Below are positions 1 to 41,946 of a stretch of 41,946 bases of DNA, piece after piece. The stretch is from a virus. The notes under the pieces are model-generated. The model did no database searches. It had not been told where the DNA came from and saw only the letters and a list, made by a program, of their open reading frames with translations. The position numbers and the translations under genes were made by a program. The first letter of the stretch is position 1. Each line of letters begins with the position of its first letter. Where the stretch lies: IMG/VR virus record IMGVR_UViG_3300047472_000375, positions 1-41,946 of that record; one strand, given 5' to 3'.

Positions 1-1960
1 CGCTGAGCGTCGCATCGCGGTGGTCGACTGCGGTCGCATTCAACGTCGCCGCACCGCCGGTCGCGATCGTGCCACTGGCGCCGGACAGCGTGCCGGTCTG
101 GACCTGCAGGCCGTTCGTGCCGGCATGAAGCAGTTGGCCGCGCTCGTTGACGAACGTTCCGGCGTTGAGCGTTAGCGCACTGGCATTGCTGGCGACAGTA
201 CCGTCGGTGTTGTCCAGAGTCGTCGCAATGGAGAGTGTCGTGGCGTCGGTGCCACTGTGCTGCAGCGTGCCGGCGCGGTTGGAGACGCGCTGCGCGTCGA
301 ACGTCAGCGGACCGGCCACGCTCAGGCGGCCGGCATCGTTGTTCAGCGTATTGACGTGGAGCGCGACTGAACCGCTCACGGTCAGCTCGCCGCCGGCGTT
401 GCCGAGGTCACCGCTGCCCACGCGTAGATCGCGCAGACCCAGGTGACCGCCGTCGTTGTTCAGGCCGTTCGCAGCCGTCAGGTCGATGCCACTGGCCTCG
501 ATGCGGCCGCCGTCGTTGTTGAGCGCTCCGGCGATATTGAGGGCACCGTCAGCCAGCGGCGTGACGCTGGGCTGGCTGCCGCCACCCGTTCCGCCCGAAC
601 CGCCACCGGCCGTCGCGCCGCCGGTACCGCCGCCTGCCTCGCCACCCGTGCCACCACCGCCGGTGCTGCCATCGCCCTCGCCACCACCGCTCAACTCCGG
701 CGCACCGATACGGCCGCCATCGCGGTTGCTGAGCGAACCCGCGTTCAAGGCGAGCGCCTGTATGCCGGACTGTTCGATCGCGCCACCGCGATTGGTCAGC
801 GACTGCGCATTCACCTCGACGCGACGCGCATTGAGCGTGCCACCGTCATTGTTCACGTCGGCAGGCGTCGTAACCGTCAGTTCACGTGCGGCGCTCAACG
901 TGCCGTCATTGGCCACGCCCCCCGTCGTGTGGATCTGCGTATTCTGCTGTGATTGCAGCGCACCGGTGTTGATCAGACGACCGTCAACCGTCACGGTCAG
1001 GTCACCGACTTGCGCACCGATGGTGCCGGCATTGGTCACGCCAACACCTGCCTCGGTCCCGATCAATGCAATGTGATTGGCGTACATACCGCCGAGCGCA
1101 CTGACGTCGATGGCGAACTGCGGAGCGGCGCCACTGGCACCGTCGACCTTGCTGATCTGCGTGTGGTCGACACTGACGGTACTGGCGCCAGTCGTGACCT
1201 TGAGCTGATTGGCCCAAACGCCCGCATTGAGCTGGACCGAACGCGCGATCAGGTCCGTGTAGTCGGTGCGGCTGGCATCCAGGCCGTTGCCGTCAATCCG
1301 GATCACACCGCTGCCTTCGACGCGGTAGCCGTCGAGCGCACCGCCATTGAGGATCGGTCGACCGGTCGTCAGCGTCGCGCGGCTGGCATTGATAAACCCG
1401 CCGTTACTAATCTGGATGCCACTCGGATTGGCAATAATCACTTCGGCGCGGTCGCCCGCGACCTCGACATAGCCGTTGAGGTAGCTCGGATTGGCCGAGT
1501 TCACCTCGTTAAGGATCACCCGCGCCGTACCGGTGACCAGCGACGGGTTGCCTTGCACCCATCCGCCAAGCTGCGTCTGCACGTTGGTGCGCGAGTTGTT
1601 GAGGATCGCGCCTTCCTGGCCTACGTCCAGCTGACGGTACTGATTCCTGGACACGCCCGCAGCGCTGGGCGTGCTGATCTGGACCAATGGCACGCCGTTG
1701 GGCGCTTCCAGCACCGTAGGGCGCTGATTGCCAGGCGCATTCGGATCGCCGCTGATCTGGCCCTGCACCGCCTGCGCGAATGCGGGCAGCGTCAACACGA
1801 AGCCCAAGGCCACGTACACCGCGAATCGCAGCGCCGGCAACGTCGCCGTACGCACGCCTTCGGCACTGCCCGAACCGCCCTGTGCGGACGAGGTGAGTTC
1901 CGAAGCAACCTGTACGAGCCCGAGTTCTTTGTTATAGACCAGACGGTAGATGCGATTCAC
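1..1960 (-). CDS. Filamentous haemagglutinin-type exoprotein (TpsA), 5' part
   Basis: Secreted adhesin of a two-partner secretion system; 653 codons are visible and the gene runs off the left edge. The start is a GTG at 1960, preceded by an AAAGGAAAG ribosome site. The N-terminus (NRIYRLVYNKELGLVQVASE) is an extended signal peptide region, followed near residues 45-62 by a hydrophobic signal segment ending in AFAQA. The TPS secretion domain follows, with NPSL and NPSGI in place of the usual NPNL and NPNGI motifs. After that come haemagglutinin-like beta-helix repeats of the type LNNDGG and LSNRDGG. Residues about 420-462 are a glycine/threonine/serine-rich tract interrupting the repeats. The transporter gene lies 96 bp upstream in the same direction, so an operon is likely. 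Ligand and full size are unknown. Confidence 0.9.
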   Translation of the reverse strand, partial: MNRIYRLVYNKELGLVQVASELTSSAQGGSGSAEGVRTATLPALRFAVYVALGFVLTLPAFAQAVQGQISGDPNAPGNQRPTVLEAPNGVPLVQISTPSAAGVSRNQYRQLDVGQEGAILNNSRTNVQTQLGGWVQGNPSLVTGTARVILNEVNSANPSYLNGYVEVAGDRAEVIIANPSGIQISNGGFINASRATLTTGRPILNGGALDGYRVEGSGVIRIDGNGLDASRTDYTDLIARSVQLNAGVWANQLKVTTGASTVSVDHTQISKVDGASGAAPQFAIDVSALGGMYANHIALIGTEAGVGVTNAGTIGAQVGDLTVTVDGRLINTGALQSQQNTQIHTTGGVANDGTLSAARELTVTTPADVNNDGGTLNARRVEVNAQSLTNRGGAIEQSGIQALALNAGSLSNRDGGRIGAPELSGGGEGDGSTGGGGTGGEAGGGTGGATAGGGSGGTGGGSQPSVTPLADGALNIAGALNNDGGRIEASGIDLTAANGLNNDGGHLGLRDLRVGSGDLGNAGGELTVSGSVALHVNTLNNDAGRLSVAGPLTFDAQRVSNRAGTLQHSGTDATTLSIATTLDNTDGTVASNASALTLNAGTFVNERGQLLHAGTNGLQVQTGTLSGASGTIATGGAATLNATAVDHRDATLS

Positions 1961-2056
1961 AACGTGCTTTCCTTTTCTTGTGCGTTCTTCTTGCTTGTTG
2001 TTCTTGCAGCGTGACGGTCCGCTGTCACACGGACTGCGACCTCATATGAGACAAAG

Positions 2057-3775
2057 TCAGAACGACCAGCCCAGACTGAAACCGGTGGTGGTGTACGCGG
2101 TCGGGAAACCCTCGGGCTTGTCGAGCGGCGCGCCCACGAACCAGTCCCAATAGCCGCCCTTCCAGCCGCCGCGCAGACCGATGGCCATGCCGGCGAGGTG
2201 ATCACCGAGCTGCCATGCGGTCGCTGGGCCGCCGACGTGGCCGTAGTCGGCCGCGACATACAGCTCCTGCCCACCGCCGAGAGACACGCCGATGTCATTG
2301 CGCACCAGCCAGCCGCGTTCGCCGGTCAGCGAGACTTCGCCGTCGTAGCCCCTGATCGTGTAGCGCCCACCAATGGCGAAACGGTCCTGCGCGACCAGCG
2401 GCGTGCGATTCCACTGCGCGCGCCAGCTGCCGGTGTAGCGCAGGGCCTGCTTCCCGATCTGGAACGGCACGGTGAGCTGCGCATCGGCCGTAATGACCTT
2501 CATGCGCGAGGTGCCTTCGTCGAACAGCTCTTCCGGTGTCGGCAAGGCATCGAACGCGCCGGTGCCGTGACGGAAGGCCGTATTGGCGTCGAGCGTGGCC
2601 TTGCCCAGGAACTGCTTCCACGTAAATCCGGCTTCCCAACCACCGGTGCGGCGGCGCTGGACTTCGATCTCGGTGTCGTCGATGTAGGTCTTCGACTCAC
2701 GCGCCCACGCGCGCGCATACGCGCCGAACTTGCTCGTGGCGTTGCGATAGAGCAGTCGCGACAGGCGCACGTCGGCGTTGCCGCTGTTACCGCTGTAGAC
2801 GTAGTTCTGCGAGTGTCCCGCCACCGTCTGGTGGTAGTCGTAGGCGCTGGCATTGGCGGCCATGAGCCAGTACCCGACGGGCAGATCGTAGTGGGCGGCC
2901 CAACTTTCCGTGCCCTTGCCACTGCCGGAAAAGGCGTCGTGCCCCACGTTGAGGTAGAACAGGTCATTGGCCTGCAGGGCGTGGTCTACCGACAATGTCG
3001 CGCCCGCCTGCAGCTTGCCGGTCGCCTCGGAACCGGAATCGTCCAGCGACAAAGACGCGCGAACCTTCCGCCCTTGGTTCCAGGAGATCACCAGATCGCT
3101 CTGACCCGGCCCGACATCCGGCCCTTCGGCAGGCACGATCTGGATGTCGGCTTGCGCGGTCGGAACCCGCTTGAACACCTCCAGCGCCATTTCCACGTCG
3201 CGAAGATTCAGGAGGTCACCGGACTTGGCCGGCACCGCGTTCCACAGCGTCGCATTGGGCGCAGTACCGTCGGCAAAGCGGATCGCGCGAATGCGGCCTG
3301 GAACCACGGTGACCGTCAGCGCGCCCCCGGTGAGGCCTTGCGGCGCCGCTAATACACGGGTAGTCACGTAGCCACGCGCGATGATCGCGTTCTGCACGCG
3401 CTTCATCACGACGTTGATGCCCTGCGTGCCCAGGCAGCGGCCGGTGACCGGATCGCGCTTCGGGTCGGCAGCCTTCAACGCCCAACGGAAGCGCTGGGCG
3501 TCTTCGCCTTCGAGGCGAATGTCATCGATGCGAAAGCAGGGGGATTCCTCGGCGGGCAATACCTCGAACGCCGCGACCGGAGATTCCAGGCGCACATCCG
3601 GCGTTTGCTCTTGTTGCTCGCGCAGGGCGCGCTCGCGCTCTTGCTGGCGCAACAACTCCTGCGCATCCGGTCCCACCTGCGCCATTGCCAGCGACAGAGG
3701 GGCCAGGCCCAGCACCAGTCCGATCCAACGCCCGTGGCGTTTGCCGCCACAACCACTTCCACTGCGCACTTCCAT
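2057..3775 (-). CDS. Two-partner secretion outer-membrane transporter (TpsB, ShlB/FhaC family)
   Basis: Omp85-superfamily pore that exports the neighbouring TpsA protein across the outer membrane. I choose the ATG at 3775 (572 aa): it has an AGGGG ribosome site and is followed by a signal peptide (SGSGCGGKRHGRW, then a hydrophobic stretch ending SLAMA). An in-frame start at 3835 would add 20 residues unlike a leader. Behind a Gln/Glu/Arg-rich segment (about 35-55) lie ShlB-type POTRA sequence (FRIDDIRLEGED onward) and a 16-strand-type barrel. The L6-loop motif IRGYDGE, needed for transport in this family, is present near residue 475. The protein ends in Phe (GFSLGWSF), as outer-membrane barrels usually do. 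Length is normal for the family. Confidence 0.95.
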   Translation of the reverse strand: MEVRSGSGCGGKRHGRWIGLVLGLAPLSLAMAQVGPDAQELLRQQERERALREQQEQTPDVRLESPVAAFEVLPAEESPCFRIDDIRLEGEDAQRFRWALKAADPKRDPVTGRCLGTQGINVVMKRVQNAIIARGYVTTRVLAAPQGLTGGALTVTVVPGRIRAIRFADGTAPNATLWNAVPAKSGDLLNLRDVEMALEVFKRVPTAQADIQIVPAEGPDVGPGQSDLVISWNQGRKVRASLSLDDSGSEATGKLQAGATLSVDHALQANDLFYLNVGHDAFSGSGKGTESWAAHYDLPVGYWLMAANASAYDYHQTVAGHSQNYVYSGNSGNADVRLSRLLYRNATSKFGAYARAWARESKTYIDDTEIEVQRRRTGGWEAGFTWKQFLGKATLDANTAFRHGTGAFDALPTPEELFDEGTSRMKVITADAQLTVPFQIGKQALRYTGSWRAQWNRTPLVAQDRFAIGGRYTIRGYDGEVSLTGERGWLVRNDIGVSLGGGQELYVAADYGHVGGPATAWQLGDHLAGMAIGLRGGWKGGYWDWFVGAPLDKPEGFPTAYTTTGFSLGWSF

Positions 3776-3895
3776 TACGCCCCTGTTCCAATGGTTCCAT
3801 CGATCCGCACACGCGCACGCCTGGTGAACCGTCACGCGGTTCCATCCACGGTCAGGCTAACGACCAATGGCAGAGTGGGATATGCGATTTATCCG

Positions 3896-3916
3896 AAAGA
3901 ACCGACACGGTTCTTT
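3896..3916. promoter_or_regulatory. Perfect 8-bp inverted repeat upstream of tpsB
   Basis: AAAGAACC, five-base spacer, GGTTCTTT. It lies about 120 bp upstream of the tpsB start. It could be a dimeric operator, or a hairpin whose T-ended arm acts as a weak terminator. No -35/-10 pair nearby is convincing. Confidence 0.4.
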
Positions 3917-4158
3917 ACACTTTCCAGACTAGCGACCCATTGCGGGACGCGATATCAGATAAATCTCAAAAGTCGCTGGAAACTTCGCGAGCGTTGTCGA
4001 ACAGCCCGAACCGATGTCTCACGTCGGTCCGTGTGCGCCGCGACGACTGGCAGTACGCACATTGCTGCGCAGATAGGTTCGCGCATTGCCATGGCTCGAC
4101 GCAGTCGGGCTTTGACGTTCCGGTGGGTAGGGATTTCCTGAACCCGGACACGACGAAA

Positions 4159-4180
4159 GCGTCCCACCGAAGCGGGACGC
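4159..4180 (-). terminator. Terminator-like hairpin after the last phage late gene
   Basis: Read on the minus strand: a 7-bp perfect stem (GCGTCCC / GGGACGC) with an 8-base loop, followed by TTTCGT. It lies about 46 bp past the stop of the ejection-protein gene. The T tail is short, so efficiency is uncertain. It marks a natural left limit for the phage late transcript. Confidence 0.6.
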
Positions 4181-4226
4181 TGACAAGACCAATTCAAAGT
4201 TGCAGTAATGCTGGGTTGCAATGTAG

Positions 4227-6539
4227 CTAGCGCACGCCGCTGCGAAGCGCCGCCAGTTCTTCCTCACTCGGTGCGACGCCTGGCGTACCGCCAGCGATTT
4301 CGAGTTTAAGCGGTGCACCGCCTTGCGCCTGCGCACCTGCAGCACCGGAGATACCCGGCATGGTGCGTTCAATGCGCTGCAGCAGCTTAGCCATCGCGGG
4401 CGATCCGTCTTCCAGCTTTGACGCGGCCAGCAGGAAGCGCTTGCCCGGACCGCTCGTCAGCATTGTGCGGGCGATGCCCGTCATCGCTGCGACCTGCCCT
4501 GCCAGCGGAGCATTGAGCGTGGCAGCGCCACCAATGAGCCACGGAATCACGCGCTGCCCAGTCGGCGGGTTCTCCGCATACTGCCCGGCACGCTCGACGT
4601 GGCGCATGAGCCGGGTGAAGCCCTCAATCTCCTGCTTGCCCGGGCCGCGGAAGAAGGCGCCGCGCGCGTCCTTGATCTTCTCCATGGCCAACGCAAACTT
4701 CGCTGGACTGAACACCTGGCGGGTCTCGTCGACCGCCTTTTCCATCGCGTTGGCGACCATGCCGTAGCGCACCGCCGCCTGGCCGCGCGCATCCAGCGCC
4801 CCGAAGAAGTGTTCGGCACGATCGCCTTTGCCCGCCTGCACGAACTTCGTATAGATCTCGTCCGCGTGTGCGTCTTTTATGGCATTGGCCAACTGCCGAT
4901 CCTTGAACGGCACCACGCGCTCCCGATAGAACTTATCTGCCCGCTTCCACGCACTGATCAGGGCCGGGTTGTTGCTGCGGCTGGCGAAGGCGTCCATGTC
5001 GCTCTCCACCGCCGAGCGCACCTGCTGCAGGATGCCCACGCCCTTGCTGCCGGTCAGGGCGTTGCTGCCCTTGTAGTAGTCGGCGATCAGATCGCCCAGG
5101 TCTGAGCGCAGCTGACGCATCGCCGAGTAGGTGTTGCTTGCGGGCTGGGCATCGGATGGCACCAACGACTCCTTCAGCTCCGACAGCAGCTTGATGGTGG
5201 GTTTGTCCGGCAGCTTGGCGGCGCTGGCTTCCTTCAGTGCACGGCGCACGGCCTGTAACGTCTGCGGCACGCCGATGCTGCCGCTGCCGGCGGCTAGACG
5301 CTCGACCTCGCCATACAGGCGATCGGCTCGCTGTCGGGTGCGGAACGCCTGCAGGTTGCCGCTGGCCTGGACGATGCGATTCCAGTCATCGCCCGCGTTG
5401 GCCAGTTCCTGCTTCAGCTCGATCGCCGCCTTGTTGCCACGCGCGGCAGCGGCATCGACTTCAGCGACATGCTGGAACGGGGTCTGCTTCAGTTGCGTTT
5501 GCAGGCGTTCGGTCAGCCCCTCGGCGGCGGCCTTGGTTTCAGCTTGCTGCGCGGCACGGAAGCCGCCAGTGCCGAGCACCGGCACGGACTCCAGCGCGAC
5601 CTCGGTCTTCTTCGGCAGCGCCTTCTGCGTGATGTCGCCATAGCTCAGGCGCACGCCGAAGCGCTCACCCAGTTCCTGCAACTGCTTCGCGGCGGGATCG
5701 ATCACGCCCCTGGCAGTATTGACCGCCTTGCCCAGCACCGGCGACAGCGCTCCTGTCGCGATCGGCACCGCACCACCCAGCGCGGCGCCGGTGCCGAGCT
5801 GCTCGGCCTTGCCCGCAGCGTAGTCGCCACCCAGCACGGGTTGCGTTGCCGCGGTGACCGCGCCCTGTGTCGCGCCGGACACGGCACGGCCGAGCACACC
5901 GCCCGCACGACCAGTCGGCAGTACCGCGCCAGCCACCCGGCCGCCCAGGGCCTGCAACGCCCGCGTGGGGGCGAGATACGGCAGCGCGCTTCCGACCACA
6001 CCCCCAACATCGCCACCGAAGCTACCTTGCGTGCGCTGCTGGTAGTCCTGTTCGCGCTGGCGCAGGGCCGCATCATCGGCAGCGACCGAGTCGTTGAGGT
6101 ACTGGCGCAGGCGTTGCGGCACCGTCTGCGGCTCGGCAGGCTTGCCGGTCACCAGGCCGGACAGGCTCGGGGCCGGCGCATCGACCAGGGCGTTCACACC
6201 CGCACGCGCGCCGTGCTGGAGCAGCTGCGCCAATCCGTGCGGCACGTCCATCACCCGGTGCTGCACGGCATCGAAGTAGTTCTTCAGCACGCCCCAGTCG
6301 CCCTGCTGGTTGCGTTCAATCGCAGTCTGATAGTTCTGCGCGGAACGCTCCGCCGCGGCCTCGCGCTGAGCAGGCGTCATCGCACGACGCTCGGCTTGCG
6401 CCGCCAGTTGCTCGGGGGTGGGCGCCTTCGGCGCCGAGAGATACGCGGCCGGGGCGGCCGCGGTGTCGTCGAAGCGGTCGAAGTAGTTGGCTTCGCTCTG
6501 CGGTGCCGCATCGAACTGGTCGAAGTAGTTGCCTGTCAT
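4227..6539 (-). CDS. Large phage internal virion / DNA ejection protein
   Basis: 770 aa, last gene of the late operon. The N-terminus carries two copies of a short peptide (NYFDQFD at 4-10 and NYFDRFD at 18-24). Next come an Ala/Gln/Arg-rich helical region and small-residue-rich segments (about 180-290: GGVVGSALPYLAPTRALQALGG and similar) that could be membrane-active. A long, mostly helical part follows. Near 675-700 is a hydrophobic Ala/Gly segment (PWLIGGAATLNAPLAGQVAA). Position after a lytic-transglycosylase virion protein and the overall style match the large pilot/ejection proteins of podoviruses, which leave the capsid to line the DNA channel through the envelope. This role is inferred; no catalytic motif is visible. 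The start is 2 bp after the upstream stop. Confidence 0.75.
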   Translation of the reverse strand: MTGNYFDQFDAAPQSEANYFDRFDDTAAAPAAYLSAPKAPTPEQLAAQAERRAMTPAQREAAAERSAQNYQTAIERNQQGDWGVLKNYFDAVQHRVMDVPHGLAQLLQHGARAGVNALVDAPAPSLSGLVTGKPAEPQTVPQRLRQYLNDSVAADDAALRQREQDYQQRTQGSFGGDVGGVVGSALPYLAPTRALQALGGRVAGAVLPTGRAGGVLGRAVSGATQGAVTAATQPVLGGDYAAGKAEQLGTGAALGGAVPIATGALSPVLGKAVNTARGVIDPAAKQLQELGERFGVRLSYGDITQKALPKKTEVALESVPVLGTGGFRAAQQAETKAAAEGLTERLQTQLKQTPFQHVAEVDAAAARGNKAAIELKQELANAGDDWNRIVQASGNLQAFRTRQRADRLYGEVERLAAGSGSIGVPQTLQAVRRALKEASAAKLPDKPTIKLLSELKESLVPSDAQPASNTYSAMRQLRSDLGDLIADYYKGSNALTGSKGVGILQQVRSAVESDMDAFASRSNNPALISAWKRADKFYRERVVPFKDRQLANAIKDAHADEIYTKFVQAGKGDRAEHFFGALDARGQAAVRYGMVANAMEKAVDETRQVFSPAKFALAMEKIKDARGAFFRGPGKQEIEGFTRLMRHVERAGQYAENPPTGQRVIPWLIGGAATLNAPLAGQVAAMTGIARTMLTSGPGKRFLLAASKLEDGSPAMAKLLQRIERTMPGISGAAGAQAQGGAPLKLEIAGGTPGVAPSEEELAALRSGVR

Positions 6540-6541
6540 GA

Positions 6542-8476
6542 TTACTGCCCCAGCAATCGCGCCGCCTGGCCCGCCCCGTACTTCGCATCGAACTGCGCGG
6601 CGAGCGTCGGATCGCGGCGCAGGGCGTCGGCCGCGGCGCCCGGGATGACCGGTCCGTCGCCCGCACTGCGACCGCCACCCTCGCCACCCGGCTCGGCCAG
6701 TTCCGCATAGGCTTTGTCGATGTCGGCGACCAGCTGGTCGATCTCGGCCAACGCCGCGCGGTTGACTTCGGGGTACTTGCTGGACGACGGCAACGGCAGC
6801 GCGGCAATGCGCGCTTCGAAATCAGACTGCGAGCCCAACCCAGGCGTGCGGGTCAACGCCAGCAATTCGCCCTGCAAACCGGCGATGTCGGTCTCCAGCA
6901 TCTGTCCCCGGTTGGTCCAGCCACTCAGATACTGATCCAACGGGCCCGAGTCGGCCAGGACGTTGCCCTGCAGGGACTGACGGATGTTGTCGATGCGCCG
7001 CTTTGCCGCTGCCAGGCGCGGCTGCTTCAAGCGGGCCTCGTGGCGCACCTTGCGCTCGTCGGCGGCTAGTTCTGGCGTCGTCTGCGGTTTACCCGTCAAC
7101 AGGATCGACTGCCGGTCTTCGGCCGACACCGGCACACCCGCCGCTTCCAGTTCTTGCAGCATCTGCCGCCGCTGGGTGACTTCACTCAACTGCGAGGGCT
7201 TCGGCGGCGGCGCACGCTTCACGCCCAACGGCGTCTCCGAGGTGTAGGCCGCTGGCGCGGCCGTCGCGGCGACGCGCTGCGGCACCTGGCGCACGTAGTT
7301 GCGCGTCTCCGCCGGCAAACGAGCGACGGCCGCGGCGCGGTCACCCCCAGCCGCCTGCAGGGCCTGATCCACCCGGCCGGGGCCAGCGTTGTAGGCGGCC
7401 AGCGCGAGGGTCTGATCGCCACCGTAACGCTGCAGCATGGCCTGTAGGTACTCGCGGCCGACGCGGACATTCTCTTCCGGCGAGTTGTCGCGCGCCGGGG
7501 TGATGCCGAAACCGGGATCCCGCGCGGTGTGCGGCATCAACTGCATCAGGCCGCGCGCACCTGCGGCCGAGACCGCATTCGGGTTGCCGCCGGATTCCTG
7601 CTGGATCACCGCGCGGACGAGCTGGTCGAAATCGCCGCCGCCCGCTTGGTCGCCGGCATAGGGCGTCGGGACAGCTGGCGCACCGGTGTAGGCGCCGACG
7701 TCATCGTAGCTTCCGGCCTGCGGGTTCCAGACCTTTTGCACCACATTGTCGCCGGCATAGAACTCCTGCACCGACGGCGCAGCTTGGCGACGCTCCTCCT
7801 GCCGGCCGTAGTACTGCGCCAGCGGATCGACGTTGCCGGCGAACGCCTGCGCCGCCGGCAGGCGCGCGCCCTGGGAGTAGGCGTCGCTGCGGCGACCGGA
7901 TGCATCGGCGTAGTACACGTTACCGGTGGCATCGCGCTGCGCCTGCACCCCGTAACCCAACCCCGCCATGCCCTGATTGGCCAGCGCCGTGCCGAGTTCG
8001 CCACCGAGCGCGCTGCCCAGGTTCAGCAGCTGTTGCCCCGCCTGGCGGCGCTGGCCGAGCACGGCGTCCGACAGGTACGGATTGGCCGCGACTTCGGCCG
8101 GGTCGACGTGGGCACCCACGTACTCGGCGATGTCGGCGTCGGACTGCGCGCCTCGGCGAGTGGCTTCGCTGCGCAGGCGCGCCAGCGTCTGGTCGGCGAC
8201 GACCTTGTCGAGCTGGATGCCGGCCTCGCGGGCACCTCGGCGGGCCGTGTCGACACCGGCGCCAACGTACGCGTCATACGCCCGCGTGCGCGTGTCGGCG
8301 TCGATCGCATGGCCGAGGCGGTTGGCGCTGCTCTCGGCCAGTTGCTCCGGCATGCGGTAGTCGGCGAGCCAGTCGTCGCGGTGGCGCTGCTTCGCCCGGT
8401 AGCTCGACTCCAGCGCATCGTCACGCACCCGGTTGAAATCGCCGGCATAGGCGGCGATGCCCGAATAGCCAGCCAT
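6542..8476 (-). CDS. Virion protein with lytic transglycosylase (SLT) domain
   Basis: 644 aa ejection-type protein that should cut peptidoglycan locally during DNA entry. The start at 8476 has a GAGGG ribosome site; a start at 8512 would overlap the upstream gene. Residues 1-280 are helical with no recognised domain. An SLT/Slt70-like domain spans about 282-400: catalytic Glu294 in QQES, then GARGLMQLMP (306-315), a NVRVGREYL helix and AAYNAGPGRVD (360-370), all hallmark motifs of the family. The C-terminal part is charged, helical and partly Pro-rich. It sits between two other internal virion proteins, as transglycosylase-bearing ejection proteins do in T7-like and related podoviruses. Confidence 0.88.
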   Translation of the reverse strand: MAGYSGIAAYAGDFNRVRDDALESSYRAKQRHRDDWLADYRMPEQLAESSANRLGHAIDADTRTRAYDAYVGAGVDTARRGAREAGIQLDKVVADQTLARLRSEATRRGAQSDADIAEYVGAHVDPAEVAANPYLSDAVLGQRRQAGQQLLNLGSALGGELGTALANQGMAGLGYGVQAQRDATGNVYYADASGRRSDAYSQGARLPAAQAFAGNVDPLAQYYGRQEERRQAAPSVQEFYAGDNVVQKVWNPQAGSYDDVGAYTGAPAVPTPYAGDQAGGGDFDQLVRAVIQQESGGNPNAVSAAGARGLMQLMPHTARDPGFGITPARDNSPEENVRVGREYLQAMLQRYGGDQTLALAAYNAGPGRVDQALQAAGGDRAAAVARLPAETRNYVRQVPQRVAATAAPAAYTSETPLGVKRAPPPKPSQLSEVTQRRQMLQELEAAGVPVSAEDRQSILLTGKPQTTPELAADERKVRHEARLKQPRLAAAKRRIDNIRQSLQGNVLADSGPLDQYLSGWTNRGQMLETDIAGLQGELLALTRTPGLGSQSDFEARIAALPLPSSSKYPEVNRAALAEIDQLVADIDKAYAELAEPGGEGGGRSAGDGPVIPGAAADALRRDPTLAAQFDAKYGAGQAARLLGQ

Positions 8477-8486
8477 GAAAGAGCCC

Positions 8487-9461
8487 TCAGGCGATGGAGC
8501 TGCCGCCCGCAATCATGCGCTGCGTCGCGGCGCGGTTGATCGACAGACCCGGTGCGCCGACGTAGCCGCCGCCCATCGCTGACGACGAAGCACCGAAGCC
8601 CGTCGACATCGGCGCGCCGCCGGACGGCAGGAACGCACCGAGCAGGCCGCCGAAGCTGGACAGGATCGCGCCGTAATACTGGTTGCGCGCTTCCAGTTCG
8701 ATGCTGGTGCCCTGCGCGATGCCCTGGGCGGCGCGGCCGAAGTCGTTGACCGCATCGGCCTTGATACCGCGGCCAATGTTGAACAACTGCAGCTTGCGGT
8801 TGAAGTACTTGTCGCGGCGGTTGTCCTGCCGCTCTTCGAGGAAGCGGCGGACCTTCTCCTTGGCGTCCGCCGTGGCGCGGGCTTCCTCGATCGCGATCTC
8901 GCGCTCACCCGCCAGCACCGCGCCCAGGCAATAGCGGTTGCGGCGACGCTGCAGCTGCTGGCGGGCGATCGTGAACTGCAGGCGCACGTCGGCGACCGCG
9001 CGGTTGGCCTGCGCCTCGATGTCCTCCGTGTACTCCGGGCGCTGACACACGGTGTCGACCGTGGTGTTTTCGCACGGCGCAAAGTGGACGCTGTAGCGAC
9101 CGTACTCCTCGTCGGCAATCGTCTGCTGGCGGTCGGCGATGTCGTACTGCTTATCGGCCGCATCCTCCGCGGCGTCAAACGCCTTGTCAGCCAGGTACGT
9201 CTGCGCTGCCGCGTAGGCCGCCTGCGCGATCGCCCAGTCAGTTCGCCAACTCTCCTGCTCTTCCTGCCACGCGGTGACGTCCTGTTCGTGGCGGGCGCGC
9301 CAGGCGTCGTCGTTGGCCTTGGCCTGCGAAGCCCAGGTGTCGGCATTGGCCTGCTGGTTCAGCCACAGCTGGTTCTGCGCCGCATAGACGCCGTTCTCCA
9401 GGCTGGCCTGCATCGGCATCTGCAGGCCCTGCCAGTTGCTGATGACCACTGCCGAGCCCAT
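8487..9461 (-). CDS. Internal virion protein (T7 gp14-like position)
   Basis: 324 aa. The start at 9461 (MGSAVVISNW) is preceded by an AGGTGA ribosome site; the longer open frame to 9602 lies over the upstream gene. The sequence is strongly helical and rich in Ala, Gln, Asp, Glu and Trp, with heptad-like stretches at about 20-110 and 140-240. A Gly/Ala/Ser-rich segment near 270-305 (GAILSSFGGLLGAFLPSGGA) could insert in membrane. There is no catalytic motif. Size, composition and its place directly before the SLT-bearing protein fit the smallest ejection protein of podoviruses; the homology is inferred from style and synteny. Confidence 0.65.
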   Translation of the reverse strand: MGSAVVISNWQGLQMPMQASLENGVYAAQNQLWLNQQANADTWASQAKANDDAWRARHEQDVTAWQEEQESWRTDWAIAQAAYAAAQTYLADKAFDAAEDAADKQYDIADRQQTIADEEYGRYSVHFAPCENTTVDTVCQRPEYTEDIEAQANRAVADVRLQFTIARQQLQRRRNRYCLGAVLAGEREIAIEEARATADAKEKVRRFLEERQDNRRDKYFNRKLQLFNIGRGIKADAVNDFGRAAQGIAQGTSIELEARNQYYGAILSSFGGLLGAFLPSGGAPMSTGFGASSSAMGGGYVGAPGLSINRAATQRMIAGGSSIA

Positions 9462-9469
9462 AACGTCAC

Positions 9470-9937
9470 CTAAGGTTTCAAGCTCATTACCGTCCCGGCC
9501 TTGGCAAAGCCGAGCTGGGACGTGGCCGCCGCCAAGGCAGCCTCGCTCTCGGAATTCATCAGGAAGAAGCGGACTTCTGAGGCGCCCTGCACCTTCGCCC
9601 ACTCCACGAAAGCACGGATCAGTTCAGTGGCCACGTCGGCACCGCGGTGCTCGGGTGCCACGTACAGCAGGATGTCCTGCGCGAGGGTGCGGCTTTCCAA
9701 CAGGAAGCTGGCCTGCGCGCCTCCAAGGAAACCCGCCGTCACACCGTCCACTTCCGCGACCGCGAAGAACAGCTGCGGGTTGGCGCCCGTTACGGCCGCC
9801 GTCATAGCGCTCAATGCGCGCAGCGTGTCCGGCCTGGCGTTGGCGTCCAGTTCGCGCGTCGCCGCCGGCAGCATCCCGATGGCGTCCTGCAGGTGGCGGT
9901 AGTTGCACTCACCTTGCGCGAAGACCCGCACCACCAT
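9470..9937 (-). CDS. GNAT-fold phage protein (gp13-like acetyltransferase)
   Basis: 155 aa. Shows the GNAT pattern: a core strand AQDILLYVAPEHRG (about residues 88-101) followed by the acetyl-CoA pyrophosphate-binding type sequence HRGADVATELIRAF, then a final strand with LGFAKAGTVMSL. GNAT-like proteins of this size occur beside internal virion genes in T7-type phages (gp13 family), where they help virion assembly. Whether this one acetylates anything is unknown. It lies 8 bp upstream of the internal virion protein start and 6 bp after the preceding small gene, so it is co-transcribed with them. Confidence 0.75.
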   Translation of the reverse strand: MVVRVFAQGECNYRHLQDAIGMLPAATRELDANARPDTLRALSAMTAAVTGANPQLFFAVAEVDGVTAGFLGGAQASFLLESRTLAQDILLYVAPEHRGADVATELIRAFVEWAKVQGASEVRFFLMNSESEAALAAATSQLGFAKAGTVMSLKP

Positions 9938-9943
9938 CTCCCT

Positions 9944-10183
9944 TCAACCGTTCAGTTCGTGCGGCTCAATGAACCGCTCGACCTTGATTTGGTAAACAAG
10001 AAAGATCTCGCGACGAATACCACCGCGATCCTTAACCATGGGGTGACACAAATGATCACGTGTGGCGGGGTCACCCGGCGATAACGTGTAAGACCGGCCC
10101 TGCTTGTAGACCCAAACCCTGGCGACCTCATCGTCACCACGCTTCCCCTCTGCCACGCAGCACAACGTCCGTGCTTTCGACAT
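9944..10183 (-). CDS. Small phage protein of unknown function
   Basis: 79 aa starting MSKARTLCCVAEGKRG, with an AGGAG ribosome site. No domain is recognised; it has mixed charge and a central Arg/Lys-rich part. It is the first gene downstream of the terminator that closes the TonB-receptor gene, and leads into the GNAT and ejection genes with 6-8 bp gaps. No promoter is visible in the 30 bases between that terminator and this start, so how it is transcribed is unclear. Confidence 0.6.
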   Translation of the reverse strand: MSKARTLCCVAEGKRGDDEVARVWVYKQGRSYTLSPGDPATRDHLCHPMVKDRGGIRREIFLVYQIKVERFIEPHELNG

Positions 10184-10214
10184 CTCAGTACGCTCCTGAT
10201 CGCAACCGCGGACA

Positions 10215-10243
10215 CAGCCAGCCCCGCCGAGCGGGGCTGGCTG
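10215..10243 (-). terminator. Strong intrinsic-type hairpin ending the TonB-receptor gene
   Basis: A 13-bp perfect stem (10215-10227 with 10231-10243) and a three-base loop, beginning 7 bp past the receptor stop codon. On the minus strand it is followed by TGTGTCCG, without a T tract; on the plus strand by GCTTTCATT. The stem is very stable, so pausing or termination is likely, possibly in both directions. It separates the receptor from the downstream ejection genes. Confidence 0.75.
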
Positions 10244-10250
10244 GCTTTCA

Positions 10251-13160
10251 TTAGAACCGGTAGTTCACGCCGGTGTAGAAGAACCGACCAATGTTGTCGT
10301 ACTGCGCACTGCCGAACCCGGTGCCGTACAGGTTGTACGGCGGATCCTTATCGAACAGATTGCGCACGCCCACATACAGGTTGAACCGATCCGTGAAGTC
10401 GTAGCCCAGACGCACGTCGGTGAACGTCATCGACGGCGTCTTGATCGGGTACTGCATATCTGGATCGGACGCATACTGCTCGTTGGTCACCAGAATCTGG
10501 CTGTCGACATAACGGGTGCGCCAACTGGCCTCCCAAGGCCCACGCGTGTAGGTGAGCGTCAGGATGCCCTTCCACTCCGGGTAGCCCAGCACACCACGAT
10601 TGTCGACCGTCTCGTCGGGGAAGTTCTGGAAGGGATAGTCGGTGTACTCCTCCAGGTACGTGCCTTCCAGCTTCGTCATCAGGCTGCCGCCCCACAGGTT
10701 GGCGAACGTGTAGTCGATGCCGAAGTCGATGCCCCGCGCCTTGAGCTTGGAGATGTTCATCGGCAGCACCTCCAGACCGGTGATCGCGTAGCGGTCGGTC
10801 GTGGTGCCGGCGATGTCACGGGTGATGGCATCACAAAACTCGTTGCCAATGCCACCCGCGGCATCGACGCAGCGGTCCGCGAGCTGCTGACCAGAGACGC
10901 TGCTGATGGCGTCCTCGATGTCGATGTCCCAGTAGTCGACCGTAATGCCGAAGCCCGGCAGCGCGGCCGGCGTGAACACCGCGCCGAAGGTGAAGGTCCT
11001 GCTGGTCTCTTCGCTCAGATCCGGATTGCCGCCTTGCAGGCCCCGACGCGTGGAGGTGTCATTGGGCGTCCAGCCCACTGGAATGCCCAGCGCGCTGCAG
11101 TTGGCCTGTCGCAACGCCGGATCGGCGCCGCGGCCGATGTTGGCCGCCGAGCACGGATCGCTGATCGAGAAGAAGTTGACCGACTGCGGGTTGTACAGCT
11201 CACCGATATTGGGCGCGCGCACCGCATTGGAGTAGGTACTGCGCAGGCGCAACGTGTCGTTGAAGGCCCAGTCCAGCCCCGTCTTCCAGCTGAAGGTGCT
11301 GCCCACCGTGGTGTAGTCGGACGCACGACCGGCGATGTCCAGGTTGACGTTCTGGGCGAACGCCATGTCGGCCAGCAGCGGGACGTTGACCTCGGCAAAG
11401 AGTTCCTTGACCGAGTACTCGCCTTTCCGATTCGGGATGGCGTTGAGGAAGGTCAGACCGGCCTGCTGCCGCGAGTCGGTCACCTGCGAGCTGGTCTCCT
11501 TGCGGAACTCAACGCCCGAGGCGAAACCCACGGAACCGGCCGGCATCGCGAACAACTCCGCCTTGGACACGCTGGCCGACACCACCTGCTGGGTCAGGGT
11601 GGTCTGGCTCGGGGTCTGGGTCATGAACCAGCCCACGGCATCGGGCGACACCGCGCCTTCGCCGAAGATGCTGGTCGGGATGCAGCCTTCCAACAGGTTA
11701 CCGCCGGTGTAGGGGTCGGTCGGCCCCACCTTGCCGTCACGGGTGGCCCGACAGACGATGTTGCCGCTGGCATCGAACACCCCATCGATGGAGGCATTGA
11801 ACCGGTCGGTGATCAGGTTGTTGAGGTTGGTCCGGTCCTCCCTGGTGCGGCCGTAGTTGGCACTGGCCTCATAGGACCAGTCGGTACCGAACAGGCCTGA
11901 GAAGCCGGCCACGATGCGCCCGGTGTCGCGCGTGATGTCCTCGCCGCGGAAGCCCATGTCGGTGTTGTTCCGGTTGATGCGAATGCTGCTGAGCTTGCGC
12001 GCGTCCATGAACTGCGCCAGATCCTTGCTGAGGAAGGCGTTGTCACGGCGGATGGTGTAGGCGCCAAACGAGGGGCCGGACGTCGAGTACGCCTTGACCT
12101 TGTTCTGCACCCACTTGCTTTCAACGAAGAACTGGTGGTTTTCGTTGATATCGAAGCTGAAGTTCGCATTGACCGAGCCGGTGCTGTTCTTCGGCTGCAT
12201 CTCGCCGTACTGGTTGGGGTCCAGGTCGTCGCAGTTCGAGCAACCGCTGCGCGTGGTGTCCACCAGGCCGTCAAAGCGCTGTGGTCGGAAGCTGCCATTG
12301 GGATCAAACACGTAGCGATCGCCAACCGTAGCGGTCTTGCCATCCAGATCGAACACGCCACCGGAGGTGTACGTGTAGCCGCTGGCGTCGTGGGTCAGGA
12401 TCGTGCGGGTCTTGGTCGGATCGTTCGGGTCGGTGAGGTAACGCTGCGAATCGCGGCTGAAATGGCGGTCACGCAGGTAGAGCGGATCCTGGTTGGTGAA
12501 GCCCGCGGACAGGATGTACTGGCCGCGACCATCGGCGAGTTGGCCACCGCCGGTCGCGCTGATGGCGCGCTGGTTGAAGTTGCCCTCCTCGGAGTGGCCA
12601 ATCTGTGCGTTGAGCGTGGTCCCCTCATACGATCTCTTGAGGATGAAGTTCACCACGCCGCTGACCGCGTCGGCACCGTAGATGGCCGAGGAGCCACCGG
12701 TGAGGATCTCCACACGCTCGATCATCGCGGCGGGAATCGTGTTGACGTCGACCGCCGAGGTGCCGGCCGAGCTGGCCACATGGCGGCGTCCGTTGACCAG
12801 CACGAGGGTGCGGTCATCGCCCAGGCCACGCAGGTCCAGCAGGTTCAGGCCGGCGGTGCCGATGAAGCGCGTGGAGTTGCCGAGCGAGAACGTGGTCGAC
12901 AGCTGCGGCAGGGTATTGAGGACGTCGCCCAGCGTAATGGCGCCGGTCGCCTTGATGTCTTCGGCGGTCAGCGTGCCCACCGGGGCCGCCGACAGGTAGT
13001 CAACCCGGGGGATACGCGAACCGGTCACCGTGACCGTATCGAGTCGTTTGATATCGGCGTCTTCGCCCGCAGTGACTTCCTCGTTCTGGGCGTGCGCGAT
13101 CGGCGCAGCGGCGGCCATGAGAATGGTGCAGATCGCGCTCGTCAATGTCCTTCTGTACAT
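10251..13160 (-). CDS. TonB-dependent outer-membrane receptor
   Basis: 969 aa, full length. Signal peptide at residues 1-24 (hydrophobic core TSAICTILMAAAAPIAHA). A TonB box-like segment DTVTVTGSRIP lies at 41-51. The plug domain runs about 55-170 with LRGLGDDRTLVLVNGRR and the conserved VERVEILTGGSSAIYGADAVSGVVNFILK region. A 22-strand-type barrel follows, ending in aromatic YTGVNYRF as expected for BAM-assembled barrels. Such receptors take up siderophores, sugars, vitamins or peptides using the TonB-ExbBD motor; the substrate cannot be read from sequence. It is an intact bacterial-style gene placed between phage tail and ejection genes, with its own terminator and a divergent neighbour. 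I infer cargo (moron-like) carried by the prophage; a host fragment joined by rearrangement is the alternative. Confidence 0.95.
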   Translation of the reverse strand: MYRRTLTSAICTILMAAAAPIAHAQNEEVTAGEDADIKRLDTVTVTGSRIPRVDYLSAAPVGTLTAEDIKATGAITLGDVLNTLPQLSTTFSLGNSTRFIGTAGLNLLDLRGLGDDRTLVLVNGRRHVASSAGTSAVDVNTIPAAMIERVEILTGGSSAIYGADAVSGVVNFILKRSYEGTTLNAQIGHSEEGNFNQRAISATGGGQLADGRGQYILSAGFTNQDPLYLRDRHFSRDSQRYLTDPNDPTKTRTILTHDASGYTYTSGGVFDLDGKTATVGDRYVFDPNGSFRPQRFDGLVDTTRSGCSNCDDLDPNQYGEMQPKNSTGSVNANFSFDINENHQFFVESKWVQNKVKAYSTSGPSFGAYTIRRDNAFLSKDLAQFMDARKLSSIRINRNNTDMGFRGEDITRDTGRIVAGFSGLFGTDWSYEASANYGRTREDRTNLNNLITDRFNASIDGVFDASGNIVCRATRDGKVGPTDPYTGGNLLEGCIPTSIFGEGAVSPDAVGWFMTQTPSQTTLTQQVVSASVSKAELFAMPAGSVGFASGVEFRKETSSQVTDSRQQAGLTFLNAIPNRKGEYSVKELFAEVNVPLLADMAFAQNVNLDIAGRASDYTTVGSTFSWKTGLDWAFNDTLRLRSTYSNAVRAPNIGELYNPQSVNFFSISDPCSAANIGRGADPALRQANCSALGIPVGWTPNDTSTRRGLQGGNPDLSEETSRTFTFGAVFTPAALPGFGITVDYWDIDIEDAISSVSGQQLADRCVDAAGGIGNEFCDAITRDIAGTTTDRYAITGLEVLPMNISKLKARGIDFGIDYTFANLWGGSLMTKLEGTYLEEYTDYPFQNFPDETVDNRGVLGYPEWKGILTLTYTRGPWEASWRTRYVDSQILVTNEQYASDPDMQYPIKTPSMTFTDVRLGYDFTDRFNLYVGVRNLFDKDPPYNLYGTGFGSAQYDNIGRFFYTGVNYRF

Positions 13161-13517
13161 CCGTTGTTTCCCTCGTGCGTTTGTCTTGGCGAGCCATCAG
13201 CACGGCCGCCCATGCGAGGGCAGTCCGCGTTTTCGCCAAATCTGAAGTGATGATTCCCTGAGCCCGATTGAGTGATCTCAACCGAGTCCGCTATCACTCG
13301 CTCGCACGGGCAGGAATAGCAATACGAAAAGTCTCAAAGTTTCAGCACACACGGGAGAAATTGTCGTGGTTCGAAACTGATAGTTGCGACACCGCTGTCG
13401 AACAGGCGCTTCGGTACTCATGAATGCCAAAGCGCATTACCATCGACGACGAGAAACGTTCACCCGACGGCGCTGTTCGCCAGTCAAGTTCATCAGCCCC
13501 AAGGAAAGGATTGCCCG
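13161..13517. promoter_or_regulatory. Divergent intergenic region between TonB receptor and membrane protein
   Basis: 357 bases with no supported gene. It must contain the promoters for both divergent genes. TTGAGA appears twice on the minus strand, but neither copy has a good -10 partner at 16-18 bp, so I do not name a promoter. Base composition is lower in G+C (13300-13390) than in the flanking genes, which fits a regulatory region. Ribosome sites are clear at both ends: GAGGG for the receptor and AAGGAAAGGA for the membrane protein. Confidence 0.5.
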
Positions 13518-14024
13518 ATGCGCGACGTCCAACGAACCACCTTCACCATGTATCCCTTGTGGATGGTATGGCTGGGCCGCTTCCTGCTGTATTTCGGGCT
13601 GGTCATGGCCCCCGCAGCCATCGCCTCGTGGTTGGGCGAACAGATTCCCTCGTCGCTGCAGCCGGCGGGAAAGGTGGCGGTCAACGTGGTTCTGCTGCCG
13701 TTGCTGTTCGCCGGTCTCTATTGGCTCCTCTGGCGCGCGGGCTCTCGCGCACAGAACTTCATCTGGCTGGTGGCATTCCTCTTCGGCCTGATGGCAGTCA
13801 TGCAGACGCGGCAAGCGATGGCGACCGGCGACATCAGTCGCTGGGTCGGCGCGCTCCTTTGCACGGTATATACCGTGGGCTATGGCGCACTGGCGCTGTG
13901 GGGCTGGCGTCGCAACCGCCGCAATGAAGAGCACCATTACGCCGCTGCACGGCAGTCGCAGATCGACCTGCATGCCGAAGCCATCTTGCGCGCCGAGGAA
14001 TTGAAGCGGGAACGCGGCGGCTAA
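13518..14024 (+). CDS. Four-helix inner-membrane protein of unknown function
   Basis: 168 aa, ATG preceded by AAGGAAAGGA. Four hydrophobic segments are visible: about 14-40, 53-71, 80-96 and 106-128. An Arg-rich loop follows (WGWRRNRRNEEHH) and then a charged helical cytoplasmic tail (ILRAEELKRERGG). No family is recognised. It is transcribed away from the TonB receptor and converges on the phage tail gene, whose stop is only 14 bp away. It is one of very few plus-strand genes in the late region, so I treat it and the receptor as one cassette. Roles could include modulation of TonB-linked uptake or superinfection exclusion, but nothing in the sequence decides this. Confidence 0.8.
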   Translation: MRDVQRTTFTMYPLWMVWLGRFLLYFGLVMAPAAIASWLGEQIPSSLQPAGKVAVNVVLLPLLFAGLYWLLWRAGSRAQNFIWLVAFLFGLMAVMQTRQAMATGDISRWVGALLCTVYTVGYGALALWGWRRNRRNEEHHYAAARQSQIDLHAEAILRAEELKRERGG

Positions 14025-14038
14025 CCTGCCGCCCGCCT

Positions 14039-14054
14039 TCACGCGACCGCGTGA
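14039..14054. other. Perfect 7-bp inverted repeat at convergent gene ends
   Basis: TCACGCG, two bases, CGCGTGA. It covers the stop codon of the tail protein gene and lies 14 bp from the stop of the convergent membrane-protein gene. It could slow convergent transcription, but has no T tract on either side. Confidence 0.35.
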
Positions 14055-15691
14055 CTGAGTTCGCGCACCCCCGTGGCGATTGCGATCTCGCGCACGGCCT
14101 GCGCCCCACTGACTTCCACGCTGAACTCGACGTTGCGACTGCTCGACGGCAACCGGAATGCCGCCGAATGCTTCACGCATCGATCCAGCGCGACGCGTCC
14201 ATCGGTGATCCACTGGAACCGCATGCCGGCCGGCGCTGTCGACGGCCATGGGTAGCCGTCCAACGCGACCCGCGCCGCCGCGAAGTTGGCCTGACCCGCG
14301 GCATCGACCTGCTTGCTGCGCCACCGGTACGGCAAGAACTCCGCGGCAGCATCCCATTCGTGGACCACGTTACCGAACGCCAGGTACAGCTTGCCGTCGC
14401 GGGTCGTGTGCAGTGCATTGGTCGTGAGCGTCAGCGGCATCAGCTCGTTGTGTTCGATGCCGTCGTCGACGATGCCATCATGAATGTCGAACAGGAACGC
14501 CGCGGCACAGGTCGCCGCTATGTACTGGCCGTCGACGATGGCGCCAATCATTGTGTGCGGCAGCAGCGCCTGCCAATCGTCTTTTGCGTACCAGGGCCCG
14601 GTTATCAAGGCCATGCGTCGGCCGGACAGCTGCATCAAGCCCGACGGGGTGGCGTACACAGCGCCATCTGGCGCAGCCACAGCAGACTTTGGTGACTCAA
14701 TCGGCGCGGACACTGGGAACCGGAACGCCTGCCGGCAGCACTTGCCGTCCACGCATTCTTCGGCGATCGCATAGGGATGGCCATCGGTCAGCGCATACAG
14801 GGCGCCATTGCTCCACACCAGCGCGCAGACCGTGTCGTCCAGCGCCAGCAGGTAGTCGACCGGCCATGCCTGCGGCTGGTACGGCTCAGAGAACCAAACC
14901 TGCCGCCCAACCGCGCCGGCCAGTACGCCGTCGGGCAGCTGCGTGATGCAATGCAGTCCACCCGGCGGCGGGGTGTAGGTGAGCGATACGTTCGCCTCTG
15001 CCAAGGCATCGCTGGCCATGGCGTCATCGAACGTCTGCGCGACCGGCGGCAGCTCGGCGACGAACAGGTACGAACTCGACGTAGGCGCTGCGGCCTGCGT
15101 GCCATCAACGAACCCTTCCGCCACCCGGTACAGCCGGACCGCGGCGATGTCCCAGTCGGTCGGTGGTGCCGGAATCGTCACCCGGGCGACCGCGCCCTCG
15201 TGCATGTCCAGCAACGGATCGCTGGTCAGCGACGGCGCGCCTTCCTCGCCAAAGGAATTGACGTAGGTGATGACGTAGATCCGGCTGCTGGTGGTCTGGA
15301 TCGGCTTGCTGGCATCCAGCGCCATCGCGCTGGGCCGCTCCGGCACCGGCAGGCCGACACGCTGCCAGACCAGTTCGGTGCCGGCCTCAGCCTGCTCGGC
15401 CACCAATGGATAGTCGGCCACGCCGGTGACGTAGACCCGTTCGCAGGTCGGCAGCCACTCGGCCACATCCACACACGGATCGTCCCAAGTCAGCCAACGG
15501 CACCCGAACCGGTGCATCGTGCGCACGCAGACGTCCGGCGCGGTGTGGACCGGCAACGGCATCCGGAACGGAGCCAGCGCGCCGTGCCACAAGCGCACGT
15601 TCTCGGCCTCGCTCGCCATGTTCCCGCGCAGCAGGGATCGCGCATAACGCGGGGCCACGCCGCCGAAGTTGGCCAGGCGAATGACGGCCAC
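14039..15691 (-). CDS. Phage tail / tubular structural protein (gp12-like)
   Basis: 550 aa. The start MAVIRLANFGGVAPRYARSL and the following NVRLWHGALAPFR resemble the N-termini of podoviral tail proteins in which a short motif (INFxGxxPR) precedes a beta-propeller-like body. The interior has repeated strands around small-residue turns (AAPDGAVYATPSGLMQLSG; TRDGKLYLAFGNVVHEWD), consistent with a tail tube/nozzle protein. It contains at least ten cysteines, many for a virion protein. It is the last tail gene before the TonB cassette, and its start directly follows the Ntn-hydrolase-like gene's stop. The assignment as nozzle is by order and style, not by a diagnostic motif. Confidence 0.7.
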   Translation of the reverse strand: MAVIRLANFGGVAPRYARSLLRGNMASEAENVRLWHGALAPFRMPLPVHTAPDVCVRTMHRFGCRWLTWDDPCVDVAEWLPTCERVYVTGVADYPLVAEQAEAGTELVWQRVGLPVPERPSAMALDASKPIQTTSSRIYVITYVNSFGEEGAPSLTSDPLLDMHEGAVARVTIPAPPTDWDIAAVRLYRVAEGFVDGTQAAAPTSSSYLFVAELPPVAQTFDDAMASDALAEANVSLTYTPPPGGLHCITQLPDGVLAGAVGRQVWFSEPYQPQAWPVDYLLALDDTVCALVWSNGALYALTDGHPYAIAEECVDGKCCRQAFRFPVSAPIESPKSAVAAPDGAVYATPSGLMQLSGRRMALITGPWYAKDDWQALLPHTMIGAIVDGQYIAATCAAAFLFDIHDGIVDDGIEHNELMPLTLTTNALHTTRDGKLYLAFGNVVHEWDAAAEFLPYRWRSKQVDAAGQANFAAARVALDGYPWPSTAPAGMRFQWITDGRVALDRCVKHSAAFRLPSSSRNVEFSVEVSGAQAVREIAIATGVRELSHAVA

Positions 15692-16135
15692 CTAGAACCC
15701 CACCGTATCCACACCCAAGCCGGCGTAGTCGGAACGTTTGATCGCGATCTCGACCGCCCGCCGCGCAGTGGCACCTGCCTCCAGCGCGCCCCAGGCAAAC
15801 TCCTGCCCGATGCCTTGCGCATAGATCCGCTCGCGCATGCACGAGAACGTCAGCCCGCCGCTCAACTCCCACACGCGGCAGCGCTCGTCGATGACCACGC
15901 CGCAGCAGCTGTCCGGCTCGACCTTGAACTCCGCACACTTCGGTGCGGGCGCCTCGCCGCGCAGCCACGGCAACAGCGCATTGCAGAACGGCTGACAGCC
16001 CGTGAGCGCCACCAGCCACACGCCATCATCGGCGCGCGTCACCCGGTACACCTTGCGCACACGACGCCGCACGCCACCCGACCACGAGCAACGATCCGAC
16101 GCCAAGCGCTTTCCGTCCCAGGCAATGGTGGTCAT
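15692..16135 (-). CDS. Ntn-hydrolase (proteasome/HslV-like) phage protein
   Basis: 147 aa. The N-terminus MTTIAWDGKRLASD matches the pattern of phage proteins related to proteasome beta subunits and HslV, where Met removal exposes the nucleophile Thr (TTI). The C-terminal part, GIGQEFAWGALEAGATARRA to GVDTVGF, also fits that family. It overlaps the upstream gene by ATGA (16132-16135), so it is translationally coupled. It has eight cysteines. A protease or other amidohydrolase activity in virion maturation or entry is possible, but the family is largely uncharacterised and activity is not shown. Confidence 0.6.
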   Translation of the reverse strand: MTTIAWDGKRLASDRCSWSGGVRRRVRKVYRVTRADDGVWLVALTGCQPFCNALLPWLRGEAPAPKCAEFKVEPDSCCGVVIDERCRVWELSGGLTFSCMRERIYAQGIGQEFAWGALEAGATARRAVEIAIKRSDYAGLGVDTVGF

Positions 16136-16749
16136 GGCGTCTCCGGTGGACAGCAACCACCACCGCTGTAAACGATATTCGTACCGGATTGGATCGCTAC
16201 GATCTGACCATCGCGCACGGTCACCGTAGCGTTGACGTAGGCACCGTCGACCAGCGGTGTGCTCACTGGTGCCGTCACAATGCACCCCGCGTCGTCCTGC
16301 GTGTACTGAAGATTGCCCGCGCGCCACGACGCACCGGCACAGGCAGGCACGTCCACGGTGACGTTGCAGTCGTTCGCCGTCACCGACACACGCGATGATC
16401 CGGCCTGCACGCCGCACACCGCCGGCTCGATGCCGCCAAGCCCCTGTTGGATGAAGTCGGCCAGGTTCTGCGGTGTCCACGCAAACGACACGCAGGTGCC
16501 CGCCGGCAAGGCAGTCGGCTGGGTGCCCTCCTCGCCGCGGTCGATCGCCACCGCCCCGTCGATCAGGCCGGTGGCCTTCACGACCTCGTGGGCGACGCCG
16601 TCGCCCAGCCACAGGCGGGTGTAATCGCCTTCGTTCGGCAGCGCCTCCGCCAGACGTGCAATGTCACCGGCGGATAACGGCAGGATGGTGTCATCGCGCG
16701 CCAGCTTCGACGCCAGCAGCGCCTTGTAGCCCACGGCTGGCTGGAACAT
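16132..16749 (-). CDS. Cysteine-rich phage structural-region protein, unknown function
   Basis: 205 aa. I prefer the ATG at 16749 (MFQPAVGYKALLASKLARDD), with GAGG nine bases upstream, over an in-frame TTG at 16755. The first 90 residues read as a mixed alpha/beta domain (LWLGDGVAHEVVKATGLIDG). The rest is beta-rich, Thr/Val/Ala-rich and ends SGGGCCPPETP. Seven cysteines. No domain recognised. Likely virion-associated from its place in the tail/connector operon. Confidence 0.7.
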   Translation of the reverse strand: MFQPAVGYKALLASKLARDDTILPLSAGDIARLAEALPNEGDYTRLWLGDGVAHEVVKATGLIDGAVAIDRGEEGTQPTALPAGTCVSFAWTPQNLADFIQQGLGGIEPAVCGVQAGSSRVSVTANDCNVTVDVPACAGASWRAGNLQYTQDDAGCIVTAPVSTPLVDGAYVNATVTVRDGQIVAIQSGTNIVYSGGGCCPPETP

Positions 16750-16751
16750 GG

Positions 16752-17210
16752 TCAACAGCCTCGCGGCACGTCATAGGGCGGCACGTAGATCACCGGTACC
16801 GGCGGACAATCGCATGCCGTGCTGTCCGGCATGCAGCTGGTGCGCATCGCGCACGTGTCGTCCGGCCCTTCGCAGTCCGGGCCGTACTCGACGTTCGTTG
16901 TGCTTATCACCGCGCACGGCTCTTCCAGTTGCAGCAGCACCTCGCCGCACGGCGCGCACTGCGACCACAGCCGTGCGACGTAAAGCCCCGGCGCCAGGCA
17001 GCCGAGCGCGTCGCGCCACGCGAACACCAGTCGACCGTCGTCGTCGACCTCCAGCGGCGCCAGCGTGGTCACCACGTCGTCCTCGCCGGCACGGCATAGT
17101 TCCAGCGGGGCGTTGGCATCGGCCGCAACACCGCCGCACGCACCGTCACTCAGCGCGAACGACGTGCGTGCCACGGAGCGATCAAGGCGAACCACAGGGG
17201 AACGGCGCAT
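16752..17210 (-). CDS. Very cysteine-rich small phage protein
   Basis: 152 aa with twelve cysteines, most in the second half (CAPCGEV, CEGPDDTCAMRTSCM, ACDCPP). The N-terminal half reads as a beta-sandwich-like domain (RLVFAWRDALGCLAPGLYVARLW). No metal-binding family is recognised; the spacing does not match a classical zinc ribbon throughout. It sits between two other Cys-rich genes in the late operon, so a structural role with disulfides or bound metal is possible. Confidence 0.7.
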   Translation of the reverse strand: MRRSPVVRLDRSVARTSFALSDGACGGVAADANAPLELCRAGEDDVVTTLAPLEVDDDGRLVFAWRDALGCLAPGLYVARLWSQCAPCGEVLLQLEEPCAVISTTNVEYGPDCEGPDDTCAMRTSCMPDSTACDCPPVPVIYVPPYDVPRGC

Positions 17211-17218
17211 GGGATGTC

Positions 17219-17836
17219 TCAGACGAAGGCCGGCGCGTGGGCAAATGCAGTGTCGCCCGCGTCACCCTTCAGCGCGGCGACCCGCGCCCGGTGGATGTGG
17301 TCGGCGAAGCTGCGGCTGCGCGTGGCGGCCAGCGCCTGCGAGCTGAACGCATAGCGCGACAACAGGTGCAGCCGCGCCAGCGCGCCGTCCTCGATCGCCT
17401 CCTGCCAGTCATCAAACAGCACGGCATCGACCTCGCAGGCGTCGCGCGCGGGGGCCGCGGCGAAACGAACCTCCAGCGCCTGCGGCCGGTCGATGTCCGG
17501 CGGCCCGGAGATGCGCAGCAACCCCTCATCGATGATGAAGCGCGCGCCACAGTGATCGAAGCAGCAGGTGTTGCGGGCGCCGCGGTAGCGGCACCCGTCG
17601 ATACAGACGTCGTTGACCCGCACCACCGTCTCGCACGGCTCCGGCCAGACCGGATAGCTGCTGACGTTGCGCTGCAGGTCGATAAGCGCCGTGCGGCGCA
17701 GGAGGCTGCTGCGCTGGCAGAAATCGATGGCCGCCTGTCGGACGTAGGCGGTCGCCATGTCCTCCGGCGCATCCGGGCAGGCCCCCATCACGAACGGCAG
17801 GAACACGCTCAACTCAACCCTGGGAATTGGATTCAT
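17219..17836 (-). CDS. Probable head-tail connector / adaptor protein
   Basis: 205 aa, nine cysteines. It starts MNPIPRVELSVFLPFVMGA and contains a helical segment VRQAAIDFCQRSSLLRRTAL; a mostly beta middle; and a long C-terminal helix (DWQEAIEDGALARLHLLSRY). This order resembles connector proteins that join portal and tail. The start overlaps the preceding frameshifted connector gene by 23 bp. Function is inferred from position after the capsid genes and before the tail protein. Confidence 0.6.
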   Translation of the reverse strand: MNPIPRVELSVFLPFVMGACPDAPEDMATAYVRQAAIDFCQRSSLLRRTALIDLQRNVSSYPVWPEPCETVVRVNDVCIDGCRYRGARNTCCFDHCGARFIIDEGLLRISGPPDIDRPQALEVRFAAAPARDACEVDAVLFDDWQEAIEDGALARLHLLSRYAFSSQALAATRSRSFADHIHRARVAALKGDAGDTAFAHAPAFV

Positions 17837-18514
17837 CGCTGCCGCCCGTGCTGCTGCGCTGCCGGTGGTAGCGGTCGTCCGCCCGCTGCGACAAGCCCAA
17901 CATCTCGTAGAAGTGGCGCTGGTGCGTCGCCGACTGCGCCGTGTCGTTGGCGCTGTCCTGGTCCTTGGAGAACGCCCGGTACAGCATCCACTCGATCACC
18001 GCGTTGTGGAACCGGCGATCGATCGGCACCTCATCCCGCAGACCGAACGCGTCCGGCACGCGCGCCAGCGACACGACGATCTGCACGGGTTTGCCAGACG
18101 GTACGGGCGGGTCGACGATGAATGCGCGTGGGTCGTTCGGGTCGAACTGGAAGGCGCTGACGACGTACTCGCCGCTGACGCGCGGGCACGCCAATGGCGC
18201 GAACCACGTGCGCGCCACCTGCGCCGCCTTGATGTCGGTGGGCGCGGGCTGGCCCTGGACACGGCCGTACCGGTCCAGCGTGCCCTCGATCCGAAAAAAC
18301 GCGTCGCCCCTTCCGGCAAGGTCTGGCGGGCACCGGGCTGCAACGGGATCGTCTCGGATTGCGTGAACACGTCAGGGCGCAGCAACGCGATCTGCACCAC
18401 CGCGTCGTTGGCGTACTCCAGCAGCTCCGGCTGCGACCAGCGCGTGTACTCGTAGCCCGGCTCGTAGTCGTTGAGCAGCTGCGCGGCCTCGGCCGCGAGA
18501 TCGGCCGCGGTCAT
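17814..18514 (-). CDS. Phage adaptor protein split by a -1 frameshift at a slippery heptamer
   Basis: Frame 0 begins at 18514 (MTAADLAAEAAQLLNDYEPG, then RWSQPELLEYANDAVVQIALLRPD) and has the look of the phage adaptor family (DUF6682-like). After ATRFF it runs into Arg/Ser-rich nonsense, stopping at 17996. The -1 frame takes over exactly at the T6 tract and continues sensibly (RIEGTLDRYGRVQGQPAPTD, then FHNAVIEWMLYRAFSKDQDS) to 17814. The zero-frame codons at the joint are CGT TTT TTC, so T TTT TTC is a perfect -1 slippery heptamer (plus-strand 18293-18299). Joined product: about 233 aa. Either programmed frameshifting, a lost T, or an assembly error explains it; the long nonsense zero-frame tail argues for the latter two. 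Confidence 0.75.
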
Positions 18515-19017
18515 CGCGGCACCTTACGCACGCGCCGTGACGTCGCTGCGGTCGTGTCGTCTTCGGCGGGCTCGGGCGCGGCGACCCACGTGGACGGTTC
18601 GGCGACGCAGTCGACCGTGTCGTCCGATGCGGACTCGGTGGATGGCTCCGTCAGCGTGCCCTGCAGGATCGCCAGCTGCGCCTCCAGCGCGGCCACCCGC
18701 TCGCGTTCGTCCGCCAGCTGCGCTTCGGTTTCGACCAGGCGCGCGGCCGTGTCGGGCTCACTGACCACCACGCCCGTCAGGGGTGCGGTGTCGGCGCCAC
18801 GGTCCTCGCGCAGGCCCGACAGTACGGTCTCAGCGCCGGTACCGACGCCGGCATCGGTGACGATGTTGCCCACCTGCTCCTGCGGGTTACCGGCCGGGGT
18901 GAAGGTACGCGTGTCGGTGTCGTACCAGCCCGGCACCAATCCCGGCTGGAACGCCAGCGCGGCGTGCGCCGGATACAGGATGCCGTGCGCATCCTGGTAG
19001 ACGAACTGCTTGGCCAT
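18511..19017 (-). CDS. Small virion-region protein with coiled coil
   Basis: 168 aa, start MAKQFVYQDAHGILYPAHAA with a GAGGG ribosome site. The N-terminal 50 residues are compact and aromatic (PGLVPGWYDTDTRTFTP). Residues about 90-120 form a coiled coil (ETEAQLADERERVAALEAQL). The C-terminus is acidic then basic (SRRVRKVPR). It overlaps the next gene by ATGA. Function is unknown; position after the capsid suggests a connector or accessory head protein. Confidence 0.65.
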   Translation of the reverse strand: MAKQFVYQDAHGILYPAHAALAFQPGLVPGWYDTDTRTFTPAGNPQEQVGNIVTDAGVGTGAETVLSGLREDRGADTAPLTGVVVSEPDTAARLVETEAQLADERERVAALEAQLAILQGTLTEPSTESASDDTVDCVAEPSTWVAAPEPAEDDTTAATSRRVRKVPR

Positions 19018-19066
19018 GACAGGCCCTCACGGTTGGCCGGCGCCATCGGCCGGCGGCGTTGTCCAC

Positions 19067-19090
19067 AGCGGGCACAGGGAGGTGCCCGCT
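19067..19090 (-). other. 9-bp perfect hairpin directly after a capsid-region gene
   Basis: AGCGGGCAC and GTGCCCGCT with a six-base loop. On the minus strand it begins at the stop codon of the preceding gene. It lacks a T tract, so it is more likely an RNA-stability or attenuation element limiting expression downstream of the capsid genes than a full terminator. Confidence 0.5.
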
Positions 19091-19623
19091 CAATTGCCCA
19101 ACTGGGGCACCAGCACCATCGGCGAGACCCAGAACCGCAACGCGGACGCCCCGTTGGCCGGGAACGAGGTGAACTCAGCCACCAGGAAGTCGCTGACCTT
19201 GAACCACAGCGGCGTGAGCATCTTCGCGTCCGAGTTCACTGTGGCGGCGTTGACGTTGCTCACCAGTGTCTGCCCGCCGGTCAGCAGTTTCAGGTCGAAC
19301 GTCACCCCCGCCTCGGGTTCTTCCACGCCCCAGGCGACGCCGAGCAGCAGGGCCTGCGCCGGCAGGGCCGACAGCGTGACCAGGTCGTTCGCCTGCAGCG
19401 GATGGCCGCCTGCGGCCGCACGTTCCAGGTACTGCTGCAGGCCGGCCTGCCGGCGCCCGTCCTTCTGGCTGAAATCCAGCAGCCGGGTGATGCCGAACGC
19501 GATCGGCTCCTTGTGCGCGGCCGGGTGCAGGCGTTCGATCGGTGCGGGCGTGGCAGCCGGGTACAGCGCCTGGTCGGCGTTGCGCGTACCGGCGCCGCCG
19601 TGGTGCAGGTAGTGGAGGGTCAT
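19090..19623 (-). CDS. Head-associated protein of unknown function (possible decoration protein)
   Basis: 176 aa from ATG 19623 (MTLHYLHHGGAGTRNADQAL), with GAGGA upstream. The longer open frame to 19665 overlaps the capsid gene. The protein is beta-rich with hydrophobic strands (LLLGVAWGV; FLVAEFTSFPANGASALRFW). No domain recognised. It lies 10 bp after the major capsid gene, where decoration or stabilising proteins are often encoded; this is the only basis for that suggestion. Confidence 0.65.
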   Translation of the reverse strand: MTLHYLHHGGAGTRNADQALYPAATPAPIERLHPAAHKEPIAFGITRLLDFSQKDGRRQAGLQQYLERAAAGGHPLQANDLVTLSALPAQALLLGVAWGVEEPEAGVTFDLKLLTGGQTLVSNVNAATVNSDAKMLTPLWFKVSDFLVAEFTSFPANGASALRFWVSPMVLVPQLGN

Positions 19624-19633
19624 GACGGCATCC

Positions 19634-20569
19634 TCAGAAAGTGGCGTACAGCGCAGCCAGCGCATCGCGCAGGAACGGCTTGTGCCCGTACACCCACAGG
19701 CCGCGGTAGAACTTGCCGAAGGACTTCTCCATCGACACGATCTCGTGGTCTTCCAGCTGCTGCGCGAACCCGGTCGCCTTCTTGTTGCCGGCTACGATCC
19801 AGTACGCGGTCTTGCTGGTGGCCAGGTCGATGACCTTGGGCACCTGGTCGGTGAAGTAGACGTCGAACCCCATCAGCTGCATCGGGAACTTGCCGTTCAA
19901 AATGGGACTCTGCGACATGCCGGTCAGGTACGCGGCCTTAAGGTCCGAGCCCATCAGCGCGTTGCGCGAGACGTTGGGCAGCACCACGAACATCTGCCCG
20001 TCTTCCCAGCGGCAGGCCTCGCGCAGGACCACGTCAAGACGGGTCAGTACTTCGATCACGTTGGCGGCGGTGATCGGGATCGGATTGCCAATCTCGCCCA
20101 GGTCCTGACTGTGGCTCTCCTTGCCCGCGCCCATGCCTTTGTTGGTCGGCGCCGTTTCCAGCGCCATGCGCATCAGGACTTCCGGATCCAGCAGCCGCTT
20201 CATGTTGTAGTCGGCGCGGCGCAGGAACGAGTCGACCCACTTGTCGATGAAGCAGATCTGCTTCTCGTCGATGCGGTCGAGCTTGACGTTGTAGTACTTG
20301 GCGCGGTCGACCACCATCGTGACCGACTCGCTCTCCAGCTCCTGCGGATCGAGGACCTGGTTCTTCTGGTACTCGTGGATCGCCACTTCCGGTTCGATGA
20401 AGTAGGTGATCTGGTCGCCGCACTTGGTCAGGTCGCCGGCATAGTCGGTGTCGGTGATGTCGCCTGCCACGAAGCTGCAGTAGCCCCGTGCGATCAGGCG
20501 ATCGCCGAACTGCGGGGTGATCAGGGCGTCGGCGTACTGGGTGTAGCCGGCGGAGGCGGTGATGGCCAT
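19634..20569 (-). CDS. Major capsid protein (HK97-fold type)
   Basis: 311 aa. It follows a scaffold-like gene by 9 bp and precedes connector genes. Sequence features fit a capsid subunit: a long helix region (RADYNMKRLLDPEVLMRMAL), a basic loop, strand-rich C-terminal domain (MQLMGFDVYFTDQVPKVIDL) and an aromatic C-terminus (LAALYATF). Length is typical. No prohead-protease gene is recognised in the window, so maturation may rely on the scaffold alone. The family assignment is from size, position and style. Confidence 0.82.
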   Translation of the reverse strand: MAITASAGYTQYADALITPQFGDRLIARGYCSFVAGDITDTDYAGDLTKCGDQITYFIEPEVAIHEYQKNQVLDPQELESESVTMVVDRAKYYNVKLDRIDEKQICFIDKWVDSFLRRADYNMKRLLDPEVLMRMALETAPTNKGMGAGKESHSQDLGEIGNPIPITAANVIEVLTRLDVVLREACRWEDGQMFVVLPNVSRNALMGSDLKAAYLTGMSQSPILNGKFPMQLMGFDVYFTDQVPKVIDLATSKTAYWIVAGNKKATGFAQQLEDHEIVSMEKSFGKFYRGLWVYGHKPFLRDALAALYATF

Positions 20570-20578
20570 GGGTTACTC

Positions 20579-21670
20579 CTACTGCGTGCTGACGCGACCG
20601 GCACGGCGCGCCGCATCGAAGTCGTGCTCGAACTGCATAAAGTCCTGCTTGCTCAGGCGCCCGGCGCGCATGTCCTCGAGGTGGGCGCGGTAGTCGCTGT
20701 CCTTGAACTGCGGCCGGGGCGCGCGCGGCGGGTTGGCACTCGCGCGGGCTGGCGTGGCGAACTGGCCGAGACCGGCGTCTGCGGGCGGTGTGGCGCCGTT
20801 GCCGTCGTGTGCTCCACCGTTGCCCGCGTGGGCTGTGTCGTGGCCGTTGGGCTTGCCACCGCCTGCGTCGCGCGCGTGCGCGAAGGCGTCGAAGATCGAC
20901 AGCACGCGGTCGAGATCGCGGGCTTCGTGCGCTTCGGCCAGCGCACTGGCCATGGTGTGCGCCGTGTATGGCACCGGGCGTTCCAGAAACGCCGCCCATT
21001 CCGGATCGTTGCGGATGGCGTCGAACTCCGCGACGCGGCCACGCACGCTGCTGACGAACAGCGCTTCGGCGGTCTGCCCCACGCGCGTGTCGACGGCGCC
21101 GGCCTGCGTGCGCAGCTGTTCCAGCTCGCGCTGCAGCGGTTCCGTGGCGCGTGCGACCAGTTTCTGTGCGATCGGCGCGAAGTCACCGAACAGGGTCTGC
21201 TCTTCGGCGCTCAGTTCGGTCGGATCGGGCGCGTCGGCCGAAGGCGCGGTGGTGGGCTTCGCTGCCGCGCGGGCGGTCGCCAGCTCCTCACGCGTCTGCA
21301 TCAACAGATCGGTCAGCGTCGACGCACCGCGCGCCTGCTCCTTCAGCTCGGTGATCTGCGCCTCCAGCCGGCCGATCTGGGCCTTGTAGCGGCCTTCCAT
21401 GCGCGCATACGCCGGATCCTTCTTCGGTGCACTGGCAGGTGGCGCGGCCCCGTCGGACGCATCCGCGTCAGCCGCCTCCGCGGCCGCATCGCCTTCGTCG
21501 GGTGTTTCGTCGCCCGCAGGTACATCGGCCTCGTCGTCGTGCCCGTCTTCATTAGCGCTGTCGTCCGTGGCCGCCGCGGCCGCGGCCGCGTTCAGATCGT
21601 TGGGATCGGCCGGCAACGGCGATCCGTCGGTGCCGTTGAAGCGGCTCTGCAGGTGTCGGGGAAGCGGCAT
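20579..21670 (-). CDS. Scaffolding protein
   Basis: 363 aa, start with a GGAGG ribosome site. The N-terminal 75 residues are strongly acidic and Ala-rich (NEDGHDDEADVPAGDETPDE). A coiled coil follows (about 88-140: MEGRYKAQIGRLEAQITELK), then a helical middle, a Gly/His/Asn-rich disordered segment (KPNGHDTAHAGNGGAHDGN) and a basic C-terminal helix (RLSKQDFMQFEHDFDAARRA), the usual capsid-docking type. Composition and its place directly upstream of the capsid gene support scaffolding. Confidence 0.82.
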   Translation of the reverse strand: MPLPRHLQSRFNGTDGSPLPADPNDLNAAAAAAATDDSANEDGHDDEADVPAGDETPDEGDAAAEAADADASDGAAPPASAPKKDPAYARMEGRYKAQIGRLEAQITELKEQARGASTLTDLLMQTREELATARAAAKPTTAPSADAPDPTELSAEEQTLFGDFAPIAQKLVARATEPLQRELEQLRTQAGAVDTRVGQTAEALFVSSVRGRVAEFDAIRNDPEWAAFLERPVPYTAHTMASALAEAHEARDLDRVLSIFDAFAHARDAGGGKPNGHDTAHAGNGGAHDGNGATPPADAGLGQFATPARASANPPRAPRPQFKDSDYRAHLEDMRAGRLSKQDFMQFEHDFDAARRAGRVSTQ

Positions 21671-21758
21671 AGAGCCTCCAGCGCGCCCGGCACGCGGGCA
21701 CGACGAAGCGCGGGTCGGCGAAGGCCGATCCGGGCGGTGACGGTGGGATCAGGCGCGC

Positions 21759-21971
21759 TTACCGGCGCGGGGTCAGGTACTCGATCAGGTCGGCCAGCGT
21801 GCGGATCTCGCCCTGCACGCGGCGCACATGGATCAGGTCATCGGCTCGCGCGCAGTCGTGCTGCGCACGCGTCAGGTTCTGTTGCAGCCAGCCCAGCATC
21901 AGGTGCCAGGGCACACCCAGCCGCTGCAGGTTCGCGATGGCCTCGCGCTGCTGGGCGTCGGGTGCTTTCAC
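21759..21971 (-). CDS. Small helical phage protein (translationally coupled)
   Basis: 70 aa from GTG 21971, one base after the stop of the tiny upstream gene (TGA C GTG). A longer start at 22034 is possible but would overlap that gene by 62 bp. Sequence is helical: QQREAIANLQRLGVPWHLML, then LIHVRRVQGEIRTLADLIEY. No family recognised. It lies between the tail-fibre gene and the scaffold gene. Confidence 0.55.
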   Translation of the reverse strand: MKAPDAQQREAIANLQRLGVPWHLMLGWLQQNLTRAQHDCARADDLIHVRRVQGEIRTLADLIEYLTPRR

Positions 21972-21972
21972 G

Positions 21973-22125
21973 TCAACCGCCGTTGCAGGCGCAGGTGCGC
22001 ACCTTCGGGCCCACGCGCGGGCCGACGCCGGCACGGGGCGTGGCCTGCATACGTTTCGCGGCGGGGTTCTTGACGACTTTGGGCACGACCTTCGGCCGCG
22101 GTCGGGACACGGAAGGCTTCTTCAT
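21973..22125 (-). CDS. Tiny basic protein, 50 aa
   Basis: Starts MKKPSVSRPRPKVVPKVVKN and ends CACNGG. It overlaps the fibre gene stop by ATGA (22122-22125), the same coupling seen at several other junctions here, which supports it being real despite its size. Rich in Lys, Arg, Pro and Val; PKVV occurs twice, at 11-14 and 15-18 (VPKVV). Could bind DNA or nucleic acid in the head, or be a short accessory peptide; no family is known to me. Confidence 0.5.
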   Translation of the reverse strand: MKKPSVSRPRPKVVPKVVKNPAAKRMQATPRAGVGPRVGPKVRTCACNGG

Positions 22126-23069
22126 CGCTGCGACTCCAGTTTCGTCACCTGCGCGGACAGTTCCTGCACCGCGCGCACCAGGCGGTAGAACACGCCGCGG
22201 TCGTTCACGCCCAGGTAGCCGTTGGACAGGGTCTCGACGTGCTCGGGACCGATGCGCTGCAGTTCCTGTGCCAGCACGTCGACGCTGGGCACGTAACGGG
22301 CCTCGGGCTGGCCGACTTCCTCGGGGGTGGTCTTCTCACACGTCACCACGCGCAAGGCGTTGATGAAGTCGAGAGCGCTGGAGAGCGGGTGGATGTTGCG
22401 CTTCAGCCGCGCATCCGACGGCGTGATCGTGCCGGTCGCCACGATCTTGCCTTTCAGGTAGATGCCGTCATCGGCCGTGGAGTATCGCAGCAGGTTCTGG
22501 CTGGACACCGCTTCCGTGCTGAGCGTGAAGCTGATGCCCTGCGCCGTGGTCTTTCCGCGCACGTTGGCGGTAATCCCGCGCACGAACGAAGAGGCCAGCG
22601 AGTCGATGTCCAGGCGGATGCCGGTGAAGTTCGCGTCGTTCGTCGGCGCCCACACCGACAGGTTGAGAAGGTCCACCACGCCCGAGCCGGGCGCCGCCGA
22701 GGCACCCACGATGTTCAGCGCGGTCAGACCGCCACCGCCCTGATTGGTCGCCGTCAGCGTGGCCGTGGTGCCACCGCTCCCGGCGGAGGGTTTGATGCCC
22801 ACGTTGAGCCGGTAGTCCTGGCCGGTGCCCAAGGCGTTGCGCAGACTCGACGGCGAGACGTACTTGTCGCTCACCGTGCCGGCGATGACCTCCGTGTTGG
22901 TTGCTGCGGCGACACTGCTCTGCGTAACCTTCAGGCCGCCATCGCTGCCCAGCGCGAGGGTATTACCCGAGTCTGCCGAGCGCTGCACCGCGTTGCCAGC
23001 AATGACATCACCCGCACCGAGTTCGTCGTGCAGGCCGTCCAGCGATACCACGGGCTTGCGCGTGGCCAT
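22122..23069 (-). CDS. Tail fibre/spike with C-terminal S74 intramolecular chaperone
   Basis: 315 aa. Residues about 1-50 carry an N-terminal module shared with the two upstream genes (GNTLALGSDGGLKV). The middle (about 80-215) is beta-rich and Gly/Thr/Asn-rich, with a possible receptor-binding role. The C-terminal 100 residues are a peptidase S74 / intramolecular chaperone domain: SDARLKRNI with the Ser218-Lys223 dyad, then VDVLAQELQRIGPEHVE and NGYLGVNDRGVFYRLVRAVQ. This domain trimerises the fibre and cuts itself off. The SD GAGGG overlaps the upstream stop. Confidence 0.88.
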   Translation of the reverse strand: MATRKPVVSLDGLHDELGAGDVIAGNAVQRSADSGNTLALGSDGGLKVTQSSVAAATNTEVIAGTVSDKYVSPSSLRNALGTGQDYRLNVGIKPSAGSGGTTATLTATNQGGGGLTALNIVGASAAPGSGVVDLLNLSVWAPTNDANFTGIRLDIDSLASSFVRGITANVRGKTTAQGISFTLSTEAVSSQNLLRYSTADDGIYLKGKIVATGTITPSDARLKRNIHPLSSALDFINALRVVTCEKTTPEEVGQPEARYVPSVDVLAQELQRIGPEHVETLSNGYLGVNDRGVFYRLVRAVQELSAQVTKLESQR

Positions 23070-23079
23070 CGTCTAGCCC

Positions 23080-23661
23080 TCAGTTCCAGTACGGCAGTTT
23101 CTTGCCGTTGAGCGTCATCCAGCCGTTGGGCTGGCCCAGCACCTGCTGGCGACCGCCGACAATGTTGGTCGGAAGGTCAGTGCCCTGCGTCACGGCTGGG
23201 GCTGCGGCCTCCGGGGTGGTCAGTTTCAACGGCGTGGCGACCGTGCCGTCACCGCTCAGGCTGGTGGTCGTGTCCACCACGATCGGCACCAGATCGCTCA
23301 GGTCGACCGTGTACTCCTCGCCGCCTTCCGACATCACGAAGGTCATCGTGTGCGTGACCGGGTCGTAGTTCACGACCTGCAGGAACTGGTCCTCGGGGAT
23401 ACTGCCAACCGCTGTGGTGATCGCATCGTTCATTTCCTGGCACGTGGGCACCGACGCGCCCGCGTTGTGCGCCAGGCCCGCACAGGTCTTGAATGCGGCC
23501 GCGATCGCCGCGGCTGCGACCAGCAGGCCGCCGTCGCCGCCGACAGTGACCGCATTGCCGGCATCGCCTGCGAGCTTGATGGCACTGCCCGGCAGCGTGT
23601 CACCACCGGACAAAGCCGAGTGGAACTCGCCGTTCAACACAATCGGGGTCTTGTCGGCCAT
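23080..23661 (-). CDS. Tail-fibre-like modular protein A
   Basis: 193 aa. Built from modules seen in its neighbours: N-terminal TPIVLNGEFHSALSGGD with GNAVTVGGDGGLLV; a middle YDPVTHTMTFVMSEGGEEYT module; and a C-terminal LPTNIVGGRQQVLGQPNGW module ending LPYWN. The ribosome site is GAGGTG. It probably forms part of the host-recognition apparatus, or a branch of it; no enzymatic motif is visible. The shared blocks with the genes at 22122 and 24279 show recent exchange or duplication. Confidence 0.65.
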   Translation of the reverse strand: MADKTPIVLNGEFHSALSGGDTLPGSAIKLAGDAGNAVTVGGDGGLLVAAAAIAAAFKTCAGLAHNAGASVPTCQEMNDAITTAVGSIPEDQFLQVVNYDPVTHTMTFVMSEGGEEYTVDLSDLVPIVVDTTTSLSGDGTVATPLKLTTPEAAAPAVTQGTDLPTNIVGGRQQVLGQPNGWMTLNGKKLPYWN

Positions 23662-23674
23662 GGGGCACCTCGGG

Positions 23675-24277
23675 CTACTTGGCGATGGACAGCGTGTTGA
23701 TCAGGCCGCGTATGTAGAGCGTCACCGGCCCGTTGAGCAGATTGCGCAGCGCGATCTGCGGCTTCAGCGTCAGCTGGGTTTTGCCCGCCTGCAGGCGCAC
23801 GACGTAGAAGGACGTGCCGTTGGCATTGGTGAACTGGCCGACGGTGCCAATGCCACCGATCGGGATCGCATTGCTCGTGTTGTTGCCCAGCACGTTGGTC
23901 ACGGTAGAAATCTCGGCGTAGTCGAACTGGATCCACTGCGTGACCACGCCCACGTACATCGAGCCAGTACCGCAGTACACGACGGTCTGGTGGGCGAACG
24001 TCACCTCACCGCCATCGGGCAATCCCGTCAGCACGATCGGCGTCGCGTCGTACACGTAATCGGCCGGGCCGCTGACGCCGGCCGGTGACGCGCTGTAGGC
24101 GAACTTCTTCGCGGCCGCCGGCAAGGCACCGCCTACAAACAGGCCACCGTCGCCACCGAGGGCCAGGCTGTTGCCCGCATCGGTCGAGCGCTGAATCGCC
24201 GCGCCCGGCAACTGATCGCCAGCAGGCAACGGACGGTGCACGTCCGGCCCCAACACGATCGGGGTCTGCGTGGCCAT
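23675..24277 (-). CDS. Tail-fibre-like modular protein B
   Basis: 200 aa, ATG one base after the upstream stop, GGAG ribosome site. The N-terminal module TPIVLGPDVHRPLPAGDQLP, with AAIQRSTDAGNSLALGGDGG, is shared with the fibre genes on both sides. The rest is unique beta-rich sequence (ATPIVLTGLPDGGEVTFAHQ onward), with Asn/Thr/Gly-rich turns. It lacks the YWN/YWS-ending C-terminal module. A variable receptor-contact domain on a common anchor is a reasonable reading. Confidence 0.65.
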   Translation of the reverse strand: MATQTPIVLGPDVHRPLPAGDQLPGAAIQRSTDAGNSLALGGDGGLFVGGALPAAAKKFAYSASPAGVSGPADYVYDATPIVLTGLPDGGEVTFAHQTVVYCGTGSMYVGVVTQWIQFDYAEISTVTNVLGNNTSNAIPIGGIGTVGQFTNANGTSFYVVRLQAGKTQLTLKPQIALRNLLNGPVTLYIRGLINTLSIAK

Positions 24278-24278
24278 C

Positions 24279-25244
24279 TCAGCTCCAGTACGGCGCCTTG
24301 CGCCCGCTGCCCAGGTCCACCCAGCCGGCCGGCGCACCCAGCAGCGCGCTGCGGTCGCCGAACACGCGCGTGGGCAAGGCGTCCCCGGCATTGGTCGCCG
24401 GTGGCATGGTTGTCGTGGCGGACAGCGCGACGTACAGGCCATCAGGTTCCAGCGTTAGCGCGTTGCCCGACTGCGCCGACAGTTGCGCCCGCACCGGGTC
24501 CGTCAACGTGCCGGTGCCGACCACCCCGTCGTCGCTGACCACGCCGGCCAGCGCCGACAGATCGGCCGTCACGACCGAGCCGTCGGACGACGTGATCGTC
24601 AGCGTCTGCGTGATCGGGTTGTACGAGACCCCGGTGATCTTGACCGAGGCATCTGCCGCGGCTTCGGCGATGCAGGCGTTCATCGCCTCGCACAGGGAGT
24701 TCGCCAGCAGCGTCAGCGCGGTGTCCTTGGCGACGATGCGGTCGACCACCTGCAGCGCATTGACCTGCGGGTTCGGATACGCGCCTTCGAGGTCACCACC
24801 GGCTGGGCCGCACGGCGGCAAACAGGTCGGGGACTCGTCGCAGCAACCGCCCATGGTCAGGCTCTCCAGCAGGAACTCATGCGTCATCGAGGCACGGAAA
24901 TAGCGCACGTACGGCACGCCCGGCACCGCGCCGTCGAGCACGAAGCGGTACCGCCCCGGCGTGCCGATCGCGATCTGGTTGCAGCGCCGCGTCAGGGACA
25001 CCTGTTGCCCACGGCGCAGGTACGGGCTGACGTGCTCGCCCACACCGACCCCGTCGACCAGCTCGACCCGCACGCACTCGCCGGAGCCGAGATGGTGAGC
25101 GCGCACGATGATCGGCTCGTCGTCGACCTGGACGACGTTCGACACCTCGTCCGTGCTCGACGGGCCAAACAGCTCGTTGCCTTCATCCGTGGCGGTAAAC
25201 CCCGTGGCCGTCGTGCGCGGCGTCGTGCCCGCTTTCAGGGACAT
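24279..25244 (-). CDS. Tail-fibre-like multi-module protein C
   Basis: 321 aa. The first 130 residues match the whole of the neighbouring 136-aa protein (LFGPSSTDEVSNVVQVDDEP ... IGTPGRYRFVL ... VRYFRASMTHEFLLESL). A cysteine-rich link follows (GGCCDESPTCLPPCGP). Next is a helix with AMNACIAEAAADASV, then the YNPITQTLTITSSDGSVVTA module, GNALTLEPDGLYVA, and the C-terminal LPTRVFGDRSALLGAPAGW module ending PYWS. It therefore joins modules found separately in genes on both sides. The ribosome site is GAGGTGA. Confidence 0.68.
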   Translation of the reverse strand: MSLKAGTTPRTTATGFTATDEGNELFGPSSTDEVSNVVQVDDEPIIVRAHHLGSGECVRVELVDGVGVGEHVSPYLRRGQQVSLTRRCNQIAIGTPGRYRFVLDGAVPGVPYVRYFRASMTHEFLLESLTMGGCCDESPTCLPPCGPAGGDLEGAYPNPQVNALQVVDRIVAKDTALTLLANSLCEAMNACIAEAAADASVKITGVSYNPITQTLTITSSDGSVVTADLSALAGVVSDDGVVGTGTLTDPVRAQLSAQSGNALTLEPDGLYVALSATTTMPPATNAGDALPTRVFGDRSALLGAPAGWVDLGSGRKAPYWS

Positions 25245-25253
25245 GGCGTCACC

Positions 25254-25664
25254 TCACCAGTAGCGCAGGTACGCCGTCAGCCATTCGTGCGACATCGTCG
25301 CGGTGTGGTACCGGACCACCGCCAGCCCCACCGGCGGCGGCGCCCCGTCGTCGCGGTGTAGGACGAAGCGGTAGCGGCCCGGGATCGCGATCGGCAGGAC
25401 GTTGCGATAGTTGGTCAGGCACGCCTGCATGCCGTTGGGGCAGAACGGCGCGAAGTAGCGGCCGGCGCCCTCGCCGTCGACCATCTCCACCAGCACTACG
25501 TCGCCGTCGACCAGATTGAACGCACGCACCACAATCGGATCGTCGTCGATGGTGACGGCGTGCGAGACGTTGCTGTCGCTGGTCGGCCCGAACAGGGTGT
25601 TGGCGGGCTCGCTCTCGCCGGGCTGCCACGGACCGGACCGACCGACCTTGCTCTGCAGGGCCAT
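25254..25664 (-). CDS. Tail-fibre-associated protein D (single N-terminal module)
   Basis: 136 aa from ATG 25664, which shares its A with the preceding stop (TGATG). The whole protein corresponds to the first 130 residues of the 321-aa neighbour (LFGPTSDSNVSHAVTIDDDP; IAIPGRYRFVL; VRYHTATMSHEWLTAYLRYW). It is probably a beta-sandwich module, perhaps the attachment unit of the fibre. The start in the longer open frame (25733) would overlap the upstream gene and lose the alignment with the paralogue. Confidence 0.68.
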   Translation of the reverse strand: MALQSKVGRSGPWQPGESEPANTLFGPTSDSNVSHAVTIDDDPIVVRAFNLVDGDVVLVEMVDGEGAGRYFAPFCPNGMQACLTNYRNVLPIAIPGRYRFVLHRDDGAPPPVGLAVVRYHTATMSHEWLTAYLRYW

Positions 25665-25951
25665 CACGCGCTCCCAAACCCCGGCCGCAACTCGGCGGCA
25701 ATGGCGGCGTTGAGTCGCCGCTGCAAACTCCACTGCGCCTCGTCCTTCATCGGCACCACCAGGATCGGGTTGTGCCAGTACAAGGAGCGCCGGCCGTGCG
25801 GGCCAATGCCGCGGTCGTCATAGGTCAGGAAGCGCTGGCCGAACACGACCACGGCGTGGTCGTCGGCCGTGACGCTCTTGACCCGGCCATCGCCGTGCAA
25901 CAGGTCATACACGGCATCGCCCGGACCCACGTCGTACCCATCGAGCTTCAT
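25664..25951 (-). CDS. Small phage protein, possible KOW/SH3-like fold
   Basis: 95 aa. Starts MKLDGYDVGPGDAVYDLLHG, with GAGG upstream, followed by short strands GRVKSVTADDHAVVVFGQRF. That pattern of alternating strands with a Gly turn is typical of a small SH3/KOW-like barrel. The C-terminus is a helix (QWSLQRRLNAAIAAELR). No phage family is recognised. Position directly after portal suggests a head or packaging accessory role. Confidence 0.6.
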   Translation of the reverse strand: MKLDGYDVGPGDAVYDLLHGDGRVKSVTADDHAVVVFGQRFLTYDDRGIGPHGRRSLYWHNPILVVPMKDEAQWSLQRRLNAAIAAELRPGFGSA

Positions 25952-25958
25952 ATCAGCC

Positions 25959-27953
25959 TCAGATCTGGCTCTCGCCCATTGCCTGCTGCGCCGCGGCCTG
26001 ACGCCCATCCAATGGCGGTGGCGGCGTGCCAGGTTCCGTGGACGGCGGTACCTGCCCACCACCGGCACCAAACGCACCGACGATCTCCTGCTCCACCGCC
26101 GGGTCCGGGAAGAACTGACCGACGTCGAACCCCTGCTGGCGCAGCCACTCGCGCAGGATCACGCGCGCGCCCTGCCGCGGGATGTCGCCGGACTCCACGA
26201 ACGGTCGGATCACCTGCAGCGTCTCGATGCTGCGGGCCTGCGCCTGCTCCTTCTGCAGCAGGCCTTCGGCGCCCTTCGCCACGACCTGCGCGTCGGCTTT
26301 GAGGCTGTCGTCCGGGTCGTAGAGCATGTTGAACGTCCAGTACTGCGTGATCGTCGGCTCGATGCCATCCCGGTCCATATTCATGATTACGTTCTTGATG
26401 CCCTTGAGCGCGTTGCCGTACAGCAGCGACAACCCGCCCATGGTCGAACCGCCACTGCTGCCGGTGGACGTGTTGCCGTAGGTGTAGGCCGGAACGCCGC
26501 TGAAATCGTCGGCCAGCGCCATGAACCGATCGAACACGCGCATCAGCTCGCTGGCCAAGGATGGGGCGACCACGTAGCGGATCGCCGGGCCATTGCCGCT
26601 GTTCGACGGGCGCGTATAGAACACCCGCCACGGCGACAGCTCTTCGGGCTTGTCCTCCGCCTCGTCCAGGCGGTCGACGTCGATCTCGACCACCGGCCCG
26701 GACGCGTAGGCCATGTTGCGCAGCAGGGCGCGCGCGGCGGAGTTGGCACTGCGCTGGATGTCGCGGATCAGTTGCGGGATGCCCTCGCCCCAGAACTGGC
26801 CGGGCAGCTTGTTGAAGCTTGTGACACGGTACGGACGGCGGCCGAGGGGGTCGGGATTGAGCAACGCCCGGATCACCGTGTCGCCGATCAGCCAGGCGTT
26901 GCACTCGACCTGGGCCTCCGGGTCATCGGTGGCGATGCCCCACTCGCGCAGCACACTGCCCTGCACGCGGCCCCAGAAGTCGATGACGTCCAGGGTCTCG
27001 CCCGCGCCCCAGCTGTCGGTCTTCTCGCTGCGGGCGCGTTCGTCGTTGTCGTTGAGCCAGTCGCGGTAGCCGTGCTCGTACTCGCTGATGACCAGCCGGA
27101 TCGCCTGCTCGTCGAAGTGCGGCAAGCCGATGCAGTCGTACAGCTGCGCCTTGGTCAGGCGCATCACCTCGATCAGCGAATTCGCGTCCTGTGGTGTGGT
27201 GGCTTCCGGCGAGGGGTACAGGTCCAGCGGACTAACCCGCTCGCACACCAGCGCCGCCTCGTTGGTCGGCACCAGGGTGTTGCCGTCCCATTTGAGGTGG
27301 CGGCGGTGGCGCACCACCGGGCCCTTCAGCACACCACCGGGATAGGTGATGATGTCCGACTGCCATTGCTCGAAGATGCCCTTCCAGCCGCCCTGCGTCA
27401 TCTGGTCGTTGATCTTCTGCGTCATCCGGTCGCAGGCTTCGCTGGCAATGCGCTGCTGCTCGCGCAGCGCAGTCTGCTTCAACTCCTTGACCCGACGCTC
27501 GATCTGGATGCGGTCGACATAGCCGCGTGCCATCACCTCGCGCTGGACGAGTTCGGCGACCTGCAGGTTCAGATCGGCCGACAGCTCCGGCAGCGGCGTC
27601 GCCTGGATCGTCCACGGCTGATCGGCCGCGTTGACCAGCACGTCCTTGATCCACGACTCCGCGGCGCGGCACTTCAACCCGGTGAGGTTGATAAAGACGT
27701 CGATCGCACCGACCTTGGCCGCGTCGTCGGCGTCGTACTCGCCGTTGCGCTGGCGCGTGCACTCCAGCATCGCCTCGTGCACGCCGGTGTCGACCTTATG
27801 GTCGTGGTTGGCCTGCCAGCACTCTCGGATGTGCTGAGCCAGCTCGCTGATGGGCTTCGTGCGCTGCCGCTCCTTCTCGGCACGGAAGCGCGCACCGGGC
27901 GGTGGCAATGCCGCCACCACCGTTACCGTGTCTGGCAAGGCGGGCAGCGCCAC
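25959..27953 (-). CDS. Portal protein (large podoviral type)
   Basis: 664 aa from GTG 27953 with GAGGAG upstream. It forms the dodecameric ring through which DNA enters and leaves the head. Typical features: N-terminal helical wing (EKERQRTKPISELAQHIREC), a central region with the conserved-style LPGQFWGEGIPQLIRDIQRS (about 400-425), helical stem, and a Gln/Ala-rich C-terminus (AVEQEIVGAFGAGGGQVPPS) typical of barrel or disordered tails. Length and its position directly after the terminase support a P22-like portal. Confidence 0.85.
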   Translation of the reverse strand: MALPALPDTVTVVAALPPPGARFRAEKERQRTKPISELAQHIRECWQANHDHKVDTGVHEAMLECTRQRNGEYDADDAAKVGAIDVFINLTGLKCRAAESWIKDVLVNAADQPWTIQATPLPELSADLNLQVAELVQREVMARGYVDRIQIERRVKELKQTALREQQRIASEACDRMTQKINDQMTQGGWKGIFEQWQSDIITYPGGVLKGPVVRHRRHLKWDGNTLVPTNEAALVCERVSPLDLYPSPEATTPQDANSLIEVMRLTKAQLYDCIGLPHFDEQAIRLVISEYEHGYRDWLNDNDERARSEKTDSWGAGETLDVIDFWGRVQGSVLREWGIATDDPEAQVECNAWLIGDTVIRALLNPDPLGRRPYRVTSFNKLPGQFWGEGIPQLIRDIQRSANSAARALLRNMAYASGPVVEIDVDRLDEAEDKPEELSPWRVFYTRPSNSGNGPAIRYVVAPSLASELMRVFDRFMALADDFSGVPAYTYGNTSTGSSGGSTMGGLSLLYGNALKGIKNVIMNMDRDGIEPTITQYWTFNMLYDPDDSLKADAQVVAKGAEGLLQKEQAQARSIETLQVIRPFVESGDIPRQGARVILREWLRQQGFDVGQFFPDPAVEQEIVGAFGAGGGQVPPSTEPGTPPPPLDGRQAAAQQAMGESQI

Positions 27954-27963
27954 GGTGGACTCC

Positions 27964-29418
27964 TCAAACGATCAGCACATCGGGCGAATGCCGCGCCGAC
28001 CGCTCGGCTCGCGGCCAACGCACCGGCAGGTCCTTGATCCCGGACAGCGCGTCGAAGAAGTCGTCGTGGCGCCCGGCCGGGAACGCCAGGTATTCCTCGT
28101 CCACGAACTGCGCGACCAGCTCGCGCACCGAGCCCTCCGTGTCGGTCTTCCACAGCGTGTCCGGCAGCCACCAGCGGCTGGCCTCGAAATCCGGCGCCAG
28201 GCGCTCGATGCGCGCTTCCTTGGCACCCACCTCCGCCAGCGGTTGCACGGTGAAACGGTAGTTCTCCCGCGACTGCGCCTCGGTCATGTAGTCGAGGTCA
28301 GCTTCGGCGCCGATTTTCTTGTAGCCCGTGATGAGGGGTTTCCACTGCCGGTGCAGCGCGATCAGCGTCTCGGCGCGCTGCTTCAGGTTGAGGCGGTCGT
28401 AGACCGCGTCGATCAGGTAGTGGTTGCCGTCCACATGCAGGCCGACCACCACCATGGCGGTGAAGTCGCTGGTCTTCTTCTGCGTACGCGCCGGGTCGAC
28501 GATCACGTACCGGTTCATCGCCCACACCGCACGCATGACGTCCTTGCGGTCGTAGTGACGCAGCCAGTCCTTGCGGAACACGCCGCCGCCCGGCGGCGAC
28601 GGCCGGCCCTGGTACAGCGCCGTCCACTCGCGCGAGCCGACCGCGACCCGGATCTTGTCCAACGCGGCGACGCCGAACCGCTCCGGCACCAGTGCCGCAC
28701 CGGGCGCGCGCCCAAGCGCGTCGTTGTCCTCGGCGAGCGCCGGCAAGTGGATCACCGTCCAGTCCTCTTGGGCGTGCTCGTGTTGCAACCAGCCCGCCAA
28801 ATCGTCCTGGTGCCAGCGCGTGTGCATCACCACCAGTAGCGAGTCGGCCGACAGGCGTGGATACACCACCGCGCGGTACCAGTCCTGCACGTGCCGGCGG
28901 AATGCATCCGAATCGGCCTCGGCGCGCGATTTGAACGGGTCGTCGATGATGAATACTTTGGCCGGAAAGCCGGTGCCGCCGCCGCGGATGGTCACGCCCA
29001 GGTACTGACCGCCGGCCGTCGTGCGGAAGTCCGTCTTGGCCGTGCTGGCGCCGTCCAGCGCGCAGTCGGGAAACACCGCGCGGTGCACCGCGCCTGTCAC
29101 GTAGTGGCGTACCGCGCCGCCGTTGAGATCGACCAGATCGTCGCCGTAGCTGGCAGCGATGATCGGCCAGTGCGGAAATCGGCCGAGGATCCACGCCGGC
29201 AACAGGCGCGAGATCAGCAGCGATTTGCCGTGCTGCGGCGGGGCTTCCACGATGATGCGCCCCCGCCCCTCGCCCACCGCCCGCTCCAACACGCCCGCGA
29301 GGAAGCGGTGGAAGGCGTTGGGCCGATAGCTCCATTCCACCAGCAACCCGTAGAACACGAGGCTACGGCGTGCGACCGCCCCCGCTTCCCGTGCGTGCGG
29401 CTCAGTCTTCGAAGACAT
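27964..29418 (-). CDS. terL: Terminase large subunit
   Basis: 484 aa ATPase-nuclease that packages DNA into the prohead. Walker A APPQHGKS at 59-66; Walker B VFIIDDP at 155-161; the coupling region follows (VVMHTRWHQDDLAGWL). The C-terminal RNase H-like nuclease begins at RYVIVDPART, with the acidic pair later in the HDDFFDAL segment. Start at 29418 overlaps the small-subunit gene by 17 bp. Length is normal. The packaging mode (cos or pac) cannot be told from this sequence alone. Confidence 0.95.
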   Translation of the reverse strand: MSSKTEPHAREAGAVARRSLVFYGLLVEWSYRPNAFHRFLAGVLERAVGEGRGRIIVEAPPQHGKSLLISRLLPAWILGRFPHWPIIAASYGDDLVDLNGGAVRHYVTGAVHRAVFPDCALDGASTAKTDFRTTAGGQYLGVTIRGGGTGFPAKVFIIDDPFKSRAEADSDAFRRHVQDWYRAVVYPRLSADSLLVVMHTRWHQDDLAGWLQHEHAQEDWTVIHLPALAEDNDALGRAPGAALVPERFGVAALDKIRVAVGSREWTALYQGRPSPPGGGVFRKDWLRHYDRKDVMRAVWAMNRYVIVDPARTQKKTSDFTAMVVVGLHVDGNHYLIDAVYDRLNLKQRAETLIALHRQWKPLITGYKKIGAEADLDYMTEAQSRENYRFTVQPLAEVGAKEARIERLAPDFEASRWWLPDTLWKTDTEGSVRELVAQFVDEEYLAFPAGRHDDFFDALSGIKDLPVRWPRAERSARHSPDVLIV

Positions 29419-29827
29419 AGCCTCTCTGGATCAGCATCTCTCTGCCGATCCGCTCGAACACCTCGTCCGGAACCAGATCGGCCAGGTCCATCGCGGCCAC
29501 TGCGCCGCTGTGCTGGACAGTCAGCGCTTCGGTCGGGCGCCACCCGGCGCGGCACTGCAACCAGAACTTCGCCGCCGTGACGGCGGGCGCGCCCTTGCCC
29601 TTGGTCGCATGGGCGAACAGGCTTTGCGCGACCGCGGTGTTGGCCGTATCCGCGCCGAGCCGGATTTCCTGCCGGAACACGCGCCGCAAGGTCTTGCGAT
29701 CGATGGGTTTGCCGGTCTCCGGATTGATGATGCGCTCGCACAGGTGCAGTTGCGGCATGCCGCACGCCACGGCCAGCTCCACCTGCATCTTCTGCGCCGA
29801 TGTCGGTTCAAACCGGGCGCGCGCCAT
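29402..29827 (-). CDS. Terminase small subunit-like protein
   Basis: 141 aa. Start at 29827 (MARARFEPTSAQKMQVELAV) is preceded by AGGA; the longer open frame starting at 29968 has no ribosome site. A helix-turn-helix-type segment (MPQLHLCERIINPETGKPID then RKTLRRVFRQEI) fits the DNA-recognition part of small terminases. A helical middle (AVAQSLFAHATKGKG) follows. It is the first gene of the late operon and overlaps the large subunit, as expected. Confidence 0.78.
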   Translation of the reverse strand: MARARFEPTSAQKMQVELAVACGMPQLHLCERIINPETGKPIDRKTLRRVFRQEIRLGADTANTAVAQSLFAHATKGKGAPAVTAAKFWLQCRAGWRPTEALTVQHSGAVAAMDLADLVPDEVFERIGREMLIQRGYVFED

Positions 29828-29843
29828 AGCGAAGTTCCTGCGA

Positions 29844-29855
29844 AACACCGGTGTT
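29844..29855. promoter_or_regulatory. 12-bp perfect palindrome upstream of the terminase operon
   Basis: AACACCGGTGTT, 17 bases before the small terminase ATG. It may be a dimeric regulator site or a leader hairpin. The region between it and 29985 is the divergent control region for late minus-strand and plus-strand genes; I cannot define -35/-10 boxes in it. Confidence 0.4.
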
Positions 29856-29929
29856 GGGCCGGAGGGGAAATTGGGGCCCTTCGACCTGTCCGTGTCCTGT
29901 CTGGCGGCGCCATTCGGCAAGCATCGCGC

Positions 29930-29965
29930 TAGCCATTCCCTGCGACTCTCGCGTTCATGTGCCTC
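29930..29965 (+). promoter_or_regulatory. Repeated upstream element, degenerate copy 1
   Basis: Contains GCGTTCATGTGCC preceded by TGCGACTCTC, matching the 3' half of the two better copies at 30429 and 31323 with a one-base gap. GCGTTCATGT lies 25 bases before the ATG of the first plus-strand gene. Confidence 0.5.
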
Positions 29966-29985
29966 CATCCCAACCCGGAGTCACC

Positions 29986-30354
29986 ATGAAGTTCGCGCTG
30001 GATTCGATCGCCAACCTGTACCTGAACATCGTCACCCTGGAGTCGCGGGGCAACCGCAACCAGGACTTCCACGAACTCAGCATCGAGTCGCTGCGTGAGG
30101 TGCTCAGCGCGGCGTACTACGCCGGCTACAGCGCCGCCGTTCGCGCGCAGCGCGGCGCCGAGAGCGAGGTGCTGCCGACCGAGGTCCACACCGTCCTGGC
30201 CGAGCGATGGCTGCACACGGGCGCAGCCGAGCCCGCCGATGGCCCCGATGCGGAAACGTTTGTCACCGCGCCCATTCCCGAAATCGCACTGCTGCGTAAC
30301 CCGTGGCGCGAGGACGAAGCGGCCGACCTGCTGATTCCACTGGCCCTCATATAG
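29986..30354 (+). CDS. Small plus-strand phage protein, unknown function
   Basis: 122 aa, GGAG ribosome site. Helical N-terminal half (YLNIVTLESRGNRNQDFHEL, SLREVLSAAYYAGYSAAVRA); Ala/Pro/Glu-rich middle; hydrophobic C-terminus (LLIPLALI). No domain recognised. It is transcribed away from the terminase operon and belongs to a group of four small plus-strand genes, so it probably belongs to a different expression class from the virion genes. Confidence 0.7.
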   Translation: MKFALDSIANLYLNIVTLESRGNRNQDFHELSIESLREVLSAAYYAGYSAAVRAQRGAESEVLPTEVHTVLAERWLHTGAAEPADGPDAETFVTAPIPEIALLRNPWREDEAADLLIPLALI

Positions 30355-30428
30355 CGCTGCTTGGAACCGCGCAAATCGCCCGCAGAGTGAAGCTGTCTGT
30401 TCGTTGTCTGGTGAGGCAAACGGGCACC

Positions 30429-30467
30429 GAATCGACTTGGCTTCACCGCGAATCGAAGCGTTCATGT
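30429..30467 (+). repeat. Repeated 39-bp upstream element, copy 2
   Basis: Begins GAATCGACTTGGCTTC and ends GAAGCGTTCATGT; 34 of 39 bases match copy 3 at 31323. Includes the dyad GCTTC/GAAGC around a 10-base variable centre. It ends 31 bases before the ATG of the next gene. Likely a promoter, operator or leader RNA element. Confidence 0.7.
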
Positions 30468-30498
30468 GCCCACACCAACGCGGCCAACGGAGGCCCAC

Positions 30499-30732
30499 AT
30501 GAGCCAGCACCACGACCACCTGAAGGACTACCTCAGCGGCATCAAGCGCGTGCGCCCCAGCGAGCTGGAACAGCTCAGCCGCTTCCCAAACTGGCGCGAA
30601 CTGGCGCAGCGCGAACTGGAGCGTCGTGTCACCGACCTGATGCGGATGTTTGGTGACGGCCTGATCGAGGCCATCGCCCGCGGCGAAGTCGACGTCAACG
30701 CCACCATCGCCGAAGTGCTAGCCGCCAAGTGA
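30499..30732 (+). CDS. Small helical plus-strand phage protein
   Basis: 77 aa, GGAGG ribosome site. Highly charged and helical throughout (HLKDYLSGIKRVRPSELEQL; WRELAQRELERRVTDLMRMF). No domain recognised. It follows copy 2 of the repeated element. Its size and charge would fit a regulator or an inhibitor of a host protein; nothing more specific can be said. Confidence 0.65.
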   Translation: MSQHHDHLKDYLSGIKRVRPSELEQLSRFPNWRELAQRELERRVTDLMRMFGDGLIEAIARGEVDVNATIAEVLAAK

Positions 30733-30739
30733 TCTCGCA

Positions 30740-30764
30740 GCGCCCCGCGTGAAGCGGGGGGCGC
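30740..30764 (+). other. GC-rich hairpin between plus-strand genes
   Basis: GCGCCCCGC, five bases, GCGGGGGGCGC (two extra Gs bulged). It lies 8 bp after one stop and 17 bp before the next start. No T tract follows; it may stabilise or weakly terminate the upstream message. Confidence 0.4.
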
Positions 30765-30780
30765 CTCTCAGGAGCATCCC

Positions 30781-31308
30781 ATGAACGACGTTGCGCTGAC
30801 CGACACCCAACTGGCCGTGCTGATCGCGGCCGCCACACAAACCCAAGGACGGCTCGAACGCTTCCCTTCCAACGTGAACGGCGGTGCCCGCGCCAAAGTG
30901 GTGCGCGCCCTGTTGTTGGCCGATCTCGTCGTCGCCGACGGCGCTCACCACTGGCTGACCGATGCAGGCTACGCCGCCGTCGGGCTGGATCCGCCGTCCG
31001 CACCAGCCGCTTCGGAACCGGTCGACCCGGACGACGCCGTCGAGGAGGATCCGCCTGTCTCCACCACGCCCGCACCGCGCACCCGGGACAACAGCAAACA
31101 GGCGCAGATCCGGGCGCTGCTGGAACGCCCGGAGGGCGCCACGTTGGCGCAGATCTGCGAGGCGACTGGATGGCAAAAGCACACCGTGCGCGGCACCTTC
31201 GCCGGGGTGTTCAAGAAGAAGCTGCGGCTGAACCTCGTGTCCGAGAAGGTGCAAGGCGAGCGCGTGTACCGCATCGCTGCTGCGCCGCAACGGGCCACTC
31301 GTGATTGA
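30781..31308 (+). CDS. DUF3489-type protein with C-terminal winged-helix domain
   Basis: 175 aa, AGGAG ribosome site. The N-terminal 60 residues form a small helical domain (LTDTQLAVLIAAATQTQGRL, ARAKVVRALLLADLV). A Pro/Asp/Glu-rich linker follows. The C-terminal domain (SKQAQIRALLERPEGATLAQ, ICEATGWQKHTVRGTFAGV, KKLRLNLVSEKVQGERVYRI) matches the DUF3489 winged-helix pattern common in proteobacterial phages. Probably DNA binding; its target is unknown. It lies between two copies of the repeated element. Confidence 0.8.
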   Translation: MNDVALTDTQLAVLIAAATQTQGRLERFPSNVNGGARAKVVRALLLADLVVADGAHHWLTDAGYAAVGLDPPSAPAASEPVDPDDAVEEDPPVSTTPAPRTRDNSKQAQIRALLERPEGATLAQICEATGWQKHTVRGTFAGVFKKKLRLNLVSEKVQGERVYRIAAAPQRATRD

Positions 31309-31322
31309 GGAACACGCTCAAT

Positions 31323-31361
31323 GAATCGACTTGGCTTCGGTGCGAAGTGAAGCGTTCATGT
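31323..31361 (+). repeat. Repeated 39-bp upstream element, copy 3
   Basis: Same ends as copy 2 (GAATCGACTTGGCTTC ... GAAGCGTTCATGT), with the centre changed at five positions while the GCTTC/GAAGC arms are kept. It ends 26 bases before the ATG of the fourth plus-strand gene and begins 14 bases after the preceding stop. Confidence 0.7.
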
Positions 31362-31387
31362 CGCCACACCCACCACGGAGCCACACC

Positions 31388-31696
31388 ATGAACAACCCGC
31401 GCATCGTGAACGTCCATTTCGCCCGCAAGTCGGTCAACCTCGAAGCGGCCCTGCTCGACCACGACCGCAACATCGAGGCTGCCTGGATCGAAGCCAGGCA
31501 GCCGATGACGACCGCCGAGTACGACGCCTTCACCGCGTGTTTCCTCGCCGACCATGCCTGGCTGGCCGATCGCGGCGGGCTCAGCCCGAGCGGCCGCACG
31601 CGGGTGGTTGAAGTGAGCGCACCGAACCGCCAGACGCTCTACGTCAACCCGGAAGGCTACGGCTACGCTCGCTACGTGGGCATCGCCGCCGAGTGA
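31388..31696 (+). CDS. Small plus-strand phage protein, unknown function
   Basis: 102 aa from ATG 31388 (MNNPRIVNVHFARKSVNLEA), GGAG upstream. An in-frame ATG at 31358 inside the repeated element would add ten residues (MSPHPPRSHT). The sequence shows alternating strands and helices, ending ETLY-like strands (RQTLYVNPEGYGYARYVGIA). No family recognised. Its 3' end overlaps the convergent methylase gene by 25 bp. Confidence 0.65.
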   Translation: MNNPRIVNVHFARKSVNLEAALLDHDRNIEAAWIEARQPMTTAEYDAFTACFLADHAWLADRGGLSPSGRTRVVEVSAPNRQTLYVNPEGYGYARYVGIAAE

Positions 31697-32940
31697 GACA
31701 CCGGGGCCGCCGCCAATGCGGCGGCCTCGAAGGAGGCGCCGTCCAACCGGCGCGTCGCAGGCTGGCCAGCGTAGGCCTGCCAGCGGCGCACGATGACATC
31801 AACGTACTTCGGCTCCAGCTCCATCAGCCGCGCCCGCCGACCGGTCTTCTCGCAGGCAATCAGCGTCGAGCCAGAACCCGCGAACGGATCCAGCACGATC
31901 GCCTGCGGTGGCGCGCTGTTGGCGATCGCGCGCTCGACCAACGCCACCGGCTTCATCGTCGGGTGCAGCGGATTGCGCAGCGGCTTGTCGACGAACCAAA
32001 CGTCGCCTTGGTCGCGGGCGCCGCACCAGAAGCGGTCCGCGCCTTCACGCCATCCGTACAGGATAGGCTCGTATTGGCGTTGGTAGTCCGAGCGACCCAG
32101 CGTGAAGGTGTGCTTGGCCCAGACGATGAAGGTGGACCAATGGCCGCCCGCAGCACGGAACGCGCGCTGCAGCGTGTCCAACTCCGACGACGACATCGCG
32201 ATATAGATCGCGCCGTCGGTGAACGACAGCATCTGCATGCATGCGGCCAGCAGTAGGTCGTGGAACGCAGCTGCGCCGAGGGCATCGTTGCGGATCGGCC
32301 GGTGCTTGCCGCGCTGCTTGTCCTTGGCGCTGTTGGCGTAGTCGACGTTGTAGGGCGGATCGGTGAAGACCATCGCGGCCCGCTCGTCGCCGATCAGCGT
32401 GGTGTAGTCCGCCGGATCGGTCGCATCGCCGCACAGCACCAGATGCGGACCGCATTGCCAGACGTCACCACATCGGGTGATCGGTTCATCCGGCAAGGCC
32501 GGCGCGTCGTCCTCGTCGATCAGGCCGATCATGTCGACCGCCTGCGACAGCAGGGCCGCGATCTCGGCCCCGCTGAATCCGGTCAACGCCAGGTCAACCT
32601 CGTGCGCCTGCAAGTCCTGCAGTTCCAACCGTAATGCGTTGTCGTCCCAGGTCGCCCAGGTCGCCGAGCGATTGGCCAGCAGGCGGAACGCCTGGACCTG
32701 CGCGTCGCTCAGATCGTCGGCCAGCACCACCGGCACCTCGGCCAGGCCGAGCCGGCGCGCCGCCTTAAGGCGTAGGTGACCGTCGACCAGCTCACCGTTG
32801 CCGCGCACGACCAGCGGCGCGCGAAATCCGTACTCGCGGATCACGTCGGCCATGCGCTCGACAGCGTGGTCGTGATTGCGCGGATTGCGCGCGTAGGCGA
32901 TCAACCGCTCGATCGGCCAGTGCTCGAGCTGCAACGCCAT
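31672..32940 (-). CDS. ParB-domain / DNA methyltransferase fusion
   Basis: 422 aa. Residues 1-115 are a ParB/Srx-like domain (LVDGHLRLKAARRLG at 51-65). Residues about 155-390 are an N6-adenine/N4-cytosine methylase with motif IV DPPYNVDY (194-201) before motif I DPFAGSGST (351-359), as in beta-class enzymes. The specificity region lies between. No partner endonuclease gene is near, so it is an orphan methylase, probably guarding phage DNA from host restriction or tuning gene expression. The ParB-methylase layout is known from phages and plasmids. Confidence 0.92.
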   Translation of the reverse strand: MALQLEHWPIERLIAYARNPRNHDHAVERMADVIREYGFRAPLVVRGNGELVDGHLRLKAARRLGLAEVPVVLADDLSDAQVQAFRLLANRSATWATWDDNALRLELQDLQAHEVDLALTGFSGAEIAALLSQAVDMIGLIDEDDAPALPDEPITRCGDVWQCGPHLVLCGDATDPADYTTLIGDERAAMVFTDPPYNVDYANSAKDKQRGKHRPIRNDALGAAAFHDLLLAACMQMLSFTDGAIYIAMSSSELDTLQRAFRAAGGHWSTFIVWAKHTFTLGRSDYQRQYEPILYGWREGADRFWCGARDQGDVWFVDKPLRNPLHPTMKPVALVERAIANSAPPQAIVLDPFAGSGSTLIACEKTGRRARLMELEPKYVDVIVRRWQAYAGQPATRRLDGASFEAAALAAAPVSHSAAMPT

Positions 32941-32952
32941 CGCCCGCCTCGA

Positions 32953-33279
32953 TCAGTCCAGCAGCCACCACACCGCGACACCAAGTAGCGTCGCCGTCCC
33001 GGCACCGAGCGCGGCCCCGCGCCAGAACAGGCAGGCGGCGCAGTCCACGTGGAGCCGTTCGGGAATGCCGTACACCACGGCATCGAACAAGCGCTTCATC
33101 GCGGTCGCGTCGGTGGGCGGACCGGCATCGGCCGCGGCTTGGGCGGCGACGGCGGCTTCGGCCGAGAAGGGTGGACCTTGCGACAACGCGAACAGGGCAT
33201 CAGACGCCTCCGACGGTCGGATTCGGCAACGACTTCCCGGAATTGGCGATTGGATTGACGAGATGTGCGGCGCGTTCAT
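32953..33279 (-). CDS. Small protein with C-terminal membrane segment (holin candidate)
   Basis: 108 aa from ATG 33279. The N-terminal half is Ala/Pro/Ser-rich; at the C-terminus CLFWRGAALGAGTATLLGVA, then VWWLLD, forms one probable membrane helix. The ribosome site is weak. It lies 12 bp upstream of the methylase gene. Placement near a small lipoprotein gene suggests lysis functions, but a single-helix holin assignment is only a guess. Confidence 0.45.
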   Translation of the reverse strand: MNAPHISSIQSPIPGSRCRIRPSEASDALFALSQGPPFSAEAAVAAQAAADAGPPTDATAMKRLFDAVVYGIPERLHVDCAACLFWRGAALGAGTATLLGVAVWWLLD

Positions 33280-33329
33280 TAGGCGGCCAACGACGCCGGG
33301 CATACTGGGATCCGAAGCGCTCCATCCGC

Positions 33330-33590
33330 ATGTATGCCATGGCAAAACCCCGCAACCCGCCCACGTTCCGGTACGCCCGCACCGCTCAACGACCGCGTGA
33401 GATTCCGCCGAGGCAGCCGGCGCCAGGCGGTCCGACCGAATCCGTCGAAGACTTCCTCGCCCGCGGCGGCCAGATCGAGCAGCTCGACGATGGCGCCCGC
33501 GGGCAGCCGATCGTGTCCACCATGCGCGAGGTGCATGAGGCCAACTGGCGCGCCGCGCAACCGACGAAGACCGAGCCCGAAGTGACCTAA
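33330..33590 (+). CDS. Small plus-strand protein with FLARGG motif
   Basis: 86 aa from ATG 33330 (or 83 aa from ATG 33339). Basic N-terminus (KPRNPPTFRYARTAQRPREI), then SVEDFLARGGQIEQLDDGA, a motif found in many small phage and bacterial proteins of unknown role. No clear ribosome site. Its stop overlaps that of the convergent lipoprotein gene by 4 bp, and it diverges from the gene at 33279. Confidence 0.55.
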   Translation: MYAMAKPRNPPTFRYARTAQRPREIPPRQPAPGGPTESVEDFLARGGQIEQLDDGARGQPIVSTMREVHEANWRAAQPTKTEPEVT

Positions 33591-33799
33591 CGCCGCGGCC
33601 GATCCGGCTTCGCCGACGGTCGCAATGCATCGCGCACGCGACGCAACACACCCCGTCGTTCGTGCGATCGCTCTGTCCCCTCATGCACTGGCGTTGGATT
33701 GGCGGCCGTGCAGGTCACCGGCACGCGCACCACCGTCATGTTGGCGCAGCCCAGGACGGCGCCAAGCACCACCAGCATCAGCACGACACGCAGGGACAT
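33587..33799 (-). CDS. Small predicted lipoprotein (possible outer spanin)
   Basis: 70 aa from ATG 33799 (start uncertain; in-frame ATGs at 33862 and 33922). The N-terminus MSLRVVLMLVVLGAVLGCAN is a lipoprotein signal with lipobox VLGC. The mature part is short, Thr/Val/Pro-containing then Arg-rich (RGVLRRVRDALRPSAKPDRP). Rz1-type outer spanins are small lipoproteins near lysis genes, but no Rz partner is seen, so the role is tentative. A host-modifying lipoprotein is an alternative. Confidence 0.45.
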   Translation of the reverse strand: MSLRVVLMLVVLGAVLGCANMTVVRVPVTCTAANPTPVHEGTERSHERRGVLRRVRDALRPSAKPDRPRR

Positions 33800-33945
33800 G
33801 GCGGCAATGAAAGCCCCCGCCGTTTCCAGCAGGGGTAGCTTCGTCACGATGGCGCGAAACATACTCCAGATCTGGGGAAATATTGCACGGCTGCCAACGG
33901 CGTCATTGCGACTGCGTCGCATGCATCACGATGGCGTGCGTGACA

Positions 33946-34344
33946 TCACGACACGCTGCGATGCCGTGGTCGGACAATGCGCGGCGGGGCCTGATTCAGC
34001 TGCACCACAATCAAGCTGAGTGCGTGCTGCCAACGCCGCCACGCGGTGTTGCGATTGCAGTGGCCACGCTCGCAGATCACCCGCCACGGCCGATGCATCG
34101 CCCGCGCCCACACCAGGTGGCGCTGGTCTTCGTTCAACCACCGTAGCCAGGTCGTGGTCTCAATAAACCGATCGATCGCCGCGGGAGCCGCGGGTAACAG
34201 CGCCCATGACTCCTCCGCATAGCGCCGCCCGGTTTCCGGCCAGAAGCGCGCGTAGCCTGCCACATGGGCTGAAGGCAACCGCTGCGCGGTGTTGGCGGCC
34301 TCACGGAAGCGCTCTGCCACCGCCTGGATCGTCCAATCAGACAT
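33946..34344 (-). CDS. DUF6362-type phage protein
   Basis: 132 aa from ATG 34344 (MSDWTIQAVAERFREAANTA). The pattern RLPSAHVAGYARFWPETG, TTWLRWLNEDQRHLVWARAM, PWRVICERGHCNRNTAWRRW fits the DUF6362 family often found beside phage replication genes. The last segment is helix-turn-helix-like, so a DNA-binding regulator is plausible. It overlaps the RuvC-like gene by 8 bp. Confidence 0.75.
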   Translation of the reverse strand: MSDWTIQAVAERFREAANTAQRLPSAHVAGYARFWPETGRRYAEESWALLPAAPAAIDRFIETTTWLRWLNEDQRHLVWARAMHRPWRVICERGHCNRNTAWRRWQHALSLIVVQLNQAPPRIVRPRHRSVS

Positions 34345-34816
34345 GGAGGGGGTCCTGTGCCATCGCCCAGCGCAGCAGCGCCTGTGCGTCAGCCTCGTTG
34401 TCGTCGGCCGGCGCGAAGCCCGCCGCTTGCATCGCCGCCACCATCGCCGCCTTGTCGGCGTTGCCCCGGCCTGTCGCGTGCTTCTTGATCGTGCCCACCG
34501 GTACGCCCTGATACGGCACTGCATGCTGTTCGCACCATGCCGTCAGCTGGCCGAGGAATCCCCCATACACCTGCGCCGCATCGACACCGGCATGGCGGCG
34601 CACCTCCTCGAAGTGAACCGTCTCGATGCCACCTGTGAGTGCCTGCAGCTCGTCCAACCAATGCACGAACCGCAGGAAACGCATGCCGCCGCCTTCGAAG
34701 CGCCCCGACCGGAACGTCATCGTTCCGCTGGTAACCGCACCCGCACGGTCGCGCAATGCCCAGCCCATGATGGTGCCCAGGTCCAGTGCGAGCAGGCAGG
34801 TCGGCACGGCGCTCAC
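34337..34816 (-). CDS. RuvC-like Holliday-junction nuclease
   Basis: 159 aa from GTG 34816, overlapping the upstream gene by GTGA. RNase H-fold motifs: LLALDLGTIMGWA with Asp12; VHFEEVRRHAGVDAAQVYGG with Glu70; C-terminal PADDNEADAQALL with Asp139/Asp143. This matches phage RuvC-type crossover junction endonucleases that resolve branched DNA before packaging. A Lys-containing segment VGTIKKHATGRGNADK is also typical. Cytoplasmic; works with the phage recombination genes upstream. Confidence 0.85.
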   Translation of the reverse strand: MSAVPTCLLALDLGTIMGWALRDRAGAVTSGTMTFRSGRFEGGGMRFLRFVHWLDELQALTGGIETVHFEEVRRHAGVDAAQVYGGFLGQLTAWCEQHAVPYQGVPVGTIKKHATGRGNADKAAMVAAMQAAGFAPADDNEADAQALLRWAMAQDPLHV

Positions 34817-35070
34817 TGGCGCGTCTGCGTGGAAGGCGCAGGCGTGATCTGCGGCTCGGTGAGCAGAAACCCGAGCGTGCCGTCGGGCAAACGGACCGGC
34901 ATGTACCTGCGTATCGCCAGCGCGAGCACGTAGATCGGCAGACCAGCCCTAGGCAGGGCCAACAGGTGGTACTCCGCGAACAGGGCATCGACCGACGCGA
35001 TCCGCGGAATCTCGCCGCCGCGCGCTTCGTATTCGGCGATCAGCTTCTCGAGTTGCTGGGTGACCGACAT
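34813..35070 (-). CDS. Small phage protein of unknown function
   Basis: 85 aa, ribosome site GGAG. Starts MSVTQQLEKLIAEYEARGGE; middle hydrophobic (YHLLALPRAGLPIYVLALAI), which could be buried core or a single membrane helix; Pro/Thr-rich end. No family recognised. Coupled to the RuvC-like gene. Confidence 0.6.
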   Translation of the reverse strand: MSVTQQLEKLIAEYEARGGEIPRIASVDALFAEYHLLALPRAGLPIYVLALAIRRYMPVRLPDGTLGFLLTEPQITPAPSTQTRQ

Positions 35071-35098
35071 GAGTCGTCTCCATTCAAGATGAATACGA

Positions 35099-35183
35099 CT
35101 GAAGGATTTGAACCGGTTTCCTGTTTATCCGTGGACGCGCGCGCGCGTAAGCGACTATGGGGAAACCCGTTCAAACCCTTCAG
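35099..35183. promoter_or_regulatory. 85-bp near-palindrome between replication genes
   Basis: Left arm 35099-35121 and right arm 35161-35183: 23-base inverted repeats with two mismatches (CTGAAGGATTTGAACCGG... and its mate). Between them, sharing the same centre (about 35141), is the 14-base alternating palindrome ACGCGCGCGCGCGT at 35135-35148. It lies in the 136-bp gap between the primase-helicase stop and the next gene. Possible replication origin, cruciform-forming site, or transcription terminator/attenuator. Confidence 0.75.
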
Positions 35184-35206
35184 ACCCGATGGACTGCGAG
35201 CACTCT

Positions 35207-37498
35207 TCACCACTTGATCTGCCTGTAGGCCCATGCGGGCGGAGGGGGTAGCAATCGCAGCCCGATGAACCCTTGTTGGCCGACGTTGTTGCGCTTTTTC
35301 CGACACCCGTGTCGGATCAACGCGGCTGCAAATCGCTTCAGAGAGCCGACGTACTCGCCATTGGCCTCGGCCCACTGCTTCCAGTCGGCATACAGGTCGC
35401 GCGACAGCACGAACGCATTCGGATCACGTTGCGCGCGCTCCTCGATCCAGCGTCCGTGCGCATCCTCGGCCTCGAAGTACTCGGCAGTGGCCTCGACCAC
35501 GCTCGGCGGCGGCGCCAGTCCCATCCGCTGCCAAGACACACACCCGGCCACCGCCCAAGCCAGAATGCCGTCGCGCTCGACGAGCAGCTTGTCGAGCAGA
35601 TCCCTATCGCGCCGCGCAGGCGGAATCGTGACCGTGAACGGGACCAGATGCAGTCGGCGCTGCATGGCATCGTCGACGTTGCGAATCGCCGGCTTGTGGT
35701 TGCCCACGATGACCAGCTTGAATTGAGGGACGAACTCGAAGAAGTCCTGGCGCATGAAGCGCGCCGAGATGGCATCGCCGCCGGTGATCGCCTTCAGCTT
35801 GGCCTCGTTCCAGCGCCGGCCCTCTTCGGTCTCGACCGCCGCGACGAAGCGCGCGCCGCGCAGCCCCGCCAGTTCGGTCGGATGGTGCTCATGGCGGCTG
35901 TCCATGAACGTGTCCATCGGCGCGCGTGCGGCATAGTCGCCCAGCAGCGTGGCGATGACGTTGACGAACACCGACTTGCCGTTGGCGCCGGTGCCGTACA
36001 GGAAGAACAGCGCGTGCTCGGACGTCGTACCGGTCAGGCAGTAGCCGACCACGCGCTGTAGGTACGACTGCAGTTCCCGATCGCCGCCGGTGACATCGTC
36101 GAGGAACCGCCCCCACCGGGGACACTCGCCGCGCGGTGCGGCCGTGGTTAGCCGCGTCAGGTAGGCTTCGCGCGCATGCGGACGCAGCGCACCGCCGTGC
36201 AGGTCAACGATGCCCTGCGGCGTGTTCAGCAGCCATGGGTCGGCATCCCATAGCGCCACGGTGGCCGCATGACGCGGATCGCTGCGCGCCACCCGTTCGA
36301 CAGCGAAGATCGTGGTCGCGCTGGCCAGCTTGATGGCCTGGGCTGGCTTGTCCGTGCTGCGCGCCACCGCGCGGCAGACGCAGCGGGCCAGATCCTGCAC
36401 GGCCAACGTGCGATCGAGACACCAGCGACGGCCATCCCAGGCGAGCCATTGCCCCCAAGCGGCACAATGGCGCCAGTCGTCGCCATAGGTGTGGGTAAAC
36501 ACCGCAGTGATGGCGTCGTCGCTGCGCTCGCTCAGCCCGGACACGTCGATGGACCGCTGCGCCCGCACGGTCACCGGCATGCGTTCGCCACCGCGCAGGA
36601 AGCCAGCGATGTCGCAGCCTTCGGCCAGCGCGTCAGCCGCATCCCAGCCCTCGGGCTTGTCCGCAGGCGGCTGCAGAATCGCGCAGGAAACGGCGCCCGC
36701 GGCGAGCAAGGCCTCGGCCGCGGCTCGCGCGTACGTGGCACCCGGCGCATCGTGGTCGGGCCAGATCAGCACGCGCTTGCCCGCCAGCGGCGACCAGTCC
36801 GTCTTGGCCACCGGGGCGTTGGCGCCGTGCATGGCCGTCGTCGCACACACGCCGGCATCGATCAGTGCCTGGGCGCACTTCTCGCCCTCGACCAGCACCA
36901 CCTCTTCGGCGGTGGCCAGGCCCGGCTGGTGGTACAGCGGCCGCGGCGTGGGCGGGGCCGAGCGGCGTCGCCGCGCGTCCCACGGCCGGTACGTCTTGCT
37001 GCCGTTGGCCGGGTCGTACCGGTACACGCAGGCGATCAGCTGCCCGTTCGCATCCAAGTAGTCCCATTTCGCCGACGGCGGCCCGAGATCCTCGGCCTGG
37101 CCGTTGCGCTTGCGCGGCGCGGCGATCGCAGCGGGCGCCTGTCCGAGCAAACGATTCGCTTCCTCCAGCACGCGCGCGAACTCGCGCTGCACGTCGAGCC
37201 GGTAGTGGACGGCGATCAGATCGAAGACATCACCGCCCTCGCGGGTGGCGTGATCCATCCACAGACCGGCCTTCTCGCCGTGCAAGGCGACCTCCAGGCT
37301 GTCGCCCGCCGTACCGTCGATGTTCCCGACCGCGAACACGCCATGGCGCACGCGGCCTGCGGGCAATAGCGTGGCCAGCACCGATTCCAGCCGGCCGAGC
37401 AACGCGGCGCGCACGGCCGCGCGCTCCCGCCCTGCTCCAGCCCGTTCGACCGCAATGGGCTCGGCCGCGTCGTTGAAGTCGCGCCAGTCATTCGCCAT
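35207..37498 (-). CDS. Primase-helicase with TOPRIM and D5/SF3 helicase domains
   Basis: 763 aa replication protein. N-terminal peptide MANDWRDFNDAAEP. TOPRIM-type motifs: VLVEGEKCAQAL (201-212) and WPDHDAPG (246-253). The D5_N-like region runs about 350-480 (LLNTPQGIVDLHGG). The SF3 helicase Walker A YGTGANGKS is at 501-509; Walker B is near VAAVETEEG, and a sensor region IVGNHKPAIRNVDDAMQRRL follows. A C-terminal winged-helix-like domain ends the protein. It should unwind and prime phage DNA. Start overlaps the small HTH gene by 11 bp, with GAGGA upstream. A classical zinc-binding primase module is not visible. Confidence 0.92.
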   Translation of the reverse strand: MANDWRDFNDAAEPIAVERAGAGRERAAVRAALLGRLESVLATLLPAGRVRHGVFAVGNIDGTAGDSLEVALHGEKAGLWMDHATREGGDVFDLIAVHYRLDVQREFARVLEEANRLLGQAPAAIAAPRKRNGQAEDLGPPSAKWDYLDANGQLIACVYRYDPANGSKTYRPWDARRRRSAPPTPRPLYHQPGLATAEEVVLVEGEKCAQALIDAGVCATTAMHGANAPVAKTDWSPLAGKRVLIWPDHDAPGATYARAAAEALLAAGAVSCAILQPPADKPEGWDAADALAEGCDIAGFLRGGERMPVTVRAQRSIDVSGLSERSDDAITAVFTHTYGDDWRHCAAWGQWLAWDGRRWCLDRTLAVQDLARCVCRAVARSTDKPAQAIKLASATTIFAVERVARSDPRHAATVALWDADPWLLNTPQGIVDLHGGALRPHAREAYLTRLTTAAPRGECPRWGRFLDDVTGGDRELQSYLQRVVGYCLTGTTSEHALFFLYGTGANGKSVFVNVIATLLGDYAARAPMDTFMDSRHEHHPTELAGLRGARFVAAVETEEGRRWNEAKLKAITGGDAISARFMRQDFFEFVPQFKLVIVGNHKPAIRNVDDAMQRRLHLVPFTVTIPPARRDRDLLDKLLVERDGILAWAVAGCVSWQRMGLAPPPSVVEATAEYFEAEDAHGRWIEERAQRDPNAFVLSRDLYADWKQWAEANGEYVGSLKRFAAALIRHGCRKKRNNVGQQGFIGLRLLPPPPAWAYRQIKW

Positions 37499-37730
37499 CG
37501 CTGCAGTCCTCGCAGGGAGGCCGTACGACCACTACAGCGTCGCACCAGCGCCGCAGGTCGGACTGACGGAAGCGGAGCTGGTGACCGATCAAGAAATAGG
37601 GAATGCGGTGGACCTTGCAGGTCGCCTGGTTGCGCAACCACGCGCGCGGAATGCTCAGGCGCAAACAAACCGTACGTGCAGTGAGTAGCTCCTCGTTGTC
37701 GTCTGCTATCGCATTCCGAGTTATGTTCAT
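37488..37730 (-). CDS. Small helix-turn-helix protein
   Basis: 80 aa. The helix-turn-helix (LLTARTVCLRLSIPRAWLRN then HRIPYFLIGHQLRFRQSDL) resembles MerR/excisionase-type winged helices. It overlaps the Cas4-like gene by 4 bp and the primase gene by 11 bp. Could act as a replication initiator, adaptor or regulator; excisionase is possible, but no integrase is near. Confidence 0.7.
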   Translation of the reverse strand: MNITRNAIADDNEELLTARTVCLRLSIPRAWLRNQATCKVHRIPYFLIGHQLRFRQSDLRRWCDAVVVVRPPCEDCSDGE

Positions 37731-38458
37731 GTCGTGCTCCAGCAGCGGTCCTGCCAGGCACAGCCGCGGCACTCGAAGTGCGTCGGCGTGGTCGCCACGC
37801 GCGGCAGCAGTTCGCCCGCGTCGCACGCGCGCAGGATCTCCACGGCGCGATCGGAGGAGCGCTGTGCCAATGCCGCGTCGAACGGCACCCGCTCGGCGTA
37901 CAGCGCCATGTCGTCGGCGCACAATGCGGTGAATAGCGCGGGCTGCTCGTGCAGCTGCATATAGGCCTGGTACAGCGCGACCTGGGCCGCATAGACCGGT
38001 CGCGCGATGGCGAGCCGCTTGCGCTGTAGCTCGCCGAAGGTCTTCACGCCCACCGCCTTGGTTTCCCACAGCATCGGATAGGCGAAGCTGTCGGGGCCGG
38101 CCACGATCACGCCGTCGACGTGGCCGCGGATACGGCCGTCGGCGATCGCGTAACCGAACTGGTCGCCATTCGCGTCCTGCGTGCGCAGGTCAAAGCCCGC
38201 CTGCCGCAACCACCCGGCCAGCCAGGCTTCCATGCGATGACCGCGATGGAATACGCGCAGCGTGCGGCCGGGCGTGTGCCGGTCGGGATCCTTCGCCGTG
38301 GCGAAGAACTGGAACTGCAGTCGGCGCGCGCACGCGTCGCCGAGGATCGACGCGCCGAGGTACGTCCTGGGCGCCACCTGCGCATCCGCCGCCTCCAGCG
38401 CCGCGTCGATCAGCGCGCTGACGTGCTCGGACAGGTCGTGGCTGTTGTAATCAAGCAT
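37727..38458 (-). CDS. Cas4/RecB-like nuclease with Fe-S cysteines
   Basis: 243 aa from ATG 38458 (an in-frame TTG at 38479 lies in a hairpin). PD-(D/E)XK motifs: HVDGVIVAG with Asp115 and WETKAVG with Glu132-x-Lys134; QVALYQAYM follows. Four cysteines are placed as in Cas4/AddB iron-sulfur nucleases: Cys43 near the N-terminus, and Cys230, Cys233, Cys239 in CRGCAWQDRC. Probably a 5'-3' exonuclease giving single strands for the Sak4-like recombinase upstream. No CRISPR array is nearby, so a CRISPR adaptation role is not supported. Confidence 0.88.
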   Translation of the reverse strand: MLDYNSHDLSEHVSALIDAALEAADAQVAPRTYLGASILGDACARRLQFQFFATAKDPDRHTPGRTLRVFHRGHRMEAWLAGWLRQAGFDLRTQDANGDQFGYAIADGRIRGHVDGVIVAGPDSFAYPMLWETKAVGVKTFGELQRKRLAIARPVYAAQVALYQAYMQLHEQPALFTALCADDMALYAERVPFDAALAQRSSDRAVEILRACDAGELLPRVATTPTHFECRGCAWQDRCWSTT

Positions 38459-38470
38459 TGCGGAATCCAA

Positions 38471-38500
38471 ACGACGCAACGCGATTGAGCGTTGCGTCGT
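38471..38500 (-). terminator. 12-bp perfect hairpin ahead of the Cas4-like gene
   Basis: ACGACGCAACGC and GCGTTGCGTCGT with a six-base loop. It begins at the stop codon of the upstream zinc-finger gene and ends 12 bases before the nuclease ATG. On the minus strand it is followed by TTTGGATT. It could terminate partially, act as an RNA-processing site, or control translation of the nuclease. Confidence 0.6.
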
Positions 38501-38907
38501 CAGTCAAAAGGGATGTCGGCGTCCTCGAACCCGTCCGGGCCGCGCGGGCGCGGTGCCTGCACGCCGCCCTCGTAGGCGCGGATCACGGTCTCGATCAGAT
38601 CCACCGCCTGCGCCTGGCTGTAGCGGGCGATCGGCACCTCGAACCCCACTTGCTCCGCAGCGCTCGCGAGCGCCTGCAGACAGGTCCGTTGTGCCGGAGG
38701 GGACAGTGGCAGGCTCATGGGCAACAACTCCTCGATGAGCGCGGGATCCTTCCGCTGGCGGGTCACGTACAACTGATGGAAGGCGTCCTGGCAGCGGCGA
38801 GAGCAGAACTGCCAGCGCACCGGCATGCGGCGTGGATCACCGGAGCGGTAGCGCACGTCCAGGTGCCGATAGCCGCGCACCGGGCGACCACAGCCCCAGC
38901 ACTGCAC
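38500..38907 (-). CDS. Zinc-finger phage protein (DUF6511-like)
   Basis: 135 aa from GTG 38907, one base after the upstream stop. Zinc site: Cys3-x2-Cys6 (QCWGCG) and Cys35-x3-Cys39 (QFCSRRCQDAFHQLY). The rest is helical (SAAEQVGFEVPIARYSQAQA, LIETVIRAYEGG). This CxxC...CSRRCQDAF pattern recurs in phage replication clusters under DUF6511. Likely nucleic-acid or protein binding; no enzymatic motif. Confidence 0.75.
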   Translation of the reverse strand: MQCWGCGRPVRGYRHLDVRYRSGDPRRMPVRWQFCSRRCQDAFHQLYVTRQRKDPALIEELLPMSLPLSPPAQRTCLQALASAAEQVGFEVPIARYSQAQAVDLIETVIRAYEGGVQAPRPRGPDGFEDADIPFD

Positions 38908-38908
38908 C

Positions 38909-39499
38909 TCACTGCGCCCAGGACGGCCGCGTCGGCACCGCTGCCGTCGACGAGGAGGGGGACGTCGACGACGATGGCGGTGCCGGCGCGACCGGAACCG
39001 AACGCATGATTTGCGCGTACTCGGGATGATCGGGCGCGATCGGGGTCTTGATCACGGCCTTGTCCTGGCCGTGCGCATCCTTCTCCCAATCGACCAGACC
39101 GACGAACTCCAAGCCGTCGAGATCGCCGAAGCCGGCGATGCGGCGGCACGCCTGCGCGGTCGCGCTGACGTCGTCGGGATGCAGCCCCTGCGCTGAATTG
39201 AGCGCGCCCTTGATGAAGGCACGGCCCATCTGTGCCCAATTCGGACCTTTGGCCGAGTGCAGGCCGATCAGCGACCACAGCTTGCGCCGCGCATACGGGC
39301 CACCGAGCACCACGAACTCGCAGTTGAGGTACACCGCGCCGGACTCGGCATTGCGCGTCGCCCAGCCATCGGTCCAGCCCTGCGTCGGATCGTCGAAGCC
39401 GCCTGGGCGGATCGTCATGCGCACCTTGAGCAGCGTACCCTTCGGAATCGGTGCGAATGCTGGGTGTTCGGCATCATTGAAGTCGGTCCAGGCGCTCAT
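38909..39499 (-). CDS. Probable single-strand DNA-binding-type protein
   Basis: 196 aa. Starts MSAWTDFNDAEHPAFAPIPK, then KVRMTIRPGGFDDPTQGWTD and YLNCEFVVLGGPYARRKLWS, a five-strand OB-fold-like pattern. The tail is acidic/Ser-Pro-rich (VAPAPPSSSTSPSSS), as in SSB proteins. It overlaps the ATPase gene by ATGA. Phage Sak4-type ATPases are commonly paired with an SSB, which supports the reading; the homology itself is not proven. Confidence 0.6.
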   Translation of the reverse strand: MSAWTDFNDAEHPAFAPIPKGTLLKVRMTIRPGGFDDPTQGWTDGWATRNAESGAVYLNCEFVVLGGPYARRKLWSLIGLHSAKGPNWAQMGRAFIKGALNSAQGLHPDDVSATAQACRRIAGFGDLDGLEFVGLVDWEKDAHGQDKAVIKTPIAPDHPEYAQIMRSVPVAPAPPSSSTSPSSSTAAVPTRPSWAQ

Positions 39500-40356
39500 G
39501 GCTCGGGCTCCTCAGCGGTATCGACCGCCACATGCTTCGGCGCGAGTGGTAGCGGCGAGGTGCGCGGTGCGCGCAGCTTGGCCATCAGGCGGCCCAGGTC
39601 CGGCGGCTCGGTCACGTCGAGTCGACCGGAGCGGTCCTTGGCGGGATAGCCCCACGGGTTCGAGGTGTGGCAGACGAACGCGCGGTACGGCTGGCCGGCG
39701 TCATCGTGCAACTCGGCCAGGGTGATGACTTCGTCGACGATGCCAGGCAGCTCAAGTCCGGCCTTGCTGCCGTCGATCTGCAGCGCGAAAGTGCGGCGAC
39801 CGAAGTCGTCGGTTCTCTCGTCGAGGATGCCGACCAACCAGACATTGCGCTCACGGGTGTGCTGCAGTTGATCGAGCCAGCCGATCAGTTCCTGACCGAG
39901 CAGGCCGTACACGCCGCGCAGGTCCGGTTTGCCGGCGCGCTCCGACACCGCCTGCGGCTGGCCCTTGCACCACTGCAGGCAGAGGCGGCCGGCCACGGAC
40001 AGCGAGTCGACGAAGACCGTGGTGTAGCGATCGAGCGAGGCCGGATCGCCGTAACGTTCGGCCACGGCCTCGAAATGAGCCGAGGAGAACGGCTGTTCGG
40101 GACGCAGCGCAGGGTTCGCACCGCCCAGCAGCACCGCGAGATCGCGACACTCCGACCACGTGCGCGGGCGCCAGGCATCACCACCCCACCCTTCCACGGC
40201 CAGGTCGCCGGCTTCCAGATCCACGAACAGCGTGGTTGTCGGATCCAGTGTCCATAGCAGCGAGGTTTTTCCGGCGCCCCAACGGCCGACGAGGACACCT
40301 TTGACACCGCGTGGTTCAGCCAGACGCTGCTCGGCGCTGATGATGGGCAATGTCAC
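39496..40356 (-). CDS. Sak4-like RecA-fold ATPase
   Basis: 286 aa from GTG 40356, overlapping the upstream gene by GTGA. Walker A GRWGAGKTS near residues 24-32 (VKGVLVGRWGAGKTSLLWTL), then TTLFVDLEAGDLAV. Walker B-like strand is TTVFVDSLSVAG. The core resembles phage Sak4/RecA-like recombinases (AAA_24-type NTP-binding). It likely promotes single-strand annealing or supports replication together with the SSB-like and Cas4-like proteins. The C-terminus is extended and Pro/Glu-rich. Confidence 0.78.
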   Translation of the reverse strand: MTLPIISAEQRLAEPRGVKGVLVGRWGAGKTSLLWTLDPTTTLFVDLEAGDLAVEGWGGDAWRPRTWSECRDLAVLLGGANPALRPEQPFSSAHFEAVAERYGDPASLDRYTTVFVDSLSVAGRLCLQWCKGQPQAVSERAGKPDLRGVYGLLGQELIGWLDQLQHTRERNVWLVGILDERTDDFGRRTFALQIDGSKAGLELPGIVDEVITLAELHDDAGQPYRAFVCHTSNPWGYPAKDRSGRLDVTEPPDLGRLMAKLRAPRTSPLPLAPKHVAVDTAEEPEP

Positions 40357-40880
40357 GGCGCACCGCCTTCGCTCATCAATGCCAGGCGAAACGCCGGCTT
40401 TCCTGTTTTGAACGTGCGCGCGGGCGCGAAAGCCGCCTGCAGCGAATGTGGCCACGCGTTGTACTTGCGTTCGTCGACGCGATACTGGATCTCGACGAAT
40501 TCCGATGCATCCTCGCCACTCGCACGGATGCGCTCGACCACCTCGGCCAGCTTCTTCTGATCCCACTCAACCTGCTTCGGCAGATCGGCGGTGATGCGGA
40601 CCCGATCGTCGTTGAGGTGGATCACGCCAGAATCCTTGCCAACGCGAAGGCGACACTCGTGCGCGGTATCGGCGTACTTCAGCGCCAGCGCACGGTCGAT
40701 GTGGTTGGCGCAATCCCGAGCTGCGGCCAGGACCTCGGCCACGTCCAGCTTGAGGTGATAGAACTCCACGGCTGAACGTAAGGCCAGATCTCCTGCTGGC
40801 ATTGTCAGCGCCTCTTCGATCGAGATCAGCGCGGTATCGCCTTCACCGAGATCACTCTTTTTTTCGTTCGCTTGACTCAT
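40353..40880 (-). CDS. Phage replication-region protein, unknown function
   Basis: 175 aa from ATG 40880 (MSQANEKKSDLGEGDTALIS), GGAG upstream. Helical N-terminal half (FYHLKLDVAEVLAAARDCAN; IDRALALKYADTAHECRLR), then strands (VIHLNDDRVRITADLPKQVE) and a helix (QKKLAEVVERIRAS). No domain recognised. Coupled to the Sak4-like gene. Near its 3' end (40395-40435) an 8-bp inverted repeat lies in the coding sequence. Confidence 0.65.
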   Translation of the reverse strand: MSQANEKKSDLGEGDTALISIEEALTMPAGDLALRSAVEFYHLKLDVAEVLAAARDCANHIDRALALKYADTAHECRLRVGKDSGVIHLNDDRVRITADLPKQVEWDQKKLAEVVERIRASGEDASEFVEIQYRVDERKYNAWPHSLQAAFAPARTFKTGKPAFRLALMSEGGAP

Positions 40881-40919
40881 GGCGCAGTCTCCAAACAACA
40901 TCCTGCCCGCCGGACCGCA

Positions 40920-41204
40920 CTAGTCCGGGTCGCTCGTGTTCTGTTGGTACACCGGCACACCCGTTCCCTGACGCAGTGATTTGCGTTCGAACTCCACGAC
41001 GTCGCAGAGGCGATAGCACACGCGGCTACCGAGCTTCATGTACGTCGGACCGATGCCGTTACGTCGCCACTGCTGCAACGTGCGCACTGACAAGTCCCAG
41101 CGCGCGGCGAGCTGGCGTTCATCGAACGTGTTCGAAAGGGAACGGTCTTGCGCACCCTGTTCCGCAAGGCGCCGTTCGCCCGAGCTGGCGCGAGTCGGCT
41201 TCAT
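40920..41204 (-). CDS. Small helix-turn-helix regulator (MerR/excisionase-like), second in pair
   Basis: 94 aa, overlapping the upstream gene by ATGA. The helix-turn-helix (TFDERQLAARWDLSVRTLQQ, WRRNGIGPTYMKLGSRVCYR, DVVEFER) is the AlpA/excisionase-type winged helix. Similar in layout to the neighbour. Candidate early regulator or excisionase. Confidence 0.75.
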   Translation of the reverse strand: MKPTRASSGERRLAEQGAQDRSLSNTFDERQLAARWDLSVRTLQQWRRNGIGPTYMKLGSRVCYRLCDVVEFERKSLRQGTGVPVYQQNTSDPD

Positions 41205-41422
41205 TGCGGCTCATCTGCCGGGAATGAGCCTCCGAGATGACGCTGCTCGTAGCGTGCGACTTCGGCGTCGGGATAGAACACACGACCACCAAGGCGCAGG
41301 AACGACGGGCCGCGTCCGATGCGTCGCCAGCGGCACAATGTGCTCGCGGTCATCCGCCAGCGCGCAGCCAATTCCGCCGAGGAAACCAGCGGGGACGTCG
41401 GAGACACCGGGATGCGAACCAT
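41201..41422 (-). CDS. Small helix-turn-helix regulator (MerR/excisionase-like), first in pair
   Basis: 73 aa from ATG 41422 (an in-frame GTG at 41431 adds three residues). The motif SAELAARWRMTASTLCRWRR, with IGRGPSFLRLGGRVFYPDAE, matches AlpA-type excisionase/regulator proteins and is clearly paralogous to the next gene. It is the first gene of the early minus-strand operon in this window. No strong ribosome site. Confidence 0.72.
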   Translation of the reverse strand: MVRIPVSPTSPLVSSAELAARWRMTASTLCRWRRIGRGPSFLRLGGRVFYPDAEVARYEQRHLGGSFPADEPQ

Positions 41423-41824
41423 GGCGGTCACTGTCCGTGCGGGAACAATGACGGGCCATTGTTGGCATCAGCGATGCCGTGTAAATCGTGAACGGGCGTC
41501 GACTACTGTGTATTACGCTACGCTTCGATATAGCGTTCGACTTATTGTGCGACGCAGCAGCCGGCTGCGTCCCCCAATCCCTCGGCAGGCACTGTGTGGA
41601 CGGGCACACTACCGCTCCTCCCTGTCAGCACTCAGGCCCGCGACCCTGCCGTGTCGCAAGGATGTAGGCAAGTGGTGAAGGCTCGGACTTCACCAAGTTG
41701 TCATGAATGCTTCAGGGGCCGCGTACTGAATGCGGCTGAGCGCGACTGCAGAGCTTAATGGCTGCGAAACCGTGGTCCGAGCCAAGGTTATCTCTCGCTC
41801 GTGCTGCCCGATGCAATGCGCTCA
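41423..41824. other. Non-coding region upstream of the early operon
   Basis: About 400 bases without a supported gene. Contains a 6-bp dyad (41464-41478, listed), an 8-bp hairpin at 41551-41571 (GACGCAGC / GCTGCGTC) and another at 41673-41695 (TGGTGAAG / CTTCACCA). None has a T tract on the minus strand. The early promoter should be here: 41500-41550 is more A+T-rich than its surroundings, but I could not fix -35/-10 boxes. Confidence 0.5.
41464..41478. promoter_or_regulatory. Small operator-like dyad upstream of early HTH genes
   Basis: GGCATC, three bases, GATGCC, about 42 bp upstream of the first helix-turn-helix gene. Could bind a dimeric repressor; no second copy was found nearby. Confidence 0.35.
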
Positions 41825-41946
41825 CTAGATCAGCTTGATGTCGAGCCCGTCCCAGAAGGCAGGATTGATCACCAAGGCGGAGCCCTGGTCAACCCTTGTC
41901 TTGAAGTACGCCTCGTACAATTTCTTGTTGTATCCCTTGTTGTGAA
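41825..41946 (-). CDS. C-terminal fragment of an unrecognised protein
   Basis: The last 39 residues are visible, HNKGYNKKLYEAYFKTRVDQ to FWDGLDIKLI, ending TAG at 41825. Lys/Tyr/Asn-rich and less G+C-rich than the phage genes around it. It could belong to the host flank or to cargo at the right end of the prophage. It does not look like the C-terminus of a tyrosine integrase. The family cannot be named from this piece. Confidence 0.6.
   Translation of the reverse strand, partial: HNKGYNKKLYEAYFKTRVDQGSALVINPAFWDGLDIKLI

Follow-up and report, generated by a model that had tools for sequence, protein, structure and literature searches.

An intact TonB-dependent receptor gene between virion genes of a podovirus-type prophage, possibly moron cargo captured from a host

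Layout of the record

The stretch of DNA analysed here, called the window below, is the whole of IMG/VR record IMGVR_UViG_3300047472_000375, a single virus record of 41,946 bp. By family matches, the part from ~4.2 to about 41 kb is a prophage of the short-tailed, podovirus type. Its recognised genes include those for the terminase large subunit (27964-29418), the portal (25959-27953) and the major capsid protein (MCP, 19634-20569), all on the minus strand and identified by family match, as well as a primase, a Cas4-like exonuclease and a Sak4-like protein. The gene for an internal virion protein (IVP, 14039-15691, minus strand) is followed by the remainder of the morphogenesis cluster, tail genes included, on the same strand from 15692 to 29968. 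The IVP belongs to phrog_511 (PHROG match 3e-92); an earlier sequence-only reading had labelled it a tail protein, which is close enough. A second set of virion and DNA-ejection genes occupies 4227 to 9602 on the minus strand (Pfam and PHROG matches and relatives), comprising a virion-cluster gene (8487-9602), an SLT-domain internal virion protein (6542-8512) and a 770-aa protein (4227-6539), and with it belongs a GNAT acetyltransferase gene (9470-9937, minus strand; family match and relatives). The large structural genes are all open, each matching its family. The left 3.9 kb of the window (1-3.9 kb) is non-phage and holds a two-partner secretion pair, TpsB/ShlB and an FHA-type protein that is truncated by the record end, while helix-turn-helix (HTH) genes of the excisionase type lie at the right end (40920-41431). 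Protein resemblance suggests a gammaproteobacterial, "Lysobacterales-like" host.

Between the IVP and GNAT genes lies a cassette of two genes. One encodes a TonB-dependent receptor (TBDR, 10251-13160, minus strand, 969 aa). The other, M168 (13518-14024, plus strand, 168 aa), encodes a predicted four-helix membrane protein and is divergent from the TBDR and convergent with the virion gene on its right. A further small ORF of 79 aa (9944-10183, minus strand, G+C 56%) lies between a hairpin just beyond the receptor gene and GNAT; it has no family match and no match in relatives, and either belongs to the insertion or is a phage gene that was acquired. The sequence-only reading had rightly placed the receptor and membrane protein inside the virion cluster; it had the left part of the cluster begin at 10183, whereas conserved phage genes resume at 9937, with GNAT.

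The receptor gene

The TBDR reading frame is uninterrupted, with no internal stops, from its signal peptide (about residues 1-24, MYRRTLTSAICTILMAAAAPIAHAQ, judged by eye) through the terminal ...GVNYRF. A TonB-box-like LDTVTVTGSR and terminal residues NYRF, with F last, can also be recognised by eye. Two Pfam domains match above their cut-offs, the Plug (PF07715, 1.4e-20) and the TonB barrel (PF00593, 2.4e-39). A structure model of moderate confidence (mean pLDDT 65) matches the solved TonB receptors PfeA, BtuB and FepA with E values down to 4e-35. The complete 969-aa receptor first read from the sequence is thus borne out by its ORF, its domains and its fold; 10251-13160 is a real TBDR gene, and chance is no issue. 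A small barrel of the Lom/Ail family was considered as well and rejected, the sole Pfam matches being TonB receptor domains.

Among solved folds, those of catecholate-siderophore and cobalamin receptors come nearest, a match at the level of fold that predicts no substrate. The best 25 of the 27 NCBIfam models matched were all below cut-off and gave no substrate family, and the genes around TBDR orthologs are not conserved, hence offer no substrate clue.

The insertion site in related phages

Viral contigs were searched for relatives. Single-protein scans with the TBDR and with the phrog_511 protein gave no relatives, while an alignment query gathered 80. No sister prophage turned up when 321 and 297 whole genomes were searched with MCP. 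The three closest relatives (L017, L018 and L019; 61-67% identity in the IVP and 82-87% in MCP) share the gene order of the window to the left and to the right of the cassette, and their IVP and GNAT genes are separated by 55, 172 and 78 bp, respectively. Their complete records contain no TBDR, and none was found in the fetched flanks of the 80 relatives. GNAT is recognisable in 45 relatives, and in 42 of these the gap is 55-961 bp, compared with 4.1 kb in the window. The other three have gaps of 2.3-4.9 kb which, by eye, hold lysis-like genes (L050), a long open frame (L039) and fibre-like genes (L055). The IVP-GNAT order is also retained in Skulduggery, DC1, Parlo and Itty13, with one small gene between the two, and in the Stx phage ST2-8624 the IVP junction holds a tail fibre, two small genes and Lom.

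With gaps of 55-172 bp in the closest relatives and below 1 kb in 42 of 45, the 4.1 kb seen here identify the cassette as a discrete addition to phage genes that have otherwise kept their order. Its flanking genes are neighbours in related phages, as expected of a moron, which supports the earlier proposal of a moron-like cargo cassette. That proposal would have been refuted if the phage genes on the two sides were contiguous in no relative; the flanks are contiguous in the three close and in dozens of distant relatives, and the cassette is absent from them. Since the flanking genes are contiguous in relatives, the phage genes themselves reflect neither a host rearrangement nor a bad join. The lack of the receptor in relatives suggests that the cassette may be dispensable for the phage. 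In two close relatives a terminator-like hairpin with a T-run stands immediately before GNAT, and cargo placed at a junction with such hairpins would disturb little.

No second phage with the TBDR-M168 cassette was found among the relatives and viral contigs searched. In other viral contigs with TBDRs (L148-L150, 26-29% identity), the gene is close to one end of the record and its neighbours are host-like, integrase or transposase genes; these cases were treated as host flank. There are no clear repeats or insertion sequences flanking the cassette. An attachment site at the IVP/GNAT junction was rejected, because IVP and GNAT would then fall at opposite ends of the prophage.

One way to obtain such a layout artificially is an assembly chimera, with a host contig carrying the TBDR wrongly joined inside the prophage, and the fact that no second copy of the junction was found is in its favour. 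Such an error would, however, need two independent joins, one at each exact edge of a junction whose gene order relatives share, and both near gene ends (the stops of IVP and M168 are 14 bp apart), and the GC3 of the receptor gene fits the phage genes rather than the closest chromosomal copy. A chimera is thus highly improbable.

Origin of the receptor gene and its flanks

The best homolog of the TBDR is a chromosomal gene in genome G503, with 76% amino acid identity over the full length, located beside fimbrial usher/chaperone and sensor-kinase genes. G503 is of the same family as G278, and 33 further genomes of this family carry TBDR members at 44-50%. Compared with the G503 copy, the window gene has dN 0.168 and dS 1.20 (dN/dS 0.14). 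Its divergence from outgroup receptors equals that of the chromosomal copy, so that this test, a coarse one, gives no hint that selection relaxed along the phage branch. Judged by these sequence comparisons, the receptor derives from a host gene family and is under constraint. It is not a recent copy of the G503 gene, since its GC3 of 0.86 is like that of the phage genes (0.83-0.89) and unlike the 0.72 of that gene. When base composition is used as a test for a moron, G+C is 63.3 against 67.5%, with dinucleotide distance and GC3 like the phage; as the dinucleotide signature of the cassette falls inside the phage range, composition gives no clear foreign mark.

The homology also extends beyond the coding region. 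The 180 bp upstream of the receptor gene (13161-13340, minus strand) align locally to the G503 upstream region with a score of 27, where the background maximum is 23.5 and 0 of 5000 random host pieces reach 27. This captured promoter/5' UTR region contains no match to a sigma-70 consensus. Just 3' of the gene lies a G+C-rich hairpin with a 13 bp stem (10215-10243), which is included in the DNA homology between the TBDR and G503 (10217 to 13044); downstream of it there is no significant match to G503. A T-rich tail follows the hairpin on the plus strand only, and the receptor strand has no T-run. A search for riboswitches and other RNAs gave one match to a miRNA model, below the gathering score and taken as chance. 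The shared upstream ~180 bp, the 3' hairpin and the homology of the gene itself together indicate that a whole transcription unit was captured, roughly 10217-13340. Where a moron is expected to bring its own promoter and terminator, the window has a captured upstream region and a 3' hairpin, but lacks a consensus promoter and, on the receptor strand, a T-run. Since the receptor gene lies on the late-gene strand and the hairpin lacks a T-run in that direction, late transcription may also run on into GNAT.

The membrane protein M168

The divergent four-helix membrane protein of the sequence-only reading also holds up, as a 168-aa ORF. It is predicted to be all-helical with four helices, from a low-confidence single-sequence model (pTM 0.38) that was too poor for a fold search. 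Two homologs with 55-58% identity support M168 as a gene. Both are located on the chromosome of G557 (same genus as G503), and no homologs were found in phages or viral contigs. One of the two is beside glycosyltransferase genes, and one is 3.6 kb from a TpsB that is 71% identical to the TpsB of the window. A role as a holin was considered and rejected: the lone Pfam match has an E value of 0.003, below the cut-off, and the strand opposite to the late genes and the chromosomal homologs speak against it.

Several superinfection exclusion proteins are small multi-helix membrane proteins, and M168 resembles them in this respect. It could be imagined that the cassette manipulates receptors, with the TBDR (together with M168) diverting TonB-ExbBD, acting as a decoy, or keeping other phages out at the inner membrane. 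This fits with the frequent use of TBDRs as receptors by phages and with phage proteins that act on FhuA, Cor among them (PMC11436027). M168, on the other hand, has no match to known exclusion or defence families in PADLOC, PHROG or NCBIfam and none above cut-off in Pfam, and its homologs are chromosomal, in one case with the glycosyltransferase neighbours mentioned above. In addition, hosts of this family are already rich in TBDRs, with 20-77 candidate stretches per genome that have a match, so one more would hardly drain TonB. Exclusion is therefore an unlikely explanation for the cassette. Of the roles suggested in the earlier reading, superinfection exclusion and supply of the phage's own receptor to neighbouring cells are favoured by no evidence.

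Is the prophage intact?

In relatives, a giant late gene, holin-like genes and an endolysin follow downstream of the SLT gene, and all of these are lacking in the window, where the SLT gene is followed by the 770-aa protein and then TpsB. The giant gene is DarB-like in DC1, Skulduggery and Parlo. No lysis genes were recognised in the window, and the record contains no integrase. With these three components missing, the prophage may be truncated or cryptic and possibly unable to spread, a caveat that was absent from the earlier reading.

If this is the case, the cassette may simply be host DNA recombined in place: the lysogen would have acquired or shuffled the TBDR and M168, and the cassette would have neither a phage-linked role nor mobility. 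The prophage abuts the TpsB/FHA locus, and the association of M168 and TpsB in G557 leaves room for such local shuffling of host genes; the absence of the cassette from every relative examined would fit as well. Against this, the large structural genes remain open and match their families, and the insertion is exactly at an intergenic junction that takes extra genes in other phages. The lysis genes could also be of an unrecognised type, and the record may stop short of an integrase gene adjoining the HTH genes. Taken together, a cryptic prophage with recombined host DNA is a serious competitor, if on balance a rather unlikely one.

Proposed explanation

The reading that is preferred here, with a probability of roughly 0.6, is that a captured host transcription unit serves as moron cargo and gives the lysogen an extra or variant TonB importer. 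The prophage of a Lysobacterales-like host would have gained the complete unit (upstream region, TBDR gene and 3' hairpin) between IVP and GNAT, adjoining a second host-type gene, M168. In the lysogen, the captured upstream region would drive production of the receptor, which would be exported to the outer membrane and act there as an additional or variant TonB-driven importer, a candidate benefit to the cell. It would have no role in the virion, and M168, lying on the other strand, would have an expression of its own. The cargo thus probably alters the cell rather than the virus. We infer expression, function and benefit of the receptor from the gene and its context, as well as its travel with a particle-forming phage.

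Should the TBDR be made in the lysogen, a temperate phage can give its host a new outer-membrane importer, altering its nutrition. Susceptibility would be altered too, TonB receptors being entry points for phages and bacteriocins. Relatives with an empty site and a chromosomal homolog with a common upstream region make both the capture and its effect directly testable.

Comparison with known systems

TBDRs are known in kind from phage genomes. As an example, the marine megaphage Mar_Mega_1 carries SusC (PMC9723777), and a TBDR is found among Acinetobacter prophage genes (PMC6193963); the authors consider a possible uptake function in both cases. What these cases share with the window is that the TBDR gene belongs to a phage or prophage genome. 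The difference is that the passages on these genes describe no cassette placed between virion genes and no relatives with an empty site (PMC9723777, PMC6193963). In the Ab105-3phi record, the TBDR is among apparently host genes at the record edge.

The chromosomal TBDR of G503 shares with the window gene its full-length similarity, the upstream 180 bp and the 3' hairpin, and differs in its chromosomal setting beside fimbrial genes and in its lower GC3. DC1, Skulduggery, Itty13 and Parlo, which are short-tailed temperate and lytic phages, have the portal, MCP, phrog_511 protein, GNAT and virion genes in matching order, and differ in having just the one small gene, and no TBDR, between the phrog_511 protein and GNAT. 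A TBDR at the IVP/GNAT junction is absent from the relatives examined.

The closest parallel in position is Lom, the classic outer-membrane moron. In lambdoid and Stx phages it is likewise a gene for a host-directed outer-membrane protein in the late or virion region, and in ST2-8624 it comes after a virion gene of the same phrog_511 type and a tail-fibre gene. Lom is a small protein, of 244 aa in ST2-8624, and its gene is surrounded by late genes and shares their strand; the TonB importer of the window has 969 aa, and its gene brings an upstream region of its own and is accompanied by a divergent membrane gene. In Phi24B, lom expression is similar in stable lysogens and after induction (PMC3342100). 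The sequence-only reading knew of no full outer-membrane importer in a virion cluster; there is precedent in kind, through Lom in the same slot of ST2-8624 and through the TBDR genes listed in phage genomes (PMC9723777, PMC6193963). With Lom in the same slot of Stx phages, the junction looks like a moron-like cargo slot with a new passenger. A bolder version, which is tentative and has less than even odds, is that the importer works and serves as lysogenic-conversion cargo of the prophage, M168 being its functional partner, so that the phage alters the receptors of the cell and hence the nutrients, bacteriocins and phages that it takes up. The position common to Lom and the TBDR suggests that the junction after the phrog_511 gene may be a recurrent site for outer-membrane cargo in short-tailed temperate phages.

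Probable outer-membrane cargo and neighbouring genes

In the Stx phage ST2-8624 (L014:13623-16632), the slot after the phrog_511 internal virion gene is occupied by a tail fibre and by Lom, an outer-membrane protein of lambdoid and Stx phages, along with two small genes. This suggests that the position may be a recurrent site for outer-membrane cargo. Between the hairpin that follows the receptor gene (10215-10243) and the GNAT gene (9470-9937) lies an orphan ORF of 79 amino acids with a low G+C content of 56% (9944-10183), for which no homologs were found in relatives.

The bacterial genome G557 carries two homologs of the predicted four-helix membrane protein M168, 45 kb apart (L141:1337-1837 and L138:16332-16805). 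One of them adjoins a GT2 glycosyltransferase as well as a large membrane protein, and lies 3.6 kb from a TpsB that is 71% identical to that of the window; the M168 family may be tied to variable surface-protein islands. Elsewhere in the window, small plus-strand genes (DUF6900, DUF3489) adjoin a fusion of ParB-N with a DNA methyltransferase (31672-32940).

Prophage boundaries

At the left edge, TpsB/ShlB and an FHA-type protein, the latter cut by the record end, form a two-partner secretion pair (1-3835). It directly adjoins the last late gene of the prophage, at a junction (3836-4226) that may be an attachment site, and is probably host flank. In L149, a viral contig, a TBDR-like ORF (1157-3445) sits beside a transposase-like ORF close to the contig end, adjoining phage genes; this too is possibly host flank. 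The prophage itself is possibly truncated at the end of its late cluster: the final gene there encodes a 770-aa protein (4227-6539), whereas the relatives L142 and L145 have at this place an unlike giant protein of ~2,000 aa and lysis genes.
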